Below the pieces are notes generated by a model. It saw only the letters and a program-made list of their open reading frames with translations. It ran no database searches and had not been told where the DNA came from. The position numbers and the translations under genes were made by a program. A DNA stretch of 64,000 nucleotides from Synechococcus sp. CBW1004 (GTDB lineage: Bacteria > Cyanobacteriota > Cyanobacteriia > PCC-6307 > Cyanobiaceae), in assembly GCF_015840715.1 (NCBI RefSeq), contig NZ_CP060397.1:372001-436000 (forward strand), in the 5' to 3' direction. Positions within the stretch are counted from its first letter, which is position 1. The number at the start of each line of letters is the position of its first letter. Positions 1-64,000 of the stretch are shown in pieces.

Positions 1-114
1 GGCGTCACTGCTGTCTGCCGCCAGGTTGAGCACTGTGGCGCCGGTCTCTGGGCTGATCAGGTCGCGCCAGCAGCGCGAGCCAGTCGCTGGCAGGGGTGTC
101 GTGGTGTCAGGCAT
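1..114 (-). CDS. Partial phage protein, 5' end only
   Basis: An ATG at 114 opens a minus-strand frame that stays open for 38 codons to the left edge, beginning MPDTTTPLPATG. It starts three bases after the stop of the propeller-fibre gene (118), the close spacing seen throughout this late operon, so it is probably the next tail or baseplate gene. Too little is visible to name a family. The plus-strand frame over the same bases has no supporting context. Confidence 0.5.
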   Translation of the reverse strand, partial: MPDTTTPLPATGSRCWRDLISPETGATVLNLAADSSDA

Positions 115-117
115 GGG

Positions 118-1167
118 TCAGGGGCTCACCATCACCCGGTTGCCAGCACCGCTGTTGCTCACAGCCACGAACTGGCGCCGCTGGGGCGACCAACAAAGCG
201 AGCGCCAGCCCAGATCTGCCGGGGAGCTCCGCACCGTCCAACTGAGGCCATCGCCGCTGGTCATGATCCTGTTGCCGGTGCCGCTGCTGGCCGCCGCCAC
301 CAGCAGCTCCCGCTCCGGAGCCCAGCAGAGGGAGGACCAGGCGTTGTCGGCCACCGAGCTGCGGCTGCTCCAGCTGATCCCATCCGGGGAAGTCATCACT
401 CGGTTGCCCCGGCCGCTGCTGCTCAGCGCCACCAGTAAACCGAGCTCCGCCGCCCAACAGAGTCCTATCCAGTTGTTGGTTGCAGCGGCCGTCCGCAGCG
501 TCCAGTTGCGGCCATCGCTTGAGGTCATCACCCGCTGGTTGCTGCCGGTGCTGCTCACCGCCACCAACAACCCCAGTTGAGGCGCCCAGCAGATGGAGCG
601 CCATTCCTGATCCGCGGCAGCAGGGCCGGCCGTCCAGGTGAGGCCATTGGAGCTGATCATCACGCGGTTGCCCGTGCCGCTGCTGGCCACGGCCACCAGC
701 AGGCCTAGCTCGGGCGCCCAGCAGATCGAGGTCCAGTTGTTGTCGGCCGGCGTCTGGCGCAGGTTCCAGCTGCGGCCATCCTGAGAGGTCATCACCCGCT
801 GGCCCGTGCCGCTGTCGCTGACGGCGACAAACAGCCCCAGCGCAGCGGCCCAGCAGAGCGCCACCCAGTTCTGATCAGCGGCCGCCGGTTGGGGGCTCCA
901 GCGAATGCCATCGCTGGAGGTCATCACCCGATTGCCGCTACCGCTGTTGGCCACGCAGACGTAGAGCTGCAACTCCGGCGACCAGCAGATCGCCTGCCAG
1001 CTGTTGTCCGCCGCCGAGCGCACGGTCGACCAGAGCACGCCGCTGATGCCCAGCACCGGTATCGGGCCAGCCAGCTCTGCCAGCGCCGCTGCCGGCAGCT
1101 GGTAGGTGCCGGCCTGGGGCCCAGCGGGACGGGTGATCGCCAGCAGGTCGCCTGGTTGGAGGGTCAT
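118..1167 (-). CDS. Phage tail fibre-like protein with seven beta-propeller repeats
   Basis: A 349-residue protein. After about 50 N-terminal residues it consists of seven consecutive repeats of 43-45 residues. Each repeat follows the pattern W-x-x-(I/L)-C-W-(S/A)-P, then FVAVS-like, SG-(S/T)-GNRVMTS, then DG-x-x-W. The last repeat is truncated after RVMVSP. The motif resembles BNR/sialidase-type beta-propeller blades, and seven copies would close one seven-bladed ring. Such proteins often act as receptor- or glycan-binding fibres on phage tails; that role is inferred from position, since it lies at the distal end of a phage structural operon directly after another fibre-like gene (1180-1857). 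ATG at 1167. The repeats are also visible in the DNA with a period near 135 bp, which would favour recombination between blades. Confidence 0.72.
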   Translation of the reverse strand: MTLQPGDLLAITRPAGPQAGTYQLPAAALAELAGPIPVLGISGVLWSTVRSAADNSWQAICWSPELQLYVCVANSGSGNRVMTSSDGIRWSPQPAAADQNWVALCWAAALGLFVAVSDSGTGQRVMTSQDGRSWNLRQTPADNNWTSICWAPELGLLVAVASSGTGNRVMISSNGLTWTAGPAAADQEWRSICWAPQLGLLVAVSSTGSNQRVMTSSDGRNWTLRTAAATNNWIGLCWAAELGLLVALSSSGRGNRVMTSPDGISWSSRSSVADNAWSSLCWAPERELLVAAASSGTGNRIMTSGDGLSWTVRSSPADLGWRSLCWSPQRRQFVAVSNSGAGNRVMVSP

Positions 1168-1179
1168 CTGCTGCGGCGC

Positions 1180-1857
1180 TCAGGGCAGAGCCGGCAGGGT
1201 GCTCAGGTCCAGCGGCATGTAGTCGCCGGCCGGCTGGGCAGTGGCCATCGCCGCCTGCAGCTGGGCCGCATCCACCACCCGCCCGGGCGTGCCGTCTGCC
1301 AGCGCCAATGGGTCGGCCAGCTGCACTACCCCCGACGCCTCGGCCGTGGCCAGGACCACGCTGAGCAGCGGTTGGGCGGGATCGCTCTCATCGACGGCCA
1401 GCGGAACGGCCACCTGGATGCGGATCACCCCGGCGCCATCGGGCCCCAGGGCGGCGTTGGCGCTCCAGCTCGTGCCGTCAAACAGCAACAGATCCCCCTG
1501 GGCGATCTCCGCTCCGGCGATGCCGCTCCAGCTCGCCAGGGCAGGGCCGGCGCTGCTGGCCAGGTACACATCTCCGGCCACAGCCCCAGCCGGGGCCTCG
1601 GTGGTGGTGGGGTCGATCGCGCCCCTGTAGGTGAGCGCGCCGGGGATGGCGGCATGGAGGGTGCCGTCGGCATCCACCGAGAGGTTGGTACCGGGCCTGA
1701 TCGCCCCGATCGCCGCCGCGGTGGCCGGGCTGAGCATGAACGCCTTGACCTCATCAGCAGTGGCCCGGTAGGGCGTGCTGCCGCGCTGCACCAGCAGCAG
1801 ATCGGTCGGCTGGGGCAGGGAACGGCCGGCGGTGCGGCTCTCGGTGGTGGTGGCCAT
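1180..1857 (-). CDS. Phage tail fibre-like structural protein
   Basis: A 225-residue protein rich in Ala, Gly, Thr and Pro. Residues 20-60 read QPTDLLLVQRG and then DEVKAFML, and the C-terminal half contains GDLLLFDGTSW, a pattern common in fibre and tail-tip proteins of bacteriophages that carry host-binding modules. The C-terminal stretch ASGVVQLADPLALADGTPGR resembles the 'GvvqLat..e...gt...' motif of phage tail fibre repeats. No transmembrane segment or enzymatic motif is visible. It sits 12 bases upstream of the propeller gene in the same operon, so the two probably form one host-recognition structure. The family assignment rests on motif memory and operon position. Confidence 0.6.
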   Translation of the reverse strand: MATTTESRTAGRSLPQPTDLLLVQRGSTPYRATADEVKAFMLSPATAAAIGAIRPGTNLSVDADGTLHAAIPGALTYRGAIDPTTTEAPAGAVAGDVYLASSAGPALASWSGIAGAEIAQGDLLLFDGTSWSANAALGPDGAGVIRIQVAVPLAVDESDPAQPLLSVVLATAEASGVVQLADPLALADGTPGRVVDAAQLQAAMATAQPAGDYMPLDLSTLPALP

Positions 1858-1897
1858 GGTGATCCGTGCAGAAGGGGAGAGAGGTGGAGGGGAGAAA

Positions 1898-2140
1898 TCA
1901 GTGCGGCAAGGGGCTGAGCAGGCGCAGGTCCAGCGCGATCACCACCACCCCATCGCCGGCAGTGGCACTGATGAGCGGCGCCAGTGCCTGCATTGCCGTG
2001 ATGCCGCCGGTGGGCGGCGGTTCAGGGGTGCCGCCGTCCTGCAGCTGGGCCTGGCCCAGGAAGATCACCCCCTGGGGCCGGCTGCTGCTGCGGCACTGGG
2101 CCGTCAGCTCGGCCAGCACAGCCGGATCGGGAGTGGCCAT
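1898..2140 (-). CDS. Small phage structural protein, start uncertain
   Basis: At least 80 residues from the ATG at 2140, including SRPQGVIFLGQAQL. The same frame stays open upstream to about 2224 with plausible coding sequence, so the real protein may be up to 28 residues longer and begin at a non-ATG codon that overlaps the stop of the upstream gene (2221). It is probably a small head-tail or neck protein because of its place between the HeH-domain protein and the fibre genes. No family is recognised. Confidence 0.5.
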   Translation of the reverse strand: MATPDPAVLAELTAQCRSSSRPQGVIFLGQAQLQDGGTPEPPPTGGITAMQALAPLISATAGDGVVVIALDLRLLSPLPH

Positions 2141-2220
2141 CGACGCCAGGGCAGTGCTGCTGAGCTGTTGCCAGCCCCCAGCCAGGAATGCGCTGGCCGG
2201 GGCAGCGCAGGCTGCAGGGA

Positions 2221-2934
2221 TCAGAGCAGGGCATCCCCCAGCTCCAGGGCCGCGAGATCGGCGGCATCGTTGCTGCTCTCATTCGTGGCATCGCTGCTGC
2301 CGCTGGCAGTGCCCGATGCACTGGCCTTGGCCTCCAGCGCCATGGCCTGCTCCACCAGCTCGGCCTTGGTCTGGCTGCTATCGAGCTCCACGCCGTAGAC
2401 GGTGGAGCAGAACTCGACGATCTGGGCCTTGGTCATGGCCTGGAAGTCAGTGGGCTGTGAGGCAAGCAGGGCCTCGCCACCATCGGTGGTGGTCTCTAAC
2501 CGGTCGTCGGTAGGAGTGGGCTCATCGGGTGTCGGGGCGGGATCCGGCGCTTCCGGTTGCTCGGGCTCGAGGTCCAGCGCATCCGCCAGCTCCGGTTCCG
2601 GCGCGTTGTCCCCGGAGTCCACCGGGACCGGCTCATCGCCGCCACCGGCGGGGCTGAGCAGCTGCCAGCCCAGGGCCTGCCAGCCGGCCAGGTGCACCGG
2701 CCAGATCGAGCGGGTCACACCGTCCTTGCTGATCAGCACCTGGCTGGGCGGCAACAACGCCGCATCGCCCACACCTGGATCCGGGGTGATGGTGAGGCGC
2801 TGCTCCGGACCTGAGAGACGGACCGGCGTGGCGGAGGGGTTGTTGCTGTCGAGGGGCTGCAGCAGCTCCAGGGGCAGGGCCTCGGCTCCGGCCGCGAGGT
2901 TGAGGGTCTCGAGGGGGGTGCTCATGGCGCTCAC
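2221..2934 (-). CDS. Phage structural protein with C-terminal HeH/LEM-like domain
   Basis: A 237-residue protein. The N-terminal half (to about 95) is hydrophobic-polar mixed and includes SKDGVTRSIWPVHLAGWQAL. The centre (100-155) is a low-complexity acidic, Pro-rich linker. Residues about 165-205 read MTKAQIVEFCSTVYGVELD and then KAELVEQAMALEA, the pattern of the HeH/LEM helix-extended-loop-helix domain found in many phage head proteins. The tail is Ser/Asp-rich. It lies one base from the next head gene (2936) in the capsid cluster, consistent with a head or neck role. The ATG at 2934 is one of two close starts; the second is three codons in. Confidence 0.6.
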   Translation of the reverse strand: MSAMSTPLETLNLAAGAEALPLELLQPLDSNNPSATPVRLSGPEQRLTITPDPGVGDAALLPPSQVLISKDGVTRSIWPVHLAGWQALGWQLLSPAGGGDEPVPVDSGDNAPEPELADALDLEPEQPEAPDPAPTPDEPTPTDDRLETTTDGGEALLASQPTDFQAMTKAQIVEFCSTVYGVELDSSQTKAELVEQAMALEAKASASGTASGSSDATNESSNDAADLAALELGDALL

Positions 2935-2935
2935 C

Positions 2936-3370
2936 TCACAGCCCCTGGTTGGCGGTGAGCGCCACAGTCATCCCCACCGGCGTGGCGGGAGACACCGTCG
3001 CCCGCGCCAGCCGCAGGCAGGGCGGCGTGATCAGCGCGCTGTCGGCTGGATTGATCAGCAGGGCAGCGCCGCTGATGATTGCCTCCACCTTGCCGCCAGC
3101 GGCGGGGATGGCGACGGCCGCCGCGGTGATCCAGCTGCCGGCGGTGCCATCGGCCAGCAGAGGAGCGAGCTCGAGGGTCACCGTCACCGCCTCGCTGTGG
3201 CCGGGGTGGGAGGCCACGAGCACAAAGGAGCTGCTGGCCTCAAGATCGGTGCCGAGGTTCACCACATCACCGCTGCTGCGGCTGTGCTCGTAGCAGTCGG
3301 TGGCGGAGTGGTTGATCCAGCCAACGAGCACCGTCTGGGCGTCGAGCAGCCGGGTGGCTTGAGAGGTCAT
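2936..3370 (-). CDS. Phage head decoration-like protein
   Basis: A 144-residue protein starting MTSQATRLLDAQTVLVGWIN. An AGGAG ribosome-binding site sits about seven bases upstream of the ATG at 3370, which decides this start against the longer open frame reaching 3520. The sequence is rich in beta-prone and small residues with few charges (SSSFVLVASHPGHSEAVTVT), as in trimeric capsid-stabilising proteins. It lies immediately downstream of the major capsid gene (3436-4377), where decoration or head-completion proteins are usually encoded. The function is inferred from position and composition. Confidence 0.55.
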   Translation of the reverse strand: MTSQATRLLDAQTVLVGWINHSATDCYEHSRSSGDVVNLGTDLEASSSFVLVASHPGHSEAVTVTLELAPLLADGTAGSWITAAAVAIPAAGGKVEAIISGAALLINPADSALITPPCLRLARATVSPATPVGMTVALTANQGL

Positions 3371-3435
3371 GGATGGAGCTCCTGGGGGAAATGAATGAGT
3401 GGTTCTGGGCAGTTCTCCTGGGTTGGGGCTGGCGT

Positions 3436-4377
3436 TCAGGGCAGTACCAGCGGCATCGGCGCCACGTTGAACAGGCGTGCGGCGGCCTTGCGGTTGCACA
3501 CCGCAAAACCCACGTACCAATCCACACGCGTGCGGAACACCGGCGCGTCGTGCACCTCCCCGAAGTCCCGGACCGAGATCCCGTAGCGCCCCTCAAACGG
3601 GCCCTGCAGTCCGCAGACCGCCGCATCGCCGAGCACGCAGCAGTAGATCGAGGTGGTGCCTGCCGGTTCGTCGTAGCCGAGCACGGCGTTGCCCTCGGCG
3701 TCCTCCTCCACCAGCAGGATCTCGATCCCCTCGAAGAAATGCCGCCCGTCGATCACCTCGTAGAGGTCGCCGCCGGCCTGGCGGGAGGCGGTGCTGATCT
3801 GGCGGCGGGCGGCCTTGCTGGCGATCAACACCTTGTCGCCGCCGTAGCCGATCACGCTGTCGGTCAGCGCCTCCAGCGCCAGCAGGTTCAGCGTGCTGCC
3901 GCCGTTGTCGATCGTCTGGTCCTCGCCGGGCACCAGGCGCTTGCTCAGCCCGTTGAACGCCCGCGGATCAAAGGTGTCGTCGCCGTTGATGATCGCTGCC
4001 TCCAGGGTGAGGCGCATCGAGCGCACCTTCATCTCGGTCTGGGCAGCACGGGCCTCCGGGCCCTGTAGGTCCACGATCGAGCGGTCCACATCCAGGTCGC
4101 CGCCAAAGAGGTGCACGAACTCCGAATCGGAGTTGATCACCCCGTAGCTCTGGCGGTAGCCCTCGTTGACGGCCCGAAAACCCACGCGGGGGAGTTTCGT
4201 TTCCGCCGGGAAGCTCAACGAGCCACCGACAAGGTTGCGGAAGGGCAGGCGGCGCAGCAGCTCCCCCTCCGCAAAGGTCTTGAGCACCGCTAGCTGCTCA
4301 GCACGGCGGGCGTATTTCTGCGCCTCGATCAAGGTCAGGCCCAAGGGCACGCTCCAGGGGCCTGGCCCCAGTGACAA
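3436..4377 (-). CDS. Phage major capsid protein
   Basis: A 313-residue protein of the length of HK97-fold major capsid proteins that lack a fused protease. Near the N-terminus it reads LIEAQKYARRAEQLAVLKTFAEG. The middle contains VNEGYRQSYGVINSDSEFVH and FGGDLDVDRSIVDLQG, resembling the E-loop/spine-helix region of capsids annotated in actinophages and cyanobacterial prophages. KVLIASKAARRQI and RHFFEGIEILLVEED follow, and the C-terminal YGISVRDFGEVHDAPVFRTR is typical of the A-domain in this family. Decoration-like and HeH genes follow it. The scaffold gene that would normally be adjacent lies 13 kb away (17603-18556) because a plus-strand cargo block intervenes. Start at 4377 is likely; a few codons either way is possible. 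Confidence 0.8.
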   Translation of the reverse strand: MSLGPGPWSVPLGLTLIEAQKYARRAEQLAVLKTFAEGELLRRLPFRNLVGGSLSFPAETKLPRVGFRAVNEGYRQSYGVINSDSEFVHLFGGDLDVDRSIVDLQGPEARAAQTEMKVRSMRLTLEAAIINGDDTFDPRAFNGLSKRLVPGEDQTIDNGGSTLNLLALEALTDSVIGYGGDKVLIASKAARRQISTASRQAGGDLYEVIDGRHFFEGIEILLVEEDAEGNAVLGYDEPAGTTSIYCCVLGDAAVCGLQGPFEGRYGISVRDFGEVHDAPVFRTRVDWYVGFAVCNRKAAARLFNVAPMPLVLP

Positions 4378-4411
4378 CAGCAGCTGTTGCCAGGTCGCTT
4401 GTGGGCAGGGT

Positions 4412-4440
4412 GAACCCTGAGGTTCAGGCTGTTTAGCCTG
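4412..4440. promoter_or_regulatory. Paired inverted repeats upstream of the PemK-type TA operon
   Basis: Two perfect inverted repeats lie side by side: GAACC-CTGA-GGTTC (4412-4425) and CAGGCT-GTTT-AGCCTG (4425-4440). They end five bases before the antitoxin ATG at 4446. Toxin-antitoxin operons are commonly autoregulated by the antitoxin or complex binding palindromes at the start codon. They could also act as a bidirectional terminator. Confidence 0.5.
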
Positions 4441-4445
4441 GGGCG

Positions 4446-4664
4446 ATGACCAATCCCCAGCTCACCGAGAACCTGCTTGCGGTGATCCGCAGCCTGCCGG
4501 CTGACGATCGCCGCTGGCTGCTCAGGCAGCTGGAGCAGGACAGCAGCGACCTGAGTCACGGGGCCCTGGCTGAGATGGCGATGGCCGGGGGTGCCTTTGA
4601 CGACCTGGCGGCTGAGCCTGACCTCTACAGCTTCTCGGACGGAGAAGCGATCGGCGCCGGCTGA
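4446..4664 (+). CDS. Antitoxin of a PemK/MazF-type module
   Basis: A 72-residue acidic protein: MTNPQLTENLLAVIRSLPAD, then RRWLLRQLEQD, then a flexible C-terminus ending GEAIGAG. The helical, Leu-rich N-terminal half and disordered acidic tail fit small antitoxins that wrap a MazF-like toxin. Its TGA overlaps the toxin ATG (TGATG at 4662-4666), so the pair is translationally coupled. It is read opposite to the capsid genes. The antitoxin family cannot be named from sequence alone; the identity follows from its partner. Confidence 0.65.
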   Translation: MTNPQLTENLLAVIRSLPADDRRWLLRQLEQDSSDLSHGALAEMAMAGGAFDDLAAEPDLYSFSDGEAIGAG

Positions 4665-5011
4665 TGCTGAGCCGCTACGACATCGTGCTGGTCGCCTTCC
4701 CATTCACGGATGGGCCTGCGGCCAAGCCTCGGCCGGCCTTGGTGATCACCACCAGTGAGCGCCATGGGGATGTGTTGCTGGCCTTCATCAGCTCCAACGT
4801 CAGCGGGCCGCCGGGCCGCGATGAGCTCGACATCCCTGCCGATCATCCAGGCTTCTCAGATACCGGCCTGAAGGTGAGCTCGATGATCCGGCTCAGCCGC
4901 ATGACAACCTTGGCGATGCCACTGGTGAAACGGCGCATCGGGGTGCTGCCGCTGGCCTTGCAGACGGAATTCCAGCAGGTGCTGCAGCAGGTGATCTGCG
5001 GCCAAGGCTGA
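4664..5011 (+). CDS. PemK/MazF-family mRNA endoribonuclease toxin
   Basis: A 115-residue protein: MLSRYDIVLVAFPFTDGPAA, KPRPALVI, VSSMIRLSRMTTLAMP and RIGVLPL. These match the PemK/MazF fold, with the N-terminal 'GDIvlv.fPftdg...KkRPalVl' strand pair and the later 'lks.s.i.l.....l....i.r.iG.L'. Such toxins cleave mRNA when their antitoxin is depleted. Length and motif order are normal and no truncation is seen. Its place between the phage capsid gene and the metal-resistance cassette suggests a stabilising role for this accessory block, though anti-phage abortive infection is also possible. Confidence 0.85.
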   Translation: MLSRYDIVLVAFPFTDGPAAKPRPALVITTSERHGDVLLAFISSNVSGPPGRDELDIPADHPGFSDTGLKVSSMIRLSRMTTLAMPLVKRRIGVLPLALQTEFQQVLQQVICGQG

Positions 5012-5092
5012 GCGTTCCCCTGTTGGCCAGTTCGCCGTCGTGATGGCAGTGGCCAGGACCGGTTGCCATGGCCGGGTCCTGCGGCGACCGGG

Positions 5093-5169
5093 GCCCCACC
5101 GGCACTCTGTGGATCGGATTCGCGCAGCCCTCCTCATGGTCCGGGGTCTCCGCTACGCCTGCCATGGCT
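5093..5169 (+). repeat. Intergenic repeat, copy 1 (left of the metal cassette)
   Basis: The first 52 bases (5093-5144) match 14834-14885 with two mismatches. The last 27 (5143-5169) match 14987-15013 exactly. The block ends in a GCC-ATG-GC start context, but here the ATG (5164) opens no credible gene. The two copies are in direct orientation and bracket the efflux cassette. Confidence 0.8.
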
Positions 5170-5193
5170 TCTGCGCCGCTGCGCCGAGGGGTG

Positions 5194-5475
5194 TCAGCGC
5201 TGCAGCAGCCAGCGCAGCAGCGACAGGCCGATGATCAGCCCGACCCCTGCGTTCCACAGCCAGGATGGCCGCTCAGCGAATCGCTGCAGCCAGGGCGGCA
5301 GCCGATCACGCCACTGCCGGAGCGCCAGCACAGCCAGGAGCAGTAGTGCCAACGGAATGCCGACGGCCAGCACCAACTCCCGCAGCATCGACCCTTCCCC
5401 CGTGCCTGCACCGTATCCAGCGATCAGGGGCATGGCAGCCGCCCCTAGAGCCGCTAGTACAGACGTACGAATCAT
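5194..5475 (-). CDS. Small membrane protein, unknown function
   Basis: A 93-residue protein with a possible N-terminal hydrophobic segment (AALGAAAMPLIAGYGAG), a strong transmembrane helix at about 32-50 (LVLAVGIPLALLLLAVLAL), a basic loop (RQWRDRLPPWLQRF) and a second helix at about 72-90 (LWNAGVGLIIGLSLLRWLL). Two helices and small size are compatible with a holin, but it is not next to a lysin; a better holin candidate is at 16041-16322. It begins just inside the repeat that bounds the cassette. Start ATG at 5475. No family recognised. Confidence 0.5.
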   Translation of the reverse strand: MIRTSVLAALGAAAMPLIAGYGAGTGEGSMLRELVLAVGIPLALLLLAVLALRQWRDRLPPWLQRFAERPSWLWNAGVGLIIGLSLLRWLLQR

Positions 5476-5486
5476 GGAGTGGTGGC

Positions 5487-5774
5487 ATGGGCATGGCTGC
5501 GAGTCGAGGGTCTTCTCCGTTGGGGCAACGGCTCGATGCCCCGATCGAGGAATGGCCCTATCTGGACGGTGAGGTGCTGGTCCCGGCCCGCAGCCGCAAG
5601 GTCTGCATGACCTGCCATTGGTTTCGCCACCACGCCGGGGTGAACTGCATCCCGCTGCTCACCTGCCAGCTGCACCAGGGCCTGATCGCCCAGGGTGAGC
5701 ACCTCACCAGCCGCTGCCAGGGCTGGACCGATGACATGGTGCGCCAGCAGGGCTGGGCACCCGAGGTGACCTGA
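5487..5774 (+). CDS. Conserved small Cys/His-rich cyanobacterial protein
   Basis: A 95-residue protein with APIEEWPYLDGEVLVPARSR followed by VCMTCHWFRHHAGVNC, IPLLTCQLHQ and LTSRC. The Cys and His pattern (C-x2-C-H-x3-H-H, C, C-x2-H, C) suggests a metal- or cofactor-binding small protein. A relative is encoded at 63327-63558 (EEWPWLDEAVL, VYMTCHFFRHHPGPNC), so two copies exist in this window. Two in-frame ATGs lie at 5487 and 5493. Function unknown; I believe similar proteins are common in marine and freshwater Synechococcus but cannot confirm it here. Confidence 0.65.
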   Translation: MGMAASRGSSPLGQRLDAPIEEWPYLDGEVLVPARSRKVCMTCHWFRHHAGVNCIPLLTCQLHQGLIAQGEHLTSRCQGWTDDMVRQQGWAPEVT

Positions 5775-5986
5775 GCCGGGCATGGCGACCAGCGAGCGCC
5801 CACTCCTCTCCCCCAAGGAAGGCTGGCTGAGCGATTGGCGCAGCGGCTGGAGCTGATCACGCTCAGGCGCCAGCAGTAACAGAAGGGGTTGCGAACCTGC
5901 CCGCACCAATGGTCGCCACCTGCTCCGCTGCGGTGCTGAAGGGCCAGGCCCCATCCAGGCATCCTGGAAGAAGGTGATGGATCCCC

Positions 5987-6244
5987 ATGAGCGATCACGA
6001 CGCACAACAGCTCACGGCTCGAGAGATGGTGCGGGCCCATGCCTACCCCGTGCTGGCAGCGATCAGCACGCTGAGCCTGCTGGCCATTGCCCTGCTCCAG
6101 ATCCCTGGTGCCGTCAAAGCCCACCGCTACAACCAGTGCATTGATACGCAGGTGCGGTTGCGGCAAGCCAGCAACCTGGCGGGGCAGGAGGGCCCTGGGA
6201 AGTTGATCTACCTCAAAGCCGTGCAGCACTGCGAAGGCCTCTGA
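5987..6244 (+). CDS. Small single-pass membrane protein
   Basis: An 85-residue protein: MSDHDAQQLTAREMVRAHAY, then a transmembrane helix at about 20-40 (YPVLAAISTLSLLAIALLQI), then a polar tail with two Cys (YNQCIDTQVRL and KAVQHCEGL). The architecture is of a short membrane-anchored protein with an extracytoplasmic or cytoplasmic Cys pair. It stands alone between 5774 and the convergent transporter gene ending at 6261. No family recognised; coding is supported by a natural hydrophobic profile and start context. Confidence 0.55.
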   Translation: MSDHDAQQLTAREMVRAHAYPVLAAISTLSLLAIALLQIPGAVKAHRYNQCIDTQVRLRQASNLAGQEGPGKLIYLKAVQHCEGL

Positions 6245-6260
6245 GGCCGGGCCGCCACGC

Positions 6261-7340
6261 TTAGTGCCGATGGCGGTGATGGGCGTCGCTCACATGGGGG
6301 TGAGCATGGGCTGTGTGCGTGTGCTGATGGCCGTGGGCATGCCAGAAAGGTTGATCGTCGGGCATCCCCCTGAGGTCGTCTTCTGTATGGGGATGGTCGT
6401 GATGGGGATCTCTGTTGCTGGGGTCGTGGCGATGGCGGTGGGAGTGCTCCAGAGGCTCGTGCCGATGCCAGTGGCTGTGCCGCTCGTTCAACAGCAGGGC
6501 TACCCCGCCTGCCATCAGGCCTGCCGCCACTGCGAGCTGGGCGGTGAGTGCCTCTCTCAGCACCACTAGCGCAAACAAGGCCCCCACGAACGGGGCCGTG
6601 GCAAAGATCAGGGCTTCCCGAGCGGCACCCAGACCCCGCAGCGCCAGCAGATCCAGCCAGATCGAGATGCCATAGCCAAGGGCGCCGATGACAAGCAACC
6701 CCAGGGTCGTTGGCAGCGATGGAAAGCGTTCCCCCAGCAGCAGGGCCAGGCCCAGCATGGGCAGGGAAGCTCCAGCGGCCTTGAGGGTGGCGATCTGAAT
6801 CGGGTTGCGCAGGCTGAGGCGCTGGCTGAGGTTGTTGTCGATCCCCCAGGCCAGGGTTGCCGCCGCGATCAGCAGAGCCCCTGGGCCGTTGACACCATGG
6901 AGTGAGCCGCCGGAGAGCACCACGGCTCCGGCTGTGGTGAGAGCCGCTGCTGTCATGCCGCGACGCCCCAGGTGCTCACGGCCCACCAGCACCGCGATCG
7001 CGAGGGTGAACGGTGTTTCCAGATTGAGCAACAGCGAACCGGAGGCTGCCGGCAGACGAGCCAGACCCAGCACCAGCGCCACAGGGCCCACCATGCCCCC
7101 GAGCACGGTGAGCCCGGCCAGAGCCGGCCAATCACTGGCTTGCACCGGCGCTTCCGACTGGGAGCCGCCCAGCACCAGCCGCAGCAGCAGCAAGGCCATG
7201 GCCGCCCCGGCATAGAGCAGGGCCGCGATGCTGACTGCCGAGCCCTGGCCTGTGAGGGTGCTGATCAGGGGGGCGCTGCAACCGAACAGCACCGCTGCGG
7301 CGAGTCCGGCGAGCTGACCGCGGCGCTGTAGGGACATCAA
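6261..7340 (-). CDS. EamA/DMT-family transporter with histidine-rich C-terminal tail
   Basis: A 359-residue inner-membrane protein with about ten hydrophobic helices in two EamA-type halves (GQLAGLAAAVLFGCSAPLIS at the start, LGYGISIWLDLLALRGLGAA and GALFALVVLREALTAQLAVA in the second half). Residues 286-359 form a cytoplasmic-looking tail with 24 histidines in 74 residues (ERHSHWHRHE, HHDHPH, HAHGHQHTHTAHAHPH). Such tails bind Ni, Zn or Co. The gene is last in the RND efflux operon, its ATG overlapping the adaptor stop (7337-7340). In Synechocystis the nrs nickel operon ends with NrsD, a permease of a different family with a His-rich C-terminus, so this protein is likely a functional analogue for divalent-metal export. 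Confidence 0.8.
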   Translation of the reverse strand: MMSLQRRGQLAGLAAAVLFGCSAPLISTLTGQGSAVSIAALLYAGAAMALLLLRLVLGGSQSEAPVQASDWPALAGLTVLGGMVGPVALVLGLARLPAASGSLLLNLETPFTLAIAVLVGREHLGRRGMTAAALTTAGAVVLSGGSLHGVNGPGALLIAAATLAWGIDNNLSQRLSLRNPIQIATLKAAGASLPMLGLALLLGERFPSLPTTLGLLVIGALGYGISIWLDLLALRGLGAAREALIFATAPFVGALFALVVLREALTAQLAVAAGLMAGGVALLLNERHSHWHRHEPLEHSHRHRHDPSNRDPHHDHPHTEDDLRGMPDDQPFWHAHGHQHTHTAHAHPHVSDAHHRHRH

Positions 7341-8470
7341 CGGAGCATCTGCGTGGGTCCAGCCAACAAGCTCTCTCCAGCGCGCACGCCCTGGAGGATC
7401 ACCACCCGATCGGCCGACTGTTGCCCCACCACAACGGGCACAGGTTCCACTGCACCACGTTGGTAGCGGAACACCGTCGGTGAGCCGTTCACCACCTGGA
7501 CGGCATCGGCGGGCACCGTGAATCGCTGCTCGGAGGCGGGCACCATCACAAAGGCCGTCACCGCCGTACCGGCAGGCGGCATCGGTGCGTCGACGGTCTG
7601 AGCGCGCACGACGCTCACCCGATTGCCGCTGCCGCTGTCTGGTGCCACCGCCAGCACCCGGGCTCGCAGATCCCTGGCACCGGCCTTCACCCGCAGCAGC
7701 TGGCCGGGTTCCAGATTGGCGGCCAGCAAAGGAGAAACCAGGAAGCGCAATTCACTACCCCGCGCATCGCTGATCTGGGCAACCTCATCTCCCGCCTGCA
7801 GCACAGCACCAGGGGATGCCTTGACGGCGGCGATCTGTCCGCTGATCGGACTTCTGATGGGCAGACGCCCCATGGCGTCGGGCTCTCCCATCACCAGGGC
7901 CTTGGCCGTTGCTGCCCGCGCGGTGCTGGCCGCGGTCACGCTGGCAATCCGCCGGCTTTCCAGCTCCTGCGCCGAGAGGGCGCCTTGCTTGGCCATCGGG
8001 GCAGCGAGCCGGTACTGGTAGGCCAGCGATTGCGCCGTGGCCTGGGCGGCGTCGGCGTCGGCACGCACCACGGCGGCTTCCGGGCTCTGCACCTTGGCGA
8101 TCACCTCGCCGCTGCGCACGGCGGTGCCCGGGGCCACCAGCAGGTGCACGATGCGGCCAGCCACGGGCATGCCCACGCTGGAGCGTGCGCCCACGGCCGC
8201 TTCCACAAAGCCTGAGATCGGCCGTTCCGTGCCGGTGCTGGCTTCCGGGCGAATGATGTGGAGACCCGAGCGCCGCAGTTGCTCCGCGCTCAGGCTGATC
8301 GTGTTGCGGGCGGCGGTTGCTTCTGTGCTCGCCTTGGGCGTGGATGTGGCAGGCCCACCGCTGTGGCGGCCCACGGCGATCCCCAGCAGCAGCGACCCGG
8401 CGATCGCGATGGGCAGGAGGGTGCGGGGCTCGCGCAACCGAGCGGTGATGGCCTGGAGGCTTGAGCTCAT
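7337..8470 (-). CDS. RND efflux periplasmic adaptor subunit (HlyD/CusB type)
   Basis: A 377-residue membrane-fusion protein. After MSSSLQAITARLREPRTLLP comes a membrane anchor (IAIAGSLLLGIAVG), then a lipoyl-like half motif (VGMPVAGRIVHLLVAPGTAV), an alpha-helical hairpin rich in Ala/Gln, the second lipoyl half (IRSPISGQIAAVKASPGAVL) and the beta-barrel/MP domain ending VVILQGVRAGESLLAGPTQM. It links the inner-membrane pump to an outer-membrane channel. The ATG at 8470 overlaps the pump stop as ATGA, which decides it over the longer frame to 8524. No TolC-like gene is in the cassette. Confidence 0.9.
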   Translation of the reverse strand: MSSSLQAITARLREPRTLLPIAIAGSLLLGIAVGRHSGGPATSTPKASTEATAARNTISLSAEQLRRSGLHIIRPEASTGTERPISGFVEAAVGARSSVGMPVAGRIVHLLVAPGTAVRSGEVIAKVQSPEAAVVRADADAAQATAQSLAYQYRLAAPMAKQGALSAQELESRRIASVTAASTARAATAKALVMGEPDAMGRLPIRSPISGQIAAVKASPGAVLQAGDEVAQISDARGSELRFLVSPLLAANLEPGQLLRVKAGARDLRARVLAVAPDSGSGNRVSVVRAQTVDAPMPPAGTAVTAFVMVPASEQRFTVPADAVQVVNGSPTVFRYQRGAVEPVPVVVGQQSADRVVILQGVRAGESLLAGPTQMLR

Positions 8471-11400
8471 GGCTGAGACAGCGCGAGAGAAGGCATGGAG
8501 GTGTGGATCGGCGGCAACAGCCAACGGCCAAAGCGCACATACAGCGCGGGTAGCACCAGCAATGTCAGCGCCGTGGAGGTGATCAGGCCGCCCAGCACCA
8601 CAACGGCCAGGGGCTGCAGGATTTCGTTGCCGGCCCCGAACGCCAGCGCCAACGGCAAGGCACCCAGCGCGGACGAGAGCGCAGTCATCAAGATGGCGTT
8701 GAGGCGCTCCAGGCTTCCCTCACGGATCACCTCGCTCAGGGGTTGCCCATCGGCATGGCGGCGGTTGTAGTTGTCCACCAGCAACAACCCATTGCGCACG
8801 GCGATGCCAAACAGCGTGATGAAGCCGATCAGCGAGGCGATTGATAGCACTCCTCCCGTGAGCAACACGGCCACCACACCGCCAATCAGGGCCAGGGGCA
8901 GATTGAGCATGATCGCCACCGTTGCCGGCAGAGATTTCACCGAGATCACCATCAGCACACTGATCACCACTGCGGCAACAGCGCTGTAGAAGATCAGAGA
9001 CGCGGTTGCCCGTTCTTCTGATTCGAACTGGCCGCCGTAGCGGATCGTGTAGCCCTGAGGCAGTGGCACCTCGCGGGCAATGGTGCGCTGGATGTCTTTG
9101 ACGACAGTGCCGAGCGGCCGGCCGCTGACGTTGGCGGAGACCACGATCATCCGGGACACGTCCTCCCGGTTGACGACGTTGGAGCCCAGGCCTTCGTCGA
9201 TCCAGGCGACGCTGCCCAGCGGCACCGTCATGCCATTGGAGAAAGCCACCGGCACCGAGCGGATCGCCTCCAGGCTTGCGCGCGCGTCTGGCTGGAGCTG
9301 CACCAGCACATCGCTGCGCAGACCGCTTTCCACTACGTGGCCCACCACCTTGCCGTTAAGGGCAATCTCCACGGCCTGCGACAGCTCTTCAATGCTGAGG
9401 CCCAGGGCCGAGGCCAGGGGGCGGTCGTAGTGGATCTGGACCTGGGGGATGGGCAGTTGGGGCTCCAGCTGCAGATCCACCACTCCGGTGATCGGCTTGA
9501 TCGCTGTCTCCACGGCCTCGCCGATGCGGCGCAGCTCGCCCAGATCGGTGCCGTAGATCTTGATCGCGATGGCACTGCGGACCCCGGAGAGCACCTCATC
9601 CATTCGGTGGGAGATGAAGCCGCCGATGTTGGAAGCCACGCCCGGCAGCTTCTGAAACGCCTGCCGCAGTTCGGCAATGGCGGCTGGGCGGTTGGCCATC
9701 GCCCGATCACTGAGTTCCACATCCACATGGGCCAGGTTCACACCCGCACCATCGGCATCACCAGGCGCGCGGCCGGTGCGCACCTGCACCCACTCGAACA
9801 GAGGGTTGTTCTGCAGCGAACGGGTCAGGGCCAGGCCGGCCCGATTGGTCATCTCCAGTGACACCCCCGGGTAGAGCACCATCGAATTCACCAGCGACTT
9901 TTCACGGAACTCAGGCAGAAACACCCGCCCCAGTGCCGGCAGGATGAGGGTGGTGGCGATCACAAGAGCCAGGGCCATGGCCAGCACCCGCTGCGGTGAG
10001 GTCAGGGCCAGATCCAGCACAGGGCGATAGAGGCGCTGGGCCTGGTTGGCGATCCAGGTGTTCTCCTCGTGCAGCTGAACCGGCGCCAGCAGGATGGCGC
10101 AGAGGGCCGGTGACAGGGTCACCGCCACCAGGGTGGAGGCGCCGATGCAGAGCAGGTAGGCCAGGCCCATGGGCGCAAAGATCCGTCCTTCCACGCCGGT
10201 GAGCGAGAAGATCGGCGCGAACACCACCGCAATGATCACGGTGGAGAACAGCACGGGCTGGCGCACCTCCAGCGAGGTGTCAAACACCACTTGCAACGGT
10301 GATTTGGGCGTGCTGCTCGCCTGGTTGCGGCGCAGGCCCCGGTAGCAGTTCTCCATGTCGACGATCGAGTCGTCGACCACCGAACCGATCGCCACCACCA
10401 GCCCGCCCAGGGTCATGGTGTTGATGCCGAGGCCGAGGGCCTTCATCAGCATCAGGCCGATCAGCAGCGAAAGCGGAATGGCGCTGAGGCTGATCACGGC
10501 AGCGCGCCAGTTCATCAGGAACAGCACGATCACCACCGAAACGATCACCACCCCCTGCAGCAGCGACTCGCTCACATTGCGGATAGCGCTGTCGATGAAG
10601 TTGCTCTGACGAAATGTGACGTGGGTCTGCACATCCGCCGGCAGGGTTCGGTTCAGTTCGGCCAGGCGTCGCTCCACCGCGCCGGTCACGGTGGGTGTGT
10701 CCACGTCGGGCTGCTTGGTCACCATCAGCACGACGGCGGGCTTGCCGTTGAAGCTGGCGTCACCCCGTTTGAGCGCTGCGTCGCGTTTGACCTCCGCCAA
10801 GGTGGAAAGCAGCACCGGTTGCCCCTGCTCGTTGCGCACCGCCGCCTCCGCCAGGTCGCTGACTTGCTCGATCTGCCCCATCGGGCGGATCAGCCGCTCC
10901 TGGCCGCCGGCAATCAGGAAGCCTCCGGGGCTGGTGGCCATGGCCTTGGAGACCCCCTCCATCACCGCTTGGAGCGAGACGTTCTGCACCTGCAGTTCGT
11001 GGGGGTCGATCAGCACCTGAAACTGCTGCTCATCACCGCCGTAGATCGTCACCTGGGCCACACCAGGGACCGCCAGGATGGCCTGGCGATAGGAGCGCAG
11101 CACCAGCTGCTGCAGATCCATCAAGGATGTGGCGCCATCGCCTGCCGCCGTGAAGGCCACCTGCAGGATCGTGCCGAGCGGGGACACAAGCGGCGACAGC
11201 TCCGGTGCGGTGGCATTGGCGGGAAGCTGGGTGCTCACCTGCTGCAACCGCTCCGCCACCGACTGGCGAGCGCGGAAGATATCGGCGTTCTGGTGGAACA
11301 CCACCTGCACCATCGACAGGCCCGCCTTGGAGGAGGAGCGCACCGTCTCCACCCCGGGGATGCCGTTCACGGCCGACTCGATCGGCAGGGTGATCCGGGT

Positions 11401-11598
11401 TTCCACCTCCTCGGGCGAGAGGCCATCGGCGCTGGTCTGCACATCCACCTGCGGCGGCGCAAAGGGCGGAAACACATCCAGCGGCATCTGGCTCACGGCC
11501 AGCAGGCCCCAGAGACTGATAACCACCGCAGCGGCCACGATCAGCCAGCGGCGAGCGATCGAAAACCGCAGCGTGGCGTTGAGCAGCCGCTCAAGCAT
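8467..11598 (-). CDS. Heavy-metal efflux RND transporter (CusA/CzcA family)
   Basis: A 1043-residue proton-driven inner-membrane pump of the normal family length. N-terminal helix WLIVAAAVVISLWGLLAVSQ, then the porter domain (MPLDVFPPFAPPQVDVQTSA, SPEEVETRITLPIESAVNGI). The TM4 signature reads VVAIGSVVDDSIVDMENCYR, with acidic residues where CzcA/CusA-type pumps carry their proton-relay residues. This variant differs from both the Cu/Ag form and the classic Zn/Cd/Co form, so the substrate is not fixed by the motif. The operon order (adaptor-like gene, pump, adaptor, His-tail permease) and the divergent RppA/RppB-like regulators resemble the Synechocystis nickel/cobalt nrs locus. It is followed by ATGA coupling to the adaptor and preceded by an eight-base overlap with the gene at 11591. 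Confidence 0.92.
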   Translation of the reverse strand: MLERLLNATLRFSIARRWLIVAAAVVISLWGLLAVSQMPLDVFPPFAPPQVDVQTSADGLSPEEVETRITLPIESAVNGIPGVETVRSSSKAGLSMVQVVFHQNADIFRARQSVAERLQQVSTQLPANATAPELSPLVSPLGTILQVAFTAAGDGATSLMDLQQLVLRSYRQAILAVPGVAQVTIYGGDEQQFQVLIDPHELQVQNVSLQAVMEGVSKAMATSPGGFLIAGGQERLIRPMGQIEQVSDLAEAAVRNEQGQPVLLSTLAEVKRDAALKRGDASFNGKPAVVLMVTKQPDVDTPTVTGAVERRLAELNRTLPADVQTHVTFRQSNFIDSAIRNVSESLLQGVVIVSVVIVLFLMNWRAAVISLSAIPLSLLIGLMLMKALGLGINTMTLGGLVVAIGSVVDDSIVDMENCYRGLRRNQASSTPKSPLQVVFDTSLEVRQPVLFSTVIIAVVFAPIFSLTGVEGRIFAPMGLAYLLCIGASTLVAVTLSPALCAILLAPVQLHEENTWIANQAQRLYRPVLDLALTSPQRVLAMALALVIATTLILPALGRVFLPEFREKSLVNSMVLYPGVSLEMTNRAGLALTRSLQNNPLFEWVQVRTGRAPGDADGAGVNLAHVDVELSDRAMANRPAAIAELRQAFQKLPGVASNIGGFISHRMDEVLSGVRSAIAIKIYGTDLGELRRIGEAVETAIKPITGVVDLQLEPQLPIPQVQIHYDRPLASALGLSIEELSQAVEIALNGKVVGHVVESGLRSDVLVQLQPDARASLEAIRSVPVAFSNGMTVPLGSVAWIDEGLGSNVVNREDVSRMIVVSANVSGRPLGTVVKDIQRTIAREVPLPQGYTIRYGGQFESEERATASLIFYSAVAAVVISVLMVISVKSLPATVAIMLNLPLALIGGVVAVLLTGGVLSIASLIGFITLFGIAVRNGLLLVDNYNRRHADGQPLSEVIREGSLERLNAILMTALSSALGALPLALAFGAGNEILQPLAVVVLGGLITSTALTLLVLPALYVRFGRWLLPPIHTSMPSLALSQP

Positions 11599-12199
11599 CC
11601 GTCTTCTTGCGACGGCTCAGCCAGATCCCACCGCCGATGACCAGCACAGCGGCGCCGGCGCCCACGGCCAGCCCAGGAATCGGCAACCCAGAGCTGGCTG
11701 AAACCGATTCAGGGGCAGAAGCCGTTGTTTCATCCGGCTTGTCGTTCGCCGACGCAGGTTCTGCCTGCTGGGTCTTCCTCGATTCGGCATAGAGCGAAAG
11801 CGCCCCCGTGGTCACCACGTCGTCGGTGGGATCGATGCCTTCCGTCACCACCACCCGATCGCCCTGGTTGGCACCGGTCACCACGTAGACCGGGTCGTAG
11901 GTCTTCTCCGTCTGCACGAACAGCAGGGGTTTGCCATTGGCATCCACCAGCGCCGTGGTTGGCACGCTGAGGCCATCCGGCCCTGACTCTGGCTTCTTGG
12001 TGGCAATGCCCAGGAGGGCGTCACCATCGGCATTGCGCTGCACCTGGCGGGCATCGCCCGTCTGCTGGAACTCGTCTCCATGGCCCACATGCGCCACCGC
12101 GACAGGAGTGGCGACAGGAACGGTGAGCAGGGCAGCGGCCGCGAGACTGGCACCGGCGGTCAGCGGCAGGAGTCGGTTGAGCAAGGCCCACGAAAGCAA
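11591..12199 (-). CDS. Periplasmic adaptor-like protein of the metal-efflux operon
   Basis: A 202-residue protein with a signal-type N-terminus (LLPLTAGASLAAAALLTVPV), the metal-ligand-like AHVGHGDEF, and a region from about 68 to 145 that looks like the C-terminal MP domain of HlyD-family adaptors (LSVPTTALVDANGKPLLFVQ, VYVVTGANQGDRVVVTEGID). An acidic linker follows, then a C-terminal helix (LAVGAGAAVLVIGGGIWL) and KKTDA. It looks like a stand-alone adaptor C-terminus anchored by its own tail. First gene of the operon, divergent from the regulator at 12288. It may help recruit the outer-membrane factor or bind metal; that is inference. Confidence 0.65.
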   Translation of the reverse strand: MLSWALLNRLLPLTAGASLAAAALLTVPVATPVAVAHVGHGDEFQQTGDARQVQRNADGDALLGIATKKPESGPDGLSVPTTALVDANGKPLLFVQTEKTYDPVYVVTGANQGDRVVVTEGIDPTDDVVTTGALSLYAESRKTQQAEPASANDKPDETTASAPESVSASSGLPIPGLAVGAGAAVLVIGGGIWLSRRKKTDA

Positions 12200-12287
12200 C
12201 AGGTGGACGGAGCTTGGCGCAACCGCGATGAAAATCAGGTGAAATCGCTTGTGCTCACTAGCATCTGCCAGCTCAAGCCCCCTGCCG
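12200..12287. promoter_or_regulatory. Divergent promoter region between efflux operon and two-component system
   Basis: Eighty-eight bases separate the ATG of the efflux operon (12199, minus) from that of the response regulator (12288, plus). This is the only place where both operons can be controlled. In the nrs system the regulator binds the equivalent intergenic region. I see no clear direct repeat by eye. Confidence 0.5.
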
Positions 12288-12998
12288 ATGCCGCTGCGGA
12301 TCCTGCTGGTGGAAGACGAGGCGGATCTGGCCGGCGCGATTCAGGCGGTGTTGCAGCAGCAAGGCCATGTGGTGGATCACTGCGGCGATGGCCTTGAGGG
12401 CTGGACCCTGTTGGGCGCCCAGCTGGCTCGCTACGACCTGGCCATCCTGGATTGGATGCTGCCGGCCTTGAGCGGTGTGGAGCTCTGCCGCCGGGCCCGC
12501 TCGGCCGGCTACGAGTTGCCGGTTCTGTTGCTGACCGCTCGCAGCGACACGGCCGATCGAGTGGAGGGACTCGATGCCGGCGCCGACGACTACCTCAGCA
12601 AACCCTTTGCGATGGAGGAATTGCTGGCCCGGATCCGGGCCTTGCAGCGCCGTCAGCCTGCCTACCGGGAACCGCTGTTGGAGGTGGGCTGCTTTCGCCT
12701 CGATCCGGCCAAGGCTGAGTTGCTGGTGAGCACGCCAGGCGGGGAGGTGGCCGTCGAGCTGTCGGCCAAGGAGCAGCAGTTGATGGCCTATTTCATGGAA
12801 CATCCCGGCCAGATCATTCCCGGCTCGCGGCTGCGCCATCAGCTCTGGGATCTGCACCAGGACCCGGTGAGCAATGTGGTGGCGGCCCAGGTGCGGCTGC
12901 TGCGGCGCAAGCTGGCGACCCATGGCCTGCCGTCACCGATCGAAACGGTGCCCAGCAAGGGCTACCGCTTTCAGCCTCAGCTCGATCGGCCGGCATGA
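12288..12998 (+). CDS. rppA: OmpR-family response regulator, RppA/NrsR-like
   Basis: A 236-residue protein starting MPLRILLVEDEADLAGAIQ. The receiver domain has the acidic pair at 10-11, the phospho-acceptor Asp55 (LAILDWMLP), Thr83 (LLTARSD) and Lys105 (YLSKPF). The C-terminal winged helix spans about 135-230 (LSAKEQQLMAYFMEHPGQII, VVAAQVRLLRRKL, IETVPSKGYRF). The pattern YDLAILDWMLP with ALSGVELCRRAR is characteristic of cyanobacterial RppA/NrsR regulators, which sense redox or nickel through their partner kinase. ATG at 12288 is chosen because the receiver begins there. Its stop overlaps the kinase start by four bases, and it diverges from the efflux operon it probably controls. Confidence 0.88.
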   Translation: MPLRILLVEDEADLAGAIQAVLQQQGHVVDHCGDGLEGWTLLGAQLARYDLAILDWMLPALSGVELCRRARSAGYELPVLLLTARSDTADRVEGLDAGADDYLSKPFAMEELLARIRALQRRQPAYREPLLEVGCFRLDPAKAELLVSTPGGEVAVELSAKEQQLMAYFMEHPGQIIPGSRLRHQLWDLHQDPVSNVVAAQVRLLRRKLATHGLPSPIETVPSKGYRFQPQLDRPA

Positions 12999-14383
12999 GC
13001 CCGATGCGTTCCCCGGCGCCTGGGCTGCTCTGGCGTGCGCGTCTGCGTCTGGCAGGCCTGTCCCTGGTGGTGATGGGAGCGCTCCTCTATGCCGCGGGTT
13101 TGACCATGGGCCGGCTGCTGCTGCAGACCCAGGAAACGGCGATCCGACGGGAGCTGCAGACCCTGGCCGGCACCATGCACGACAGCCTCAAGCCCGTGCT
13201 ACCGCGGGATGCCGTGCCCTCCACCAGCCTCGCAGCGGTGCTGCCGGGGCTTTGCCTGGCTGGTGAGGTCTGCCGCCCAGCGCCGGATCTGCTCCATCGC
13301 CATGCGATCAGCGCCACGGATCCCAGTCGCTACAAGCTGCGGGTGCTGGACCACCAGGGGGCCCTGATCGCCCGATCCCCTGGCGACGTACCGGTGGAAT
13401 CAACACCAGAAACCCTGGGCTGGTCACTCAGCAACCCCCACGGAAGGGAGCGGTGGGGCACCTATGCGATCCACCTTCATCACTCCAATGGTTCTGGCGA
13501 ACCGATCTGGGGCTACCTCCAGATTTCACGCAGCCTGGCGGATCTCGATGCGGAGGCCGAGCGGTTGTGGTGGCTGGGCCATGGGGTGTTCCTACTGGCC
13601 ATGGTGGCGATGGCACTGGCCAGCTGGTGGCTGGCGGGTTTGGCGATGGCTCCCTTGCTGGAGGCCTATCGCCGACAGGAGCAATTCAGCGCCGATGTGG
13701 CCCATGAGCTGCGCACGCCCCTGGCCAACCTGCTGGCGCTGGTGGAGGCAGAACAGGGCGCCAGTGCTGCAACGCCAAACGGCAAGGCCGCCCCCAGCCT
13801 GGATCGGGTCCTTGCCCAGGGCCGGCGCCTGCAGCAGCTGATCGCCGATCTGCTGTTGCTGGCCAGCCTGGAGCGACCCTGCCTCCAGAGCCAGAAACAG
13901 AGCTGTGATCTCGCGGAGATCACAGCCGATGTGCTGGAGGACTTCGGCGAGACGGCCGCTGCAGCCCAGGTGAGCCTGGAGCAGGCTCCCTGGATCGCCT
14001 CCGCCTGGGTGTTGGGGGTCGAGTCGGAGCTCAGCCGGCTGGTGATCAACCTGCTGAGCAACGCGATTCAGCACAGCCCTGCGGACACGTCCGTCGTGGT
14101 GGGCCTGGAGCAGCGCGGCCGCGAGATCCGGCTGACGGTCCGTGACCGCGGGCCCGGCATCCCTGCTGCCGAGCAGGAGTGCATCTTTGACCGCTTCACG
14201 CGCCTGGATCCTGCCCGCACCCGCCAGCAGGGAGGCACGGGATTGGGCCTGGCGATCGCCCAGGCCATCGCCCGCCGCCATGGGGGTGTGATCAGCCTCC
14301 AATCCACCCCTGGAGCTGGCAGTTGCTTCTGCCTGGCCGTCCCTCTGGCGGATTCAACCCATCACGGAGAGCAAAGAGCCTGA
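12995..14383 (+). CDS. rppB: Sensor histidine kinase, RppB/NrsS-like
   Basis: A 462-residue inner-membrane kinase. TM1 is at about 20-38 (GLSLVVMGALLYAAGLTMG), followed by a periplasmic sensor loop with two Cys (PGLCLAGEVCRPAPD), TM2 at about 193-220, the H-box with His237 (SADVAHELRTPLANLL), N-box (LVINLLSNAIQHS), G1 (VRDRGPGIP) and G2 (GGTGLGLAIA). Cys residues in the sensor loop could bind metal directly; this is inference. The ATG at 12995 overlaps the regulator stop. All catalytic boxes are intact, so the system looks functional. Confidence 0.9.
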   Translation: MSPMRSPAPGLLWRARLRLAGLSLVVMGALLYAAGLTMGRLLLQTQETAIRRELQTLAGTMHDSLKPVLPRDAVPSTSLAAVLPGLCLAGEVCRPAPDLLHRHAISATDPSRYKLRVLDHQGALIARSPGDVPVESTPETLGWSLSNPHGRERWGTYAIHLHHSNGSGEPIWGYLQISRSLADLDAEAERLWWLGHGVFLLAMVAMALASWWLAGLAMAPLLEAYRRQEQFSADVAHELRTPLANLLALVEAEQGASAATPNGKAAPSLDRVLAQGRRLQQLIADLLLLASLERPCLQSQKQSCDLAEITADVLEDFGETAAAAQVSLEQAPWIASAWVLGVESELSRLVINLLSNAIQHSPADTSVVVGLEQRGREIRLTVRDRGPGIPAAEQECIFDRFTRLDPARTRQQGGTGLGLAIAQAIARRHGGVISLQSTPGAGSCFCLAVPLADSTHHGEQRA

Positions 14384-14402
14384 TCCCTGACTGGATTGCG
14401 GC

Positions 14403-14418
14403 AGAGGGGCGCCCCTCT
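14403..14418. terminator. Perfect 16-bp palindrome between convergent ends
   Basis: AGAGGGGC followed directly by GCCCCTCT lies 20 bases after the kinase stop and touches the stop of the minus-strand ynfA remnant. It may act as a bidirectional terminator, although the stem has no loop of its own and no U-tract follows. Confidence 0.35.
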
Positions 14419-14755
14419 CAGCCCATCAGGATCGTCATTCCGGTGAGGATCACAGCCACCCCGGTGAGATCAAGGGCCGTGAGCGGCACCCCATCCACCA
14501 GCCGTCACCACGCCAGGGCAATCGCCACAACCATCGCGCCAAAGGAGGCGTACACCCGGCGAGCTGCGGTGGGGTGGAAGGTGGGCAGCCATACGTAGAT
14601 CGCCAGGGAGATGGCGGCGGAGATCAGGAGCAGATCGGCCGCTGCTGACGCAGCACCAGGTCGGCTTGGTAACACCCCAGGCTCTCGGCGGCCGCCGTCA
14701 GCAGAAACAGGCTGGTGGTGCGGAACACGGCATGAGCCTCGGGCGAGGACAGCAT
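14418..14755 (-). pseudogene. ynfA: Degraded YnfA-family membrane protein gene
   Basis: The pieces of a YnfA-like four-helix membrane protein of the SMR-related group are present but broken. The N-terminal segment reads FRTTSLFLLTAAAESLGCYQ from ATG 14755. A frameshift near 14640 switches to ADLLLISAAISLAIYVWL, RRVYASFGAMVVAIALAW. An in-frame TGA at 14505-14507 then interrupts it where YnfA proteins carry further Trp residues, followed by RLVDGVPLTALDL and GVAVILTGMTILMG to a stop at 14418. At least two lesions make it non-functional unless the assembly is wrong. It lies at the right end of the metal cassette and was probably part of its transport cargo. Confidence 0.75.
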
Positions 14756-14833
14756 CACTGAGTAGGCGGGCGCCTCTGGGAGTTGGAGCGCTGCACCAAG
14801 CGACCACAGCCGGACAGGGCTGATCCAGTCCCT

Positions 14834-15013
14834 GCCCCACCGGCGCTCTGTGGATCGGCTTCGCGCAGCCCTCCTCATGGTCCGGGCGGCCTCAAGGGCT
14901 GCGCAAGTCAGCCGGACTGGTGCGTTGGCTGCGCTGCGCTCCGCATTGCAGAGGGGGCTGCCCCTTGACCCCGCCCGGCCTGCTTCGGGGTCTCCGCTAC
15001 GCCTGCCATGGCT
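14834..15013 (+). repeat. Intergenic repeat, copy 2 with about 100-bp insertion
   Basis: Bases 14834-14885 match 5093-5144 with two mismatches and 14987-15013 match 5143-5169 exactly. In between, 14886-14986 is extra sequence absent from copy 1. The copy ends at the start codon of the gene at 15008. Together with copy 1 it brackets the metal-efflux cassette in direct orientation. Confidence 0.8.
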
Positions 15014-15205
15014 ACCGAATCCCGCATCCGCGCCTTCCAGCTCCTGAGCTCCCGCACCCTGGGGCTGCTCTGCGAGGAGGCCTCGGCCCACCGCCCTGCT
15101 CCTCTGGAGCGGCTGGAGCTGCTCTGCGCTGATCTCCTCTTTGATCGCCAGCTCCTCAATCCTCACCGGGTGAGCTCCTTCCCCGAGAGCGAGCTGCCCT
15201 TCTGA
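15008..15205 (+). CDS. Small protein upstream of the L,D-transpeptidase
   Basis: A 65-residue protein: MATESRIRAFQLLSSRTLGL, CEEASAHRPAPLERLELLCA, then LLFDRQLLNPHRV. It is soluble, helical and of unknown function. Its stop overlaps the next ATG as TGATG (15203-15207), good evidence that it is translated and coupled to the lysis-type gene. Its start codon lies inside the repeated leader shared with copy 1, and a similar leader precedes the gene at 17047. Confidence 0.55.
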   Translation: MATESRIRAFQLLSSRTLGLLCEEASAHRPAPLERLELLCADLLFDRQLLNPHRVSSFPESELPF

Positions 15206-16044
15206 TGGAGCAGCCCCGGCTGCGGCTGGGGCGCTCTCTTGTGACTGCCGCCGGCGGCCCCAAGCCAGCAATGGCAACAGGGCTCAGCAGCACCACGCCT
15301 ATGGCCAGCCCCATGACCGCCGAGCGGTTCCAGGACCGCTTTGAAGCATTCCGCGGTGAACCCCAGCAGGTCTCCGGCGTCTGGACCCTCCATGCCGCGA
15401 TCGCTGCACTGCCCGGCAGCGAGGCCGTCCTCGAGGAGCAGGCCCCCTGGGCGCTCACCTTCAGCGAGAAACCGGCCGCGCCCCCGGCACCAGCAGTCCC
15501 CAGCGGCGGCCTCGATCCCCGCGGTTCAGAGGAAGCCGGGATGGCGGGCCCGCAGCTGGCAGCTCCCGTCCAGCCCGGGGATTCCTACCTGCTGGTGAAT
15601 GACCGGGACCAGGACATGGAGGCCTACGACCACACCGGGGCCTTCCTCTGGAAGATCCCCTGCCTGGCCCGCGGCCAGGGGAGCGACACCGACTGGACCC
15701 AGAACAGCACCGACACCCCGCCGGGGCTCTACAGGCTTGGCCAGCTCTACCCCGATTACGAGCAGAACCCCAACCCGCCCTGCTCCGATACCGCCATGGG
15801 CTACGGCTGGTATTCCTTCGACATGGAGGAGCTGGAGGGCCAGGAGGTGGCCGTTGGCCGGGCCGGGGTCATGCTCCACGGTGGTGGTTCGGCCTGCGGC
15901 TGGCCCGGCGCCTGGGCAGCGCAGCAGCCCCTGCACCCCACCCTCGGTTGCGTTCGCCTGCACAACGCCGATCTGCGCGACAAGGTGCTGCCCCTCTACC
16001 GGCAGGGCACCGTCTATGTGGGGGTGTTCCAGGAAAAACAGTGA
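15205..16044 (+). CDS. L,D-transpeptidase-fold (YkuD) peptidoglycan enzyme, phage lysis or wall modification
   Basis: A 279-residue protein. Residues 37-90 form a small N-terminal domain (MTAERFQDRFEAFRGEPQQV) and a Pro-rich linker lies at 90-120. The catalytic part runs from about 125: YLLVNDRDQDMEAYDHTG, TPPGLYRLGQLYPD, then MLHGGG with His225 and the nucleophile motif TLGCVRLHN with Cys249 and Arg251. The His-(x)n-GC-x-R signature is that of YkuD transpeptidases, which act on the tetrapeptide stem in the periplasm. Proteins of this type in phage lysis regions may act as peptidoglycan hydrolases or remodelers. The next gene, overlapping by four bases, is holin-like, which supports a lysis cassette. 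Internal Met23, 33 or 37 are alternative starts. Confidence 0.78.
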   Translation: MEQPRLRLGRSLVTAAGGPKPAMATGLSSTTPMASPMTAERFQDRFEAFRGEPQQVSGVWTLHAAIAALPGSEAVLEEQAPWALTFSEKPAAPPAPAVPSGGLDPRGSEEAGMAGPQLAAPVQPGDSYLLVNDRDQDMEAYDHTGAFLWKIPCLARGQGSDTDWTQNSTDTPPGLYRLGQLYPDYEQNPNPPCSDTAMGYGWYSFDMEELEGQEVAVGRAGVMLHGGGSACGWPGAWAAQQPLHPTLGCVRLHNADLRDKVLPLYRQGTVYVGVFQEKQ

Positions 16045-16322
16045 CGCCGGGGCTGGTGCTGCCGCCGGCTGGGGCCAGACCGCCCAAGCCGCCGTTCGAC
16101 CGCGAGCGGTTTGTGTTCAAGATTCTGGCGGTGGTGATCGGGACCCAGCTGCTGATCTATTCCCTCGCCGCTGGGGTCTGCGGTCAGCGGGCGATGGAGG
16201 GCAGGCCGATCGGGCAGATCTGCCCCGGCGCGTTGGAGCAGCTGCAGGGCGGCTTTGATTCCACCCTCAAGCTGTTGCTGGCGCTGCTGGGTGGAGCAGC
16301 GCTGACGCGCATGGACCGGTAA
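16041..16322 (+). CDS. Holin-like small membrane protein
   Basis: A 93-residue protein beginning at a GTG (16041) that overlaps the upstream stop as GTGA, which decides this start. It has a basic N-terminus (PPKPPFDRERFVFK), TM1 at about 28-45 (ILAVVIGTQLLIYSLAAGVC), a short loop, and TM2 at about 76-89 (LKLLLALLGGAALTRM). Two helices, small size and position right after the peptidoglycan enzyme fit a class II-type holin. No sequence family recognised. Confidence 0.6.
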   Translation: MTPGLVLPPAGARPPKPPFDRERFVFKILAVVIGTQLLIYSLAAGVCGQRAMEGRPIGQICPGALEQLQGGFDSTLKLLLALLGGAALTRMDR

Positions 16323-16436
16323 CGCCTGGGAGCGGGAGGGGGGCTTGCTCCGGGCCTCTCCAGTCTGAGGCCCGTCCTGCGGCCGCGCCTCCGCTGGGAT
16401 CGGTCCCGTCGCTGCGCCGTTTGGGCGCCGATCATC

Positions 16437-16772
16437 ATGGCCACGCTCTCTGCAGGCAATTCCGCTGCCACCTCCCCGTTCTGCAGGCCAGAAGAGGATC
16501 CGTTCCTGCTGCTCGAATCCACGCTGCGCTCGGTGGAGGAGATCCTGCTGCGTCGTCGTGGGCTGCCGCTGCGCCGCACCTGGATCGACCAGCCCTATGG
16601 AGAAGAGGAAATCACCCTGCTGGAGGAGGAGGTGATCCCCGCGATCCAGCAGTGTCTGGCGCGGGTGGATGAGCTGGATGAGCGGCTGCTGGCCCAGCAG
16701 GAGCTACTGCAGCGCTGTGAGCTCGAGCTCCAGCGCCAGCCACTGGCTTTGCAGAGGCTGCAGATGGCCTGA
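16437..16772 (+). CDS. Coiled-coil phage accessory protein, unknown
   Basis: A 111-residue acidic protein. After MATLSAGNSAATSPF it reads DPFLLLESTLRSVEEILLRR, then RTWIDQPYGEEEITLLEEEV and a heptad-like helix to the end (QQCLARVDELDERLLAQQEL, QRCELELQRQ). The last third is a likely coiled coil. It lies in the plus-strand block behind the lysis genes; the 115 bases before it contain nothing I recognise. Function unknown. Confidence 0.5.
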   Translation: MATLSAGNSAATSPFCRPEEDPFLLLESTLRSVEEILLRRRGLPLRRTWIDQPYGEEEITLLEEEVIPAIQQCLARVDELDERLLAQQELLQRCELELQRQPLALQRLQMA

Positions 16773-17046
16773 GCGCCATGGGTTGGGGGCTGCAGCTGCG
16801 GCCCCCTTGCCTATGCCTCGATCCAAGGGTTGGTGGAGCAGCTCCACTGCTGGGGCGCGGTGGGCGTTCAGCACGGAGTGGCATCCATGCCCGTGGGACG
16901 TGGCTGGCTGGGCGGAGCGAAACCCCTCCGCAGCATGCCCCTCCGGCTTGCGCTGGCCAGGGCTGACGCGAGGCTCGCGCTGCTCGCCCCTGGCCAGCAC
17001 TGCGCCTGCGGGGCGTCTGGTCGGGGTTCTCCGCTCCACCCCAGCC

Positions 17047-17265
17047 ATGGCCACCCCCCAAGGCCCCGTCTGCGAAGTCCGCCTGCTTGTGGTTCACCGC
17101 TATCAGCCAGGAGTCCAGAAGCTCGGCACTGCCCCCTGTGAGGTCGAGTTCCTGGGCCGCCGCGGTAAGCCCGTCAAGAAGATGCGGCTGATCCCTGCCG
17201 AGAAGGCGTTCGCCTTTGCCCGCAAGCTGCAGGGCACCCCCGGCTGCACCGTCTCGGTCTGCTGA
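17047..17265 (+). CDS. Small basic protein of the lysis-side block
   Basis: A 72-residue protein: MATPQGPVCEVRLLVVHRYQ, QKLGTAPCEVEFLGRRGKPV, KKMRLIPAEKAFAFARKLQG, ending CTVSVC. The alternating beta-strand pattern suggests a small beta-rich fold; three Cys are present. Its ATG is preceded by a leader (17021-17046) resembling the end of the intergenic repeat at 5143 and 14987, suggesting a shared expression signal. Function unknown. Confidence 0.55.
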   Translation: MATPQGPVCEVRLLVVHRYQPGVQKLGTAPCEVEFLGRRGKPVKKMRLIPAEKAFAFARKLQGTPGCTVSVC

Positions 17266-17307
17266 GCCTGGGGGCTCAGGCCCGGTTGCCGGTTGGTGGC
17301 CGGGCCT
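17263..17307. terminator. Double hairpin between convergent genes
   Basis: Two stem-loops follow each other: TGAGCC/GGCTCA (17263-17278, overlapping the stop of the plus-strand gene) and AGGCCCGG/CCGGGCCT (17278-17285 with 17300-17307). They sit exactly between the convergent stops at 17265 and 17307 and could end transcription from both sides. Confidence 0.5.
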
Positions 17308-17582
17308 TACAGCCAATGGCGGTAGGCACTCCGCTGCCGGCGGGCCCTGGCTTTGGAGCGAGCACTGCCGAACTGAGGACTGCTGCCGTCACGGCGACGG
17401 CGCACCCAGGCGCCACGACGAATCAACCGACTGTCGTCGGCATTGGCGCGCCGAGCGGCCACGATCCCCCCATAGCCCTTCTTGTGTCGGTGCTGGGCGT
17501 GGGAGCGAGCCTGGCCGGCGCTGGCGGCCGGCACCACCGTGGCGGTGGAGCGGTTGCGCCAGAACACCAGATACCAGGCCAT
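17307..17582 (-). CDS. Small highly basic phage protein
   Basis: A 91-residue protein: MAWYLVFWRNRSTATVVPAA, QARSHAQHRHKKGYGGIVAA, RLIRRGAWVRRRRD, ending RQRSAYRHWL. The N-terminal 10 residues are hydrophobic and the rest is strongly basic (mostly Arg), suggesting nucleic-acid binding. It is the last gene of the scaffold-side minus-strand operon, 20 bases from the scaffold gene. Could be a minor head protein or DNA-packaging aid; no family recognised. Confidence 0.45.
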   Translation of the reverse strand: MAWYLVFWRNRSTATVVPAASAGQARSHAQHRHKKGYGGIVAARRANADDSRLIRRGAWVRRRRDGSSPQFGSARSKARARRQRSAYRHWL

Positions 17583-17602
17583 CGCTCTACCGGCGAGATG
17601 AA

Positions 17603-18556
17603 TCAGCGCCGCGGTGCAGCCGCCCGGGGCGTGGTGCCCTTGACGGCCTCCAGGTAGAGCTCGGCGGTGCTCAGCGTCTGCAGATTCACCGCGCCGCCGT
17701 GCTCATGGCCCGTTTCCGGCACAGCAGCGGAATAGAGGCCGCTGCGCTGCTGGAACAGGAAGCTGTACACCGGGTGGCGGCGCAGCTCCTCCATGTAGTC
17801 GCCATCGCTCAGGGCCACCCCGTCGGCGGTGAGGGGTTGGCCCTTGCCATCCACCGGCAGCAGCCGCTCGCGTCCATCCACCTCCCCCAGCTGGAAGTGG
17901 CCGCCGCACAGCGTCACGAAGGTGTCAAAGAAGGTGCCCCGCTCATCGCCGCCGACGCGGCCTTCCGCTTCTGAGAAGAGGCGCTCCATCAGCCGTTCCT
18001 TGCGCAGGTTCTGCACCTGGGAGCGGGCCTCGTCCCGTTCCTTTTCGACGCTGCGCACGCGGCGCAGGTTGGCCTCATTGAGCTGGCGTTCACGCTCGCC
18101 CACCTGGCGTTCGAACTCCTCGCGCTTGCGCTCGGCGTCCTGCAGACGGGCGTACTCGTCCGGGTTGATCTCAGAGAAACGCGACAGCTGGGCACGGGCC
18201 TTGCGCAGTTCTTTCTCGAGCTGGTTGCTGCGGCGCCGTTCGGCGCGCAAGGGATCAGCACTGCTGGGAGCAGCGGCAGGGGGGTCGCCGCTGCCGTTGA
18301 CACCTGGGTCCTGGGGCAGGGAGAGGTCGAGGGCGTCGTCGCCGTCGGCAGCATCCAGACCAGCGTCAGCGGCGCCGTCGCTGTCGAGCAGGTCAGGGTC
18401 GGTGGCAGGTGGAGCTGAGCCCGTAGGGCCCTGGTTGGGTTGCTGCTGCTGTTGGCGGTAGGTCTCCCATCGGCCAGGAGGGACCATGGGACCTGGAGCA
18501 GCGCCGCTGTTGGCGCGGCTGGAATCAGAGGAGAAGAAGGAGGAGGAGGGCATCAC
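17603..18556 (-). CDS. Phage capsid scaffolding-like protein
   Basis: A 317-residue protein. The first 100 residues are disordered, Gln/Pro/Asp-rich (YRQQQQQPNQGPTGS). Residues about 105-200 form a long charged coiled coil (RRRSNQLEKELRKARAQLSR, LQDAERKREEFERQVGERER). A compact C-terminal part follows (GRVGGDERGTFFDTFVTLCG, YMEELRRHPVYSFLFQQRSG). This order is typical of phage scaffold or head-assembly proteins encoded between portal and capsid. It lacks a visible protease triad. The expected neighbour, the capsid gene, is separated from it by the plus-strand cargo block. Function assigned from architecture and gene order. Confidence 0.65.
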   Translation of the reverse strand: MMPSSSFFSSDSSRANSGAAPGPMVPPGRWETYRQQQQQPNQGPTGSAPPATDPDLLDSDGAADAGLDAADGDDALDLSLPQDPGVNGSGDPPAAAPSSADPLRAERRRSNQLEKELRKARAQLSRFSEINPDEYARLQDAERKREEFERQVGERERQLNEANLRRVRSVEKERDEARSQVQNLRKERLMERLFSEAEGRVGGDERGTFFDTFVTLCGGHFQLGEVDGRERLLPVDGKGQPLTADGVALSDGDYMEELRRHPVYSFLFQQRSGLYSAAVPETGHEHGGAVNLQTLSTAELYLEAVKGTTPRAAAPRR

Positions 18557-18622
18557 CCATCACGGCTGTGGTGCTGCGGGCGCCCCGTCCGGGCTGCGCT
18601 CGCTCTCCCTGTTGCCAGCTCC

Positions 18623-19807
18623 TCAAAAGCCCTGCTCAGGCAGCTCATCCAGCACGGGAGCAGAGCGCCGGGCCGGCAGGTAGATCCACTCCCCCGTCGG
18701 CAGCGGCGTCGAGGGCATGTAGCCAGGCACCAGCAACTGCATCCCCGCCGGGATGGAAGTGGTGGAGCGGTAGACGGGCAGGAGCAGGGTGGTGCCAGCC
18801 GGCAGCGGTTCCTCGCTGGGCCAGCTGCTCAGCTCCGGGTTGAACTGGCGCAGCAGGGAGAGGCTGAGGCTCTGCTCGGCCGCCACGCTGCTCAAGGTCT
18901 CGCCATCGCCGGTGACATAGGCCTCGCTCTGCTGCAGCACCGGGTTGAGGCTGCGCAGCTTGGTTTCGGTCGTGCCATGGCGGCCAGCCAGCACCGCCAG
19001 CGAATCCCCATCAACGGAGGTGATGGTCTGGGTGCTTTCCAGCTGGGGGTTGATCCGCCTCAAGGTGGCCACGGTGGTGCCGTAGCGCTCAGCGATCAGG
19101 TTCAGCGTGTCGCCATCGCGCAGCACCAGCACGCTGTGGGGCCTGAGCACCAGCTGGATCGCTTCCCCCAGCAGCGGCTGCACCAGCAGGCCGATGCCAC
19201 CTGGGCCGTAGTCCGCCCCGAAGTGCATCACCTGGCAACCCGCGAACTGGGCCCGGCCACCGGATGGCAGCCCGCCCTCCGGTTGCAGCAGTGCCAGGTC
19301 CCCGAGCCACATCACCCCCTGGCAGGGGGCCTGCACCGTGCCCAGCAGTGCCGGATCCCACGGCAGCGGCGCTTCCTCGCGAAAGCCAGGGGTGGCCCAA
19401 TCCATCTCGGCCGCCAGCCAGTCAAAGGTGTTGCTGGTGCTCACCGGCAGGATTGCCGCCCGGCAGAGATAGCCGCGCAGGAGCACATCGCCTGGGTCGG
19501 TGAGGGCGGTGTCGTTGTAGCCGCTGACGATGCCGCTCTGCTCGAGGAAGCAGTCGATCACATGCCGGCGGATCGGGATGGGGCTGCGGCTCTCGGGCCG
19601 ATCCACCTCAAACAGGCAGAGGCGGGCATTGGCGTAGGGCTGCAGTGCCAGCCACAGGGGCGAGGCCCCAAGGGGCGCAGCCGCGGGCTGGGCCACCCGG
19701 CTGTCGATCGCCGGGCTGGCCGCAGGCAGTGCAACCATCTGCCCCCACAGCGGAGCACCCCGCAGGGGGTTGAGGCCCTGGTTCAGCGGTGAGAGGGGCT
19801 GCTCCAT
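18623..19807 (-). CDS. LysM-repeat phage protein
   Basis: A 394-residue protein. Residues 1-215 are an uncharacterised domain (LWLALQPYANARLCLFEVDR, GDVLLRGYLCRAAIL, CQVMHFGADYGPGG). From about 222 there are three LysM-like units: VLRDGDTLNLIAERYGTTVA, VDGDSLAVLAGRHGTTETKL and TGDGETLSSVAAEQSLSLSL, each followed by an (I/L/F)NP(Q/V/E)L motif. LysM binds peptidoglycan or chitin-like glycans. In phages such domains occur in lysins or in tail-associated connector proteins. No catalytic residues are seen. Its place between connector and scaffold genes suggests a virion component. The next gene upstream stops four bases before its ATG. Confidence 0.65.
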   Translation of the reverse strand: MEQPLSPLNQGLNPLRGAPLWGQMVALPAASPAIDSRVAQPAAAPLGASPLWLALQPYANARLCLFEVDRPESRSPIPIRRHVIDCFLEQSGIVSGYNDTALTDPGDVLLRGYLCRAAILPVSTSNTFDWLAAEMDWATPGFREEAPLPWDPALLGTVQAPCQGVMWLGDLALLQPEGGLPSGGRAQFAGCQVMHFGADYGPGGIGLLVQPLLGEAIQLVLRPHSVLVLRDGDTLNLIAERYGTTVATLRRINPQLESTQTITSVDGDSLAVLAGRHGTTETKLRSLNPVLQQSEAYVTGDGETLSSVAAEQSLSLSLLRQFNPELSSWPSEEPLPAGTTLLLPVYRSTTSIPAGMQLLVPGYMPSTPLPTGEWIYLPARRSAPVLDELPEQGF

Positions 19808-19810
19808 CTC

Positions 19811-20308
19811 TCAGCCCCGCACCAGCGATCCCCGGAAGGGATCCGGGTCCTTCAGCCGCCAGTTCTGCAGCCTTGGCAGCAGCAGCGCCAGCTGGCCAAT
19901 GTGCTGGCTGCGCTGCTTCCCCAGCGCCACCGCCGGTGATGGGCCCGCAGGGTTCCACTCGCTCTCGGTCTCCTCCAGCAGCAGCTCGGTGGCGTACTCC
20001 ACCACCGCCAACTTGCTCAGCGGCAGCGGGTTGGGCACCACGCCACCGGCCACGCCCTTGCGCCGGCTGCGCACCGGGCTGTTCACCTCTGCCGGTGTCA
20101 GTGCGGCCAGCTGCTCATTCAGCGCCGCAATGGCATCGAGGTGGCCCTGGGCGGTGCAAACCCCTGTGGGGTAGTGGGTCTGCAGCTGGGCCATCTCCCG
20201 GTTCAGGGCCGCCAGGGCGGCACTGGTCACCGGGATGGACAGGGCGATGCGCAAGGCCTCGGCATCACCGGGACGCCAGGTGCAGGTGGGTGGTGAGGAC
20301 TGGGTCAT
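19811..20308 (-). CDS. Phage head-tail connector-like protein
   Basis: A 165-residue protein: MTQSSPPTCTWRPGDAEALR, SAALAALNREMAQLQTHYPT, AQGHLDAIAALNEQLAALTP, KLAVVEYATELLLEETESEW, LALLLPRLQNW. It is helical and soluble, with the phrasing of gp6/gp15-like adaptor or connector proteins found after portal genes, although no specific motif proves this. It lies 16 bases after the portal stop and three bases before the LysM gene, in one operon. The call is positional. Confidence 0.5.
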   Translation of the reverse strand: MTQSSPPTCTWRPGDAEALRIALSIPVTSAALAALNREMAQLQTHYPTGVCTAQGHLDAIAALNEQLAALTPAEVNSPVRSRRKGVAGGVVPNPLPLSKLAVVEYATELLLEETESEWNPAGPSPAVALGKQRSQHIGQLALLLPRLQNWRLKDPDPFRGSLVRG

Positions 20309-20324
20309 GCCCTCCCTTGCCAGA

Positions 20325-21977
20325 TCAGCTGCCCCCGTTGTGCTCGCTCAGCCCCAGCTGCTGACGCAGCTCGGCGCCGTCGATCACTCCCCGCTCATGC
20401 AGCACCAGCCACTCCTGCACCGAGGGCTGGGGTTTGCGCGGCGGCTGGGGTGGCACCAGTGGGCAGATCTCCACACTGCAGACCGGTTGATCCGCCAGCT
20501 TTTCGCCAGTGAGGCGGGTCCACTGGCGCAGCAGGGTGCTGAGCATTGAGGCCTTCTGACCTGCCAGCGATTGCAGCACCGCAAAGCTCTGGCCGGCGGT
20601 GAGCGAGACCTCCAGCTCAGTGCGGGCTGGTCCGTGGCCGACGGCGGGGATCAGGGCATCTCGGCGCATGGCTTCTTCCAGCTGCTGCAGGTAGGCCCGG
20701 TGCTCCGCCAGAGATCGGGCTTCTATTTCCACCCACTCGAACTTGGCGCCCTCGGGCAGGTCCATAAACGAGGAGGTGGAGAGCACCAGCCGCTGGGGCC
20801 GCTGTCCTTCTATGCCACCGGCAGTTGCACCCGAGCCGAGGGCGCCATCGCTGCGGCGGAAGCCGTAGGCATCCACCAGTCCTGTGCGCACACCCACAGG
20901 CAGGGCGGTGCGGGAGAGGAGGTCTTCGTATTCGCTGCGGCAGCGGTAGTGGTTGAGGTACTGGTGCGCTAGGCCCAGGTGGGGCAAATCGCCTTCTCCA
21001 AAGGCGGTGCCATCCACCGAGTACCAGAGCGCCGGTATGTCAAAGCGCTGGGGCATCCGCTCCGGCTCGCCCACCGGCACCACGTCGTAGCCATCGACGG
21101 CACCGGGATTGGGGTTGGCCTGCCAGCTGCGCAGCACCAGACCGTCATCCGTCACCGCCAGGCTGCGGTAGAGCCAGGCCTGCGGGTCCGGCACCAGTCC
21201 GCCGTGGGCGTCGAGCACCATCGTTGGCACCGCCGCATTGCCGCTGGCAAAACGTGGCGGCAAGGCCTGACGGCGCGGCTCTCGCCAGACGATCTCCACC
21301 GGGCCCGACGCCGGAGCCGCACTGGCGGTATCGGTGGGCAGGCGCCAGTTGAGCAGGTCGCGCCGGGGCACCAGCTGCAGCCGCGGCAGGGAGAGCCGGT
21401 CGCCCTTGGCGAGGGCCTCCAGCCGATCGCCCTCTGAGGGCCAGCGGTGCTGGGGCGGCAGCTGCAGGATTAGACAGCCGCCATCCCGCAGGGTGAGCAG
21501 GTCGGCCAGGAAGAGGAACACCCCCAGGTCCGTGCCCTGGCCGTCCACATCGGTGGCCACGCGGGTCAGGGAGTCGGGCAGTTCCTGCCAGGCCAGGCGC
21601 GACAGCATCCCCGCGTAGGTGCGCAGGGCATCGCGGTAGAAGCCGGTAGGCCGGGCTGCTTCCAGGCGCTTGAGGTAGCAGGTCTCGGGCTCCTCGATGC
21701 CGCGGGGGAGATAGACCGGCCGGCGGCTGGTGCCGTCAGGGAGCTCCAGCAGGGTCCAGCAGTCGTAGACCAGCTGCAGGCGATCCCGCAGGCCGGAGAG
21801 GGTGGGATGTTCCAGCCAGGGGGGCTGGGCAGGGGGCTGAGCTTGCTGTGCGGCTGGGGAGGTGGAGCTACTGGAGGTGGCTGACCTGCGACGGGTAGTG
21901 GGCACTGGCTGTGGTGGGGTCAGAGCTATTGCCAGCGGCCGTGGTTGACCTAGGGGAGGGCAGTGAAAGCTCTGCAC
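20325..21977 (-). CDS. Phage portal protein (DUF4055-like)
   Basis: A 550-residue protein. After a low-complexity Ser/Pro/Gln leader (about 1-55) it reads LRDRLQLVYDCWTLLELPDG, RPVYLPRGIEEPETCYLKRL, FYRDALRTYAGMLSRLAWQE, DLGVFLFLADLLTLRDGGCL and PALWYSVDGTAFGEGDLPHL, LAHQYLNHYRCRSEYEDLL. The order of these blocks matches DUF4055 proteins, which are predicted portal subunits forming the dodecameric DNA gate of the head. Position next to connector and scaffold genes agrees. The first 40 residues may be an over-extended start. Immediately upstream the sequence changes to the AT-rich island with ietAS, so the original operon promoter has been separated from it. Confidence 0.75.
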   Translation of the reverse strand: MQSFHCPPLGQPRPLAIALTPPQPVPTTRRRSATSSSSTSPAAQQAQPPAQPPWLEHPTLSGLRDRLQLVYDCWTLLELPDGTSRRPVYLPRGIEEPETCYLKRLEAARPTGFYRDALRTYAGMLSRLAWQELPDSLTRVATDVDGQGTDLGVFLFLADLLTLRDGGCLILQLPPQHRWPSEGDRLEALAKGDRLSLPRLQLVPRRDLLNWRLPTDTASAAPASGPVEIVWREPRRQALPPRFASGNAAVPTMVLDAHGGLVPDPQAWLYRSLAVTDDGLVLRSWQANPNPGAVDGYDVVPVGEPERMPQRFDIPALWYSVDGTAFGEGDLPHLGLAHQYLNHYRCRSEYEDLLSRTALPVGVRTGLVDAYGFRRSDGALGSGATAGGIEGQRPQRLVLSTSSFMDLPEGAKFEWVEIEARSLAEHRAYLQQLEEAMRRDALIPAVGHGPARTELEVSLTAGQSFAVLQSLAGQKASMLSTLLRQWTRLTGEKLADQPVCSVEICPLVPPQPPRKPQPSVQEWLVLHERGVIDGAELRQQLGLSEHNGGS

Positions 21978-22952
21978 GGCTTTTGTTATCGCTTCAGACC
22001 AGATAGGTCATACGCTACATAGTCCTTGGACTCGAATCTGGCTCTAGTGAATAAGCAGGCTTGATGGGCACCCTCGGCCTTCGCAATGCCTGCTTCGCAT
22101 CGATTCGAAACTTCCACTCGAAATGACCTCGGCGTCTTGTGCGGGCAGTACTTTTAGCGCTCGCTTACAGAAGCCCACTTACAATGTATATACTGAGCCT
22201 AGCTTCTTGTGGTCCAGAGCTTTACCGAGTAACCTGTGAATTACGGATTGCCATCCAAGGTCAACACTTCATGCTGGCCATAATATTGCCATAGACCAGA
22301 TTTGCATAGAACATAAGCCTTGCGCTAGTCATAATTACAGTCACGAGATTTATTCAGAGACAGTCCACATGGCCAATACGAATCATAATTCACGAGGAGC
22401 CGAATAGCGATTGAATTTGCTTAAGGGCGATCAAGCTAGGCCAATCTGTTATCTCGAGACGAAAGCCCCCCTTGATAGCCATTCAAGATCATTAAGTCAA
22501 TCCAGGCTGCTCTGTTTAAATTATACTTTAACGACGATCCTTGCACATGCCTAGCAAGCCTCTTGTGCTCGCACTTGTGCGATGTCGCCGCCGGATTTGC
22601 TATAGCAAAGAAAGTCTTGAAACAATGACTTTCTCCCGGGTTCACGATGCACTGCGGGAGTGGTTCGATAGGGGCAGATCAAGGAGCGCTCTGTCCCCAA
22701 AGAAAAGCCAAGAAACCTAGACAATGATTCACGGCATTGATACAATTGAGAGGCGACTACAGTGGAATTGGACCATGACATCATCTAAGGATTCTCCCGA
22801 TTCCGCCCATGTTGCCATTAGGGGGCCATGTCCGTTCCAAGCAAACCGAAGCAAGTACTGGTCGCCACGAAGAGCTGCTTGGCCTAAGATGGTGTGCGAC
22901 TAAAATGACATTTTTGGAGAAAGCCAAATGAATCCTGTGCGGGGGCACTTAA
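21978..22952. other. AT-rich non-coding leader of the ietAS island
   Basis: About 975 bases with no convincing gene on either strand. The base composition is visibly more AT-rich than the phage genes on both sides. Short frames such as those at 22436-22645 and 22551-22784 on the minus strand have no family resemblance or plausible context. The stretch probably holds the promoter of ietA and the left junction of the inserted island. I found no obvious terminal inverted repeats or transposase remnant by eye. Confidence 0.6.
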
Positions 22953-23960
22953 ATGGCGCGCAGTGATCTACTAATAAACCTTGTGAGAGCAAGTGTCTTG
23001 GGGGACAAAAGTGCAGTCCGCGAGGTAGTAGAGACAATTATTGCTGAAGAGAAAGGCAAGCAGCACATGGTGCTGGCAGAGCGGCTCGCACGGGCTATTC
23101 AGGCAAGTGATATTACTACAAAGAGATGCTCTTCAATCTCCGATAGTCATCAGAAAGAACGTGAGTGTCTCTCTGAAGTTATGCCCAAGCGTGAGCTTGG
23201 CGATATTGTTCTTTCCGCAAAGTGTCGCAAGGCAGTTGATCAGTTTATCGAGGAGCAGCAAAGATCAGGATTGCTTCGTGCGCATAGTCTCGACCCGAGG
23301 AACCGCCTTCTTCTCGTTGGCCCGCCAGGCAATGGCAAGACATCTCTTGCGGAAGCAATCGCCGAAGCATTGGCCGTACCGTTTTACGTAGTCCGTTACG
23401 AGGCAATGATCGGAAGCTATCTCGGAGAAACTGCAACTCGTCTCAAACGCGTGTTCGACTATGTGCGCACAACGCCCTGTGTCCTGTTTTTCGACGAGTT
23501 TGATGCGGTCAGCAAAGAACGGGGTGATATCCATGAAACTGGAGAGATTAAACGCGTAGTTACATCGCTCTTAATGCACGTTGATGAATTGCCAAGCTAC
23601 GCGGTCGTCATTGCGGCCACCAACCACTCCGAGCTGCTGGACCGGGCAGTCTGGCGCCGTTTCCAACTCCGACTAGGCCTGCCGGCGCCAGGAATAAAGG
23701 AGCTGACCGAGTACTTCGAACGTTTTCTTGCCTCGTTTGACAAGGTCCCTGGTGTTTCCGGAGCAAATATTGCCAAGCGTCTAGGAGCAATCAGCTATGC
23801 CGAAGCAGAGGAATTCACTCTCGGCGTGCGCCGCCGTCAAATCATGGCGATGCAGGAGAGCCCGCTGAGGAAGACGATCGAAGAACAACTAGATCTGTGG
23901 GAACAGTTGGTCCAACCGACACGTTCTTACGCTGCAAATCAAGGATTGGTCGATGGCTGA
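22953..23960 (+). CDS. ietA: IetA-like AAA+ ATPase of an ietAS defence pair
   Basis: A 335-residue classic AAA ATPase. It has a helical N-terminal region (1-90), Walker A GPPGNGKT at 123-130, the pore-loop-like segment YVVRYEAMIGSYLGETATRL at 145-164, Walker B LFFDEFD at 178-184, sensor 1 at Asn224 (AATNHSELLD) and arginine-finger-type residues at 231-236 (RAVWRRF). The next gene, overlapping by eight bases, is a subtilisin-like protease. AAA ATPase plus S8 peptidase is the ietAS arrangement, first described as plasmid-stability/incompatibility genes in Agrobacterium and later reported as an anti-phage system. The ATPase may unfold or regulate the protease. Codon use and GC differ from the surrounding phage genes, suggesting separate acquisition. 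Confidence 0.85.
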   Translation: MARSDLLINLVRASVLGDKSAVREVVETIIAEEKGKQHMVLAERLARAIQASDITTKRCSSISDSHQKERECLSEVMPKRELGDIVLSAKCRKAVDQFIEEQQRSGLLRAHSLDPRNRLLLVGPPGNGKTSLAEAIAEALAVPFYVVRYEAMIGSYLGETATRLKRVFDYVRTTPCVLFFDEFDAVSKERGDIHETGEIKRVVTSLLMHVDELPSYAVVIAATNHSELLDRAVWRRFQLRLGLPAPGIKELTEYFERFLASFDKVPGVSGANIAKRLGAISYAEAEEFTLGVRRRQIMAMQESPLRKTIEEQLDLWEQLVQPTRSYAANQGLVDG

Positions 23961-26568
23961 TCGTCCCCTTCTGGCGATGCCACGTCCAGAGCGAAGAGCA
24001 CCAGCAGCTGGCCAGCCCCCTAGGGAGAGGATTCCTTCCGTCGATGCTGTCCGTCAGGCCGAAAGGCTTGGTGCGAAATTCGACCGTCTAGAACGTGCGC
24101 TTGGCGACCCTGATGCGCTGGGCGAGCTTCGGGATGATCCGTCTGCAATAGTGCCCGAACGCGCGCTCGTTTTCGAGATCGCCAGCGAAGTCGTTGACTT
24201 TTACCGCGCGGTGCGCGGCGTACCGGGACTTGAGTTCCTCGGAGAGGATGAAGGCGATGCCGCACCCGATGAAGACTTCTACCTCCGGGACGGGGACGGG
24301 GAGCCAAGAGCTGATAGACGGGTACCACTTCGATATTATTTTACAATTCCTGATCGGACTGCTCTCAGGGAACTTCTAAGTCTGTGGCAGAGGTTTCAGC
24401 GAGGCGAGGAACTCGGACACGGTCGTACTGCATGGCGCGATGTGTTCATGCATCTCGCAGATGTCCGACCATGGGGGCCCAGAGACCGCTTGACACAAGA
24501 GGCAATCGAAGACTGGCAAGAGCGGTTGCTACTCGCACCTGATACGCCTATTAGGTTTGAGGTCGAGTTCTGGTATCGCGATGCCGCGGCTCGCAGAGAG
24601 ATAGCTGAAACTACCTTCCTGAATAGGCTACGAGAACTTGGCGGGCGGATTCTTGATCGCTCGGTAATTGATCCGATCCGTTACCAAGCTGTTTTGGGAG
24701 AAGTATCGCCTGCTGTCATTCGGGACGTGCTCAACCATCCCGATGTGGGCCTAGTCACTCTCGATGATGTGATGATGCTGCGGCCACAGTCGATGGTTTC
24801 GGGTCTTGTCGAAGGTGACCTAGATGATGCTTCAGAAACAACATCCGACGAATGCAGGACAGATCTTGAACCGCCAATAGCAGCTCTGCTTGACGGCATG
24901 CCCATGACGCAGCATGACCGGCTTGCCGGACGGCTGATTGTCGACGATCCGGATAGTTTCGCCGACGAGTATGGGAGTGCGGCGGATCAACGGCATGGAA
25001 CCGCTATGGCGTCGTTGATCCTGCATGGTGATCTTAATGCGCGCAATCCTAAGTCGCCGCTACGGCGTCGCCTCTATGTACGCCCAGTCATGTACCCACA
25101 GCCAGACGGGTTAGACAGTGTAAGAGAGGTGATGCCCGCCGACCGTCTCGGCATTGATCTAATGTGGCGCGCCTTCATTCGGATGTTCGACGGGGAAGGA
25201 GATTCAGAACCGACCGCGCGGACGGTGCGGATCATAAACTTGTCGCTCGGTGACGCTAAAAGGCGATTCGCTGGTGTCATGAGCCCTTGGGCGCGCCTGA
25301 TAGATCATCTCGCTTGGCGCTATAAAGTCCTTATTCTGGTGAGTGCAGGAAATATCTTAGACCAATTATCTTTAGATGGTGTGATGCAGTGGGCCCACCT
25401 CGAGCGTGGGGATGCGTACAACAGACAATTGACTATGCTCCGTGCGATTATGCGTCGGCGCGCGGATCGACGCCTGCTCGCACCTGCTGAGGCAATCAAT
25501 GCTCTAACCGTTGGTGCAGCGCACGCCGACCACATTTCGCCGAATGGCCAGAGTGTGATGGCTATCGATCCATATTCGAGCGCGGCGCTGCCCAATCCGA
25601 GCTCCGCTTTGGGGCTGGGATTCAAGCGTGCGATCAAACCGGAAATCCTCCTGCCCGGTGGCGCCGAGCAGGTACGGGCGAGTTCAACTCATGCTCCCAT
25701 CGATGTTGGCCCTATTACGCGACCAGCGAATCTTTTTGGCATTGGCGTGGCGAGTCCCGGTCCCGCCGGTCAAATTAACCGTAGAATCAACATGAGCGGC
25801 ACAAGTGTCGCAACGGCACTTGCGACGCACAACGCAATACGCATACTTGAAGCGCTTGAAGAACTGCCGAATGATCCGGTTCATCCGATGATTGACCCTG
25901 CTTACCACGCCGTTATGCTTAAGGCGCTTCTGGTCCACAGCGCACAGTGGGATGATGACGCTGCAAGTGCGATTAAGGAAATCATCGCAGAAAATGGGAG
26001 ACTTCATTGGGAGCATGAGCGAGACGAAATCAGCCGCTTTCTTGGCTTTGGCTGTCCCAATATCGAACGCATAGTTGATTGCGCTGAGAACCGCGCGACC
26101 TTATTCGGATGGAACACGATCCACTCACATGAGACCGATCGATTCGCGGTGCCTCTCCCAGTAGAGCTCGACGGGATGCCAGGTTTTCGGGCACTGTCAG
26201 TAACAATTGCATGGCTCACGCCAATCACTAATTCTCATCGAATGTATAGACTCGCGAAGTTCAAGGCAGGCCCGGGCAGTGACAGATCTTTTTCTATTGG
26301 CGTAGCAAACGCAAAACATCAACCGTCATACAACGCGATCGGAAAGGGGACTGTCTATCACCAGCGCTGGGAGGGCGAAGAGGCGGCGGCCTTCGTTGAT
26401 GGAGGGAATCTTGTCCTCGACATAACCTGCTCGCCTGCAGCTGGCAGGCTTGACGATCCGATTGCATATGCTGTAGCAACAACGCTCGAAGTCGGCCAGG
26501 CAGTTGAAGTGCCAGTTTATGACCGCGTGCGTGAACGCTTGAGACAGGCAGTCCGTATCAATGCATAA
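23953..26568 (+). CDS. ietS: IetS-like subtilisin-family (S8) serine protease
   Basis: An 871-residue protein. Residues 1-300 form a long N-terminal region without a signal peptide (cytoplasmic). The peptidase domain spans about 305-640, with candidate catalytic Asp314 (IAALLDGMP), His348 (QRHGTAMAS), oxyanion Asn467 (LVSAGN) and Ser615 (NMSGTSVATALA). A C-terminal beta-rich domain (about 700-871) follows. In subtilases the order Asp-His-Ser is as seen here. The start overlaps ietA by eight bases, so the pair is co-translated. In ietAS systems protease and ATPase act together; the trigger and substrates are, to my knowledge, not established. All active-site residues are present, so it is probably functional. 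Confidence 0.87.
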   Translation: MADRPLLAMPRPERRAPAAGQPPRERIPSVDAVRQAERLGAKFDRLERALGDPDALGELRDDPSAIVPERALVFEIASEVVDFYRAVRGVPGLEFLGEDEGDAAPDEDFYLRDGDGEPRADRRVPLRYYFTIPDRTALRELLSLWQRFQRGEELGHGRTAWRDVFMHLADVRPWGPRDRLTQEAIEDWQERLLLAPDTPIRFEVEFWYRDAAARREIAETTFLNRLRELGGRILDRSVIDPIRYQAVLGEVSPAVIRDVLNHPDVGLVTLDDVMMLRPQSMVSGLVEGDLDDASETTSDECRTDLEPPIAALLDGMPMTQHDRLAGRLIVDDPDSFADEYGSAADQRHGTAMASLILHGDLNARNPKSPLRRRLYVRPVMYPQPDGLDSVREVMPADRLGIDLMWRAFIRMFDGEGDSEPTARTVRIINLSLGDAKRRFAGVMSPWARLIDHLAWRYKVLILVSAGNILDQLSLDGVMQWAHLERGDAYNRQLTMLRAIMRRRADRRLLAPAEAINALTVGAAHADHISPNGQSVMAIDPYSSAALPNPSSALGLGFKRAIKPEILLPGGAEQVRASSTHAPIDVGPITRPANLFGIGVASPGPAGQINRRINMSGTSVATALATHNAIRILEALEELPNDPVHPMIDPAYHAVMLKALLVHSAQWDDDAASAIKEIIAENGRLHWEHERDEISRFLGFGCPNIERIVDCAENRATLFGWNTIHSHETDRFAVPLPVELDGMPGFRALSVTIAWLTPITNSHRMYRLAKFKAGPGSDRSFSIGVANAKHQPSYNAIGKGTVYHQRWEGEEAAAFVDGGNLVLDITCSPAAGRLDDPIAYAVATTLEVGQAVEVPVYDRVRERLRQAVRINA

Positions 26569-26844
26569 GTTTCATCAGCCAATGCGGATCCCCTCTCGAC
26601 TACGCAGGGGCGATCGTTTGGTGCATTGCGTCACGATGGGCGTATGTTTTTCCCGGTCCTGAAGTTAGACATACTCTCCGCGTAATCAAGGTCGAGGCCT
26701 GAGATCCACTCTTGGCGCAAGACAATGTAAATACATCGCCTGTATCATGTGATTTATGTGTCCGTCGCCAACTAACACTCGAGTGCTCGGCCCACCTCCC
26801 CCTGCTGGCTGCCTCATCTCCTTGTCTGCCACGAAGAGGAAGCG
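26569..26844. other. Spacer between ietS and the phage sigma-factor gene
   Basis: This 276-base interval is the right junction of the defence island. The short frames in it have no recognisable products, and the gene at 26845 reads toward it. It may contain the terminators of both convergent units, but no strong hairpin was obvious to me. Confidence 0.4.
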
Positions 26845-27546
26845 TCACTCAGCAGGTAATGCAACAACCCGTACTGAGCATGCATCAACGATCTCAATCC
26901 ACTGCCCGCGGCTGATCCCTATTCGCTCCAGCGTCTCACCCACGCCAACTCCTGAAGTAAGCAACCGCTTCCCCCGCGCATGAATCTCCCGCCACGTAGG
27001 CGGCACCTTGAGCAGAAAGCCATTGTCCCGCAAAAAGTGCGTGATCTCCCCATTTGCGTAGGTGCGCCCATAGGGACGGAATGGGCCCCGTGAGGGGTCG
27101 TATCGGCGCGCTGCCTTGATCAACCCGATCATCGCCAGCTGCAGCAGGTCCTCCTTGGGATGGATGGTGCGCCGAGCGAAGTTGCCGGCGATCTTCTCTG
27201 CCAGATCCATGTGTTTCAGCGCCAGGGCATCAGCCGCGGCATGGGGCCGCACCGGCCGTTGTTGCCGGGGTCTGCAGCGCACGGGCTGCTGACCCTGGGC
27301 TCTGGGTGGGTGATGGACCGGAGCCTGCAGGTTGATCTCCAGCTGCTGCGCACGGGCATGGCACGCGGGCCCGCGATTGCGCCGTTGCCGCAGCATTCGC
27401 TCCGCCCCAGCCGGATTGCCCACCAGCACCACCGTGATCGGCAGCACCAGCTGCACCACGACCGGCGCCAGCACGGCAGCCCCTGGGCTTTTCCCCAGAG
27501 ATGGCGTGGGATGTTCCCGCACTGCGGACACCATCGGTACGCTCAT
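26845..27546 (-). CDS. Phage-encoded sigma-70-family factor
   Basis: A 233-residue protein from the ATG at 27546, which overlaps the terminase stop as ATGA. Residues 1-110 are a basic/Pro-rich unknown segment (GNPAGAERMLRQRRNR). From about 115 it carries sigma region 2: HMDLAEKIAGNFARRTIHPK, EDLLQLAMIGLIKAARRYDP, GRTYANGEITHFLRDN, then KVPPTWREIHARGKRLL at the start of region 3. The C-terminus (LERIGISRGQWIEIVDACSV) ends early in the region 3/4 area, so no full region 4 is visible. Such short sigma factors occur in cyanobacteria. In a phage it could redirect host RNA polymerase to late promoters. The N-terminal half may have another role. Confidence 0.75.
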   Translation of the reverse strand: MSVPMVSAVREHPTPSLGKSPGAAVLAPVVVQLVLPITVVLVGNPAGAERMLRQRRNRGPACHARAQQLEINLQAPVHHPPRAQGQQPVRCRPRQQRPVRPHAAADALALKHMDLAEKIAGNFARRTIHPKEDLLQLAMIGLIKAARRYDPSRGPFRPYGRTYANGEITHFLRDNGFLLKVPPTWREIHARGKRLLTSGVGVGETLERIGISRGQWIEIVDACSVRVVALPAE

Positions 27547-29186
27547 CGGCTCACCAGCAGTGGCGTCACCACCGGCTGGATGCCCTGGGCCTTCCAGTAG
27601 CGACCCTCCAGCCAGAGGGCGCCGTGGCAGAAGGCATCCACCAGGTCCTTGCTGCCCTTGGGAAAGCGGATCGCTTCCTCCACCAATGGCTGGGCGCGGT
27701 GGTGGAAGCGGATCTGCCCGGCCTCCAGCAGGGGAGCCACGGCATGGGCGCGGGTCTCCTTGCTGCCTCGGGCGGTGATCGGCAGCATCCCCGGCACCCG
27801 GCGCCGCAGGGTCTGCAGCACCGCCGGGCCATTGGCAGCGTCCTCGATCAGCACGGCATTGGGCCGCAGGCCCTGCTGTTCCAGCGCCTGCAGGCAACCC
27901 AACAGGAAGCGGATCACCTCCGGCAGGCCAAAGCGGTGCCGGGCTGACCAGAGCACCTCGATCTCCAACTCTTTGGGCCCGGATGGGCCCTGCGGTTCAC
28001 CCGTTCGGGGGATGGCAGAGCGGGCCGGTGGTGCCAGCAAGCCGGCAAGGCAGAAGCCGCAGTAGTCGCTTTCCGCCTCGCCCTTGAAGCTGAGGTCACA
28101 GGAGAGCGCCAGCAGCGCGTACTGGCGCTGGTTGCCCTCCTCACGGGGGAAGGGCGGCCGGATCCACTGCCGCAGGAAGATGGACCCAGACGCCGGGCTG
28201 GGTCGCTGCTGGTACAGCGCCGCCCACCAGTAGGCCCCGAGACGGGCCCTGATCTTGAGCAGTTCCGGCAGGGGGAACCGCTCCGGGCACAGCGCCTCAC
28301 CCGCCTGGCGCCAGTCGGGGATCAGGGTGCAGGTGGACGGCAGCTGGGGCCGTTCGCCTGGCTCTTCCGCGATAGCCGGCAGGTCCAGAATGGTCCAGTT
28401 CTGGGGGGCCTCGCCCAGCTCCTGCTCCAGCAGCCAGCCGATCACGTCCTGGTGGTCCCAGCGGGTGAGCACGACCACCTGGGCTGAGAGGTTGGGCTGC
28501 TCGCTGCCGTCTGGTCCCAGCACCGACGCGGGCTCAGCTCGGGTGAGCCACACCGATCGCAGCCAGTCGATCAGCTTCTGACGCAGCGCCGGGGATGCCG
28601 CATCACCTGGGCCCTTGTAGGGGTCGTCGATGATCCCCAGGCTGTAGCCCTTGCCGGTGAACGGGCCATCCACACCAGCAGCGATGCAGCCGCCGCGCTG
28701 GCGGGTGAGCCAGTTGCCCACGGCCGCCGAATCGCGGGCCAGCAGGTGGCCGGTCACTCGATAGAAGTGACGGGCTTCTCGGGAGTGGGCATAGGCCAGC
28801 TCCGCCGAGTACGACGCAATCGCCGCGAAGAGATGCGGGTAGCGCTGCAGGAAGTAGGCCGGGAACAGCTTCGAGACCAGCAACGACTTCCCCAGCCGGG
28901 GCGGACAGGTGACGATCAGCCGGCCAAGGTGGCCATCCGCCACCTGCTGGAGCAGGTCGATCAGCACCTCAGCCCAGCGGTGGAAGCCGTAGCGGGGGTA
29001 GGCCTCAGCGATGAAGCTGCGCAGGCTCTGGGGTTCCGATGGCTCGGCAGCAGTGGCCGTTGGGAGGTGGAGGAGGCCGGCATCGCCCCAGGGGTCGAGC
29101 TCGCTCAGCAGCAGGCCGCCTTCAGCAGGGGCCTGTGGCGTGAGCACCGGTGTTGGTATCGCAGTGGCGGCGGTGCTCGCCGTCAT
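27543..29186 (-). CDS. terL: Phage terminase large subunit
   Basis: A 547-residue packaging ATPase-nuclease. Walker A-type motif TCPPRLGKSLLVSKLF at about 93-108, preceded by FHRWAEVLIDLLQQVADGHL. A Walker B-like IIDDPYKGPGDA follows SLG near 180. VVVLTRWDHQDVIGWLLEQE is the coupling segment. The C-terminal RNase H-like nuclease begins at ALSCDLSFKGEAESDYCGF, and further acidic residues come in LIEDAANGPAVLQTLRR and SKDLVDAFCHGALW. It drives DNA into the prohead and cuts concatemers. ATG 29186 overlaps the small-subunit stop as ATGA. Length and motifs are normal. Confidence 0.9.
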   Translation of the reverse strand: MTASTAATAIPTPVLTPQAPAEGGLLLSELDPWGDAGLLHLPTATAAEPSEPQSLRSFIAEAYPRYGFHRWAEVLIDLLQQVADGHLGRLIVTCPPRLGKSLLVSKLFPAYFLQRYPHLFAAIASYSAELAYAHSREARHFYRVTGHLLARDSAAVGNWLTRQRGGCIAAGVDGPFTGKGYSLGIIDDPYKGPGDAASPALRQKLIDWLRSVWLTRAEPASVLGPDGSEQPNLSAQVVVLTRWDHQDVIGWLLEQELGEAPQNWTILDLPAIAEEPGERPQLPSTCTLIPDWRQAGEALCPERFPLPELLKIRARLGAYWWAALYQQRPSPASGSIFLRQWIRPPFPREEGNQRQYALLALSCDLSFKGEAESDYCGFCLAGLLAPPARSAIPRTGEPQGPSGPKELEIEVLWSARHRFGLPEVIRFLLGCLQALEQQGLRPNAVLIEDAANGPAVLQTLRRRVPGMLPITARGSKETRAHAVAPLLEAGQIRFHHRAQPLVEEAIRFPKGSKDLVDAFCHGALWLEGRYWKAQGIQPVVTPLLVSR

Positions 29187-29716
29187 GCCCGTGGCTCCGG
29201 CGGCTTGATCGGTGCCCGCAGCAGACCGCCGATCTCGGCGATCACCCGGAAGGCGCCCACCGCCGCGTTGAACTGCTCGGCGTCCATCGCCCGCCTGGCG
29301 CAATCGTTCAGGGCAAAGATCTGCTCAGCCTGGTGGCGGCGCCGGTCAGAGATCAGCTCCTCCACCATCCGCTGCCGAGCCAGCGCCAGATAACGGCTCA
29401 CCGTTTTGATGTTGGTGATTCCCCAGTTATGGGCTGCTTTTTCCCTGATCTGTGCAAGTGGCAGCCGCTGGGCGATCCACAGCTGCGCTTCGGCGATTCG
29501 GGTCTCCACCTCCATGTGGGTGGCGCGGGGCTTGTGGCTCTGGCTGCGGCGGCCCCGCGGCGGATTGCCCTTGCCGACCGGCCGGCTGGGGTCTGCAGCC
29601 GGCCAGACGGGCTGGCCATCGGCGTCTTGCTGGGGTGGGGCAGCACGCAGTTCCTCCAGCGACTCAGTGCCCGCGTCTGAGCAAGCGCCCGCTGTCGGTG
29701 GCTGCTCGGGGCTCAT
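29183..29716 (-). CDS. terS: Phage terminase small subunit-like protein
   Basis: A 177-residue protein. A disordered Pro/Arg-rich N-terminus (1-65) precedes a helix-turn-helix-like region: ETRIAEAQLWIAQRLPLAQI, WGITNIKTVSRYLALARQRM, then a long helix EQIFALNDCARRAMDAEQFN. Small terminase subunits recognise pac/cos DNA through such a domain and oligomerise through the following helices. The stop overlaps the terL start by four bases and the gene upstream overlaps its ATG, so the three are translated together. Confidence 0.75.
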   Translation of the reverse strand: MSPEQPPTAGACSDAGTESLEELRAAPPQQDADGQPVWPAADPSRPVGKGNPPRGRRSQSHKPRATHMEVETRIAEAQLWIAQRLPLAQIREKAAHNWGITNIKTVSRYLALARQRMVEELISDRRRHQAEQIFALNDCARRAMDAEQFNAAVGAFRVIAEIGGLLRAPIKPPEPRA

Positions 29717-30117
29717 GCTTCACCTCCACTACTGGGCGGCAGATCAGGGAGCGCCGTCCCCTGGGGGGACTGCCTCAGGATCAGCCGCACGTAGGCGGCC
29801 CACTGCTCGGGGGTGAGCACCACCCGCCAGGTCCCGCCGCGGAAGCGCACCAAGGTCGCCGCGAACCCCGCAGCGGCGTGCTCGGCCTGCAGGGCAGCCT
29901 CGTCAGGCTTAAGGCGGGCCGCGGCGGCGGTGTTGGCCCAGCTGGCCACCTGGATCACATGGGCCGGCACCCCATCGAGGTCGCCGGTGTCACCGCCGGC
30001 ATAGGTGGTGCGGCCGGCGCCGAGTTTGCGGCGCACCGTCAGGCCCAACAGATCGCTGAGCAGCTGGGCCGCTTCTCGCTCGGCCGCATCCCCCTTGCGC
30101 TTCTGGGGATTGGCCAT
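29713..30117 (-). CDS. Hjc-like/PD-(D/E)XK phage nuclease
   Basis: A 134-residue protein: NPQKRKGDAAEREAAQLLSD, VRRKLGAGRTTYAGGDTGDL, VPAHVIQVASWAN. The order K-G-x-x-x-E (start), G-D-x-x-G-(V/I), then H-V-I-Q-V follows the archaeal Hjc-type/VRR-like endonuclease fold, where Glu, Asp and the Q/E-x-K-like strand bind metal. The usual Lys after the strand is not evident, which is odd. Holliday-junction or nicking nucleases are common next to terminases. Overlaps the terS start by four bases. Confidence 0.6.
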   Translation of the reverse strand: MANPQKRKGDAAEREAAQLLSDLLGLTVRRKLGAGRTTYAGGDTGDLDGVPAHVIQVASWANTAAAARLKPDEAALQAEHAAAGFAATLVRFRGGTWRVVLTPEQWAAYVRLILRQSPQGTALPDLPPSSGGEA

Positions 30118-30120
30118 CGT

Positions 30121-30471
30121 TCAGCTCCGGCCCGGCTTGATCGTCCAGAAAGCCTTGCCGTGCTTCTCCGTAGCGGCGCCGGTGGCGACCGCCAGCCGCT
30201 GGGCCTCCTTGAGGGCCTGCTCCTGCTGTTGCAGCGGCTCGGGGTAGGCGTAGCTGGTGCGCCCGGCCGACCAGCAGAAGCTGCAGCCGTTGTGGGAGAA
30301 AGAGGCATCCAGCTCGCCGGTCTCCAGGGCACCACTGAGCTGCTCCAACAGCGGGGAGAGCTCGGCGTCGAGCGTCTTCTGCTGCAGCTTCAGGACTGTG
30401 ATGCGATCGAGCAGCGCATCGAGGGCGGCGCCGGCCAGGGGAGCAGAGCTGGCGGTGGTGGCAGCCATCAA
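30121..30471 (-). CDS. Phage protein of unknown function
   Basis: A 115- or 116-residue protein. Residues 15-50 form a helix (AALDALLDRITVLKLQQKTL). FSHNGCSFCWSAGRTSYAYP holds a Cys pair, and the end contains GKAFWTIKPGRS. The arrangement (helical N-terminus, an aromatic motif around 60-75 and a Trp near the C-terminus) resembles small phage recombination-accessory proteins, but I cannot name one. It lies between the Hjc-like nuclease and the exonuclease-like gene in the replication operon. Confidence 0.5.
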   Translation of the reverse strand: MMAATTASSAPLAGAALDALLDRITVLKLQQKTLDAELSPLLEQLSGALETGELDASFSHNGCSFCWSAGRTSYAYPEPLQQQEQALKEAQRLAVATGAATEKHGKAFWTIKPGRS

Positions 30472-30564
30472 CAGAGCCAGCGAAGGAGCGAAGAGGCGCG
30501 AGCAAGCGTCCTACAACAAACCATAGCGGCTCGATAGTCCGAACACATCGGTTCAGACAGTGGA

Positions 30565-31269
30565 TCACCACGGCCGGAACCTGCTCACGTAGCCCGCCCA
30601 GGCCGCTGCCCAGGCCGCCAGGCATTCCTCGCGGGAATACAGCGGCGAGAGGCGGGTCTCCCCCGGCCGGGCCCAGATTGTTTGGCCGGCGTCGTACTCC
30701 ACGCCCCAGGTCGCTTCCAGGGCCATGTAGCCCCCGAGTTGGGCGCGGGTGCAGTAGCTGCCAGAGCCGGGCCGCGAGAGGGTCTTGAGGTCGGCGAGCA
30801 CCCGCAGGCCGCTGGCGTGCTGGATGTAGCCGGTGTCGTACGTGCCGGCCAGGTTGCGGATCAGGCAGCAGGTGGGCCGCTCGGAGGCGATCACCGTCAC
30901 CTGCTGCCAGTGGGGGTGGGCCAGCAGCGGCTCGATCCAATCGCGGTAGTAGCCAGACCGCAGGTGCTGCAGCTGCTGGCTGGCCTGCTGGCGTTGCTGG
31001 GACAGGGGATGGAAGCGGCTGTGCAGCAGCGCCTCCAGCGCCAGGTGCACGGTGTGGCCCCGCGGCTCCCAGACGTGGCGGGTGGCCTCGATACGGGCCA
31101 TCGCCCAGTCGCTCTTGGTTGAGCCGACCACGCCGGTGACCGACACCGCGAACAGATGCTCCCCCAGCCAGTAGCAGTGCTCTGGATCCGTGCGCCGCAG
31201 GCCTGGAATCGGTCTGAGCCAGGGTCCGGCAGCGATGGTGAGTGGGCTGGTTGGCATGTGCTGCACCAT
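30565..31269 (-). CDS. PD-(D/E)XK (RecB/Cas4-like) phage exonuclease
   Basis: A 234-residue protein from ATG 31269, chosen because GAGG lies eight bases upstream. It includes YWLGEHLFAVSVTGVVG and TKSDWAMARIEATRHVWEPR, then the nuclease core: TYDTGYIQHASGLRVLADLK with Asp/Asp-Leu-Lys in the positions of the D-(D/E)-x-K metal site. ARAQLGGYMALEATWGVEYD-like text follows (the Q-x-x-x-Y motif of RecB-family nucleases is visible in QLGGYMAL). Phage enzymes of this group resect DNA ends during recombination. It is encoded just after the repeat-rich spacer downstream of the primase-helicase gene. Confidence 0.68.
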   Translation of the reverse strand: MVQHMPTSPLTIAAGPWLRPIPGLRRTDPEHCYWLGEHLFAVSVTGVVGSTKSDWAMARIEATRHVWEPRGHTVHLALEALLHSRFHPLSQQRQQASQQLQHLRSGYYRDWIEPLLAHPHWQQVTVIASERPTCCLIRNLAGTYDTGYIQHASGLRVLADLKTLSRPGSGSYCTRAQLGGYMALEATWGVEYDAGQTIWARPGETRLSPLYSREECLAAWAAAWAGYVSRFRPW

Positions 31270-31295
31270 CAACAGAGCCTCACGTGAAGCACTAA

Positions 31296-31627
31296 AAACT
31301 TGTGATTCTTTAGAACCCGTTGCGGCGCAATGGATCTGAGAGGATCCAGGACGAGTGAAACTTTGTGATTCTTGTGGAACCCTTGCGGCGCAACGGTTCC
31401 ACAAGTTTCCAGATCGTTTCCACCCGCCGCGAGGCGTGAGAACGTCTGCGCTGGAGTGGGTTTCAAGGTTTCCGAAGTTTCCAGCCCTCTTGTGCGCTGG
31501 AGAAATAGGGCAACAGCGCCGCTGAGGGGCAGGCAGGACCCCAAAGAATCACAGATTTCCGGGTTGTTTCCAGCTGCCATCAAGCGCCGGAACGCCTGCC
31601 CTGGAAGGGCTCCACAAGAATCCGAAG
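31296..31627. repeat. Repeat-rich phage intergenic region (possible origin or control region)
   Basis: A 367-base non-coding gap (31270-31636) between primase-helicase and exonuclease genes. Two related units of 38-39 bases, both containing TGTGATTCTT, GAACCC and TTGCGGCGCAA, lie at 31296-31333 and 31358-31396. Inverted relatives follow: AGAATCACAG near 31546-31555 and GGCTCCACAAGAAT (31608-31621) opposite ATTCTTGTGGAACC (31369-31382). GTTTCC is repeated several times. The second unit is the core of a large palindrome (separate entry). Confidence 0.7.
31371..31405. repeat. 35-bp near-perfect palindrome
   Basis: Outer arms CTTGTGGAACC (31371-31381) and GGTTCCACAAG (31395-31405) are exact reverse complements, and an inner TTGCG/CGCAA pair (31383-31393) is also complementary. 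Only the paired C residues next to the inner stem and the central G break symmetry. It could be a replication-initiator site, a cruciform or a transcription terminator for the minus-strand operon. Confidence 0.75.
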
Positions 31628-31636
31628 TTTCCATAC

Positions 31637-34147
31637 CTAGAGTTCGAACTCACGTGCCAGCCATTCCACGCCGGCTGCACTGAGGCCATAGCGCAGGTAG
31701 TAGCTCTGGCTGCCGGTTGAGACGCGCGTGGTTGTCACCAGGCCGTCGAGCTTCCCGAGAAACCGACCGAGGGTTTTGTAGGCGCTCAGGGCCTCAGCCT
31801 CGAGATCTCTCATCAGCCGTGCTTCCGCCGGCGCCAGGTCAATGGCCTGCAGCAGCTCCAGCAGGCCCACCCCGGCCAGTCCGTTGGTGTGCAAGGCCTG
31901 GAGATAACGCAGGGCCTCCTTCTGCTTCTCGCTGGCCTTGCGCACCCGCTGAGCGGCGCGATCGAGATCGCTCTCCTGCTCCTGCTGCTCCTGCAGGTCG
32001 TCGTAGGTGCCGAGCCGCGCGAAGGTCCCGCTGTTGCCGTCGATCGCCACCACCAGATCCGCCGGTGGGCCGGAGCGGGCCTCGCGCACCAGGCGGCGCT
32101 GGGGTGAATCCTTGATCAGCCGGTTGCCCTTGGCCAGGTAGTGCAGGGTCAGGATCGTGTTGGCCGCCCCGGCAATGGCGTTGTGGCCCGAGAGGGCCTC
32201 GGTGCCGGTGGTGTCGTTGGCCTTGTTGCAGTGGTGGATCAGCAGCAAAGTCCCGCCGGCATCGGTGATCTGGTGCTTGAGGTCGTAGATGAGCGACCCC
32301 ATCTCCGGGTCGTTCTCGCCGAAGCAGCAGCTGCGGGTGATCGAGCGCAGCGAATCGAGGATCACCACCGCCCCAGGGTGTGCGGCCAGGCAGGCCAGCA
32401 GGGCATCGAGGTTGGCCTCAGTGGCGCGGAACCGGCGTGACCAGAGCAGCAACGGGTGATCCCAGATCCCGAGTTGCTGCAGCATCTGGGCGGTGTCGCC
32501 GTCGCCCTGGTCATCGGTCACCAGGATCACCGGCCGCGGTTCCTCCGGCGCCCCGAAGCCCAGAAAGTCCTCGGCGCAGAGCAGGCAGCGGGCGAGGGCA
32601 TGCACCAGCCGCGTCTTGCCCACCTTTGCCCGGCCGCCCACGATCGAGAGGTCGCGGCGCGGAACGCAGCCGGGGATTTCCCACTGCACCACGGGTTGCG
32701 GCATCGACAGGCGCTCGGCCTGATCGAGACCGCGGAAGCGGTTGCCGTTGCGCTGGTCGTGGGCCTCGAGGATCAGCTGGCCGATCTCCTGCAGCCGCAA
32801 GGCTGTTTTCAGTTGCAGGGCGGCATGGGCCTCGCGCACGCGGGCCGAGCGGCGCAGGCTGTTGCGCTCTCGCCCCACTAGGGATCGGATGCAGTGCTCC
32901 AAGGCATTGAGGCGGCGGTTGATCGGTAGGTGCACCTTTCCCCAGCGCACCCGGGTGTCGGGTCTGGGGGAGAAACGCTGCGGGCCAGGCCCGGAACCCT
33001 TGGTGCCCCTGGCATTGCTGCTGGTGCGGTCGCTGCTCTTGCCACCCGGATGGCGCCCGTCGGTCTCGCCCTGGCTTCGACGGCTGCCTGTGGCTTGCGC
33101 CCGGGGAGGCCTGGGGGTGTGAGGAGGCTCCGGCGGCAACCAGCCGTGCTGACGGGCGTGGAACCAGAAGGTCGCCGCGCTGATCTGCTCACCGCCGGAG
33201 CTGGCCACCTGGCGGATGTCCCAGCCGCAGCTGGCCGAGGGGCTGTGGGCCTCCATCAGGGCGATCGCCAGCTCCCGGTCGTGGCCGGCCTGCTCGCAGG
33301 CCTGGATCAGTCCCCAGAGCAGGTTGCGGTAGTCGGCGTAGGTGTTGCTGCCGGCCACGCGCTTGGGGATGACGGCCAGGGCGGTGCGGATCTGCTCCAG
33401 CGGCCGCGGCGGCCCGAAGTCCTCGTCTCCCAGCTCGGGCAGTGGAATCCCAGTGCCTGGAACCTCGTAGGTCTGCTCCAGGGCAATCTCCTGTTGCGGT
33501 GCGGTGCCTTCAGCGGGTTCGGCGAACTCATCGGGCAGCAGCGCCAGGGCGATGTCATCAGGCGCGTAGCGCTGGCCGCTCACGTGCACCAGCTCCACCA
33601 GGGCGGTGGGCTGCCCGCCGGCATCCACGTACCAGCAGCCGGGCAGCCGCATCACCCGCGAGGCGTCCTTGCAGTGGGGATCGCCGCCGGCGTAGGCGAT
33701 CAGCTCGGCCTGCAGCGGCGCCCACTCCTTTGGCGGGATGGGCTGCTCCAGCAGCCAGTAGCAGTGGGCCGACTTACCGCCGCTGAGCACGATCAGCGAG
33801 GGCTCCGGCAGCCCCAGCTCGCGCCAGGCGTTCAGTTGCCAGGCGATCGGCCGGTCGTCCCACTCCACGAAGAACGCCCGACAGGCCGTGATCTCGCTTT
33901 TGCGGTCGCCGCCGTCGTTGATCACCAGGTAGATGCCGCGGCCTTCCCGCTGCCACTGCTCCGCCACCGCCAGATCGAAGGGCCCTTTGCGGGCACCGAT
34001 CACCGCCTTTGCTGGATTGGCGCGGTGGGGAAAGGCGCGCAGCCGGGCGCTGGCCGGGTCCTTGCCCAGCAGGGAGAGGAACTGCTTGGCGGCAGCGCGG
34101 TCGATGCAGGGCTGAGTGGGACTGGTGGCCGCTTCAGCGCTGGCCAT
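31637..34147 (-). CDS. Phage primase-helicase (AEP-like primase fused to RepA/AAA_25 helicase)
   Basis: An 836-residue replication protein. The N-terminal half carries an archaeo-eukaryotic-type primase signature: CRAFFVEWDDRP with acidic residues at 95-98 and LSGGKSAHCYWLLEQPIP with His128. A disordered Pro/Gly/Arg linker spans about 335-400. The C-terminal half is a RecA-fold helicase: Walker A VGGRAKVGKTRL (about 503-514), Walker B VVILDSLRSI, LLIHHCNKANDTTGTEALSG as sensor/motif 3, and a winged-helix-like end (VEWLAREFEL). Such fusions prime and unwind phage or plasmid origins. The start overlaps the small RHH gene (34134-34322). The repeat-rich spacer lies directly behind its stop. Confidence 0.85.
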   Translation of the reverse strand: MASAEAATSPTQPCIDRAAAKQFLSLLGKDPASARLRAFPHRANPAKAVIGARKGPFDLAVAEQWQREGRGIYLVINDGGDRKSEITACRAFFVEWDDRPIAWQLNAWRELGLPEPSLIVLSGGKSAHCYWLLEQPIPPKEWAPLQAELIAYAGGDPHCKDASRVMRLPGCWYVDAGGQPTALVELVHVSGQRYAPDDIALALLPDEFAEPAEGTAPQQEIALEQTYEVPGTGIPLPELGDEDFGPPRPLEQIRTALAVIPKRVAGSNTYADYRNLLWGLIQACEQAGHDRELAIALMEAHSPSASCGWDIRQVASSGGEQISAATFWFHARQHGWLPPEPPHTPRPPRAQATGSRRSQGETDGRHPGGKSSDRTSSNARGTKGSGPGPQRFSPRPDTRVRWGKVHLPINRRLNALEHCIRSLVGRERNSLRRSARVREAHAALQLKTALRLQEIGQLILEAHDQRNGNRFRGLDQAERLSMPQPVVQWEIPGCVPRRDLSIVGGRAKVGKTRLVHALARCLLCAEDFLGFGAPEEPRPVILVTDDQGDGDTAQMLQQLGIWDHPLLLWSRRFRATEANLDALLACLAAHPGAVVILDSLRSITRSCCFGENDPEMGSLIYDLKHQITDAGGTLLLIHHCNKANDTTGTEALSGHNAIAGAANTILTLHYLAKGNRLIKDSPQRRLVREARSGPPADLVVAIDGNSGTFARLGTYDDLQEQQEQESDLDRAAQRVRKASEKQKEALRYLQALHTNGLAGVGLLELLQAIDLAPAEARLMRDLEAEALSAYKTLGRFLGKLDGLVTTTRVSTGSQSYYLRYGLSAAGVEWLAREFEL

Positions 34148-34322
34148 GTTGTCCCTGACGCTTACGGGGGCTGCTGGCCAGCTCGTCGCGTTCCATGGCC
34201 TCGGCCACGATCAGGCGGATCACCGAGGAACGCGAGAGCACACCGCCGCGGGTGCGCGCATCCAGCCAGTCCCGCTGCTCAAGCGTGAACTGCACGGAGA
34301 GCGGGGTCATCATCGAGGGCAT
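34134..34322 (-). CDS. Small ribbon-helix-helix-like regulator
   Basis: A 62-residue protein if begun at ATG 34322, which has a GAGG box five bases upstream; ATG 34355 would add 11 residues without such a site. MTPLSVQFTLEQRDWLDART, SRSSVIRLIVAEAMERDEL follows the beta-helix-helix pattern of Arc/CopG proteins, with the strand LSVQFTL and two helices. The basic tail (SSPRKRQGQHGQR) could contact DNA. It overlaps the primase-helicase start and may regulate that operon from the palindrome at 34340-34353. Confidence 0.6.
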   Translation of the reverse strand: MPSMMTPLSVQFTLEQRDWLDARTRGGVLSRSSVIRLIVAEAMERDELASSPRKRQGQHGQR

Positions 34323-34339
34323 AGGAACCTCGGCATATC

Positions 34340-34353
34340 GAATAAGTTTATTC
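34340..34353. promoter_or_regulatory. 14-bp palindrome in the replication-operon promoter
   Basis: GAATAA-GT-TTATTC lies 18 bases upstream of the RHH gene start and opposite the divergent gene at 34399, a good position for an autoregulatory operator of the RHH protein. A TATTCG box on the minus strand overlaps it. Confidence 0.5.
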
Positions 34354-34398
34354 ATGCTGGCACAGGCTCGCTAAGCTGATCTGGTTGACGAATAGGGC

Positions 34399-34749
34399 AT
34401 GGTCGACAGCGCAGCGGCAGATCGGGCAGCGGAGAAGGTCCGCAAGCTGGTGGCCATGAGCGCCTCACCCCACCTGGAGGAGGCGCGCACCAGCGCGTTC
34501 CTGGCCTGTCGCCTGATCCGCGAGCACGGCCTGCAGGTCAGCGGGCACCCTCCCTCTGCAGCGTCCGCGCCAGGAGTGCCGACGGCAGGGGTTCCCCACA
34601 GGCAGCCCACAGCCGACCCCCATGGCTTTCGCCGCATCCGCGTCCGCCATCCCGGCCATTGCCGCTGTTGCGGCAAGCCGATCGCCCTCGGGGAGTGGGC
34701 GCTCTGGTGCCGTGGCAATGGCTTGCGTCACCCGCTCTGCGCCACCTGA
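34399..34749 (+). CDS. DUF2786-like phage protein with C-terminal zinc-ribbon-like motif
   Basis: A 116-residue protein. Residues 11-45 (EKVRKLVAMSASPHLEEART, SAFLACRLIREHGLQV) match the DUF2786 helix pair found in many phage and actinobacterial proteins. After a flexible middle the C-terminus reads HPGHCRCCGKPIALGEWALW, CRGNGLRHPLC, with four Cys and a His suited to one zinc site. It is the first plus-strand gene after the divergent promoter. Role unknown. Confidence 0.6.
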   Translation: MVDSAAADRAAEKVRKLVAMSASPHLEEARTSAFLACRLIREHGLQVSGHPPSAASAPGVPTAGVPHRQPTADPHGFRRIRVRHPGHCRCCGKPIALGEWALWCRGNGLRHPLCAT

Positions 34750-35249
34750 GCCGTTGCTGCGCCGCCGAGATCCAGCAGGCCTTGCTGGCGCTGCTGACGG
34801 GGGAGGCCTTCCTGGCGGATCGGCCCTGGAGTGAGATCTGGTGGGGGCGAATGCGGCTCGATCTGGCCAGCGGCTGGCAGCTGGAGATCGCGATCGAGCG
34901 TGACCAGCTCGGCGCCCTGCATTGGGCGCAGGCGCCCGACGGTCGTGATTGGCTCTACGGCTGCCAACGCGACGACTGGACCCTTGGCCCGGACAGTCGC
35001 ATCGTCGAGCCCGTGGCGTTGCTGGAGCCGGAGCAACGCCAGCAGCTGGAGCAGCTGCTGCGCGAGGCCATCTGCTGGCCTGCGCCCGTGGTCACCGGCG
35101 GTTGGGTGGTGTCGATGGGCAATGTGAAACCGTCGCGATACGCCCGGCGAAGAGGGCCGCGCTCCGTCCACCACCCCGTCACCAGGGCTGGTCGGGGCAG
35201 GCCAAAGCGAGCGTCCAAGACAGGGTCGCCAGCGCCCACACCGCTCTGA
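34707..35249 (+). CDS. Phage early protein, unknown function
   Basis: The frame is open from 34659. A GTG at 34707 that overlaps the preceding gene is the likely start because the sequence becomes protein-like there (AAEIQQALLALLTGEAFLAD). It continues WSEIWWGRMRLDLASGWQLE, HWAQAPDGRDWLYGCQRDDW and PVALLEPEQRQQLEQLLREA, ending in a basic tail (RRRGPRSVHHPVTRAGRGRP). No family recognised. It sits just upstream of the repressor operator region. Confidence 0.5.
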   Translation: MPWQWLASPALRHLSRCCAAEIQQALLALLTGEAFLADRPWSEIWWGRMRLDLASGWQLEIAIERDQLGALHWAQAPDGRDWLYGCQRDDWTLGPDSRIVEPVALLEPEQRQQLEQLLREAICWPAPVVTGGWVVSMGNVKPSRYARRRGPRSVHHPVTRAGRGRPKRASKTGSPAPTPL

Positions 35250-35266
35250 AACAGGCACGTCAGCGG

Positions 35267-35304
35267 TTCATGGTCATGAATGGGATGTCTTAGCCTTTCG
35301 CTAA
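35267..35304. promoter_or_regulatory. Repressor-operator region upstream of the XRE gene
   Basis: Two inverted repeats lie here: TTCATG-GT-CATGAA (35267-35280) and TTAGC-CTTTC-GCTAA (35290-35304), 19 bases before the repressor ATG (35324). The second has the same half-sites and spacing as 36069-36083, so both are probably bound by the same protein, most simply the repressor encoded between them. Confidence 0.65.
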
Positions 35305-35323
35305 TGGCCAGATCGCAGTCCTG

Positions 35324-36007
35324 ATGAGCTCTGAGTACCGGTACATCGAGGCCAAGCAGCTCGAAGCCGGTCAGGAGTTCGGGCGCATGCTCAGGCGCTG
35401 GCGGGAGCTCAACAACTGGACCCAGTACACCGCCTACAAGTGGGCCAAGGAGGCCGGCTTTGAGGTGATGGCGCCCAGCACCTTGAGCGTGTTCGAAAAC
35501 GGCAAGGCGCCCAAGCCAAGGCCGGAGAGCTTCTTTGCCCTCGCCGAGGTCAACCGCCGGCTGGCCGCCAAAGACTTCAGCGGCGTGCGCACCAGGGCCC
35601 TCAAGGATCTGATCAGTCAGGCCAAACCCTTGATGGATGACGCGGAGCGGGTGTGGGGGCCGGCGGAGTTCTGGAGCTGTCACCTCGGCCTGTTGCCAGT
35701 GCCGAGCGCCTACCAGGCGCCTGCCGTTCCGGTCCAGCCCGAGGTCGATGCCGCAGAAGCCGAGAAGCTGAGCGAGCAGTGGCGCGGCCAGCTGGTACAG
35801 ACCGCCAAGCAGCACGGCATCGGCGTGATGGAGGCCCTGAGTTCCGCCGCCAAGGCGGCGCCAGCCAAGCAGCGGCAGGCCTTTCAGGCGATGCTGGCCG
35901 GCTTTGAGCCGTACTCCGCCGAGCAGCTGCAGGGCATGTGGGACGGAGAGGCGTGGCTGCCGCAGCGCTGGCTGGAGGAATGGTCCACCAAGTCGGGCGC
36001 CAGCTGA
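35324..36007 (+). CDS. XRE-type helix-turn-helix phage repressor-like protein
   Basis: A 227-residue protein. Residues about 12-75 form a HTH domain: FGRMLRRWRELNNWTQYTAY, KWAKEAGFEVMAPSTLSVFE, NGKAPKPRPESFFALAEVNR, the layout of a lambda-repressor-like fold with an extended turn. The C-terminal half (about 140-227) is helical (AEKLSEQWRGQLVQTAKQHG, AKQRQAFQAMLAGF) and may oligomerise; there is no LexA-type Ser-Lys protease site. Identical-type operators flank the gene (35290 and 36069), supporting an autoregulated lysogeny repressor. Confidence 0.7.
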   Translation: MSSEYRYIEAKQLEAGQEFGRMLRRWRELNNWTQYTAYKWAKEAGFEVMAPSTLSVFENGKAPKPRPESFFALAEVNRRLAAKDFSGVRTRALKDLISQAKPLMDDAERVWGPAEFWSCHLGLLPVPSAYQAPAVPVQPEVDAAEAEKLSEQWRGQLVQTAKQHGIGVMEALSSAAKAAPAKQRQAFQAMLAGFEPYSAEQLQGMWDGEAWLPQRWLEEWSTKSGAS

Positions 36008-36068
36008 GGCGTGCACGAACAGGCTCGGAGTACGCCATGCCTTGCGTTGCGCAAGATACAGATTCGGA

Positions 36069-36083
36069 TTAGCGAGCCGCTAA
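36069..36083. promoter_or_regulatory. Second TTAGC-N5-GCTAA operator
   Basis: TTAGC-GAGCC-GCTAA, followed by ATATCC, lies 30 bases upstream of the early gene start at 36114. Same half-sites and five-base spacer as 35290-35304. The phage early plus-strand operon (36114-38817) would be silenced by occupancy here. Confidence 0.65.
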
Positions 36084-36113
36084 TATCCTGGACAGGCGGG
36101 CACCGGTCCCGCA

Positions 36114-36905
36114 ATGCCTTCGATGACCACCACCCCTTGCGGGCGGATGGAGCCGACGCCAGGTCCCACCACCGCCTTTGATCTCAACCAGGCCCTGTTG
36201 CAGAGCCGCGAGCAGGCCCGCGCCCAGTGGGCCGAGGGCCTGGCCCAGTTCCAGTCCCAGATGGCCGCCATCGCCGAAACCTCCATGCAGGAGGTCGTTC
36301 AAGCCGCGGCGCCGGCCTTTGCCCTGGGCTTCTCATTCAGCGCCCAGAAGCTGATCAACGAGGAGCACGAAGTGTTGCGGGTGACCCTGCGGCACCGCGG
36401 CGGCGCCGAGGAGTTCAGCGAAGCCCAGGCACCCCAGGAGGGCAGTGCCGCCTGGCATGCGCTCACCGCCTCCCTGCTGGCAGGCCTGCTGGGCATTCCC
36501 GTGGGCATACTTCCTCGGACTATCGAGCCGAAACAGCCTCGGCCGTTGGATTCGGGCTCCGCAGGCGTGACCTCTGCCGCCACCGGCGATGCGGCCACTG
36601 CCCCCGCCCCCGCCCCCGCTGCTGACGACCCTGACGCCGCAGACGACGAGTGGGACACCGGCGCTGCGGATAGTCCTGAGGCGGTTGACTCCGGCCTGGA
36701 GCCCTTGTCGGACGAGGAGATCGCCACCCTGCACAAGTTCCTCGGGGCGATGCCTCAGGAGGCGCGCAAGCGGTTCACGATCGAGTTCCGCCACCAGTTC
36801 CAGGTGCCCCGGGAGGTGCGGACGATCAAGGACCGCATCACCCAGAGGCGACACAAGGACTTCATCGACGTGTTCGAGCGCGAGCTGGCGGGGGGAACGC
36901 CATGA
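36114..36905 (+). CDS. First gene of the phage early operon, unknown function
   Basis: A 263-residue protein. Residues 25-60 form a helix (LLQSREQARAQWAEGLAQFQ). A central disordered stretch at 145-195 is rich in Ala, Asp and Pro. The C-terminal domain (EPLSDEEIATLHKFLGAMPQ, KRFTIEFRHQFQVPREVRTI, HKDFIDVFERELAGG) is helical and positively charged. It lies directly behind an operator and overlaps the next gene by four bases (ATGA at 36902). No family recognised; a role in replication or recombination is plausible from position. Confidence 0.5.
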   Translation: MPSMTTTPCGRMEPTPGPTTAFDLNQALLQSREQARAQWAEGLAQFQSQMAAIAETSMQEVVQAAAPAFALGFSFSAQKLINEEHEVLRVTLRHRGGAEEFSEAQAPQEGSAAWHALTASLLAGLLGIPVGILPRTIEPKQPRPLDSGSAGVTSAATGDAATAPAPAPAADDPDAADDEWDTGAADSPEAVDSGLEPLSDEEIATLHKFLGAMPQEARKRFTIEFRHQFQVPREVRTIKDRITQRRHKDFIDVFERELAGGTP

Positions 36906-37141
36906 GCGTCTGCCGCCGCGCCTACGCCAGGCCCCAGCCGCGGTCCCAGCACGGCCGCCATTACCTGTGCGTCTGCGTGCACAGCGATGTCTACCGGCAG
37001 GTGAAGCAGCTGTCGGCCGAGCACCAGCTGTCTCTATCCGGTGCCGCCCATCACCTGTTGCGGCTGGGCGCCGGCCTGGAGCCCCTGCTTCCCCTGTCCT
37101 CTTCCACGTCCACTCTTTCGAGCAAATCCCATGGCGATTGA
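36902..37141 (+). CDS. Small phage early protein, possible RHH
   Basis: A 79-residue protein: RPQPRSQHGRHYLCVCVHSD, VYRQVKQLSAEHQLSLSGAA, HHLLRLGAGLEPLL. A strand (YLCVCVH) followed by two helices recalls ribbon-helix-helix proteins, and the N-terminus is basic. The ATG overlaps the upstream stop. Its last eleven bases overlap the start of the SSB-like gene. Confidence 0.45.
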   Translation: MSVCRRAYARPQPRSQHGRHYLCVCVHSDVYRQVKQLSAEHQLSLSGAAHHLLRLGAGLEPLLPLSSSTSTLSSKSHGD

Positions 37142-37784
37142 ACTCAACGACGGCAGCCGCATCGCGGCGCCGGTGATCCGTCAGCAGCGCCTCGGTGAGG
37201 TGGCCTATCTGGCGATCGTGCGCCCGGAGCAGCGCGACCGTTTGCGCAAGAACCTCAGCAGCGGCGCGATGGAGCCGATCCCCAACGGCACCGACCGTCA
37301 GGGCCGGCCCAAGGTCAAGCAGGAGATGGTGGTCCATGCGATCGCCATGCCCGGCACGACGATGGAGGCCCGCATCGGTGATGAAGGCGGTGTGCCGGCC
37401 CCGGGGGATCGGGTGCGCTTGATCCTCAAGGCCAAGGGCTTTGGCGAGTGGATCGAGGCACGCCGTCAGCACCGCCGCGGCCGGCTGAACGTGGGGGATG
37501 TGCTGGTGCTGGAGACCCGCTGGGCCCAGCAGTACGACCAGGACGGCAACCCCAAGGGCCCCAAGATCGAAGACCAGGCCGCGGCCGATGCAGTCCCCCG
37601 CAACGTCACGATCGGCTTCTACGGGCCGTTGAGCATCATCGAAGGCACCGATGCGGCCTGGATCGAGGCGGCGGAGCAGGCCTACAGGGCCGATGAAGCC
37701 GCTGCCCGCCATCAGCAGGCGATCCCGCTGGCGGATGGGGAGGACTACGGCGATGAGTTCGCCGATGAGGAGGCGCCGTTCTGA
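37131..37784 (+). CDS. SSB-like phage replication protein with acidic tip
   Basis: A 217-residue protein from ATG 37131; the longer frame to 37041 lies in another gene and is unlikely. Residues 1-170 are beta-rich (VIRQQRLGEVAYLAIVRPEQ, PKVKQEMVVHAIAMPGTTME, GDRVRLILKAKGFGEWIEAR, VGDVLVLETRWAQQYD). The last residues, DGEDYGDEFADEEAPF, end in an acidic cluster plus Pro-Phe, the tip used by bacterial and phage single-stranded DNA-binding proteins to recruit partners. It is therefore probably an SSB-type protein, although an OB-fold is not proven. The stop overlaps the next ATG. Confidence 0.55.
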   Translation: MAIELNDGSRIAAPVIRQQRLGEVAYLAIVRPEQRDRLRKNLSSGAMEPIPNGTDRQGRPKVKQEMVVHAIAMPGTTMEARIGDEGGVPAPGDRVRLILKAKGFGEWIEARRQHRRGRLNVGDVLVLETRWAQQYDQDGNPKGPKIEDQAAADAVPRNVTIGFYGPLSIIEGTDAAWIEAAEQAYRADEAAARHQQAIPLADGEDYGDEFADEEAPF

Positions 37785-38068
37785 TGGCCTACCCCCAACA
37801 CCCCGGCCGCACGCCGCGGCCGATGGCGCAGCCGCAGCTGCCGGCCTTCTGCCGCACACGCCGGCCCATCACCACCACCGTCCGGCTGGGCGACCTGCGG
37901 CAGCTGCAGTGGTTGCTGTGGCTGGTGCTGGCCCTGCAGCTGAGCACGGTGCTGCTGGTCCTGGCGGGTCCGGTGCCAGCTCCACTGGCCGCGACCCCTG
38001 GGGGATTCACCCCCGCAGTGTTCGCGTCGCGGCATGACTCACCTGTCCTCTCAACTTCCCAGCCATGA
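37784..38068 (+). CDS. Single-pass membrane protein of the early operon
   Basis: A 94-residue protein. A Pro/Arg-rich N-terminus (1-32) precedes one transmembrane helix at about 43-62 (LLWLVLALQLSTVLLVLAGP) and a short polar tail. Translationally coupled on both sides (TGATG at 37782-37786, ATGA at 38065). Could be a superinfection-exclusion or membrane-tethering protein, but no evidence beyond topology. Confidence 0.5.
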   Translation: MAYPQHPGRTPRPMAQPQLPAFCRTRRPITTTVRLGDLRQLQWLLWLVLALQLSTVLLVLAGPVPAPLAATPGGFTPAVFASRHDSPVLSTSQP

Positions 38069-38817
38069 GCAACACGTCCGCTCTGGTGCCCTACCTGTTC
38101 GAGGGGCACCGCATCCGAGTGAGCACCGATCAGCAGGGCGAGGCCTGGATCGTCGTCGCCGATGCCTGCAATGCGCTGGCGGAGAGCCCGATGGCCTGGG
38201 CCATGGCGAACCGACGCGATGAGGAGCATTGCCTCCATTCAGAGGAGGGTCCCGGCGCCGGTGGTTTCACCCTGGCGCTGATCAATGAGGCCACGCTGCT
38301 GCGCAGGCTGCTCAACAGCGACAACCCCAGCGCACCGCGGATGCGGCGCTGGCTCACCCACGAACTGCTGCCCGCCCTGCAGCGCCGACAAGAGGGCAAA
38401 GGAGAGCTGCCGCGACGCAGCATCGAGGCGATCCGCAGGCAGACCGCAGCGGAGGTGCTGCGCGGGGCCGACGAGATCATCCACCTCACCGGGGTGTCCC
38501 ATGCCGAGGCCCTGCTCAGCGTCTTGGAGGAGATCCAGGCCCACAGCAGTCCTGCCGGCGTTGACGTGAAGCAGCGCGCCGGAGTGGCCTGGCTGACCGC
38601 TGATCAGCTGGCGGACCGACTGGATGGCACGCTCCGCCACACCAACCAGCGGCTCGCTGCCGCCGGATTGCAGCAGCGCAACGAGGACGACGACTGGCAG
38701 CTCACAGAAGCCGGCCTGGACTGGGGCGTCGCCCTGCCGCTCTGCAGTCGGGGAGAGCGCCGCCAGCAGATCCTCTGGGATCCGGCCGTGGTGGCGTTGC
38801 TGCACCAGACCAACTGA
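38065..38817 (+). CDS. Phage antirepressor with Bro-N domain
   Basis: A 250-residue protein. The N-terminal Bro-N domain (about 8-105) shows VPYLFEGHRIRVSTDQQGEA, WIVVADACNALAESP, ALINEATLLRRLLNSDNPSA and RMRRWLTHELLPALQRR, the canonical block of Bro/antirepressor proteins. The C-terminal part (about 165-250, WLTADQLADRLDGTLRHTNQ, RLAAAGLQQRNEDDDWQLTE) looks like the KilA-C/antirepressor winged helix. It presumably counteracts the repressor at 35324 or modulates early genes. Last gene of the coupled early operon. Confidence 0.8.
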   Translation: MSNTSALVPYLFEGHRIRVSTDQQGEAWIVVADACNALAESPMAWAMANRRDEEHCLHSEEGPGAGGFTLALINEATLLRRLLNSDNPSAPRMRRWLTHELLPALQRRQEGKGELPRRSIEAIRRQTAAEVLRGADEIIHLTGVSHAEALLSVLEEIQAHSSPAGVDVKQRAGVAWLTADQLADRLDGTLRHTNQRLAAAGLQQRNEDDDWQLTEAGLDWGVALPLCSRGERRQQILWDPAVVALLHQTN

Positions 38818-38867
38818 AAGGCACCAAACCAATCCAAGACACACACCTGAGATTCAGACCATCAGCC

Positions 38868-39074
38868 ATGACATCCGCAACCGATCGACTGCTGCGGCTC
38901 CCAGAGGTGATCCACCGGGTCGGCCTCTCACGCACCACGATCTACAGCCTGATCGCCACAGGCGAGTTCCCCAGGCAGATCGTGATTGGCCCACGGGCGG
39001 TGGCCTGGTCCCAGCAGGAGCTGGAGGACTGGATCACCTCCAAGCGTCAGGCCGCATGCAGCGCTGATGGTTGA
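38868..39074 (+). CDS. AlpA-family excisionase/regulator
   Basis: A 68-residue protein with RLLRLPEVIHRVGLSRTTIY, SLIATGEFPRQIVIGPRAVA, WSQQELEDWI. This is the AlpA/MerR-like winged HTH of prophage excisionases and integrase regulators. Its 3' end overlaps the convergent integrase gene by 28 bases, the usual int-xis neighbourhood. Confidence 0.85.
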   Translation: MTSATDRLLRLPEVIHRVGLSRTTIYSLIATGEFPRQIVIGPRAVAWSQQELEDWITSKRQAACSADG

Positions 39075-40327
39075 CCAGCCAGTTGTGCGCTCAGCTCTGA
39101 GACCGGCGCCAGACCGGCAGCGACGGCCACCTGATCGAGCAGATCGGCCCAGCGCTGCAGCATGTCGGAGCGCTCCTCGAGATATTCGGCCCAGTCGTAG
39201 GCGCGGCTGACGCTGTTGCCATCGGCATGGGCCAGCTGCTTTTCGGTCACCACCCTGGGGATCTTGAGCTGCTCGATGCAGTTGGTCTGCCCGAAGCCCC
39301 TGAAGCCATGGGGTGTCTGCCGCCCCTGGAAGCCCATGCGCCGCAGCAGCATCGAGAGGCAGCCATTGCTCATGACCCGCAGCTCGCCGCTGCCGCGGTG
39401 GTTGGGGGTGTGAAAGACCAGATCGGTGTGGCCGGTGATCGGCCGCTGCAGATCGAATAGGTGCCGCGCCTGCGAGGAAAGCGGCACGATGTGGCGAACG
39501 CGAGTCTTCATGCGTTCAGCGGGAATGATCCACTGACGACCCTCGGTATCCACTTCGCTCCAACGGGCTTCCCGGAGTTCACTGGGCCGCACCAGGGTGA
39601 GCATCATCAGGCGCAGAGCGATGAGGCTGCTGCGCTCGGCGAGGCGTTGCCGCTCAAAGCGATCGATCACCTCCAAGAGATCGGGAAGCTCCACCCAGCT
39701 GATGCGGTGGTAGTGGGTTACGCGGGTGGCGGCGATGACCTTGCGGGCTTTGACGGCGGGGTTGTCCTGCCGAAGTTCGAGATCAACGGCGTGCTCAATC
39801 ACGCGACGGGTGACGTCATTGCAGCGGCGGGCTTGTTCATTGGCACCTCTGGCGAGGATGGGCGCGAGCAGCTGGGTTTCAATGTCGCTGCGAGTGATCG
39901 CCTCGATATCAAGTTGCCCCAGTGCCGGTATCACGAAGTGATCAAGTTTCTCCCGCATATCTCTGCAATAGCGGGGGCTCCAGCTGGCGCTGTGGTGCTC
40001 GAACCAGGCCTGGGCGATCTGGACGAAAGGTCGGCTGCTGCTTTCGACCTGCTTGCGCTGCTGAGTTGGGGCCTGGGTGCGCGGATCGATGCCAGCTTTG
40101 ATCCAGGTGTTCAGCTCCAGGGCCTGCTTGCGGGCATCGGCGAGCCGCACGGCCGGGTAAGGGCCGATGGTGAAGGTGCGGCGTAATCCCTGCCAGCGGT
40201 AGTCCTTGCGCCAGGTCTTGGAGCCGGAGCGCGCCACCCAGAGGTAGAGGCCGTCCCGGTCGTGGTGCTTGCTGCCCGGGCGTTCCGGGTCGGGCCGCAG
40301 GGCCTGGATCGCCTTGTCACTGAGCAT
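39047..40327 (-). CDS. P4-type tyrosine integrase
   Basis: A 426-residue site-specific recombinase. The N-terminal DUF4102-like arm-binding domain (DRDGLYLWVARSGSKTWRKD, TFTIGPYPAVRLADARKQAL) and SAM-like core-binding domain are followed by the catalytic domain with Arg247 (VRPSEL), His340 and Arg343 (PHGFRG), His367 (QLAHAD) and Tyr377 (SRAYDWAEYL). All residues of the active site are present. It probably integrated the prophage at the tRNA-Ser sequence 220 bases upstream of its start. Arm-type repeats lie in between (40386-40435). Confidence 0.93.
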   Translation of the reverse strand: MLSDKAIQALRPDPERPGSKHHDRDGLYLWVARSGSKTWRKDYRWQGLRRTFTIGPYPAVRLADARKQALELNTWIKAGIDPRTQAPTQQRKQVESSSRPFVQIAQAWFEHHSASWSPRYCRDMREKLDHFVIPALGQLDIEAITRSDIETQLLAPILARGANEQARRCNDVTRRVIEHAVDLELRQDNPAVKARKVIAATRVTHYHRISWVELPDLLEVIDRFERQRLAERSSLIALRLMMLTLVRPSELREARWSEVDTEGRQWIIPAERMKTRVRHIVPLSSQARHLFDLQRPITGHTDLVFHTPNHRGSGELRVMSNGCLSMLLRRMGFQGRQTPHGFRGFGQTNCIEQLKIPRVVTEKQLAHADGNSVSRAYDWAEYLEERSDMLQRWADLLDQVAVAAGLAPVSELSAQLAGQPSALHAA

Positions 40328-40385
40328 GGCGGACAGCGCCGGAACGCTGGCGCGGGAGGGGATGTCGGCAGTTCAGCAAGGCAGG

Positions 40386-40435
40386 TGACGGTATAGACCC
40401 GGACCCGGCTGGCTATACCGTCAAAAATACCGTCA
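40386..40435. promoter_or_regulatory. Integrase-upstream inverted and direct repeats
   Basis: TGACGGTATAG (40386-40396) and CTATACCGTCA (40413-40423) form an 11-bp perfect inverted repeat, and a further direct TACCGTCA lies at 40428-40435. They sit 59-108 bases upstream of the integrase start, between it and the tRNA-derived sequence, so they may be arm-type integrase or excisionase sites, or the int operator. Confidence 0.6.
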
Positions 40436-40550
40436 TCCGCAGCGGCAGTAGCCGGTTTTCCCCGGATCTACCCGGACGAGCCAAAAGGGCAGATCGACTG
40501 CGCTGGAACAGTTTTGGGATATCCGCGGATCCTTTCGGATTTTGTGGAAA

Positions 40551-40609
40551 CGGAGAGGGTGGGATTCGAACCCACGGAAGGTTTCCCTTCGCCGGTTTTC
40601 AAGACCGCC
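40551..40609 (-). tRNA. 3' part of tRNA-Ser(UGA), candidate att site
   Basis: On the minus strand the sequence has an anticodon arm with loop CTTGAAA (anticodon UGA), a Ser-type variable stem (GAAGG-GAAA-CCTTC), a T-arm (GTGGG-TTCGAAT-CCCAC) and the 3' acceptor strand CCCTCTCCG without encoded CCA. A proper 5' half is missing: the bases upstream (to about 40633) resemble a D-arm but the acceptor strand pairs poorly. It is most likely the 3' tRNA segment duplicated by integrase-mediated insertion, serving as attachment core, rather than a working tRNA. Confidence 0.75.
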
Positions 40610-41065
40610 TGTAGACCCAGTAGCAGCAAGCTCTCTGACGTCCTATCACGAAACGGTGAGCCGAATATGAGCCGTTTTGATGGTTCGCCTTACCTGTTGC
40701 AGCGCCCTCTACCGCCGGGTCCGGCTGCTTGCTCCCGACAGCGGTCTGCATCCCGGAGGGGAAGAACAGGGCGCTGACCGTCATACAGCGATCCAGGCAG
40801 GCATTCACCTGACGGGGGGCGTGGATCCAGTTGGGGAGCTCACATGCCCCCACGAACGCGGCCGAGAAGACGATCTGGCCGGTGAGCAGGCCGTGGGAGG
40901 CGGCCGCTCCGAGCAGCCGCAGCAGGGGGTTCATGAGGCCCAAGGATGCGAGTCCTCTGGCTCTTGCCATTGTTGGACAAGCCCCAGCAATGCTCGGATT
41001 GCCTTGTGAGCAGTTGGGGTTGTGCTGTCAGTCGCGTTGTCCTGCTGTGATGACGATGGAGCTTG
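40610..41065. other. Spacer between att site and brxL
   Basis: This 456-base stretch joins the prophage end to the BREX operon. A minus-strand frame from ATG 40934 to 40599 gives about 111 residues starting MNPLLRLLGAAASHGLLTGQ with NWIHAPRQVNACLDRCMTVS. It looks protein-like in its first half, but then runs into the tRNA-derived bases and could be a host gene cut by the integration. I cannot assign it. Nothing else is recognised. Confidence 0.35.
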
Positions 41066-43102
41066 TCAGTTCAGGTCTAGCCCCTTAAAGGTTGCCGTCT
41101 TCACGTCGTTAAAGAAGATCGGATCGATCTTGTCGATGACATCGGTGTCGACTTCCAGGAATGCACGTTTATTCTCGCCTGGGATCAAGGCGCAGCGGGC
41201 GCCATTATCCATAGCCACTTGCAGGGGTTCCACCAGGGAGCGGGCGGCTTTGATATTGCCCTGAATACTCATATCACCCATGACGAGCATGCCTGCTCTG
41301 GCGGGAGCACGGCGGATCGCGGAAAAAGCAGCGAGGAAAAACGCAACGCCCACTTCGGCTTCCACCTTGTTGCCCAATAGGTCGATGGCTTCCACGTTGT
41401 AGTCGTAGCTGTCGGCCTCGTGGCTGATCGAGAAGGCGCTCTTGTTGGCCTGCAGGTAAGCGAAGGCGCGCTGGATCGATTCCTTCATCGGGCCGCTGAT
41501 GCCACCAGCCGGCTTGAGCTTGCCGTTGCCTGCCGCAATGGACACCTCTAGGCGGTAGAGGCCCACCGTGCCATCGCCTGTGACGGATGCGGTGTAGACC
41601 GATCCTGGTGCCATCGGCTCGGCTGCGATCAGGTCCTGACCGCCCTGCTCGGGCACGCCAACAAAGTGCTCCTCGCCCGAGTCGTTGTCGGAGTAGCTGA
41701 ACGACGTCTGGCTGTACTCAAAGGAGCCCATCTTCTTGAGCTGCTCTTTGACGCGCCGGCGGCACTCGATGGCGAGCTTGAGGATCTCCTCCAGGTCTTC
41801 CTTGGATGGCTCTCCATGGGGGTGGATGATCTTGACCAAGCCGGAGACGGTGCGGCGCACGGCCTTGCGGTCGCGGGTGTTGAGGTGGCTGCCCAGGCCG
41901 AAGTGGCTGTCACACAGCTCGGTGTAGTTGAGCTTCCGAAGGTCGCGCAGCGCTTCTGCCAGGTAGTCGATCACGAAGCCGTAGTGGTCCGTGAAGAACT
42001 CGTTGCGCATGTTGGGCACTTCCCAACCCGGCAGGTAACAGTGCAGCCGGTCGATGAAGGCCCTGTCATCCCGGATGATGTCGGGCATGGGGGCAAACAG
42101 ATGCCCGGTCTGGACCATCACGTCGATCGGCTGCTGGGTGTTGCCGAACATGGCGATGCTGGCGTCACCGGCGAAGCTCTCGGCACCACGCTGGAACTGC
42201 CCCGACTCGCAGTAGGTCTTCATGGTGGTGATGACCTCCTTGGGCATCTTCTGGAGGTCGGCCACCTCGTCGAAACCCACCACGTCCCAGATGGACACCA
42301 TCCCCTTGACCTTGCCATTCATGTGGCCAAAGAGGTTGGCCACGGTGGTGGGCCCTGTGAGAAGGGCTGCGTAGGGGGAGAGCTCCTGCACCGCAAAGCT
42401 CTTGCCGGTGCCTCGGGGGCCGAGCTCCACCAGGTTGTAGTTGCGCTCGCAGAGGGGTATGAGCCGCAGCAGGAACAGGTACTTGAGACGCTGGCTGAAC
42501 TGAGAGGGCTCGTAGCCCTTCGAGCGGATTAGCAGATCAATCCACTCCTCGGTGCTGAACTGGGTGCGCAGCTTGCGGTACTCATCGAGGTTGAAGCTGG
42601 CCAGCTGGATCGGTGTGAGCTGGCTGATCGAGAAGGGGGCCTTGCTGTCGCTCTCATCCCACTCCACCTCCACTTGGGCCCAGACCCCGCCGGTGAGCAG
42701 CCGCTCGAAAGCATGCACATCGTCATCGGAAATGCGCAGGCTGTTGCTGCCGAAGTTGACGCACTCGGCCACATAGGTGTTGCCGACCAGGCGCACCTTG
42801 ACCTTGTCGATGAAGGTGTAGCGTCCCTTCTGCTTGACCTTGCTCTGGGCCTTGGTCGCCTCATCCGGGCGGATGTAGTTGTTGGCCAGGGTGTCGCGCA
42901 CCACTGTGAGGCCCAGCTCGATGGCCGCCGGGTCGGAGGAGGCGCAGTACTTGCCGAGCAGGTACTCGAGCACGAACACCGGCACGTTGGCGCCCACCTT
43001 CACGGCCCGCACCAGGTCTTTGCGAACGCACTTGCCCGCAAAGACCTGATTGACCTTGTCGTCGAGGGCGTCGCGGCTGGTGCTGGCGGCTGTGGCGGTC
43101 AT
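41066..43102 (-). CDS. brxL: BREX protein BrxL (Lon-like AAA+ protein)
   Basis: A 678-residue protein, the usual BrxL length. N-terminal domain (DKVNQVFAGKCVRKDLVRAV, PVFVLEYLLGKYCASSDP), AAA+ core with Walker A ELGPRGTGKSFAVQEL at about 226-241 and VWDVVGFDEVADLQ-like Walker B (SIWDVVGFDEVADLQKMPKE), and a C-terminal Lon-protease-like domain (RAPARAGMLVMGDMSIQGNI, LVEPLQVAMDNGARCALIPG). BrxL forms DNA-binding multimers and is required for phage exclusion in type 1 BREX. Its ATG overlaps the stop of higA by four bases, so here it is translated from the toxin-antitoxin unit rather than directly behind pglZ. It is the last gene of the operon. Confidence 0.93.
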   Translation of the reverse strand: MTATAASTSRDALDDKVNQVFAGKCVRKDLVRAVKVGANVPVFVLEYLLGKYCASSDPAAIELGLTVVRDTLANNYIRPDEATKAQSKVKQKGRYTFIDKVKVRLVGNTYVAECVNFGSNSLRISDDDVHAFERLLTGGVWAQVEVEWDESDSKAPFSISQLTPIQLASFNLDEYRKLRTQFSTEEWIDLLIRSKGYEPSQFSQRLKYLFLLRLIPLCERNYNLVELGPRGTGKSFAVQELSPYAALLTGPTTVANLFGHMNGKVKGMVSIWDVVGFDEVADLQKMPKEVITTMKTYCESGQFQRGAESFAGDASIAMFGNTQQPIDVMVQTGHLFAPMPDIIRDDRAFIDRLHCYLPGWEVPNMRNEFFTDHYGFVIDYLAEALRDLRKLNYTELCDSHFGLGSHLNTRDRKAVRRTVSGLVKIIHPHGEPSKEDLEEILKLAIECRRRVKEQLKKMGSFEYSQTSFSYSDNDSGEEHFVGVPEQGGQDLIAAEPMAPGSVYTASVTGDGTVGLYRLEVSIAAGNGKLKPAGGISGPMKESIQRAFAYLQANKSAFSISHEADSYDYNVEAIDLLGNKVEAEVGVAFFLAAFSAIRRAPARAGMLVMGDMSIQGNIKAARSLVEPLQVAMDNGARCALIPGENKRAFLEVDTDVIDKIDPIFFNDVKTATFKGLDLN

Positions 43103-43434
43103 TGAGCGGGGGTGGCGGGCTGGCCGGTGCGGGGCACGAGGTTGATCTCGACGTCGCAGCCGAGCACATCGGCGTAACGGCGGAGGGTGGTGAGTGCGGG
43201 CAGGTGCTTGCGGGATGCTTCCAGCCGGCAGATGGCGCTGCGGGTGGTGCCCATTCGGGTGGCGACTTCCTCCTGGGTGAGGCCTGCGCGCTTGCGGGCA
43301 TCGAGCAATTGGCGCAGCAGGCGGAATTCCACCGCTGCTTCCTGCCTGGCCTCCCCATAGCCAGGGATCTGCTCAACGCGGGCGCGTTCGGCCTTGCGAT
43401 CGCGGACGACAGGTTCGTAGGGGATGTCAGCCAT
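43099..43434 (-). CDS. higA: HigA-type XRE antitoxin nested in the BREX operon
   Basis: A 111-residue protein from ATG 43434. A helical N-terminus (VRDRKAERARVEQIPGYGEA) precedes a HTH domain at about 40-95: LLDARKRAGLTQEEVATRMG, TTRSAICRLEASRKHLPALT, TLRRYADVLGCDVEINL. It is the DNA-binding antitoxin of the toxin gene just upstream, with an eight-base overlap. Toxin-first order is typical of higBA. Its stop overlaps the brxL start as ATGA, so HigA level and BrxL synthesis are physically tied. It may repress from sites near 43768-43780. Confidence 0.85.
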   Translation of the reverse strand: MADIPYEPVVRDRKAERARVEQIPGYGEARQEAAVEFRLLRQLLDARKRAGLTQEEVATRMGTTRSAICRLEASRKHLPALTTLRRYADVLGCDVEINLVPRTGQPATPAQ

Positions 43435-43762
43435 AGCGTTTGACCTCCTTGAGGCGTTGACGGGCGATTGCAAGCTCGCGCTTGGGCGTTTTCTGGGTCT
43501 TCTTGACGAAGGCGTGGAGGATCGTGATCACCCGTCCGCTGCAGAAGCAGTAAAAGGCCCTGCCAATGCCGGAGCGGCTTTTGGGCCTGAGCTCGAACAG
43601 GCCATCGCCCATGGCCTCGGAGTGGGGTGCTCGGAGCTGGGGACCGTGGTCTTCCAGCAGATCCAGCAGCTCGTCGCAGCGGGCCAGCAGGTCGACAGGC
43701 CAGCTTTCGATCTCCTCGCGGACGCGGGGACTGAAGTATTCGACCCGAAACGACGGTTCCAT
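43427..43762 (-). CDS. higB: HigB/RelE-superfamily (phage-derived Gp49-like) toxin
   Basis: A 111-residue protein: FRVEYFSPRVREEIESWPVD, LEDHGPQLRAPHSEAMGDGL, FELRPKSRSGIGRAFYCFCS, RVITILHAFVKKTQKTPKRE. The blocks FELR, R-x-F-Y and LHAF-x-KKT-(x)-KTP are diagnostic of the Gp49-like HigB group of ribosome-dependent mRNA interferases. Complete in length. It begins 36 bases after pglZ ends. Within a BREX operon it could act as a fail-safe that kills or arrests cells losing the operon or blocked in its expression. Confidence 0.88.
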   Translation of the reverse strand: MEPSFRVEYFSPRVREEIESWPVDLLARCDELLDLLEDHGPQLRAPHSEAMGDGLFELRPKSRSGIGRAFYCFCSGRVITILHAFVKKTQKTPKRELAIARQRLKEVKRYG

Positions 43763-43767
43763 GTTAG

Positions 43768-43780
43768 CGCGTGTGCTACG
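43768..43780. promoter_or_regulatory. Candidate HigA operator upstream of higB
   Basis: CGCGTGTGCTACG lies six bases upstream of the higB ATG (43762). A closely similar GTGCTCGTA motif occurs twice upstream of pglZ (46525 and 46545). Shared sites would let one regulator act on both promoters. Confidence 0.4.
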
Positions 43781-43797
43781 TCCCCCCTAGGTTTCCG

Positions 43798-46485
43798 TCA
43801 GCCGATCAGATCCACTGGCAGGTCCTGGCTCTTGTGCAGCACCAGATCGGTGGCGGCGTCGCGCAGCTCCAGATAGAGCTTCTTGGCGCTCACTTCAGCG
43901 GGGAGCATCAGGCCGATGGTGGCGGCCTGGCCGGGGGTGAGGGTGAGGCGGTTGGTGTCGCGATCGAGCTCAGCGCCGATGGCTTGGATCGGGGTGGCCA
44001 CCAGCTCCTCGCTCTTGCTGTCGTAGGCGCCGAGCACCACCTGACGGCTCTGACCCTGGTTGAGCAGGGTGGCGGGTAGCTCGATCGGCAACATCAGGAT
44101 GCGGTTGGTGATCTTCTCCGGCAGCGCTCCAGGCCAGGCTGGCTGCTTGGACCGCTTGCCCTTGGCGGCCTTGGCTTCGTCTGCAGCAACAGCGCCAGCT
44201 GGATTGCAGCGGAAGCTGAGCAGCGGGATCAGCACCTCCTGAATGCTGGTGCCGCCGTGGTGATAACAGAGGCTGCCGCCTGCTTTGAGCACACCGGCGG
44301 AGCGGGGCACCACCACCGAGAGCCCATTGGTGCCGTAGCCCAGATCCGCTGGCGGGATCTCGATGCAGGGCTCCTGAACGGCTGAGGGATGGCCCAGCCA
44401 GCAGCGGCGCTCCAGCTTGAAGGTTTTGCCAGCAGGCGCTGGGATCCGCATCGCCGGTTCGCGGCCCAGGGGCAGATGCAGGAAGCCATGATCGGCTGTG
44501 ATTACGATGCGCTCCAACGGCTGCTCCAGCGGCAGCGCAGCCAGACGGCGCACGGCTTCTTCGATGGTGTCGAGCTCGCGCTGCATGTCGGCGCGCACAT
44601 TGGCGAGGCGCTCGTCGCTGTCGCGCTCGCCGGCCTCATCGATGCCGATGCTGGTGATCACCACGGGACCGGCGCCAGCGAGCTTCTCCAGCAACACCGC
44701 CTCCTTGCTGCGGATCACCTCCACCAGGTTGAGCACCACCGCCGCAGGCACGCGTTGCTGCAGGTGGGCCAATCGTTTGGCCTTGTCATTGCTCCAGCCC
44801 ACCGGCACGCCATCCACCACGGAGCAGGGTTCCCCGTCGCCTTCGGTGACGGCAAAGCTGCGCTCGGCGCCGGGCAGCAGGGCCGACATGCCCACCGGCG
44901 TGATCGAGGGAAGCGCCGCCTGGGCGATCTCGAGCCGCAGATCGCTGAGCTGCTCGCGGCTCCAGCCGCTGAAGCGCTCATGCAGGGAGGCGCCCATCTC
45001 GTAGCGCAGGGCATCCACCCAGAACACCACCGCCCGACCAGCCCCTGGCTGCACGCGCTCGGCCCAGATGCGGGTCTGAGCCATGGCGCCGGGGATCAAC
45101 CAGCCGGCCTGCTGGAAGGCATCGGTGAAGCGCTGCGTCTGCTTGTCGAGCAGCTGCTCGTAGCGGTTGCGCAGCTGCTCCAGGCCCTGGGCCACTTCCA
45201 CGGCAGCAGCGGTGAGCTCGGCCACCTGCTGCTCCAGGCGCCGCTGCAGGCCATCCACGTGGTGGGCCAGATCGGCTTGGTAAGCCAACCAGATTTCGAC
45301 GGGAGCCGTTGGCTTGGGCAGCTGGGCTTCCGCCTGATCGAGGGCCAGGCCGAGCGAAGCTGCGGTGCGCGCCAACTCCCACTGCAGCCGCCGCTGCGAC
45401 TGGGTGGGATCGGTGGGCTGGCCCACCAGCCAGAAGCTGTCGTGGCGGGCAAGCACCAGCTCCTGGGCTTTGGCGGCTTCCCCTTTGGCGAGAAAGGCAT
45501 CGACGCTGCGCAGCAGGAACTGCTCCTCACAGGGGAAGGTGTCGATGGCACCGAGCACGCCAGGCCGTTCGCTGCCGATCAGCTCACGCAGGCCCAGCTC
45601 CTCTTCCACGCGGGCGGCGATGGCGATGTAGGCGCCGGCATGGTTGCGGCGCAGGGCCTTCACATCGGTGAGGGCGTTCTCCTCTGCCGCCTTGCCCACG
45701 GGCAGGGATTGCTTGGCGAAGGCGGTGAGCTCATCGCCATGCCAGTCGTGGAGGAACTCATGCAGCAGCAGCGCCCGCTGGGCCCGCTGACGCCAGTCGG
45801 CCAGTGTGGCGTCTGCTGGGAAGCCGAGGCCCCAGCGGCTGTGGAGCAGATCCTGCAGTTCGCTCTCCAGGCCCTTGGTGCTGGTGCCGGCATCGAACTG
45901 ATCGGATGCCAACCAAAGCCGCGCCAGTTCGGCATTTTCGGGAGGGCTGCCCATGCCACCGAGCTGCTGGCGGAACAGGGCCTTGAGCTGGCTGAAGCCA
46001 CCGTCGCCAGATTGCTCCAGGGCGATGGCGATGTCGCGGTAGGTGAGATCGGGCCGTTTGAGCAACTGCTCCACCTTCTCGGGCTCCATCACCTCGCGCA
46101 GGTAGACGCGGGCCCGGTTCACCAGCTGCGCTTCGAAGACCGTGCCTGCACGGATCAGCTCCAGCAATGTGGCCCGGCCGTCGGCCTCTTGCCTCTGGGG
46201 TAGGTAGACGAGCAGCGGATCGGGCAGGTCTGCGCAAACCAGCGGCTCAAGCTGGTGGCGCAGGGCAAACAAGCTGGTGCCTGCCACAACCCACTGGGCC
46301 TGCAGCTCCCCGAGGTTCAGCCCACCAGGCGCCTCACCGCTGGGCGGGCTGGTGGCCAGGGCATCGAGCAGCGAGCGCAGTTGCTCCGCAGGGTCAAACA
46401 ACAGCACCACCCGGTGCAGGCTGAGCTGCTTGGATAGCTCCTGGCAGAAGCGGGCCTCCAGTTTGTTGGGAGCAGCCTGGGTCAT
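43798..46485 (-). CDS. pglZ: BREX alkaline-phosphatase-superfamily protein PglZ
   Basis: An 895-residue protein from ATG 46485 (MTQAAPNKLEARFCQELS); an upstream ATG at 46542 would add a tail lying in the promoter repeats. The PglZ domain has metal-site residues in FWVDALRYEMG (Asp about 491) and VITADHGFLHLPLG (Asp/His about 665-666), and the N-terminal part is helical with RVVLLFDPAEQLRSLLDAL. PglZ is indispensable in BREX. The first 18 codons are duplicated, with differences, at the end of pglX (48364-48417), showing that pglZ was once coupled directly to pglX and was separated by the AlbA-type gene. Downstream are higB, higA and brxL. Confidence 0.92.
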   Translation of the reverse strand: MTQAAPNKLEARFCQELSKQLSLHRVVLLFDPAEQLRSLLDALATSPPSGEAPGGLNLGELQAQWVVAGTSLFALRHQLEPLVCADLPDPLLVYLPQRQEADGRATLLELIRAGTVFEAQLVNRARVYLREVMEPEKVEQLLKRPDLTYRDIAIALEQSGDGGFSQLKALFRQQLGGMGSPPENAELARLWLASDQFDAGTSTKGLESELQDLLHSRWGLGFPADATLADWRQRAQRALLLHEFLHDWHGDELTAFAKQSLPVGKAAEENALTDVKALRRNHAGAYIAIAARVEEELGLRELIGSERPGVLGAIDTFPCEEQFLLRSVDAFLAKGEAAKAQELVLARHDSFWLVGQPTDPTQSQRRLQWELARTAASLGLALDQAEAQLPKPTAPVEIWLAYQADLAHHVDGLQRRLEQQVAELTAAAVEVAQGLEQLRNRYEQLLDKQTQRFTDAFQQAGWLIPGAMAQTRIWAERVQPGAGRAVVFWVDALRYEMGASLHERFSGWSREQLSDLRLEIAQAALPSITPVGMSALLPGAERSFAVTEGDGEPCSVVDGVPVGWSNDKAKRLAHLQQRVPAAVVLNLVEVIRSKEAVLLEKLAGAGPVVITSIGIDEAGERDSDERLANVRADMQRELDTIEEAVRRLAALPLEQPLERIVITADHGFLHLPLGREPAMRIPAPAGKTFKLERRCWLGHPSAVQEPCIEIPPADLGYGTNGLSVVVPRSAGVLKAGGSLCYHHGGTSIQEVLIPLLSFRCNPAGAVAADEAKAAKGKRSKQPAWPGALPEKITNRILMLPIELPATLLNQGQSRQVVLGAYDSKSEELVATPIQAIGAELDRDTNRLTLTPGQAATIGLMLPAEVSAKKLYLELRDAATDLVLHKSQDLPVDLIG

Positions 46486-46524
46486 GACGAGAGGTGGCGC
46501 ACCCGATACACGCAACTTACGCGC

Positions 46525-46558
46525 GTGCTCGTATTTATACACGTGTGCTCGTAAATAC
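46525..46558. promoter_or_regulatory. 20-bp direct repeat in the pglZ promoter
   Basis: GTGCTCGTA recurs at 46525-46533 and 46545-46553 (20-base period, two helical turns), flanked by an inverted GTATTTA / TAAATAC (46531-46537, 46552-46558). The site lies between the stop of the AlbA-type gene and the pglZ start, so pglZ-higBA-brxL can be transcribed separately. Related to the motif before higB. Confidence 0.55.
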
Positions 46559-48235
46559 TCATATGGCTGTCGGGAGGTGGTAGGTGCGGCCTTTGCCCAC
46601 CCCTTCCGGGATCAGGGCGCCGCGTTTGCAAAGGCGCTGCAGGGCATGGGTGGCCTGGTTTTCCTCAAGGCCAATCGTTCGGATCACATCCCGGCGGCGC
46701 AGGCCCTGCACCTCGGCGGCCAAAGCCAGGATGCGCTGATCGATGTTTTCAGTGGTGAGAGCCGTCTGGCGCCGGTAACCGGTTTCCTGATCGAAGGCTT
46801 GGTAAACCTTCTGAGAGAGGGTGTAGCTCCGACCGCGACCCTGGCCCTGAGCAGCAACCAGGTCGGCCTCCACCAGTTGCTCCAGGTGCCGCCTGATCGT
46901 GGGCTCATCACGGTGCAGGCTTTCGGCTAATTGGGCAGTGGTGAGGCGGCGCTGCTCGTGCAGGGTGTGGAGGAGCAACAAGCTGAGCAGCCCCAGCGGT
47001 TCACCGTTCTGGCGTTGCCGCTCTTGCCAGAGGGCGACCAACTTGAGGTTGGCCGGCAGGGTGCTGAGCTGCAGCACCACATCGTCGAGGCTGGATTGGC
47101 TGTAGTTGGGGGCTGAGCGGCCTGCCTCCAACAGTTCCTGGTAGATGCGATCAACACCGCGGCCTGTGCGCTCCGCCAGGCCAATCCGCTTGAGGGCATC
47201 GGCAAGGACCAGATTGCGCGAACGGGGCGGGGTGGTGAGCAATGTGGCGATGCTGACGCCACGCACGAAACCGCCAGGGTTGCTGATCACCAGCTGCTCG
47301 CCGAGTTGCCAGGTGACATGCACGGCGGCCAGGCGGGTGTAATCGCGGTGGGCGAGGGCATTGATGAATGCTTCGCGGAAGGCCCGCTTGCTGAGGTTGG
47401 GCACGGGCACGCGGAACAAGCCCACATCCAGCTCCTGTTCCGTGAGAAAAGGATCAATCCGCTGCTCGATCTGCTCTACCAGCGCAAGCAGGGGTAATCG
47501 CCAGAAGTGATTGATCCGCACCTCCGTTCCCTGGAGCACCTGGAAGCCGCATTCATGGCCGGGGATGCAGCGACGAATCGCCGCTTCCTGACCAAGCAGC
47601 AGCAGGCCCGCTGCGGTGGGTCGGTTGTTGCCCTGGGCATCGGGCTCCACCAGGCCGAGGGCCCCATCGAGCTCATCGTCGCTGAGCTCCAGAAGGGTGG
47701 GGTCGCCTTTGTAGGTGCGCACCATCGTGCGCAGCCGCTGGCGTTCAACGGGGTTGAGATCCTCAAGTGAGGCCGAGAGCAGAGGTTCGGCCGACCAATC
47801 CAGCTCCAGCTGCTGATGGGAACGCCGCATCACATCCACAGCGGTGGCCGGCCGGCAGAACGGTTTGCCTTGTTGGTCGAGGCTGCGGATCTGACAACGC
47901 CCATCGCGGCTGAACACCGTTCCCTGGGCTACGGGAACATCGATCTGCAGCACTGCGAGGTCGTTCAGCTCCAGACACTCGACCGTGACGCCCAGCGGTG
48001 GCGTGGTGAACTCAGCGATCACGGCAGCCAGGTTTTTGCTCCGGTCACGACCTGGATGCAACCCCGTGACAGTGCCGTTGTCTTCAATGCCGAGGTAAAG
48101 GGTTCCTCCCTGGGCATTGGCCAGACAGATTGCTGCCAAGGCGAGATCCCGATCTTTCAGCTGCTCTTTGCGGTCAGCCTTGAACTCAACAGTGAGAGTC
48201 TCTGCTTTGGGCAGCTCAGGAGCGTTCACGTTCAT
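46559..48235 (-). CDS. AlbA_2/Schlafen-type ATP-binding protein with winged helices, inserted in BREX
   Basis: A 558-residue protein. The N-terminal AlbA_2 (Schlafen-like) domain at about 10-135 shows TLTVEFKADRKEQLKDRDLA, CLANAQGGTLYLGIEDNGTV and VFSRDGRCQIRS. A GHKL-like ATP-binding part at about 275-400 shows REAFINALAHRDYTRLAAVH, EQLVISNPGGFVRGVS, LKRIGLAERTGRGVDRIYQE. C-terminal winged helices (about 415-560) include RRLTTAQLAESLHRDEPTIR and IRTIGLEENQATHALQRLCK. Such proteins are usually called ATP-dependent transcriptional regulators and are frequent in defence loci. It interrupts pglX-pglZ coupling and is preceded by a four-unit repeat array, so it likely regulates the operon or itself, or adds a second effector. 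Confidence 0.8.
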   Translation of the reverse strand: MNVNAPELPKAETLTVEFKADRKEQLKDRDLALAAICLANAQGGTLYLGIEDNGTVTGLHPGRDRSKNLAAVIAEFTTPPLGVTVECLELNDLAVLQIDVPVAQGTVFSRDGRCQIRSLDQQGKPFCRPATAVDVMRRSHQQLELDWSAEPLLSASLEDLNPVERQRLRTMVRTYKGDPTLLELSDDELDGALGLVEPDAQGNNRPTAAGLLLLGQEAAIRRCIPGHECGFQVLQGTEVRINHFWRLPLLALVEQIEQRIDPFLTEQELDVGLFRVPVPNLSKRAFREAFINALAHRDYTRLAAVHVTWQLGEQLVISNPGGFVRGVSIATLLTTPPRSRNLVLADALKRIGLAERTGRGVDRIYQELLEAGRSAPNYSQSSLDDVVLQLSTLPANLKLVALWQERQRQNGEPLGLLSLLLLHTLHEQRRLTTAQLAESLHRDEPTIRRHLEQLVEADLVAAQGQGRGRSYTLSQKVYQAFDQETGYRRQTALTTENIDQRILALAAEVQGLRRRDVIRTIGLEENQATHALQRLCKRGALIPEGVGKGRTYHLPTAI

Positions 48236-48283
48236 GACGGTTTTCCTCCAGCTGAGCCCAAGAGAACCAGCCGCTTATCTAGG

Positions 48284-48363
48284 GAACTCCCCTCGATCCG
48301 AGGCGAACTCCCCTCAATCCGGCGTCCAGCTCCCCTCAATCCAGAGTGAACTCCCCTCGATCG
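48284..48363. repeat. Four 21/22-bp tandem repeats upstream of the AlbA-type gene
   Basis: The core (G/C)AxCTCCCCTC(G/A)ATC occurs at 48284, 48305, 48327 and 48348, spacing 21, 22 and 21 bases, that is two turns of B-DNA each. The array sits between pglX and the inserted gene. It resembles a phased operator array or a slipped-strand expansion left at the insertion junction. Confidence 0.8.
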
Positions 48364-48417
48364 GGAGAGCCCCTGGCTGAAGCGTGCCTCCAGTTTGTTG
48401 GGAGCTGCCTGCACCAT
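48364..48417 (-). pseudogene. Vestigial 5' end of pglZ
   Basis: An ATG overlapping the pglX stop as TGATG opens MVQAAPNKLEARFSQGLS, which matches the real pglZ start (MTQAAPNKLEARFCQELS at 46485) in 14 of 18 residues. It then runs into the repeat array. This is the former pglZ start left behind when the AlbA-type gene was inserted. It may still be translated as a short junk peptide (frame open to 48232). Confidence 0.8.
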
Positions 48418-51400
48418 CACGCCTCGACCTCAGTTTCTGAGGCCATAGCAGCTCGACCCTGCTCACTGAGCACGTAGCGCGCCCCGCGACGTTCGCCCAG
48501 CTGATCGATCTGGCCGCTCTCCTTGAGCTGCTTGATCAGAGCGGTGAGGGCATTGGGCTCCACGCCAATCAGATCAGCTATCGCCGCCTTGGCCAGGCCA
48601 TCGGACGGTGCGGCGGTGAGGGCCAGCAGCACCTGGCGAGTGGCTTCCGCATCCACGACGGCAGCGGTGCCACGGGGACGCCGCGTAGCAGAACTGCCAC
48701 TGGCGCGTGTACTGCGGCTGGAACGGGTGCGGGTTGGCGCCACGGGCGGTGGTGCAGCCAGGAACCGCTCCAGGGCGCTCTTGACGGCTGGATTGGTGTG
48801 CTCAGCAATGAGTGATTGCAGGTCAGTCTCTGAGAGCTGCCGCGGTAGCCAGTTGCCGTTGTTGGTTTCCTGCCAGAGGCGCTCCTCCAGGCCATGGGCG
48901 ATCGCGAGGCTGCGATCGGTGGTGCACTTGGGGATCACCCGCTCGGGCCAGAGGTGGAAGGCGAGATGGGCCCAGTCGTAATCGCCCTTCACCAACTTGT
49001 CCCAGCACTCCTTGCACTTCTTCTGCCACGGGGTGTAGGGCGTGATGCGCCAGAGCATGGCGTGGTTGATGATCACGCCATCGTTGAGATTGGGATTCCA
49101 AAGCGGAGCGACTAGATCAAGCTCGCCCTTGAGAATGCGCAGGTCCTGGAGAAGTGTCTGCGCCTCCTGAAGACGGGCAGCTGCATCTCCTGAGAGAGCT
49201 CCCTGGGATTCAAGCTCGAACTGTTCGCGCTCGGCCTGCTGGATGCGGGGCTCCACGAAATCACGCAGCAGTCGATAGAGCGTGTCTTGAGTGAAGCGGT
49301 GGTAGTAGAGCCAGGCTGAATAGCTACCGCTGCCTGCTGAGAGCTGCCAGTAGATAGGAGCCTGGCGGCGACTCTTTGAGTAGCGCTTCAGATGATCAGC
49401 GAAGAAGCCAGCGGGCTTGCGCAGGTAATCACGCAACGACTTTGTTTCAAGGGCTTCACAGAGTTCCAAAGGAGTCGAATCAGAATTGCGGCCATCCTTG
49501 CTCTTGCCCAAAACGATCTCAAGAACCTGGAGGACGCGACACTCAATATCCAGCTGGTGATCTGAGTCGTCAACAAGAATCGCGTCACGCAAGGGTTCTA
49601 TTGGATAAACGATTGGCTTGTCCCCAATTTCATAGGGAAGGCCATTAATGGCCAGCAATTGACCGGGAGGGTAAATTGGCAATGGCTCAAAGGGTGCAGG
49701 CAGCGCAGGGATAGGGATATCGCCCACTGCAATTCGAAGATCCCACCTGCCATAAATCACACCAATCGAATATGAAATCCACTCCGAGGCCTGGCAGGCT
49801 AAGGAGTCTTCATCTGGAGATGTATACCGCTCGACAAGCGCCGATCTACGCAATGCAAGTGGCGTAACACTATTCAGGTCGCCCCCAAAGATCAGGCCTC
49901 CAACGAGATCGTCTATCTCGTCCGAAAGATATTTGAGTTGCTCAGTAATCTCGTGCCGGAAATGGCTCCGGAGTGGAGCGGGAACACAAAAGATAGGGGA
50001 AGTCTCGTTGATCCGCTCTATCTCAGATACCCTTGCGTAAAACTCTTGCCCGAGACGAGTAAGCTCACTCTTGGCTGAATCAAGCCAATTGCGTTGAACG
50101 GGAAGATTCGCTGTTGCGCGAACCTCTTTCTTTCGATAACGACCGAATGCACTAGCAAGATCTTCGCCCCAAGTTGACGCCAAAACGGTCAAGAGCGGCA
50201 GGCAGTCGACATTGTCGTTCAAGAATAGAGATATTGAGTCACCCGAAAAGATATGACCAGGCGGCATAATGCGCGGGCCAAGGCCAAGTCCCACTCGGGG
50301 ATGCGTAATACCTGGCTTCCACCACCAGTCAATACTCTGACGCACCTGTGCATCAGTGCCATACTTGGAGACCTGAAATGCTCTCGCTTCTCGTCCATTA
50401 TTAAGCCAATTGTATACAACGGGTGTCGGACTTGTGTATGGCTGAAACTCCCCGCCCTCCTCGTATCCAAACCAGTGAATCCCTATAGACGAATAGAGCT
50501 GCTCCCAGCGCAGGCGCTGGAATCGGAAATCATCAAATGTCTGATTGCCTTTGGTGACCGTACCAAAACTTGGATCTACTCGGTCGGGCTCTTTCCACAA
50601 TGAAACCTTCGAGGCTCCCATGTAGTAACAAAATGGCTGCAAGTATAAATTCTTGAACATTTCCATGGGGACCAGCTTTGTGGTGCCGCTGCCAAGATCA
50701 TGAGTGTTACGCATAAGCTCAGTGCTTTTGCTGGTATTTGCGGTGAGGTCAATGAATGATGTTCTATCAGCGGGGCCTGGCAGAGAAACCGTCAAAGCAG
50801 TGTCAACCGTGGCTGCATCGAGGACTCCTGGACCAAGTTCCACCATGCAATGAAGTCTCCTAGAATCAACCCATGCACTCCGCACAAACCGCATTGGCTT
50901 GGTGAACATAAACAAAGACGATGTAATCGCGCCAACAAAAGGCTTGTCGTCCCTGTCGTACAAGAAGCGCCACAGGAACGACCCGTAAATATCCGTCCAG
51001 GCCGACTCGTACTTCGATTTAAGGTAGCCTAGGCAGGCCTTGGCAGGATTGCCAAAGGGAGGATTCATTAGTACTGCGTCATAGCTCTTCCTGCATGCAT
51101 CAATAAAGGCAAATCCTCCCGCTGCATCCTCTGCAAAGAGCCGGCGCTGGTAGCCGGTGCTTTCGGCTTGGTCGGCGTAATCGTGCAGCGCAGCGTAAAT
51201 ACGCCCCTCGATATTGACCCAGAAGTCCTTAGTGAGGTTCTGAAGGTCGTCGTTCAATGATGCCCCGACCTGACCCAGTGCTGCTAATTCGGCTGCAGTG
51301 AAAAGATTCTGCTGCTGGACAGCAAGCTTTTGCCATTCCCTTCGTGCATCATCAACTGCATCACGGATTTCTTGCTCGATCTTGAGGAGTGACCCGGCTT

Positions 51401-52817
51401 CACCAGCTAGCTGCATCTTGTCGAAGATCGCTTCAAGCAGCTGCTGAACAAGACCCCGTTCTGCTTCTGGGAATTGCTGATCCACAAAATCAGCCAATAG
51501 CTCCCGTTCCCCTGGCATCGGCTCAGCGCACACCACATTGGAGCGGGTGATTGGTGGGCGATCAGCAACAACCAGCTGGTGCTCTTGCCACGCTCTCTGT
51601 GCCCGCAGCCAGAGGGTCAGCCTGGCGATCTGTGTTGCCCGTGAATCAATGTCTACGCCGTGGATGTTGTGCTGCAGGATCAGCCTGGGCACCTCATGCA
51701 AAAAGGCTTCCTTGCTGGCGAAATCCGCTGCATAGGAGACAAAGGAAGCAAAAGCTTCTCCGTGCTTGGCCTGCTTCTCTGAACCTTGGGCGATCTCCCA
51801 GGCCTCCTGGTAGATCTCTAGATAGAGATCAAAGGCATAAAGCCCAAAGTGCATCGAGCCGCAAGCCGGATCCAGCATCCGGATCTCTCGCGGATCCTTG
51901 AGCGGGCGATAGGGAATGTGCACCGGCTGGCGCAGTAGCACCTCTTGGCTGAGCGCTTCATCGCTATCTGACTGCTTGGGAGATTCCTCCCCAGGCTGAA
52001 GCCAGATTTCATTGGGCCGCCGTACCAGATAGCGGCAGCGATCCTTCAGCGCCGTATTGCCCTGCCGCATCTCATGCCAAATACGCCCCAAGGTGTTATC
52101 AGTCAGGAACTCCACTACATAGCGCGGTGTGAAGAACTGGTTCCGCACCGCTAGTTCACGGCTGTTGCGCGGCGCTGATGACTCCTCGCGCATCTTCTTG
52201 CGCTCGGCATCACCGTTGAAGTATTGGTACACCCAGCCCAGAGTTTCGTCTTCACTCCAAAGCTCAGCCAGCTCAGGCCGGTTGAGGATCTCCAACAGCT
52301 CTAATAACGCCGTGCGCTTTGGCCAGAGCAGGCTCGCCGGATCGCGCGGATCAAACAGCGCCCGCAGCTCGCGGCTCACATCCTCAAAGATCGTTTCCAG
52401 ATAGAGCCGATAGCTGCTCTCCTGATCCGCCAGCAACCCCTGGGCCACCGCGGTGAACTCCAGGAAGCCCGCACTCTCCAGCCCCCCACTCACGCAGGGG
52501 CGCACCAACTCGCGGGCCTCCATCAGCTTGAGCGCCACGAAGCGGTTTAGCGCTGTGAAAGCCATCTCCCGCAGGGCGAGCAGCAACGCTTCCTTGCGGT
52601 CGTTGATCTGGGCTTCCTTGTGCTCGATCCAGGCGATGAGCTTCTCGCGGATCAGCCGCTGCTCGGCCAGCAGGTGCGCACCGGGCTCGTCCGCCCAACG
52701 CACCTTGTCCACATCGATGTCGTAGGTCTGCAGCAGCTGGCTACGGAACTCCTCTTCCAGCAGCCTGCGGGCATCTTGGGTTGCCTTCTGCAGCCTGGTG
52801 CGTTGTTCCTTCTCCAT
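48417..52817 (-). CDS. pglX: BREX adenine-specific DNA methyltransferase PglX
   Basis: A 1466-residue protein. The N-terminal helical part leads to NQFFTPRYVVEFLTD, motif I MLDPACGSMHFGLYAFD at 315-331 and motif IV AVLMNPPFGNP at 581-591, both hallmarks of N6-adenine methylases. The specificity-type region (about residues 570-1110, DNA 49480-51100) is visibly AT-richer than the rest. A C-terminal extension (about 1375-1466) contains a basic Ser/Thr/Arg linker and a winged-helix-like unit (AKAAIADLIGVEPNALTALI). It methylates the BREX motif of the host genome and takes part in exclusion. Longer than the roughly 1200-residue relatives I know. Stop overlaps the vestigial pglZ start. Confidence 0.93.
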   Translation of the reverse strand: MEKEQRTRLQKATQDARRLLEEEFRSQLLQTYDIDVDKVRWADEPGAHLLAEQRLIREKLIAWIEHKEAQINDRKEALLLALREMAFTALNRFVALKLMEARELVRPCVSGGLESAGFLEFTAVAQGLLADQESSYRLYLETIFEDVSRELRALFDPRDPASLLWPKRTALLELLEILNRPELAELWSEDETLGWVYQYFNGDAERKKMREESSAPRNSRELAVRNQFFTPRYVVEFLTDNTLGRIWHEMRQGNTALKDRCRYLVRRPNEIWLQPGEESPKQSDSDEALSQEVLLRQPVHIPYRPLKDPREIRMLDPACGSMHFGLYAFDLYLEIYQEAWEIAQGSEKQAKHGEAFASFVSYAADFASKEAFLHEVPRLILQHNIHGVDIDSRATQIARLTLWLRAQRAWQEHQLVVADRPPITRSNVVCAEPMPGERELLADFVDQQFPEAERGLVQQLLEAIFDKMQLAGEAGSLLKIEQEIRDAVDDARREWQKLAVQQQNLFTAAELAALGQVGASLNDDLQNLTKDFWVNIEGRIYAALHDYADQAESTGYQRRLFAEDAAGGFAFIDACRKSYDAVLMNPPFGNPAKACLGYLKSKYESAWTDIYGSFLWRFLYDRDDKPFVGAITSSLFMFTKPMRFVRSAWVDSRRLHCMVELGPGVLDAATVDTALTVSLPGPADRTSFIDLTANTSKSTELMRNTHDLGSGTTKLVPMEMFKNLYLQPFCYYMGASKVSLWKEPDRVDPSFGTVTKGNQTFDDFRFQRLRWEQLYSSIGIHWFGYEEGGEFQPYTSPTPVVYNWLNNGREARAFQVSKYGTDAQVRQSIDWWWKPGITHPRVGLGLGPRIMPPGHIFSGDSISLFLNDNVDCLPLLTVLASTWGEDLASAFGRYRKKEVRATANLPVQRNWLDSAKSELTRLGQEFYARVSEIERINETSPIFCVPAPLRSHFRHEITEQLKYLSDEIDDLVGGLIFGGDLNSVTPLALRRSALVERYTSPDEDSLACQASEWISYSIGVIYGRWDLRIAVGDIPIPALPAPFEPLPIYPPGQLLAINGLPYEIGDKPIVYPIEPLRDAILVDDSDHQLDIECRVLQVLEIVLGKSKDGRNSDSTPLELCEALETKSLRDYLRKPAGFFADHLKRYSKSRRQAPIYWQLSAGSGSYSAWLYYHRFTQDTLYRLLRDFVEPRIQQAEREQFELESQGALSGDAAARLQEAQTLLQDLRILKGELDLVAPLWNPNLNDGVIINHAMLWRITPYTPWQKKCKECWDKLVKGDYDWAHLAFHLWPERVIPKCTTDRSLAIAHGLEERLWQETNNGNWLPRQLSETDLQSLIAEHTNPAVKSALERFLAAPPPVAPTRTRSSRSTRASGSSATRRPRGTAAVVDAEATRQVLLALTAAPSDGLAKAAIADLIGVEPNALTALIKQLKESGQIDQLGERRGARYVLSEQGRAAMASETEVEA

Positions 52818-52831
52818 GGCTCAGGCCCTCC

Positions 52832-55800
52832 TCACTGCAACAAGACCTTGCGGTCGTTACCCAACTCTTCTTCGCAGCGGTGGCGGATGCGACCCAGTAC
52901 CTCTTCAAGCCCATCGGAATCAAACGGCTCGCGGCACAGCTCACGCACGCTCACCTTGCTCACCTCCTGCTCTGGGAACGCCCACTGCTGAGCCTTCTGC
53001 TCCTGCTGGCGCAGCACGCCTTCGAGCATGGCGGGCTGATCCCGCAGCCGCACCAGGTCCAACCCCTCGGCGGCACAGGCTCTTTGGCGCAAAGGCTCTT
53101 TGAGTTGCTCCTGCCTTTCGCCATCCAGCTCTGCAAACCCTGGAGCCTGCTCCAGCTCCGCCATCCGCTGCTGCACCTGCGCAGCCAGGGCCTGTTGGGC
53201 GTCGCTGCGGCGTTGGGCGTAGGCGTCTTCCAGCTTCTTGGCGTGCTGGTCGATCTCAGGGATCCGTTCGTAAAAGCTCAGCGACTGCAGCAGATCGCGC
53301 AACTGGTGCTCGGCCTCGATCAGCTCCTGCGGCAGGTCACTTTCCTGCTGCAACTGCCCCCAGAGCCGCTCACTCAGGGCATGTCGAGCCCGGCGCAGAT
53401 CCTCCAGGCGGGTGTCCAGCACCTCCTTGATTGCCGTGGCCCGCTGCCATTGCTCCTTCACGGCCTCGGCACTGGAGCGGAAGGCCTTCACCACCTCTTC
53501 GTCGTCACTGTCCTGCCAGGTGGAGACCTGCTCGCAGGCCTGATCGAGCGCGTCCCGACCGGGCAGCTCCAGAGGCACCATCGCCTTGCTGGCGGCGTTG
53601 AGATCGGCATTAACGCCGACTGCCGTATTGCGGATTTCCTTCGCCAGTGGGCCCGATTGAACGCCGGGAACCGTTTTGCCAGCGAACTTTTGGAAGAGCT
53701 TGCTGGCTTCGATCACATCCTCAACGGTGATCGTGCCCGTGTGCACCCCGAAGGCGGTGGCACGGAAGGTGCTGTTGTTGGTGAAGAGGGGCCGCACCTG
53801 AGGGTTGGCGCTGCCCACAAAGCTCTGGGCGTTGTGGGTGGCCTTGAGATGGCTGCCCACCTGGAGAGCGGCCACCAGGAACTTCACGGCATCGAGCGTC
53901 CAGCCGTAGGGCGCATCGGCGAAGTGATCGGCCAGCTCCTTGCCGCTCTGCCCGCCTTTCACCTTGATGCGGTTGAGCACCGCCTGCAGGGCCGGGCGGT
54001 TGGTGTCGATCACCCACTGGCCTCCCTCCTCCTTGCAGAGGCGCAGGGTTTCGATCGAGCCGGTGAGGCCCTTGAGGTTGTCGGCGCTGAGCAACTTGCT
54101 CAGTTCGTCGCCACTGGGGCTGACCGCCGCTTCCCCAAAGCGCTCGTAGATCTGTGCCAGGCCATCGCTGAGAGCCTCGCGGATGGCCTCCACCGCCCGG
54201 CTGGCGTTCGCACCGATGGCGCAGGGGCCGCCGTTGAGCAGCACCTGGCCGTGAATCAGGGCCTGATCCACCAGCCGGCAGGACTCCTGGCGGAAGCTCT
54301 CCAGTTTGCGCCGCTCCTCGCTCACCAGCTGCACCTGGCCCTTGCCGCTGGCGTCGCGGCCTTTGAGGTCGATCACCTTCTGGGAGCGGAACCACTCCCC
54401 CAGGGCACGATCCAACTCCGGGCTGGGGCGCATGGCCCAGAAGAAGGTGTTGGTGTCTTGCTGGCTCTGCTGGCGCAGCTGCTCGACCCGATCCTCGAAG
54501 CTCTCGCTGCCATCCACCCGCTCCACCTTCACCGGCACATCACCTTTCACCACTTCGCTGCCGCGGAAGTGCAGGGCCGCCTTGAAGCTCTTCACACCAT
54601 TGCCCAGGCCGGCGCTGGGCACGGGTTCCCAGTTTTGCCGCAGGGCTTCCTGCAGCAGGTTGTGGCGATCTTGGGCTGATGGCGCCTGCTGGCTGCGCAC
54701 CTGCTCCCAGTCCTCCTCTTCTGGTTTGGGGATGCGGTACTGCCCATCGGCCTTGCGGATCAGATTGCGCTCCTCCAGGTGCCGGCAGGCCTCCTGCACC
54801 TCGGATTCGAGTGAGTCACCATCCACCCGTGGATGGAGCACCACGGCGATGTTGCGCTCGGTGACCGGCACCTGATCCACGAACTGCAGCAAGCAGATTG
54901 CCTTGGCCACCGGCACCGCCAGCGGGTGGCTGGCCTTGGTGGCGATGTCGCTGATCTTGCCGCGGTACTGCGAATCGATGTTGTTGCTCTGCAGGTCGTA
55001 GACCCGATCCAGCGTCACCAGTGCGCCCACCACCTCATCAGCCAGTCCGCACTGGGGATTGGTGAGCAGCTCTTGCGCGAGCTTGATGATCGCCCGGTTG
55101 GCCCCGCCGAACTGTTTGCTGGCGCCACCGGAGAGGCGCAGGCCCGACACCACCTGAATGATCAGCTCGATCTGATACGGCAGCAGGGGGTAGAGGTCGG
55201 CGAATGCTTTGCCGGTGAGCTCGGGCAGCCGGATCTTGGTGTCGAGCTTGGTATGGCTGGCGAGGCGCCCCTGGTGCTGCTGGAACAGGCCCTGGAGGGT
55301 CTGTTCGCCCCCACTGTTTTTGCCCAGCACCCGCCGACTGGTGACCTCGGCAATGTCGGAGGGCTCCAGCACCGGCTTGTAAGGGAAGCGGTCCTGCAGG
55401 CGGGCCAGCTCAGTGCGGTTGTCGTCGAGATACCCCACCACATCGGAGAGCTTCTCCTGGGAGGTGACCATCACCCACACCTTGCCGCGACCCTTCACGC
55501 CGAGCTGCTGCACGATCGCCTGCAGATCGAGCATTTTCTGAATGTCGCGGGCCACGTACTGGCCCACCTCATCCACCACAAACATCAGCTGTTTGCCGGG
55601 GTGCTTGCGCGCCATCAGCTCGATGGTGCGCTCCGCCAGGCTGGCGGGTGTGATCGGCACGCTTTCATCACGGGCGCTCTTGAGCCAGCTGTCCTTCTCG
55701 GCGTAGGTCTGCGGTTCGAGGGCGTGCATCACCGCACTGGCCCTGGGCATCGCCTGCAGCAGCCGGGTTTTGGCGATGGCCCAGTCTTCCCCGGGGTAGA

Positions 55801-56362
55801 GCTGGGCAAAGGCATCGAGGAAGGCCTGCATGCGGCCCTGCTCCTCCAGCTCGATCTCCAGCTCCGCCACCTCCAGGCTGCTGGAGTAGCCGAGATGATC
55901 GAGCAGTTTGCGGTAGAAGATCTTGGTGAGCGCGTCGCTGGCGTTGACGTTGCGATCAGCTGAGACGTCAAAAATGATCGCCTCGGTGGGGATCTGCTCG
56001 TTGATCGCCTTCAACAGGGCCTTGATCTGCAGGTTCTTGGCCCGCTGGCCGAGCAGATCGCCGGCGCTGTCGCCCGCCAAGTCCCGATTGCTGACTGCTA
56101 GCCCCACATACTTCGCAAAGCTCGACTTACCTGCGCCAAAGAAGCCCGCCACCCAGATGGCGATCGCCTCGCTGGGTTGATTCACCGACTGCCGGTAGCC
56201 CTCCAGCACCCGCAGCATGTTCTGCTCGATCGACTCGGTGAGGATGTATTCGTCGATCTCCTGGCGCACGATCGCCACGTCGTCCTGATCGACCTTGATC
56301 ACCTCTTCGATTTTGCGGTCGATCCGACCGGAGAACAGCTCTCGGATGGCGGTGGTGGTCAT
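52832..56362 (-). CDS. brxC: BREX ATP-binding protein BrxC
   Basis: A 1176-residue P-loop protein of normal size. The N-terminus IRELFSGRIDRKIEEVIKVD, VRQEIDEYILTESIEQNMLR is typical, with Walker A WVAGFFGAGKSSFAKY at about 70-85 and DEVGQYVARDIQKMLDLQAI as Walker B/sensor region. The long C-terminal half is coiled-coil rich (ALSERLWGQLQQESDLPQEL, LAAQVQQRMAELEQAPGFAE). BrxC is essential for BREX activity. Starts two bases after brxB ends and is followed by pglX 14 bases on, so the block brxE-pglX is a tight operon. Confidence 0.92.
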   Translation of the reverse strand: MTTTAIRELFSGRIDRKIEEVIKVDQDDVAIVRQEIDEYILTESIEQNMLRVLEGYRQSVNQPSEAIAIWVAGFFGAGKSSFAKYVGLAVSNRDLAGDSAGDLLGQRAKNLQIKALLKAINEQIPTEAIIFDVSADRNVNASDALTKIFYRKLLDHLGYSSSLEVAELEIELEEQGRMQAFLDAFAQLYPGEDWAIAKTRLLQAMPRASAVMHALEPQTYAEKDSWLKSARDESVPITPASLAERTIELMARKHPGKQLMFVVDEVGQYVARDIQKMLDLQAIVQQLGVKGRGKVWVMVTSQEKLSDVVGYLDDNRTELARLQDRFPYKPVLEPSDIAEVTSRRVLGKNSGGEQTLQGLFQQHQGRLASHTKLDTKIRLPELTGKAFADLYPLLPYQIELIIQVVSGLRLSGGASKQFGGANRAIIKLAQELLTNPQCGLADEVVGALVTLDRVYDLQSNNIDSQYRGKISDIATKASHPLAVPVAKAICLLQFVDQVPVTERNIAVVLHPRVDGDSLESEVQEACRHLEERNLIRKADGQYRIPKPEEEDWEQVRSQQAPSAQDRHNLLQEALRQNWEPVPSAGLGNGVKSFKAALHFRGSEVVKGDVPVKVERVDGSESFEDRVEQLRQQSQQDTNTFFWAMRPSPELDRALGEWFRSQKVIDLKGRDASGKGQVQLVSEERRKLESFRQESCRLVDQALIHGQVLLNGGPCAIGANASRAVEAIREALSDGLAQIYERFGEAAVSPSGDELSKLLSADNLKGLTGSIETLRLCKEEGGQWVIDTNRPALQAVLNRIKVKGGQSGKELADHFADAPYGWTLDAVKFLVAALQVGSHLKATHNAQSFVGSANPQVRPLFTNNSTFRATAFGVHTGTITVEDVIEASKLFQKFAGKTVPGVQSGPLAKEIRNTAVGVNADLNAASKAMVPLELPGRDALDQACEQVSTWQDSDDEEVVKAFRSSAEAVKEQWQRATAIKEVLDTRLEDLRRARHALSERLWGQLQQESDLPQELIEAEHQLRDLLQSLSFYERIPEIDQHAKKLEDAYAQRRSDAQQALAAQVQQRMAELEQAPGFAELDGERQEQLKEPLRQRACAAEGLDLVRLRDQPAMLEGVLRQQEQKAQQWAFPEQEVSKVSVRELCREPFDSDGLEEVLGRIRHRCEEELGNDRKVLLQ

Positions 56363-56364
56363 GG

Positions 56365-56970
56365 TCAGGCGAATAACTTGGGGCGGTAGTTGTGGTCGGC
56401 TTCGGCTTCATCCATGAAGCGCAGCCCTGCCGGGCCGTCTCGCTGGCCCGGGTAGAAGAGCACCACCGGATGGCTCACCTTGTGGTGCAGGTTCTCCAGA
56501 AGTGCTGACGGTCGGTGCAGACCAAACAGCGAACCCACGCGCTCCAGGAAGACGATGTGGCTGGTAGTGGGCTTGGAGGCATCGACGGCTTCGGCGACGA
56601 GCTGATCCAGTGGTGTGGAGCCAGCGGCCTTGCCACTGAGTACATCGCGGATGGTGTCGCGCACCATCTCAACGCCCAGGTCGGCTTCCCCCTGGGCGAT
56701 CTCCTCCAGCGACAGCCCGGCGGCTGCGATCGACTGCTCCAGCAGCTGGGCCATCGAAAGACGCTGCACGGTCTTGCCGGCGTTCTCCAGCCGCACCACC
56801 AGATCCCGCAACGCCTGGCGCAGCTCCCATTCGTCTTCCGGGGGATAGAGGAAGATCCCGAACGGCATGTCGGTGTAGGTGCTCAGGCCTACGCCCGAGT
56901 CGGCGGCGGTGAGTACCGGCTCAAGCTGCTGCTGCAGGCAGCGCTGCCATTCCTTCTGGCTCATGTCCAT
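56365..56970 (-). CDS. brxB: BREX protein BrxB (DUF1788)
   Basis: A 201-residue protein of typical BrxB length: STYTDMPFGIFLYPPEDEWE, LRQALRDLVVRLENAGKTVQ, RLSMAQLLEQSIA, then HIVFLERVGSLFGLHRPSAL, VVLFYPGQRDGPAGLRFMD. The phrases 'iFlY.P..E...r.....l...L...g..v..i.l..ll' and 'vllfYPG...g..lrFl' define DUF1788. Function within BREX is not known mechanistically. The start overlaps the brxA stop by ten bases. Confidence 0.9.
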   Translation of the reverse strand: MDMSQKEWQRCLQQQLEPVLTAADSGVGLSTYTDMPFGIFLYPPEDEWELRQALRDLVVRLENAGKTVQRLSMAQLLEQSIAAAGLSLEEIAQGEADLGVEMVRDTIRDVLSGKAAGSTPLDQLVAEAVDASKPTTSHIVFLERVGSLFGLHRPSALLENLHHKVSHPVVLFYPGQRDGPAGLRFMDEAEADHNYRPKLFA

Positions 56971-57953
56971 ACCTCCTGCACCAGGGCTTCAGCGCTGCTC
57001 GCCGGCAGTTTGAGGTCCACCACCGAGCCGGCGCGGTAGTAGCTGATCACCTGGGCTTGATGGAGCAGCAGTAAGCGATGCTCCAGCTCCGCTTCCGGAA
57101 GCCGGAACCACAGCCAGCGCGGATCGCTCAGGGCCGCTGCCGTGGTGCGGTTGCTGGCCAGGGCCTGCAGCAGCACATAGAGCAGTGGCTCATCGGCCAG
57201 GTAGTAGGCCGTGAAGCGCCGCTTCACCCGTCCTTGAAGAAGACCGAAATCGACGCCGGCCTTCAGCAGACCTCCGGCGACGCGCTTGCGGGTGCTCTCT
57301 CCCCACTCCGCCACTTCGGGATGGCCCTGGCTGCCGGTGCTCTCCAGCCAGGCGAGTGCTTGATCGGTTTGGAGGAGATCGCCACCGGCGGAGAAGATCT
57401 CCCAAGTCCAGGCCAGGCCATCGCCGAGCAGGCCCTCGCTGTTGGCCATGTGCCACAACAGCAGAGGCCGCCAGTGCTGGCGTCCTGTGGCGGTGCGAGC
57501 AGCCAGGGCCAGCGAGCGGTCTGGGCCTGAGGGCTCAAAGCGACGGCTGAAGGTGGTGCACACCTGCTTGAGCCAGGCCTGGGTGGGGGCGCCGATGCTG
57601 TTGCTGGCGCGCACCCGATCGAGGTTGGCCCGTTTGCTGGCCTCCAGATCCCACTCCTCGAACACCTGCAGGGTTTCGCTGACCAGTGCCCCCTTGATCA
57701 GCCCAAAGCTGCAATAGGGGGTGATGCCGGGGGCTTTTGGTTGGGCCTTGGCCTTGGGTGCTCTGGGCGTGGTCTTTGGTTTCGGTGCCGTCTGCTTGGG
57801 CTGGGGTTGGGCTTTCGCTTTGGCTGTGGTTTTGGTGCTGGCCTTGCGTGCAGGCTTGGGGGTCGCTGACTTGGCCGCAGCCTTCTTCTCTGCTGCTGGA
57901 GCAGACGCTGCGGCAGGAGCAGGCTTGCGCTTGGCCTTGGTTGCCGTTGCCAT
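56961..57953 (-). CDS. brxA: BREX protein BrxA (DUF1819) with histone H1-like N-terminal extension
   Basis: A 330-residue protein. From about residue 76 it is a DUF1819 domain: ITPYCSFGLIKGALVSETLQ, GRQHWRPLLLWHMANSEG, LLKAGVDFGLLQGRVKRRFT, YYLADEPLLYVLLQALAS. BrxA of this family binds DNA. Residues 1-75 are an added tail of Ala, Lys and Pro (KRKPAPAAASAPAAEKKAAA, KPARKASTKTTAKAKAQPQP) resembling H1/HU-tail repeats, absent from ordinary BrxA of about 200-250 residues. It probably increases DNA affinity. Start ATG shares a base with the brxE stop (TGATG), so the extension is in the translated frame and not an artefact of start choice. Confidence 0.88.
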   Translation of the reverse strand: MATATKAKRKPAPAAASAPAAEKKAAAKSATPKPARKASTKTTAKAKAQPQPKQTAPKPKTTPRAPKAKAQPKAPGITPYCSFGLIKGALVSETLQVFEEWDLEASKRANLDRVRASNSIGAPTQAWLKQVCTTFSRRFEPSGPDRSLALAARTATGRQHWRPLLLWHMANSEGLLGDGLAWTWEIFSAGGDLLQTDQALAWLESTGSQGHPEVAEWGESTRKRVAGGLLKAGVDFGLLQGRVKRRFTAYYLADEPLLYVLLQALASNRTTAAALSDPRWLWFRLPEAELEHRLLLLHQAQVISYYRAGSVVDLKLPASSAEALVQEVWT

Positions 57954-58513
57954 CAGCTCGCCACCTGCAGGTAGGGCACCACAAGCTGCCCGGGCTGGCC
58001 GCAGAGAAAGCCGGCTGTCAGCCGCTCGATGTGCCCCTGATTGATCTCAAAAGGATCGTCCAGGCGCAGGGCCTTGGCGGTCTGCGGGGTCTGCTGGCGG
58101 GCCCACTCGATCGCATCGGGATCAAGCTCGGCTAGCTCCACAAGCGCCTGGGGCCACTGCTCCGCGCTCAGGTCCCAGGCCGCCTGGAAGCAGTCCGCCC
58201 ACTCCTGGGGCTCGTCCATCCAGCGGTTGCGCTCGTTCTCGAAGGCGTCCTCCAGCTGGGGCGTCAGCCGGAACAGGTGGCAGGTGATCGGTCCGCCCGG
58301 GGTGGGCTGGATCGCCAGGGCCTCATCGCAGGCCAGCTGGGCCACCCGGAACCCAGCCCGGGTCTGGGCAAACGGTGTCGAGCGAGGGAAGCCCTGCTGG
58401 AACAGGAACTCCCCTGTGCTGGTGAGCACGCCACTGTTCCACCAGCCCAGCCGCTGGGTCTCGCCCATGGCCGCCACCACCAGGCGTAGCTTGAAGAGCT
58501 GGCGGAAGTCCAA
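57953..58513 (-). CDS. brxE: BrxE-like protein, first gene of the BREX operon
   Basis: A 186-residue protein from a TTG at 58513; an in-frame stop lies ten codons upstream and no ATG is available, so TTG or a nearby non-ATG codon must be used. LFKLRLVVAAMGETQRLGWW, GVLTSTGEFLFQQGFPRSTP, ITCHLFRLTPQLEDAFENER follow the pattern I remember for BrxE (G-E-x-x-x-x-x-WW, FPR-T-x-x-A, HLFRL-P-x-x-E). In published BREX classification brxE marks type 6, which lacks brxL. Weak start codon and palindrome upstream suggest limited expression. Function unknown. Confidence 0.75.
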   Translation of the reverse strand: MDFRQLFKLRLVVAAMGETQRLGWWNSGVLTSTGEFLFQQGFPRSTPFAQTRAGFRVAQLACDEALAIQPTPGGPITCHLFRLTPQLEDAFENERNRWMDEPQEWADCFQAAWDLSAEQWPQALVELAELDPDAIEWARQQTPQTAKALRLDDPFEINQGHIERLTAGFLCGQPGQLVVPYLQVAS

Positions 58514-58636
58514 CGGGCGGTGCAGGGTGCAGCTAGTTCAGCACCAGAATGATGCCTCGCTGGCACCCTTGGGCAAATCCTGGCAAAACCCTGCAGCAGC
58601 AGGGATCTGCCGGGAGTGTGCCGCCGGCTTGAAACT

Positions 58637-58651
58637 ATGCACTGGGTGCAT
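58637..58651. promoter_or_regulatory. Palindrome in the BREX promoter region
   Basis: ATGCAC-TGG-GTGCAT lies 124 bases upstream of brxE. The whole spacer (58514-58677) has no gene. A second hairpin, CCTGC-AGCA-GCAGG, is at about 58589-58602. No WYL-type regulator gene is adjacent, so the protein binding here is not evident; HigA or the AlbA-type protein are candidates. Confidence 0.5.
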
Positions 58652-58677
58652 CATTTCCAGTGATGAACCAGTCATCG

Positions 58678-58932
58678 CTAGTGCAACCGCATCGCCTCCT
58701 GGTACTCCGCCTCGATCCCTAGCCCTGAGTCCTCATCGGGCGTCAGCCGCTTCATGCCCACATGGATGAGGCAGGCCAGGGCCAGGTCGCTCCAGCTGCC
58801 GGGCAGGTTCTTGAGGCTACGTGCGGTGCCGGGCTCATTGATCTGCAGCCCGCCCTGGCCCACGGCCGCCACCTCGCTCAGCACGGCAATGAAACGCTGC
58901 TGGCCGTTCCCATCACTGAGACCAGGCGTCAT
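58678..58932 (-). CDS. Small conserved protein, unknown
   Basis: An 84-residue protein: MTPGLSDGNGQQRFIAVLSE, VAAVGQGGLQINEPGTARSL, WSDLALACLIHVGMKRLTPD, EDSGLGIEAEYQEAMRLH. It has a plausible amphipathic helix pattern and no basic or low-complexity bias, and it lies between the desaturase gene and the BREX promoter on the same strand as the desaturase. I believe it belongs to a cyanobacterial hypothetical family but cannot name it. Confidence 0.5.
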   Translation of the reverse strand: MTPGLSDGNGQQRFIAVLSEVAAVGQGGLQINEPGTARSLKNLPGSWSDLALACLIHVGMKRLTPDEDSGLGIEAEYQEAMRLH

Positions 58933-58982
58933 TCGGTACTTCGGCACCGGCCGCGTGGAACCAACAGCCTGATCTCTTGGAC

Positions 58983-60059
58983 TCAACCCACGCCAGCCAG
59001 GCTCCAGGCTTCCTGGATCCAGAGCTTCAGGCCAGACGCCAAACTCTGTTCCTGCACCTCTTCCGGCAGGTTCCACTGGCTGGCGTAGTCGCGGGCCAGG
59101 GTTTCGAGTTCCGGAAGATTGGGGATCGGTACTTTCGGCCAGAGGTGATGGCCCAGGTGGTAGCTCCCGTACCAGGTGAGGATGCGCATGATCGGGGAGC
59201 GCGCATGGGCCAAGTTGCGTGTTTGTAGCACCTGCTGCTGCCAGTAGCTGTAGCCCTTCCCCTCCGCTGAGGTGGGGATATGGAACGCCGCGATGTGGAC
59301 CATGAACACCGTGCTGAACACGACGCTGGTGATCAGGGCGCAGCGCACACCGGTGAGGGCAACAAGCAGGCCAAGCCCCAGGCCCGGCAATAGGGCCTGC
59401 AGCCATTGCCGCTGACTCAGGGCTCGATACGTGCTGATCCCCACCATCAACAGGTGAAAGGCGGGGATGGTGATCACAAACGGAAGGGTGGTGCTCACGG
59501 CCCGCAGTGGCACAGCCACACGGGCGAAGCTGCGCAGCAGCCCATCGCGGCGCAGTAGGCCGATGTAGTCATCCAGATCCTTATCGACCAGATTGCCCAC
59601 ATCAATCGAACCATCACTCAGCTGCTCTGGCTTCTCCTGGGATGGCTTCGTGGACCGTTTCTGGATTAGCTGGCCTTGGTAGTCACCCGTAAACGCGTGA
59701 TGGCTGTAGTGGGTCTGCCACTGCTGGGCATTCATCCCCGTGACTAGGCTGGTGAGGTTCAGCAGGGCATCTTCTGCCGCACCATCAAGGCCATCGCCGT
59801 GGATGTGGAGGACCTCGTGCTGGAAGTTCAGGATGGTCAGCGCAAATACCCCTGCGGCAAAGGCCAGCCAATCCGCGATGGGTGAGCCCCGAAAGAGACT
59901 GGCTTCCAGCCCGATGCAAGCCAGGTACAACGTCGCCCCCAAGCCGAAGTAAACCCCATATGCCAGCCATGGCTTTCGCCAGGCCGACTCCGGAGGGAGC
60001 GGGGGGTGAGAAGGGCCATCAAAGGCCCCATCGGCTTTCACCATGGTTGAACCGTTCAC
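58983..60059 (-). CDS. Membrane fatty acid desaturase
   Basis: A 358-residue integral membrane di-iron enzyme. The three histidine boxes are present: HEVLH (in LNFQHEVLHIHGDG), HYSHH (in WQTHYSHHAFTGDY) and HLGHH (in YHLGHHLWPKVPIP). Hydrophobic helices flank them (WLAYGVYFGLGATLYLACIG, LPFVITIPAFHLLMVG, LITSVVFSTVFMVHIAAFHI). The regiospecificity and substrate (acyl lipid or carotenoid-like) cannot be told from the boxes. Start 60059, or ATG 60044 five codons in. The IS3 remnant begins about 40 bases upstream and may have disturbed its promoter. Confidence 0.88.
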   Translation of the reverse strand: MNGSTMVKADGAFDGPSHPPLPPESAWRKPWLAYGVYFGLGATLYLACIGLEASLFRGSPIADWLAFAAGVFALTILNFQHEVLHIHGDGLDGAAEDALLNLTSLVTGMNAQQWQTHYSHHAFTGDYQGQLIQKRSTKPSQEKPEQLSDGSIDVGNLVDKDLDDYIGLLRRDGLLRSFARVAVPLRAVSTTLPFVITIPAFHLLMVGISTYRALSQRQWLQALLPGLGLGLLVALTGVRCALITSVVFSTVFMVHIAAFHIPTSAEGKGYSYWQQQVLQTRNLAHARSPIMRILTWYGSYHLGHHLWPKVPIPNLPELETLARDYASQWNLPEEVQEQSLASGLKLWIQEAWSLAGVG

Positions 60060-60097
60060 TGGGCGCCACGATTCTGAGGCCTACACCCCTGTTCCTG

Positions 60098-60155
60098 CCG
60101 TCCAGGGTTAACGATTTCAGGGGCCAGAACTGTCCAATAAAAGCAACCCACCTCA
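60098..60155 (+). repeat. 58-bp direct repeat, left copy, at IS3 remnant
   Basis: Matches 60614-60671 with five mismatches by eye; both contain GTTAACGAT, CAGGGGCC and AACTGTCCAATAAAAG. The left copy is fused directly to mid-transposase codons (60156), so the 5' part of the element is gone. Confidence 0.85.
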
Positions 60156-60656
60156 ATCACCTACATCCCGCTCAGCAGGGGCTTTCTCTACCTGGTGGCG
60201 ATCGTCGACCTCTTCTCCAGGAACGTCCTCAGCTGGAAGCTCTCAAACAGCCTTGACACGGAGTTCTGTCTGGATGCCCTTGAGATGGCGCTTGGAGGCG
60301 GCCGTAAGCCAGAGATCTTCCACTCCGATCAAGGCTGCCAGTTCACCTCTGGCGACTTTGTGGCGAGGCTGCAGGCTGAGGAGATCAGGATCGGCTGGTC
60401 AGGGCGAAAACGCTGTTACGACAACATCCTCGTTGAACGGCTGTGGAGGACCGTCAAGTATGAGGAGGTGTACCTACATGCCTATAGCCATGGCTGGGAA
60501 GCTGAAATCAGCCTCGCCCGCTTCCTATGGAGGTACTGCCATGTAAGGCCCGACAGCGCCCTGGGAGGCAGAACTCCCCATGAGGTCTACACTGAGCCCG
60601 AATCCTGTTTCACCCGTCCGGGGTTAACGATGTCAGGGGCCGGAACTGTCCAATAA
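60156..60656 (+). pseudogene. IS3-family transposase (OrfB) C-terminal fragment
   Basis: The frame reads ITYIPLSRGFLYLVAIVDLF, FCLDALEMALGG, IFHSDQGCQFTSGDFV, YDNILVERLWRTVKYEEVYL, ISLARFLWRYCHVRPDSALG, GRTPHEVY. These are the rve/DDE integrase-core signatures of IS3 OrfB: first Asp in the ITYI-VAIVD strand, second in HSDQG, Glu in ILVERLWR-type context. The protein starts in mid-domain without start codon; orfA and the 5' half of orfB are missing. The stop lies inside the right repeat. Deletion through the repeats, or a MITE-like derivative, explains the structure. Confidence 0.88.
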
Positions 60657-60671
60657 AAGGCACCCACCTCA
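60614..60671 (+). repeat. 58-bp direct repeat, right copy
   Basis: Partner of 60098-60155. Probably the authentic right terminal region of the IS, ending near the transposase stop. Between 60672 and 60906 I see no gene; two copies of ACCGGCCAAC (60721-60730 and around 60743-60752) near TTCATTGTCGGCGGACAG look like the end of yet another insertion sequence. Confidence 0.75.
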
Positions 60672-60906
60672 CATCCCCTGGGCCCTGCGCATCGGCGCCA
60701 GGGTCTCCAGCACTCACCCAACCGGCCAACGAGCTTGTCGCCGACCGGCCAACTTCATTGTCGGCGGACAGAGCTGCTTGCCACCCATCACCCCAGCCCT
60801 GGTCTGCGATCACAGCACCATTGTGGCGTGGATCGATCGGGTTTCCCAGAGTCCCCCTAACTGCAAGCAAGCTACAGTATAAGAATGTGCTAGCAACTTA
60901 ATGCCG

Positions 60907-61371
60907 TTACCGTATAATCCTCTTGTAATGATTTCTAACCGCCACTGGTCGCTTTCCAGACTGTACGAGAATAATATCTATTGATCCGTCTGGCATCAGT
61001 CTGCCCCTATAGCTCCCATCTTCATCGTATTCAGCTAAACCGATTTCACAATCAAATGGATCTACAACGCCTATGATCTCCTCGACATGAGACTTGGTCA
61101 ATGTTCCATCTTCTTTGTGCCCAGCATTTGTTTTCGATTCCCAGGATCGCGTGCCACTAATTACACCATCATTGTCAACATCAATTGAAAGCTTAGACAC
61201 TCCTACGTGTTTGCCAATGCTGTTTATTCCTATGTTCACGGCTGAATACTGGCCTGATATTTCTGACAAGTCTGCCGGAGGCTTGCATGAAGTGTCTCGT
61301 GGGGCTTGATCTTTCTGCACTCCACAGGCAGAAACAGAGCCAACAAGAAGTAACCAACAAAGTGTGCGCAT
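60907..61371 (-). CDS. Small lipoprotein, unknown function, AT-rich
   Basis: A 154-residue protein from ATG 61371: signal peptide MRTLCWLLLVGSVSACG with lipobox SVSAC (lipid-modified Cys at 16). The mature part is beta-rich: ISGQYSAVNIGINSIGKHVG, VSKLSIDVDNDGVISGTRSW, LTKSHVEEIIGVVDPFDCEI, EDGSYRGRLMPDGSIDIILV, ending HYKRIIR. The local base composition is much more AT-rich than neighbouring genes, so it was probably acquired. The frame happens to be continuous with the MFS remnant upstream, but the signal peptide shows where this protein starts. Periplasmic or outer-membrane location; role unknown. Confidence 0.72.
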   Translation of the reverse strand: MRTLCWLLLVGSVSACGVQKDQAPRDTSCKPPADLSEISGQYSAVNIGINSIGKHVGVSKLSIDVDNDGVISGTRSWESKTNAGHKEDGTLTKSHVEEIIGVVDPFDCEIGLAEYDEDGSYRGRLMPDGSIDIILVQSGKRPVAVRNHYKRIIR

Positions 61372-61517
61372 AGAATAAATTCCACCTTGGTCCAAGGAGG
61401 GTCTGGATAACCGGGCATGTTGCCCATGACAGAGATCGAGACTCATATCCCTAGCTTGAAGCCGATTTCTCGATTGGAGGTTGTCCAGACCTTCCTTAGC
61501 ACGGGAGCCGATGGGGC

Positions 61518-61788
61518 CGCTGCTGCTGGCGGCCATCACCGCGACGCTCACCAGCAGCAACGCGCGCCCGCCCACCACATCCCCGATCGGCCCCAGCACC
61601 AGCCCCCCGATCGGCCGCATCAGATAGCCCACGGCAAACACCGCGAAGGCACTGAGCAGCTGCAGCGACGGCTGATCCGCCGGGAAGAAGGCCTCACCGA
61701 TATCCCCGGCGAAGTAGCCATAGATGGCGAAGTCAAACCACTCCACCGTGTTGCCGATCGCACCGGCGACGGCGCTGCGCGGGATCAT
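61518..61788 (-). pseudogene. Truncated MFS (metabolite:H+ symporter type) transporter
   Basis: About 90 residues of an MHS-group MFS permease: RSAVAGAIGNTVEWFDFAIY, GYFAGDIGEAFFPADQPSLQ, LLSAFAVFAVGYLMRPIGGL, VLGPIGDVVGGRALLLVSVA. The pattern ..G..vEWFDF..Y and FAVGYLMRPIG..V.G..GD..GR is the ProP/KgtP-family start. After VMAASSSGPIGS homology ends and the frame runs through unrelated sequence into the lipoprotein gene. Only two or three of twelve helices remain, so it is non-functional. ATGA overlap with the GlcG/HbpS gene shows the original operon. Confidence 0.85.
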
Positions 61789-62219
61789 CCGGGAGCCCGT
61801 CCATCCAGGGCCGCCAGCAGGGCGTCGATGCCCGCCCGGGCCACGATCAGATCCTGCTCGGCGGTGCCGGAGCCGACGCCGATGGCGCCAATCACCCGGC
61901 CCTCCACCAGGATCGGCAGTCCGCCGCGGAGATTGGTGAAGCGGCCCTGGGTGGCCGCAGCCAGTCCCGCCGCCAAAGGCTCCGGCAGCTCACCGCTGGG
62001 CGCGGCCGATGAAGCAGCCGTCGCGGCCTTCTGAGTGGCGGAGTACTGGCTCAGCACCTTGGCGCCATCCATGCGCAGGAAGGCCAGAAGATGGCCGCCC
62101 CGATCTACAACGGCGATGCACTGGGGCGTGCCGATCTCCCGGGCCTTGGCCGCCGCCGCCTGAAGGGCAACCATGGCCCCCTCAGCGCTGAGTTCAGGCC
62201 TGTGCTGCAGGTACGTCAT
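61785..62219 (-). CDS. GlcG/HbpS-like protein (DUF336)
   Basis: A 144-residue protein from ATG 62219: MTYLQHRPELSAEGAMVALQ, IGTPQCIAVVDRGGHLLAFL, RMDGAKVLSQYSATQKAATA, GGLPILVEGRVIGAIGVGSG, AEQDLIVARAGIDAL. These are the diagnostic blocks of the GlcG/HbpS family (heme-binding in HbpS, unknown in GlcG). Complete in length. It overlaps the MFS remnant start by four bases, suggesting it once served a transported carboxylate pathway. Confidence 0.88.
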   Translation of the reverse strand: MTYLQHRPELSAEGAMVALQAAAAKAREIGTPQCIAVVDRGGHLLAFLRMDGAKVLSQYSATQKAATAASSAAPSGELPEPLAAGLAAATQGRFTNLRGGLPILVEGRVIGAIGVGSGTAEQDLIVARAGIDALLAALDGRAPG

Positions 62220-62391
62220 GGACTCAAGCGGGGATCCAGGCCAAGGCGACGCTGGTTTGGCCCAAAGGCCGACCCTAGAGCGATTGGCGCCCACAGGCGA
62301 CGCAGAAGCCACAGGTGGATCATGGTTCCGGGCGTCGATGATGGTGATCCATGCGCAAGCCGGTGAGGATGACTCTGCGTACCCACCACAG

Positions 62392-63315
62392 ATGACGCCG
62401 GTCCTGCTGGCCCTCGGCCTGATCGCGCTGATCGGCAGCCTGCTGCGCTACATGGTTGCCGATCTCGATGTGGAGGCCGCCCGCCGGACCATCGGCGTGC
62501 TTGTGCTGAATGTGTTCCTGCCGGCCCTGGTGTTCCGGGTGATCTGCAGTGTTCCAACCGGACCGGAGATGCTGCAGATCCCGCTGGTGATGGCCATCGG
62601 AGTGGGCTGCTGCCTGGCGCTGGCGCTGCTGATCTTCCGCCCCCTTGCCCTGCGTTCCGAAGAAAAGGGGGCCCTGATCCTCGCCAGCGCCTTCGGGAAT
62701 GTCACCTATCTGGGGCTGCCGGTGCTGCAGGGTCTGTTCCCTGCTCTGGCCCTGCAGGTGGCGAAGGTGGCGATCCTCAGCGAGGTCACCACCACACCCC
62801 TCAATCTCAGCGTCGGCGTGGCCCTGGGCGAAAGCTTCAGCGGCAATGTGAGCAGCGGGGTGCTGCGTCAGGCCATCCGCGCCGTGATCACGATGCCGGC
62901 GCTCTGGGCCATCGTGCTGGCCCTGGCCTGGACCGGTAGCGGCATCCCGATCCCGGGGTTCCTGATGGAGGCCACGCGGATCCTCGGCAACACGGTGACC
63001 GGCCTGATGATGCTGTCGCTGGGGATGGGGCTGCGCTACCGCCGCATCCACCAACCACTACCGCTGCTGCTGGCCAGCGCCATCAAACTCCTTGTGTCGC
63101 CGCTGGTGATCCTGGCCGCCGCGCGCTGGATCGGCCTGCAGGATCCCTACCTGCAGGCCGTGGTGCTGGAAGGAGGCATGCCCACACAGCTGCTCACCTT
63201 CGTGATCGCCGATCGGGTGGGTCTGGATGTGGAGCGGCTGGCCCTGTGCATCCTGCTCAACACCGCCGCGTCCTTCCTGACGATCCCACTGCTCCATGGC
63301 TGGCTGTTCAGCTGA
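62392..63315 (+). CDS. AEC-family transporter
   Basis: A 307-residue protein from ATG 62392 with about ten hydrophobic helices: LLALGLIALIGSLLRYMVAD, TIGVLVLNVFLPALVFRVIC, ALILASAFGNVTYLGLPVLQ, ILSEVTTTPLNLSVGVALGE, LWAIVLALAWTGSGIPIPGF, LQAVVLEGGMPTQLLTFVIA. The N-x-x-(Y/F)-x-G-x-P motif (FGNVTYLGLPVL) and the conserved GMP near the end are those of the auxin-efflux-carrier/malonate permease family. Substrate unknown, probably an organic acid. Divergent from the GlcG-like gene. Confidence 0.88.
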   Translation: MTPVLLALGLIALIGSLLRYMVADLDVEAARRTIGVLVLNVFLPALVFRVICSVPTGPEMLQIPLVMAIGVGCCLALALLIFRPLALRSEEKGALILASAFGNVTYLGLPVLQGLFPALALQVAKVAILSEVTTTPLNLSVGVALGESFSGNVSSGVLRQAIRAVITMPALWAIVLALAWTGSGIPIPGFLMEATRILGNTVTGLMMLSLGMGLRYRRIHQPLPLLLASAIKLLVSPLVILAAARWIGLQDPYLQAVVLEGGMPTQLLTFVIADRVGLDVERLALCILLNTAASFLTIPLLHGWLFS

Positions 63316-63326
63316 AGGCTGCCAGC

Positions 63327-63558
63327 TCAACCCTTCGTCCGGTATCGGCTGGAAATTGGCCCGTGCGTGCTCACCCTGATGCAGATGGCAGGCGAGCTGC
63401 GGGATGCAGTTGGGGCCCGGATGGTGCCGGAAGAAGTGGCAGGTCATGTAGACATGGCGGCTGCGGCTGGAGCGCAGCACCGCCTCGTCGAGCCAAGGCC
63501 ACTCCTCGATCGCCTCGTCGCGGGAGGGCTGCAGCCCTGAGAGCGGGACCGGCACCAT
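63327..63558 (-). CDS. Second copy of the small Cys/His-rich protein, possible frameshift
   Basis: From ATG 63558: PSRDEAIEEWPWLDEAVLRS, SRHVYMTCHFFRHHPGPNC, IPQLACHLHQG. This clearly resembles the protein at 5487-5774. After LHQG the frame continues without likeness to the relative and overruns the AEC gene on the other strand. A one-base switch at the GGG run near 63385 gives STHGPISSRYRTKG and a stop at 63327, which looks more like the relative's GEHLTSRCQGW. Either a real frameshift or a divergent tail; coordinates follow the shifted reading. Confidence 0.55.
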
Positions 63559-63642
63559 GGCGCCTCCTCAATGCGTACACCTGTACTAGCAGGGCTGGGG
63601 TTGTGGTGCCAGGGGCAGGCGAGTACTTGTTTTTTGGGAATC

Positions 63643-64000
63643 TCAGCCATGGTGCTCAACGGCAGGCGCCATGGATGTGCACCGGTCTCGGGGGATGAGC
63701 AGGGCGAGGCGATTGGTCTGCAGGGGGCTGAGGTTGTCGTCGCTGACCAACAGCATGGTGGGACGGCCGTCGGGAAGTGGTGGTCCTTGGCTCAGGGCCT
63801 CCCAGTTGTCCGGCGCCAGCCCACCGGCGATCAGGTCCCATTCGGCCAGTGGCGCCGCCTCGCCGGTGCTGCCCGCGGCGGGCAAGGGATAGAGGGCCAG
63901 GCGGATCTGCCAGCGATCCGGCGGCTCAAAGCGGCGCAGCAGACCTAACAATTGGCCAGGGCCAGGCGTCAGAAGGTCAGTGAGGCCCCATCCATCGCCC
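63643..64000 (-). CDS. C-terminal part of an esterase-like (phytase-family) protein
   Basis: The frame enters from the right edge and ends at 63643: GWGLTDLLTPGPGQLLGLLR, RFEPPDRWQIRLALYPLPAA, DLIAGGLAPDNWEALSQGPP, LPDGRPTMLLVSDDNLSPLQ, TNRLALLIPR. The end motif DGRPTMLLVSDDN-F/L-S-x-x-Q-x-T/N is typical of the 'esterase-like activity of phytase' beta-propeller family, usually secreted in cyanobacteria. The N-terminal part with the signal peptide lies outside the window. Confidence 0.75.
   Translation of the reverse strand, partial: GDGWGLTDLLTPGPGQLLGLLRRFEPPDRWQIRLALYPLPAAGSTGEAAPLAEWDLIAGGLAPDNWEALSQGPPLPDGRPTMLLVSDDNLSPLQTNRLALLIPRDRCTSMAPAVEHHG

Follow-up and report, generated by a model that had tools for sequence, protein, structure and literature searches.

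The window, by which we mean the whole 64,000-nucleotide stretch of Synechococcus sp. CBW1004 DNA analysed here, contains two overlapping genes within a run of phage genes. The first of them, ietA (22953-23960, + strand), encodes an AAA ATPase whose residues 1-324 match the PADLOC family IetA at E=2.1e-142, and the second, ietS (23953-26568, +), encodes a subtilisin-like protease whose residues 1-869 match PADLOC IetS at E=5.8e-292. The start of ietS overlaps the end of ietA by 8 bases. Pfam places the two ORFs in AAA (E=5.8e-29) and Peptidase_S8 (E=4.8e-18); the ATPase carries the Walker motifs GPPGNGKT and VLFFDE and the protease the D/H/S motifs LLDG, HGT, SAGN and GTSVA, which we take to be the active sites. 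The IetAS system is a pair of AAA ATPase and subtilisin-like protease encoded by overlapping genes. The window copy, with an IetA-family ATPase adjacent to an IetS-family protease bearing catalytic motifs, resembles that pair in composition, gene overlap and motifs, but differs in its setting: it looks to be carried as an integron cassette within a prophage head module.

The pair lies antisense to the phage genes that flank it. The right flank in phage orientation is the portal gene (20325-21977, −; phrog_145, E=8.4e-20), which may start at GTG 21905 instead of 21977 because in most close relatives the protein match does not start until residue 14-50, L090 being an exception with a match from residue 1. 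A short motif just before this likely start, TGGCAATAGC / TGGCAAGAGC at about 21927-21936, can be seen by eye in most relatives, including one with an empty slot (L112), and is perhaps a late promoter element. The left flank is a sigma-70 region-2-like phage gene with its conserved part at 26845-27345 (−; Pfam Sigma70_r2, E=2.4e-11). Its ORF opens at 27897, its stop codon occupies 26845-26847, and it is 51-91% identical in relatives. Beyond it lies terL, the terminase large subunit gene (27543-29303, −; phrog_38, E=1.7e-74). Positions 21978-26844 fill exactly the space from the portal ORF to the sigma stop codon, and the GC content of 22187-26844 is 0.535, as against 0.69 for the portal gene and 0.68 for the sigma-terL stretch. 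Terminase, portal, scaffold and phage integrase genes form one cluster, the last of these (39047-40327, −; phrog_1, E=1.4e-56) being the integrase of the prophage and not an integron integrase. We regard the element as a prophage because of this phage integrase, the scaffold protein and the relatives present in many genomes. The host's genome, 3.67 Mb long, is assembled as one contig. An earlier note on this DNA had described an ATPase-protease pair of the IetAS families with intact active sites, antisense, in AT-richer DNA and exactly between the portal and the sigma/terminase genes of a prophage, and each part of that description held up: PADLOC, Pfam and the motif check agree on the enzymes, neither protein clusters away from its family, and the GC values and the phage integrase bear out the setting. 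A second AT-rich cargo of the window lies beyond the phage integrase, where a 1466-aa Eco57I/MmeI-like restriction-methylase gene (48417-52817, −; Pfam Eco57I, E=1.2e-12) coincides with a GC dip of 0.50-0.61.

Relatives of terL occur in 14 of 60 genomes (the window's own included), all in one of 24 genera, and relatives of the portal gene at E<=1e-10 were found in 65 of the 400 family genomes and 15 of 59 genera, some of these matches being fragments. The slot was checked in part of these 65 genomes, and the stretches compared, 60 plus 20 more, are selected good matches and integrase loci rather than all matches. Wherever one stretch holds all three genes, the order terL, sigma-like gene, portal is constant. 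The distance between sigma and portal genes runs from 23 bp in the practically empty slot of L112 to 8.2 kb across the 48 slots, the window's among them, for which both edges could be mapped. Both genes, with a gap between them, are also present on all ten of the IMG/VR contigs whose portal gene is close. The flanks are often more than 85% conserved in the close group. The cargo itself is almost unshared: with 132 ORFs of 120 aa or more compared across 55 slots, only five slot pairs have a related ORF over 60% of its length, the duplicate pair L102/L103 aside. Of these ORFs, 101 are antisense to the phage genes, and the GC content of the slot is below that of the rest of the locus in 56 of 56 measured (mean 0.52 vs 0.68). 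The earlier note had called for a comparison of related prophages for other cargo in this slot, and for a relative in which the two sides lie adjacent; the comparison yields both, L112 being the near-adjacent case.

Three rearranged loci were seen along the way. In the same host, L052 (G000:C1:905000-924999) contains a second, broken portal relative at 10541-11977, matched in three pieces, with a scaffold fragment at 18652, and is probably a decayed sister prophage. In L050 (G020:C126), about 9 kb at 9567-18741 with a primase/helicase-like match on the other strand splits the sigma-like gene. In L035 (G029:C47), pieces of an integron integrase in several frames lie at 6377-7163, in a 5.9-kb gap that is not the main slot but separates the lysM-like gene from the scaffold gene.

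Many of the slots carry an imperfect hairpin at the sigma-gene end, for example GCCTAACATCCAGATACAGAAGACGGG..CCCGCTTCTGATCTGGGGCGTTAATC in L101, and the same kind of hairpin occurs outside these phages in spaced arrays adjoining integron integrase genes. A covariance model of these attC sites, R1, was trained on 16 sites, all outside the slots; in its consensus structure, R''/R' pairs are accompanied by unpaired spacers and single bulged bases, and compensatory change is seen at 12 of the 20 pairs. We scanned 66 phage loci (990 kb) with R1, in which 56 two-flanked slots make up 168 kb, or about 17% of the bases, the window and the duplicate L103 included. At E<=1 the scan gave 42 rows representing 41 distinct places, and 37 of the 41 fall within two-flanked slots. 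All 37 are antisense to the phage genes, which is the orientation of the cargo, and 16 of them lie within 32 bp of the end of the sigma gene. Two of the remaining places are in an open-ended slot (L105), one is at a contig-end edge (L037) and one is outside (L157, 510-612). At E<=0.001, R1 finds attC in 26 of the 66 loci and none in the other 40, some of which have no slot, so that slots would also decay or change by other routes. A wider model, R3, partly trained on slot sites, adds further, mostly weak sites. On the IMG/VR contigs, 12 attC rows at E<=0.01 occur in 5 of the 10, with 10 of the rows in the slot and two elsewhere in L181. The latter two (17443-17527 and 18785-18868) are well downstream of the portal gene and, like the integrase pieces of L035, possibly mark a second integron site in these phages. 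A 62-bp near-perfect palindromic attC-like site in L154 (9326-9387, GCCTAACATGCGCATTCAGCGG...) is matched on both strands.

The portal side of the slot carries the other parts of an integron. Similarity to the integron integrase IntI at E<=0.01 was found in 13 of 63 slots, as complete, near-complete or remnant genes, antisense in all 13 and within 210 bp of the portal match in 10. The gene is nearly full length in L150 and full length in L124 (G234), where a complete IntI at 2601-3536, 75% identical over 1-312, shares one element with an attC at 6687-6778 (R1, E=1.6e-11). Downstream of most of 20 IntI genes or remnants, in and outside phages, there is a conserved segment ending in an attI-like ..G|TTRRRY, the crossover rule given in the available text of PMC9892861; L135 and L041 do not fit this pattern, and the alignment of the L124 segment has GTTC instead of GTTR, with E=0.18 against the profile of attI sites from outside phages. 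In the close group, which has no IntI in the slot, the portal-side DNA can be aligned up to the corresponding attI column and then diverges, and by eye GTTR is retained at this column in about 10 of 29 rows. The profile of eight attI sites from outside phages, run over 63 loci, reached E<=1 at nine places, mostly with weak scores; eight are in slots, one is in an open slot and none is outside. The conservation of the slot, the attC, attI-like and intI sequences of the relatives, their orientation and the cargo families can all be read directly from sequence. We also considered a single clade of phage IntI, and found it unsupported: to place the three phage rows (two of them partial) among the others takes three changes, and shuffling the labels does as well. 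Of the rows labelled chromosomal, L158-L162, L164 and L166 were checked and have no portal or terL match.

From this we conclude, with a probability of roughly four in five, that the phages bear an integron in the slot from the sigma/terminase genes to the portal gene and that the IetAS pair of the window is its cassette, with decayed attI and attC. Antisense to the phage genes, the order would be portal, intI, attI, one or more cassettes each of gene or genes plus attC, and the sigma stop codon, with intI recognisable, in complete, near-complete or remnant form, in roughly one in five of the slots examined but not in the window. Cassettes would enter by integron-integrase recombination at attI, with the crossover in G|TTRRRY and with the integrase supplied by the phage or the host. 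With a crossover at that point the sigma and portal genes would stay intact whatever is captured, and insertion would be tolerated because a position between the sigma stop codon and the portal gene cuts no phage gene. The earlier note had proposed a tolerated insertion point for cargo. The cargo slot stands; what that note missed is that the slot resembles an integron-type site made up of attI, cassette and attC, where relatives carry integrase genes or their remnants, and a plain tolerated insertion with no mechanism was demoted to a rival reading since the relatives have attC sites, attI-like sequence and IntI.

In the window itself, both sites look decayed. A profile of the attI region built from seven relatives, the window excluded, has a single match in the 64 kb at E<=10, at 22091-22144 (+) with E=0.00023. 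It is the proximal part of a putative decayed attI-like region at 22091-22186 (+), the distal part of which (22145-22186) comes from MAFFT alignment only, the profile having missed the R-box end; the crossover aligns to about G22186. At the other edge, a candidate decayed attC of the cassette spans 26767-26850 (+). An nhmmer profile from eight sites of one attC family, all outside phage slots, has its best match in the window at 26778-26845 (+) with E=0.0015, the next being at 2.8. This match ends in GCGT, and the expected crossover, G26844|T26845, abuts the sigma stop codon at 26845-26847. Together, the attI match, the crossover near G22186 and the attC junction would delimit a cassette of about 22187-26844 holding ietA and ietS. 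A pairwise-alignment control for this attC was moderately strong only, 22 of 1500 random windows reaching its score, and a profile from all 63 attC sites has no match at this place. A second decayed attC suspected by eye at about 22550-22680 was rejected, the profile match at 22550 reaching merely E=1.9 in the slot. The integron evidence is strong for the lineage and good but not conclusive for the window.

The pair could instead have come by a transposon or illegitimate recombination after the integron had decayed, so that the attC and attI relics have nothing to do with its insertion. Consistent with this, none of the covariance models R1, R2 and R3 scores an attC in the window above noise, and many pairs are broken (the R2 match at 26770-26850 has 8.2 bits, or E=0.53 when the slot alone is searched). 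In addition, a stretch of about 770 bp between the attI relic and ietA is unexplained, and some relatives have transposase-looking ORFs in the slot, judged by eye from translations. Against it, the attC relic, about 200 bp 3′ of ietS, is oriented like the cargo and stops just where the G|T junction is expected, and the orientation of ietA and ietS is that of a cassette. We consider this other route unlikely. IetS relatives occur in 3 of 400 family genomes, the window's own included, and the other two are 38-39% identical; the cassette could not be traced through close relatives among these 400 genomes, and the two other, short IetS loci have no attC at E<=1. No IntI similarity was found in the window slot at E<=0.01. 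Our preferred reading of the IetAS pair is a two-gene cassette, now fossilised, in a phage integron that lacks an integrase, and with decayed attI and attC and no intI in the slot it would now probably be locked in.

What the slot carries in relatives bears on what the pair may do. When 29 large cargo proteins, chosen by hand, were scanned singly, 16 had PADLOC matches at E<=1e-5, among them HEC-01A, HEC-04, two Lamassu LmuB proteins, a type IIG restriction enzyme, PDC-S59 and an HNH restriction enzyme; further matches were broad AAA/AriA-like, and those to Lit, SIR2 and mad3 were weak or generic. The other 13 had no PADLOC match at E<=1e-5, which suggests the slot as a place to seek new anti-phage genes. 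A scan of 95 cargo proteins at E<=0.001 matched 264 PADLOC and 85 Pfam families in all (families, not proteins, being counted), with MmeI, AbiGi and ABC-three-component domains among the matches. Non-defence cargo occurs too, such as DNA alkylation repair and GTP cyclohydrolase II. The slot cargo is often defence-like, and its enrichment in defence genes is an impression.

The pair might alternatively be the phage's own ATPase and protease for host takeover or control of superinfection and not an immune system, and PHROGs does list both families as phage proteins of unknown function (phrog_3757, E=1.8e-86; phrog_3964, E=8.4e-44). PADLOC IetA and IetS are nonetheless the best matches, the cargo of relatives in the same slot is often defence-like, and ietAS runs antisense to and apart from the phage operons, which together make such a role doubtful. 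We favour IetAS as an anti-phage system that probably benefits both prophage and host, its expression and defensive activity being surmised, and it may protect the host against rival phages as the earlier note had suggested.

Integrons are already known from phages. According to the available text of Qi et al. 2023 (PMC9892861), integrons and CALINs occur in 21 phages, and 5 of 6 phage attC sites tested recombined with IntI1. Those phages resemble the present lineage in having integron integrase, attI, attC and cassettes within phage or prophage genomes; as far as that text goes they are single cases in diverse phages, whereas here a single phage lineage has one fixed slot in its head module, with 48 slots mapped. 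In the available part of its main text, the words "cyano", "Synechococcus", "defense" and "portal" do not appear. It is the only close report on integrons in cyanophages or prophage head modules among the literature matches listed. These matches, which leave out most subscription papers and preprints, report no integron slot that is fixed in a head module and shared by a whole phage lineage. The matches listed for IetA and IetS include nothing on their mechanism, and ietA is merely mentioned in the available part of PMC10924106.

The earlier note had also called the position of the cargo unusual, and this needs a correction, since cargo next to the portal gene has precedent: in P2-like and P4-like defence hotspots, the P2 slot lies between gpA and the portal gene gpQ (Rousset et al. 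2022, PMC9122126, from the available text). Like the slot described here, those hotspots hold 1-5 kb of anti-phage cargo with high turnover between two conserved phage genes, one of which in P2 is the portal. They belong to a different phage group, and the flanks here are a terL/sigma-like gene and a DUF4055-type portal rather than the gpA-gpQ slot beside cos; the word "integron" is absent from the main text of PMC9122126 as available, and here candidate exchange machinery can be named. That the slot is an ordinary prophage diversity hotspot of this kind, with cargo swapped by homologous recombination through the conserved flanks and the integron parts incidental, accords with flanks often above 85% in the close group, with the 40 of 66 loci lacking attC (R1, E<=0.001) and the 50 of 63 slots lacking IntI similarity, and with a portal-adjoining P2 hotspot described, in the available main text, with no mention of integrons, but is improbable given the concentration of attC in the slot (37/41) in one orientation (37/37) and near the sigma end (16/37 within 32 bp), and the attI-like sequence and IntI genes or remnants on the portal side. 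Flank recombination and integron exchange may both be at work together.

A chromosomal (sedentary) integron can serve as a store of anti-phage cassettes. The phage platform shares with it the units of cassette plus attC and the defence cargo, and differs in riding in a prophage. The proposed phage-borne integron offers a named mechanism for content change in one prophage defence hotspot, an integron platform with a crossover point abutting a stop codon, so that cassette capture would leave the phage undamaged. It would join two gene-exchange systems, temperate phages and integrons, in one vehicle, and it makes the turnover of prophage defence hotspots directly testable by the standard attC x attI recombination assay.

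An integrase could also come from the host. Of 40 genomes searched, 23 (the host's among them) have an integron integrase that exceeds the curated cut-off, as do 13 of 18 genomes with the close phage type (the window's genome included). The host IntI (G000:C1:1968004-1968936) scores 464 bits, has no stops and looks intact, and it could have acted in trans on the window slot. Recombination activity and such capture in trans are what we infer from these sequences. In the single-contig genome G234, the IntI in the prophage slot is the only one at E<=1e-60, and three attC sites reach E<=1e-5, two in slots (L124 and L097) and the third at a distance of 1.5 kb from a portal fragment. G267 has just two attC sites at this E-value, one in the slot of L101 and one in that of L167, and the other six genomes scanned at this threshold have 5 to 19 attC each, many outside slots. 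A broader proposal, which we see as evenly balanced, is that a whole lineage of picocyanobacterial temperate phages keeps an integron in its head cluster as a programmable bay for defence cassettes, served by a phage integrase or by a host integrase in trans, and that these phages would carry immunity genes from the chromosomal integrons of one genus to those of another. The window host has three strong attC sites elsewhere in its genome (G000:C1:2769975, 2779203 and 2779942; E from 1.9e-12 to 3.2e-9), a trio that lies about 0.8 Mb from the host integron integrase.
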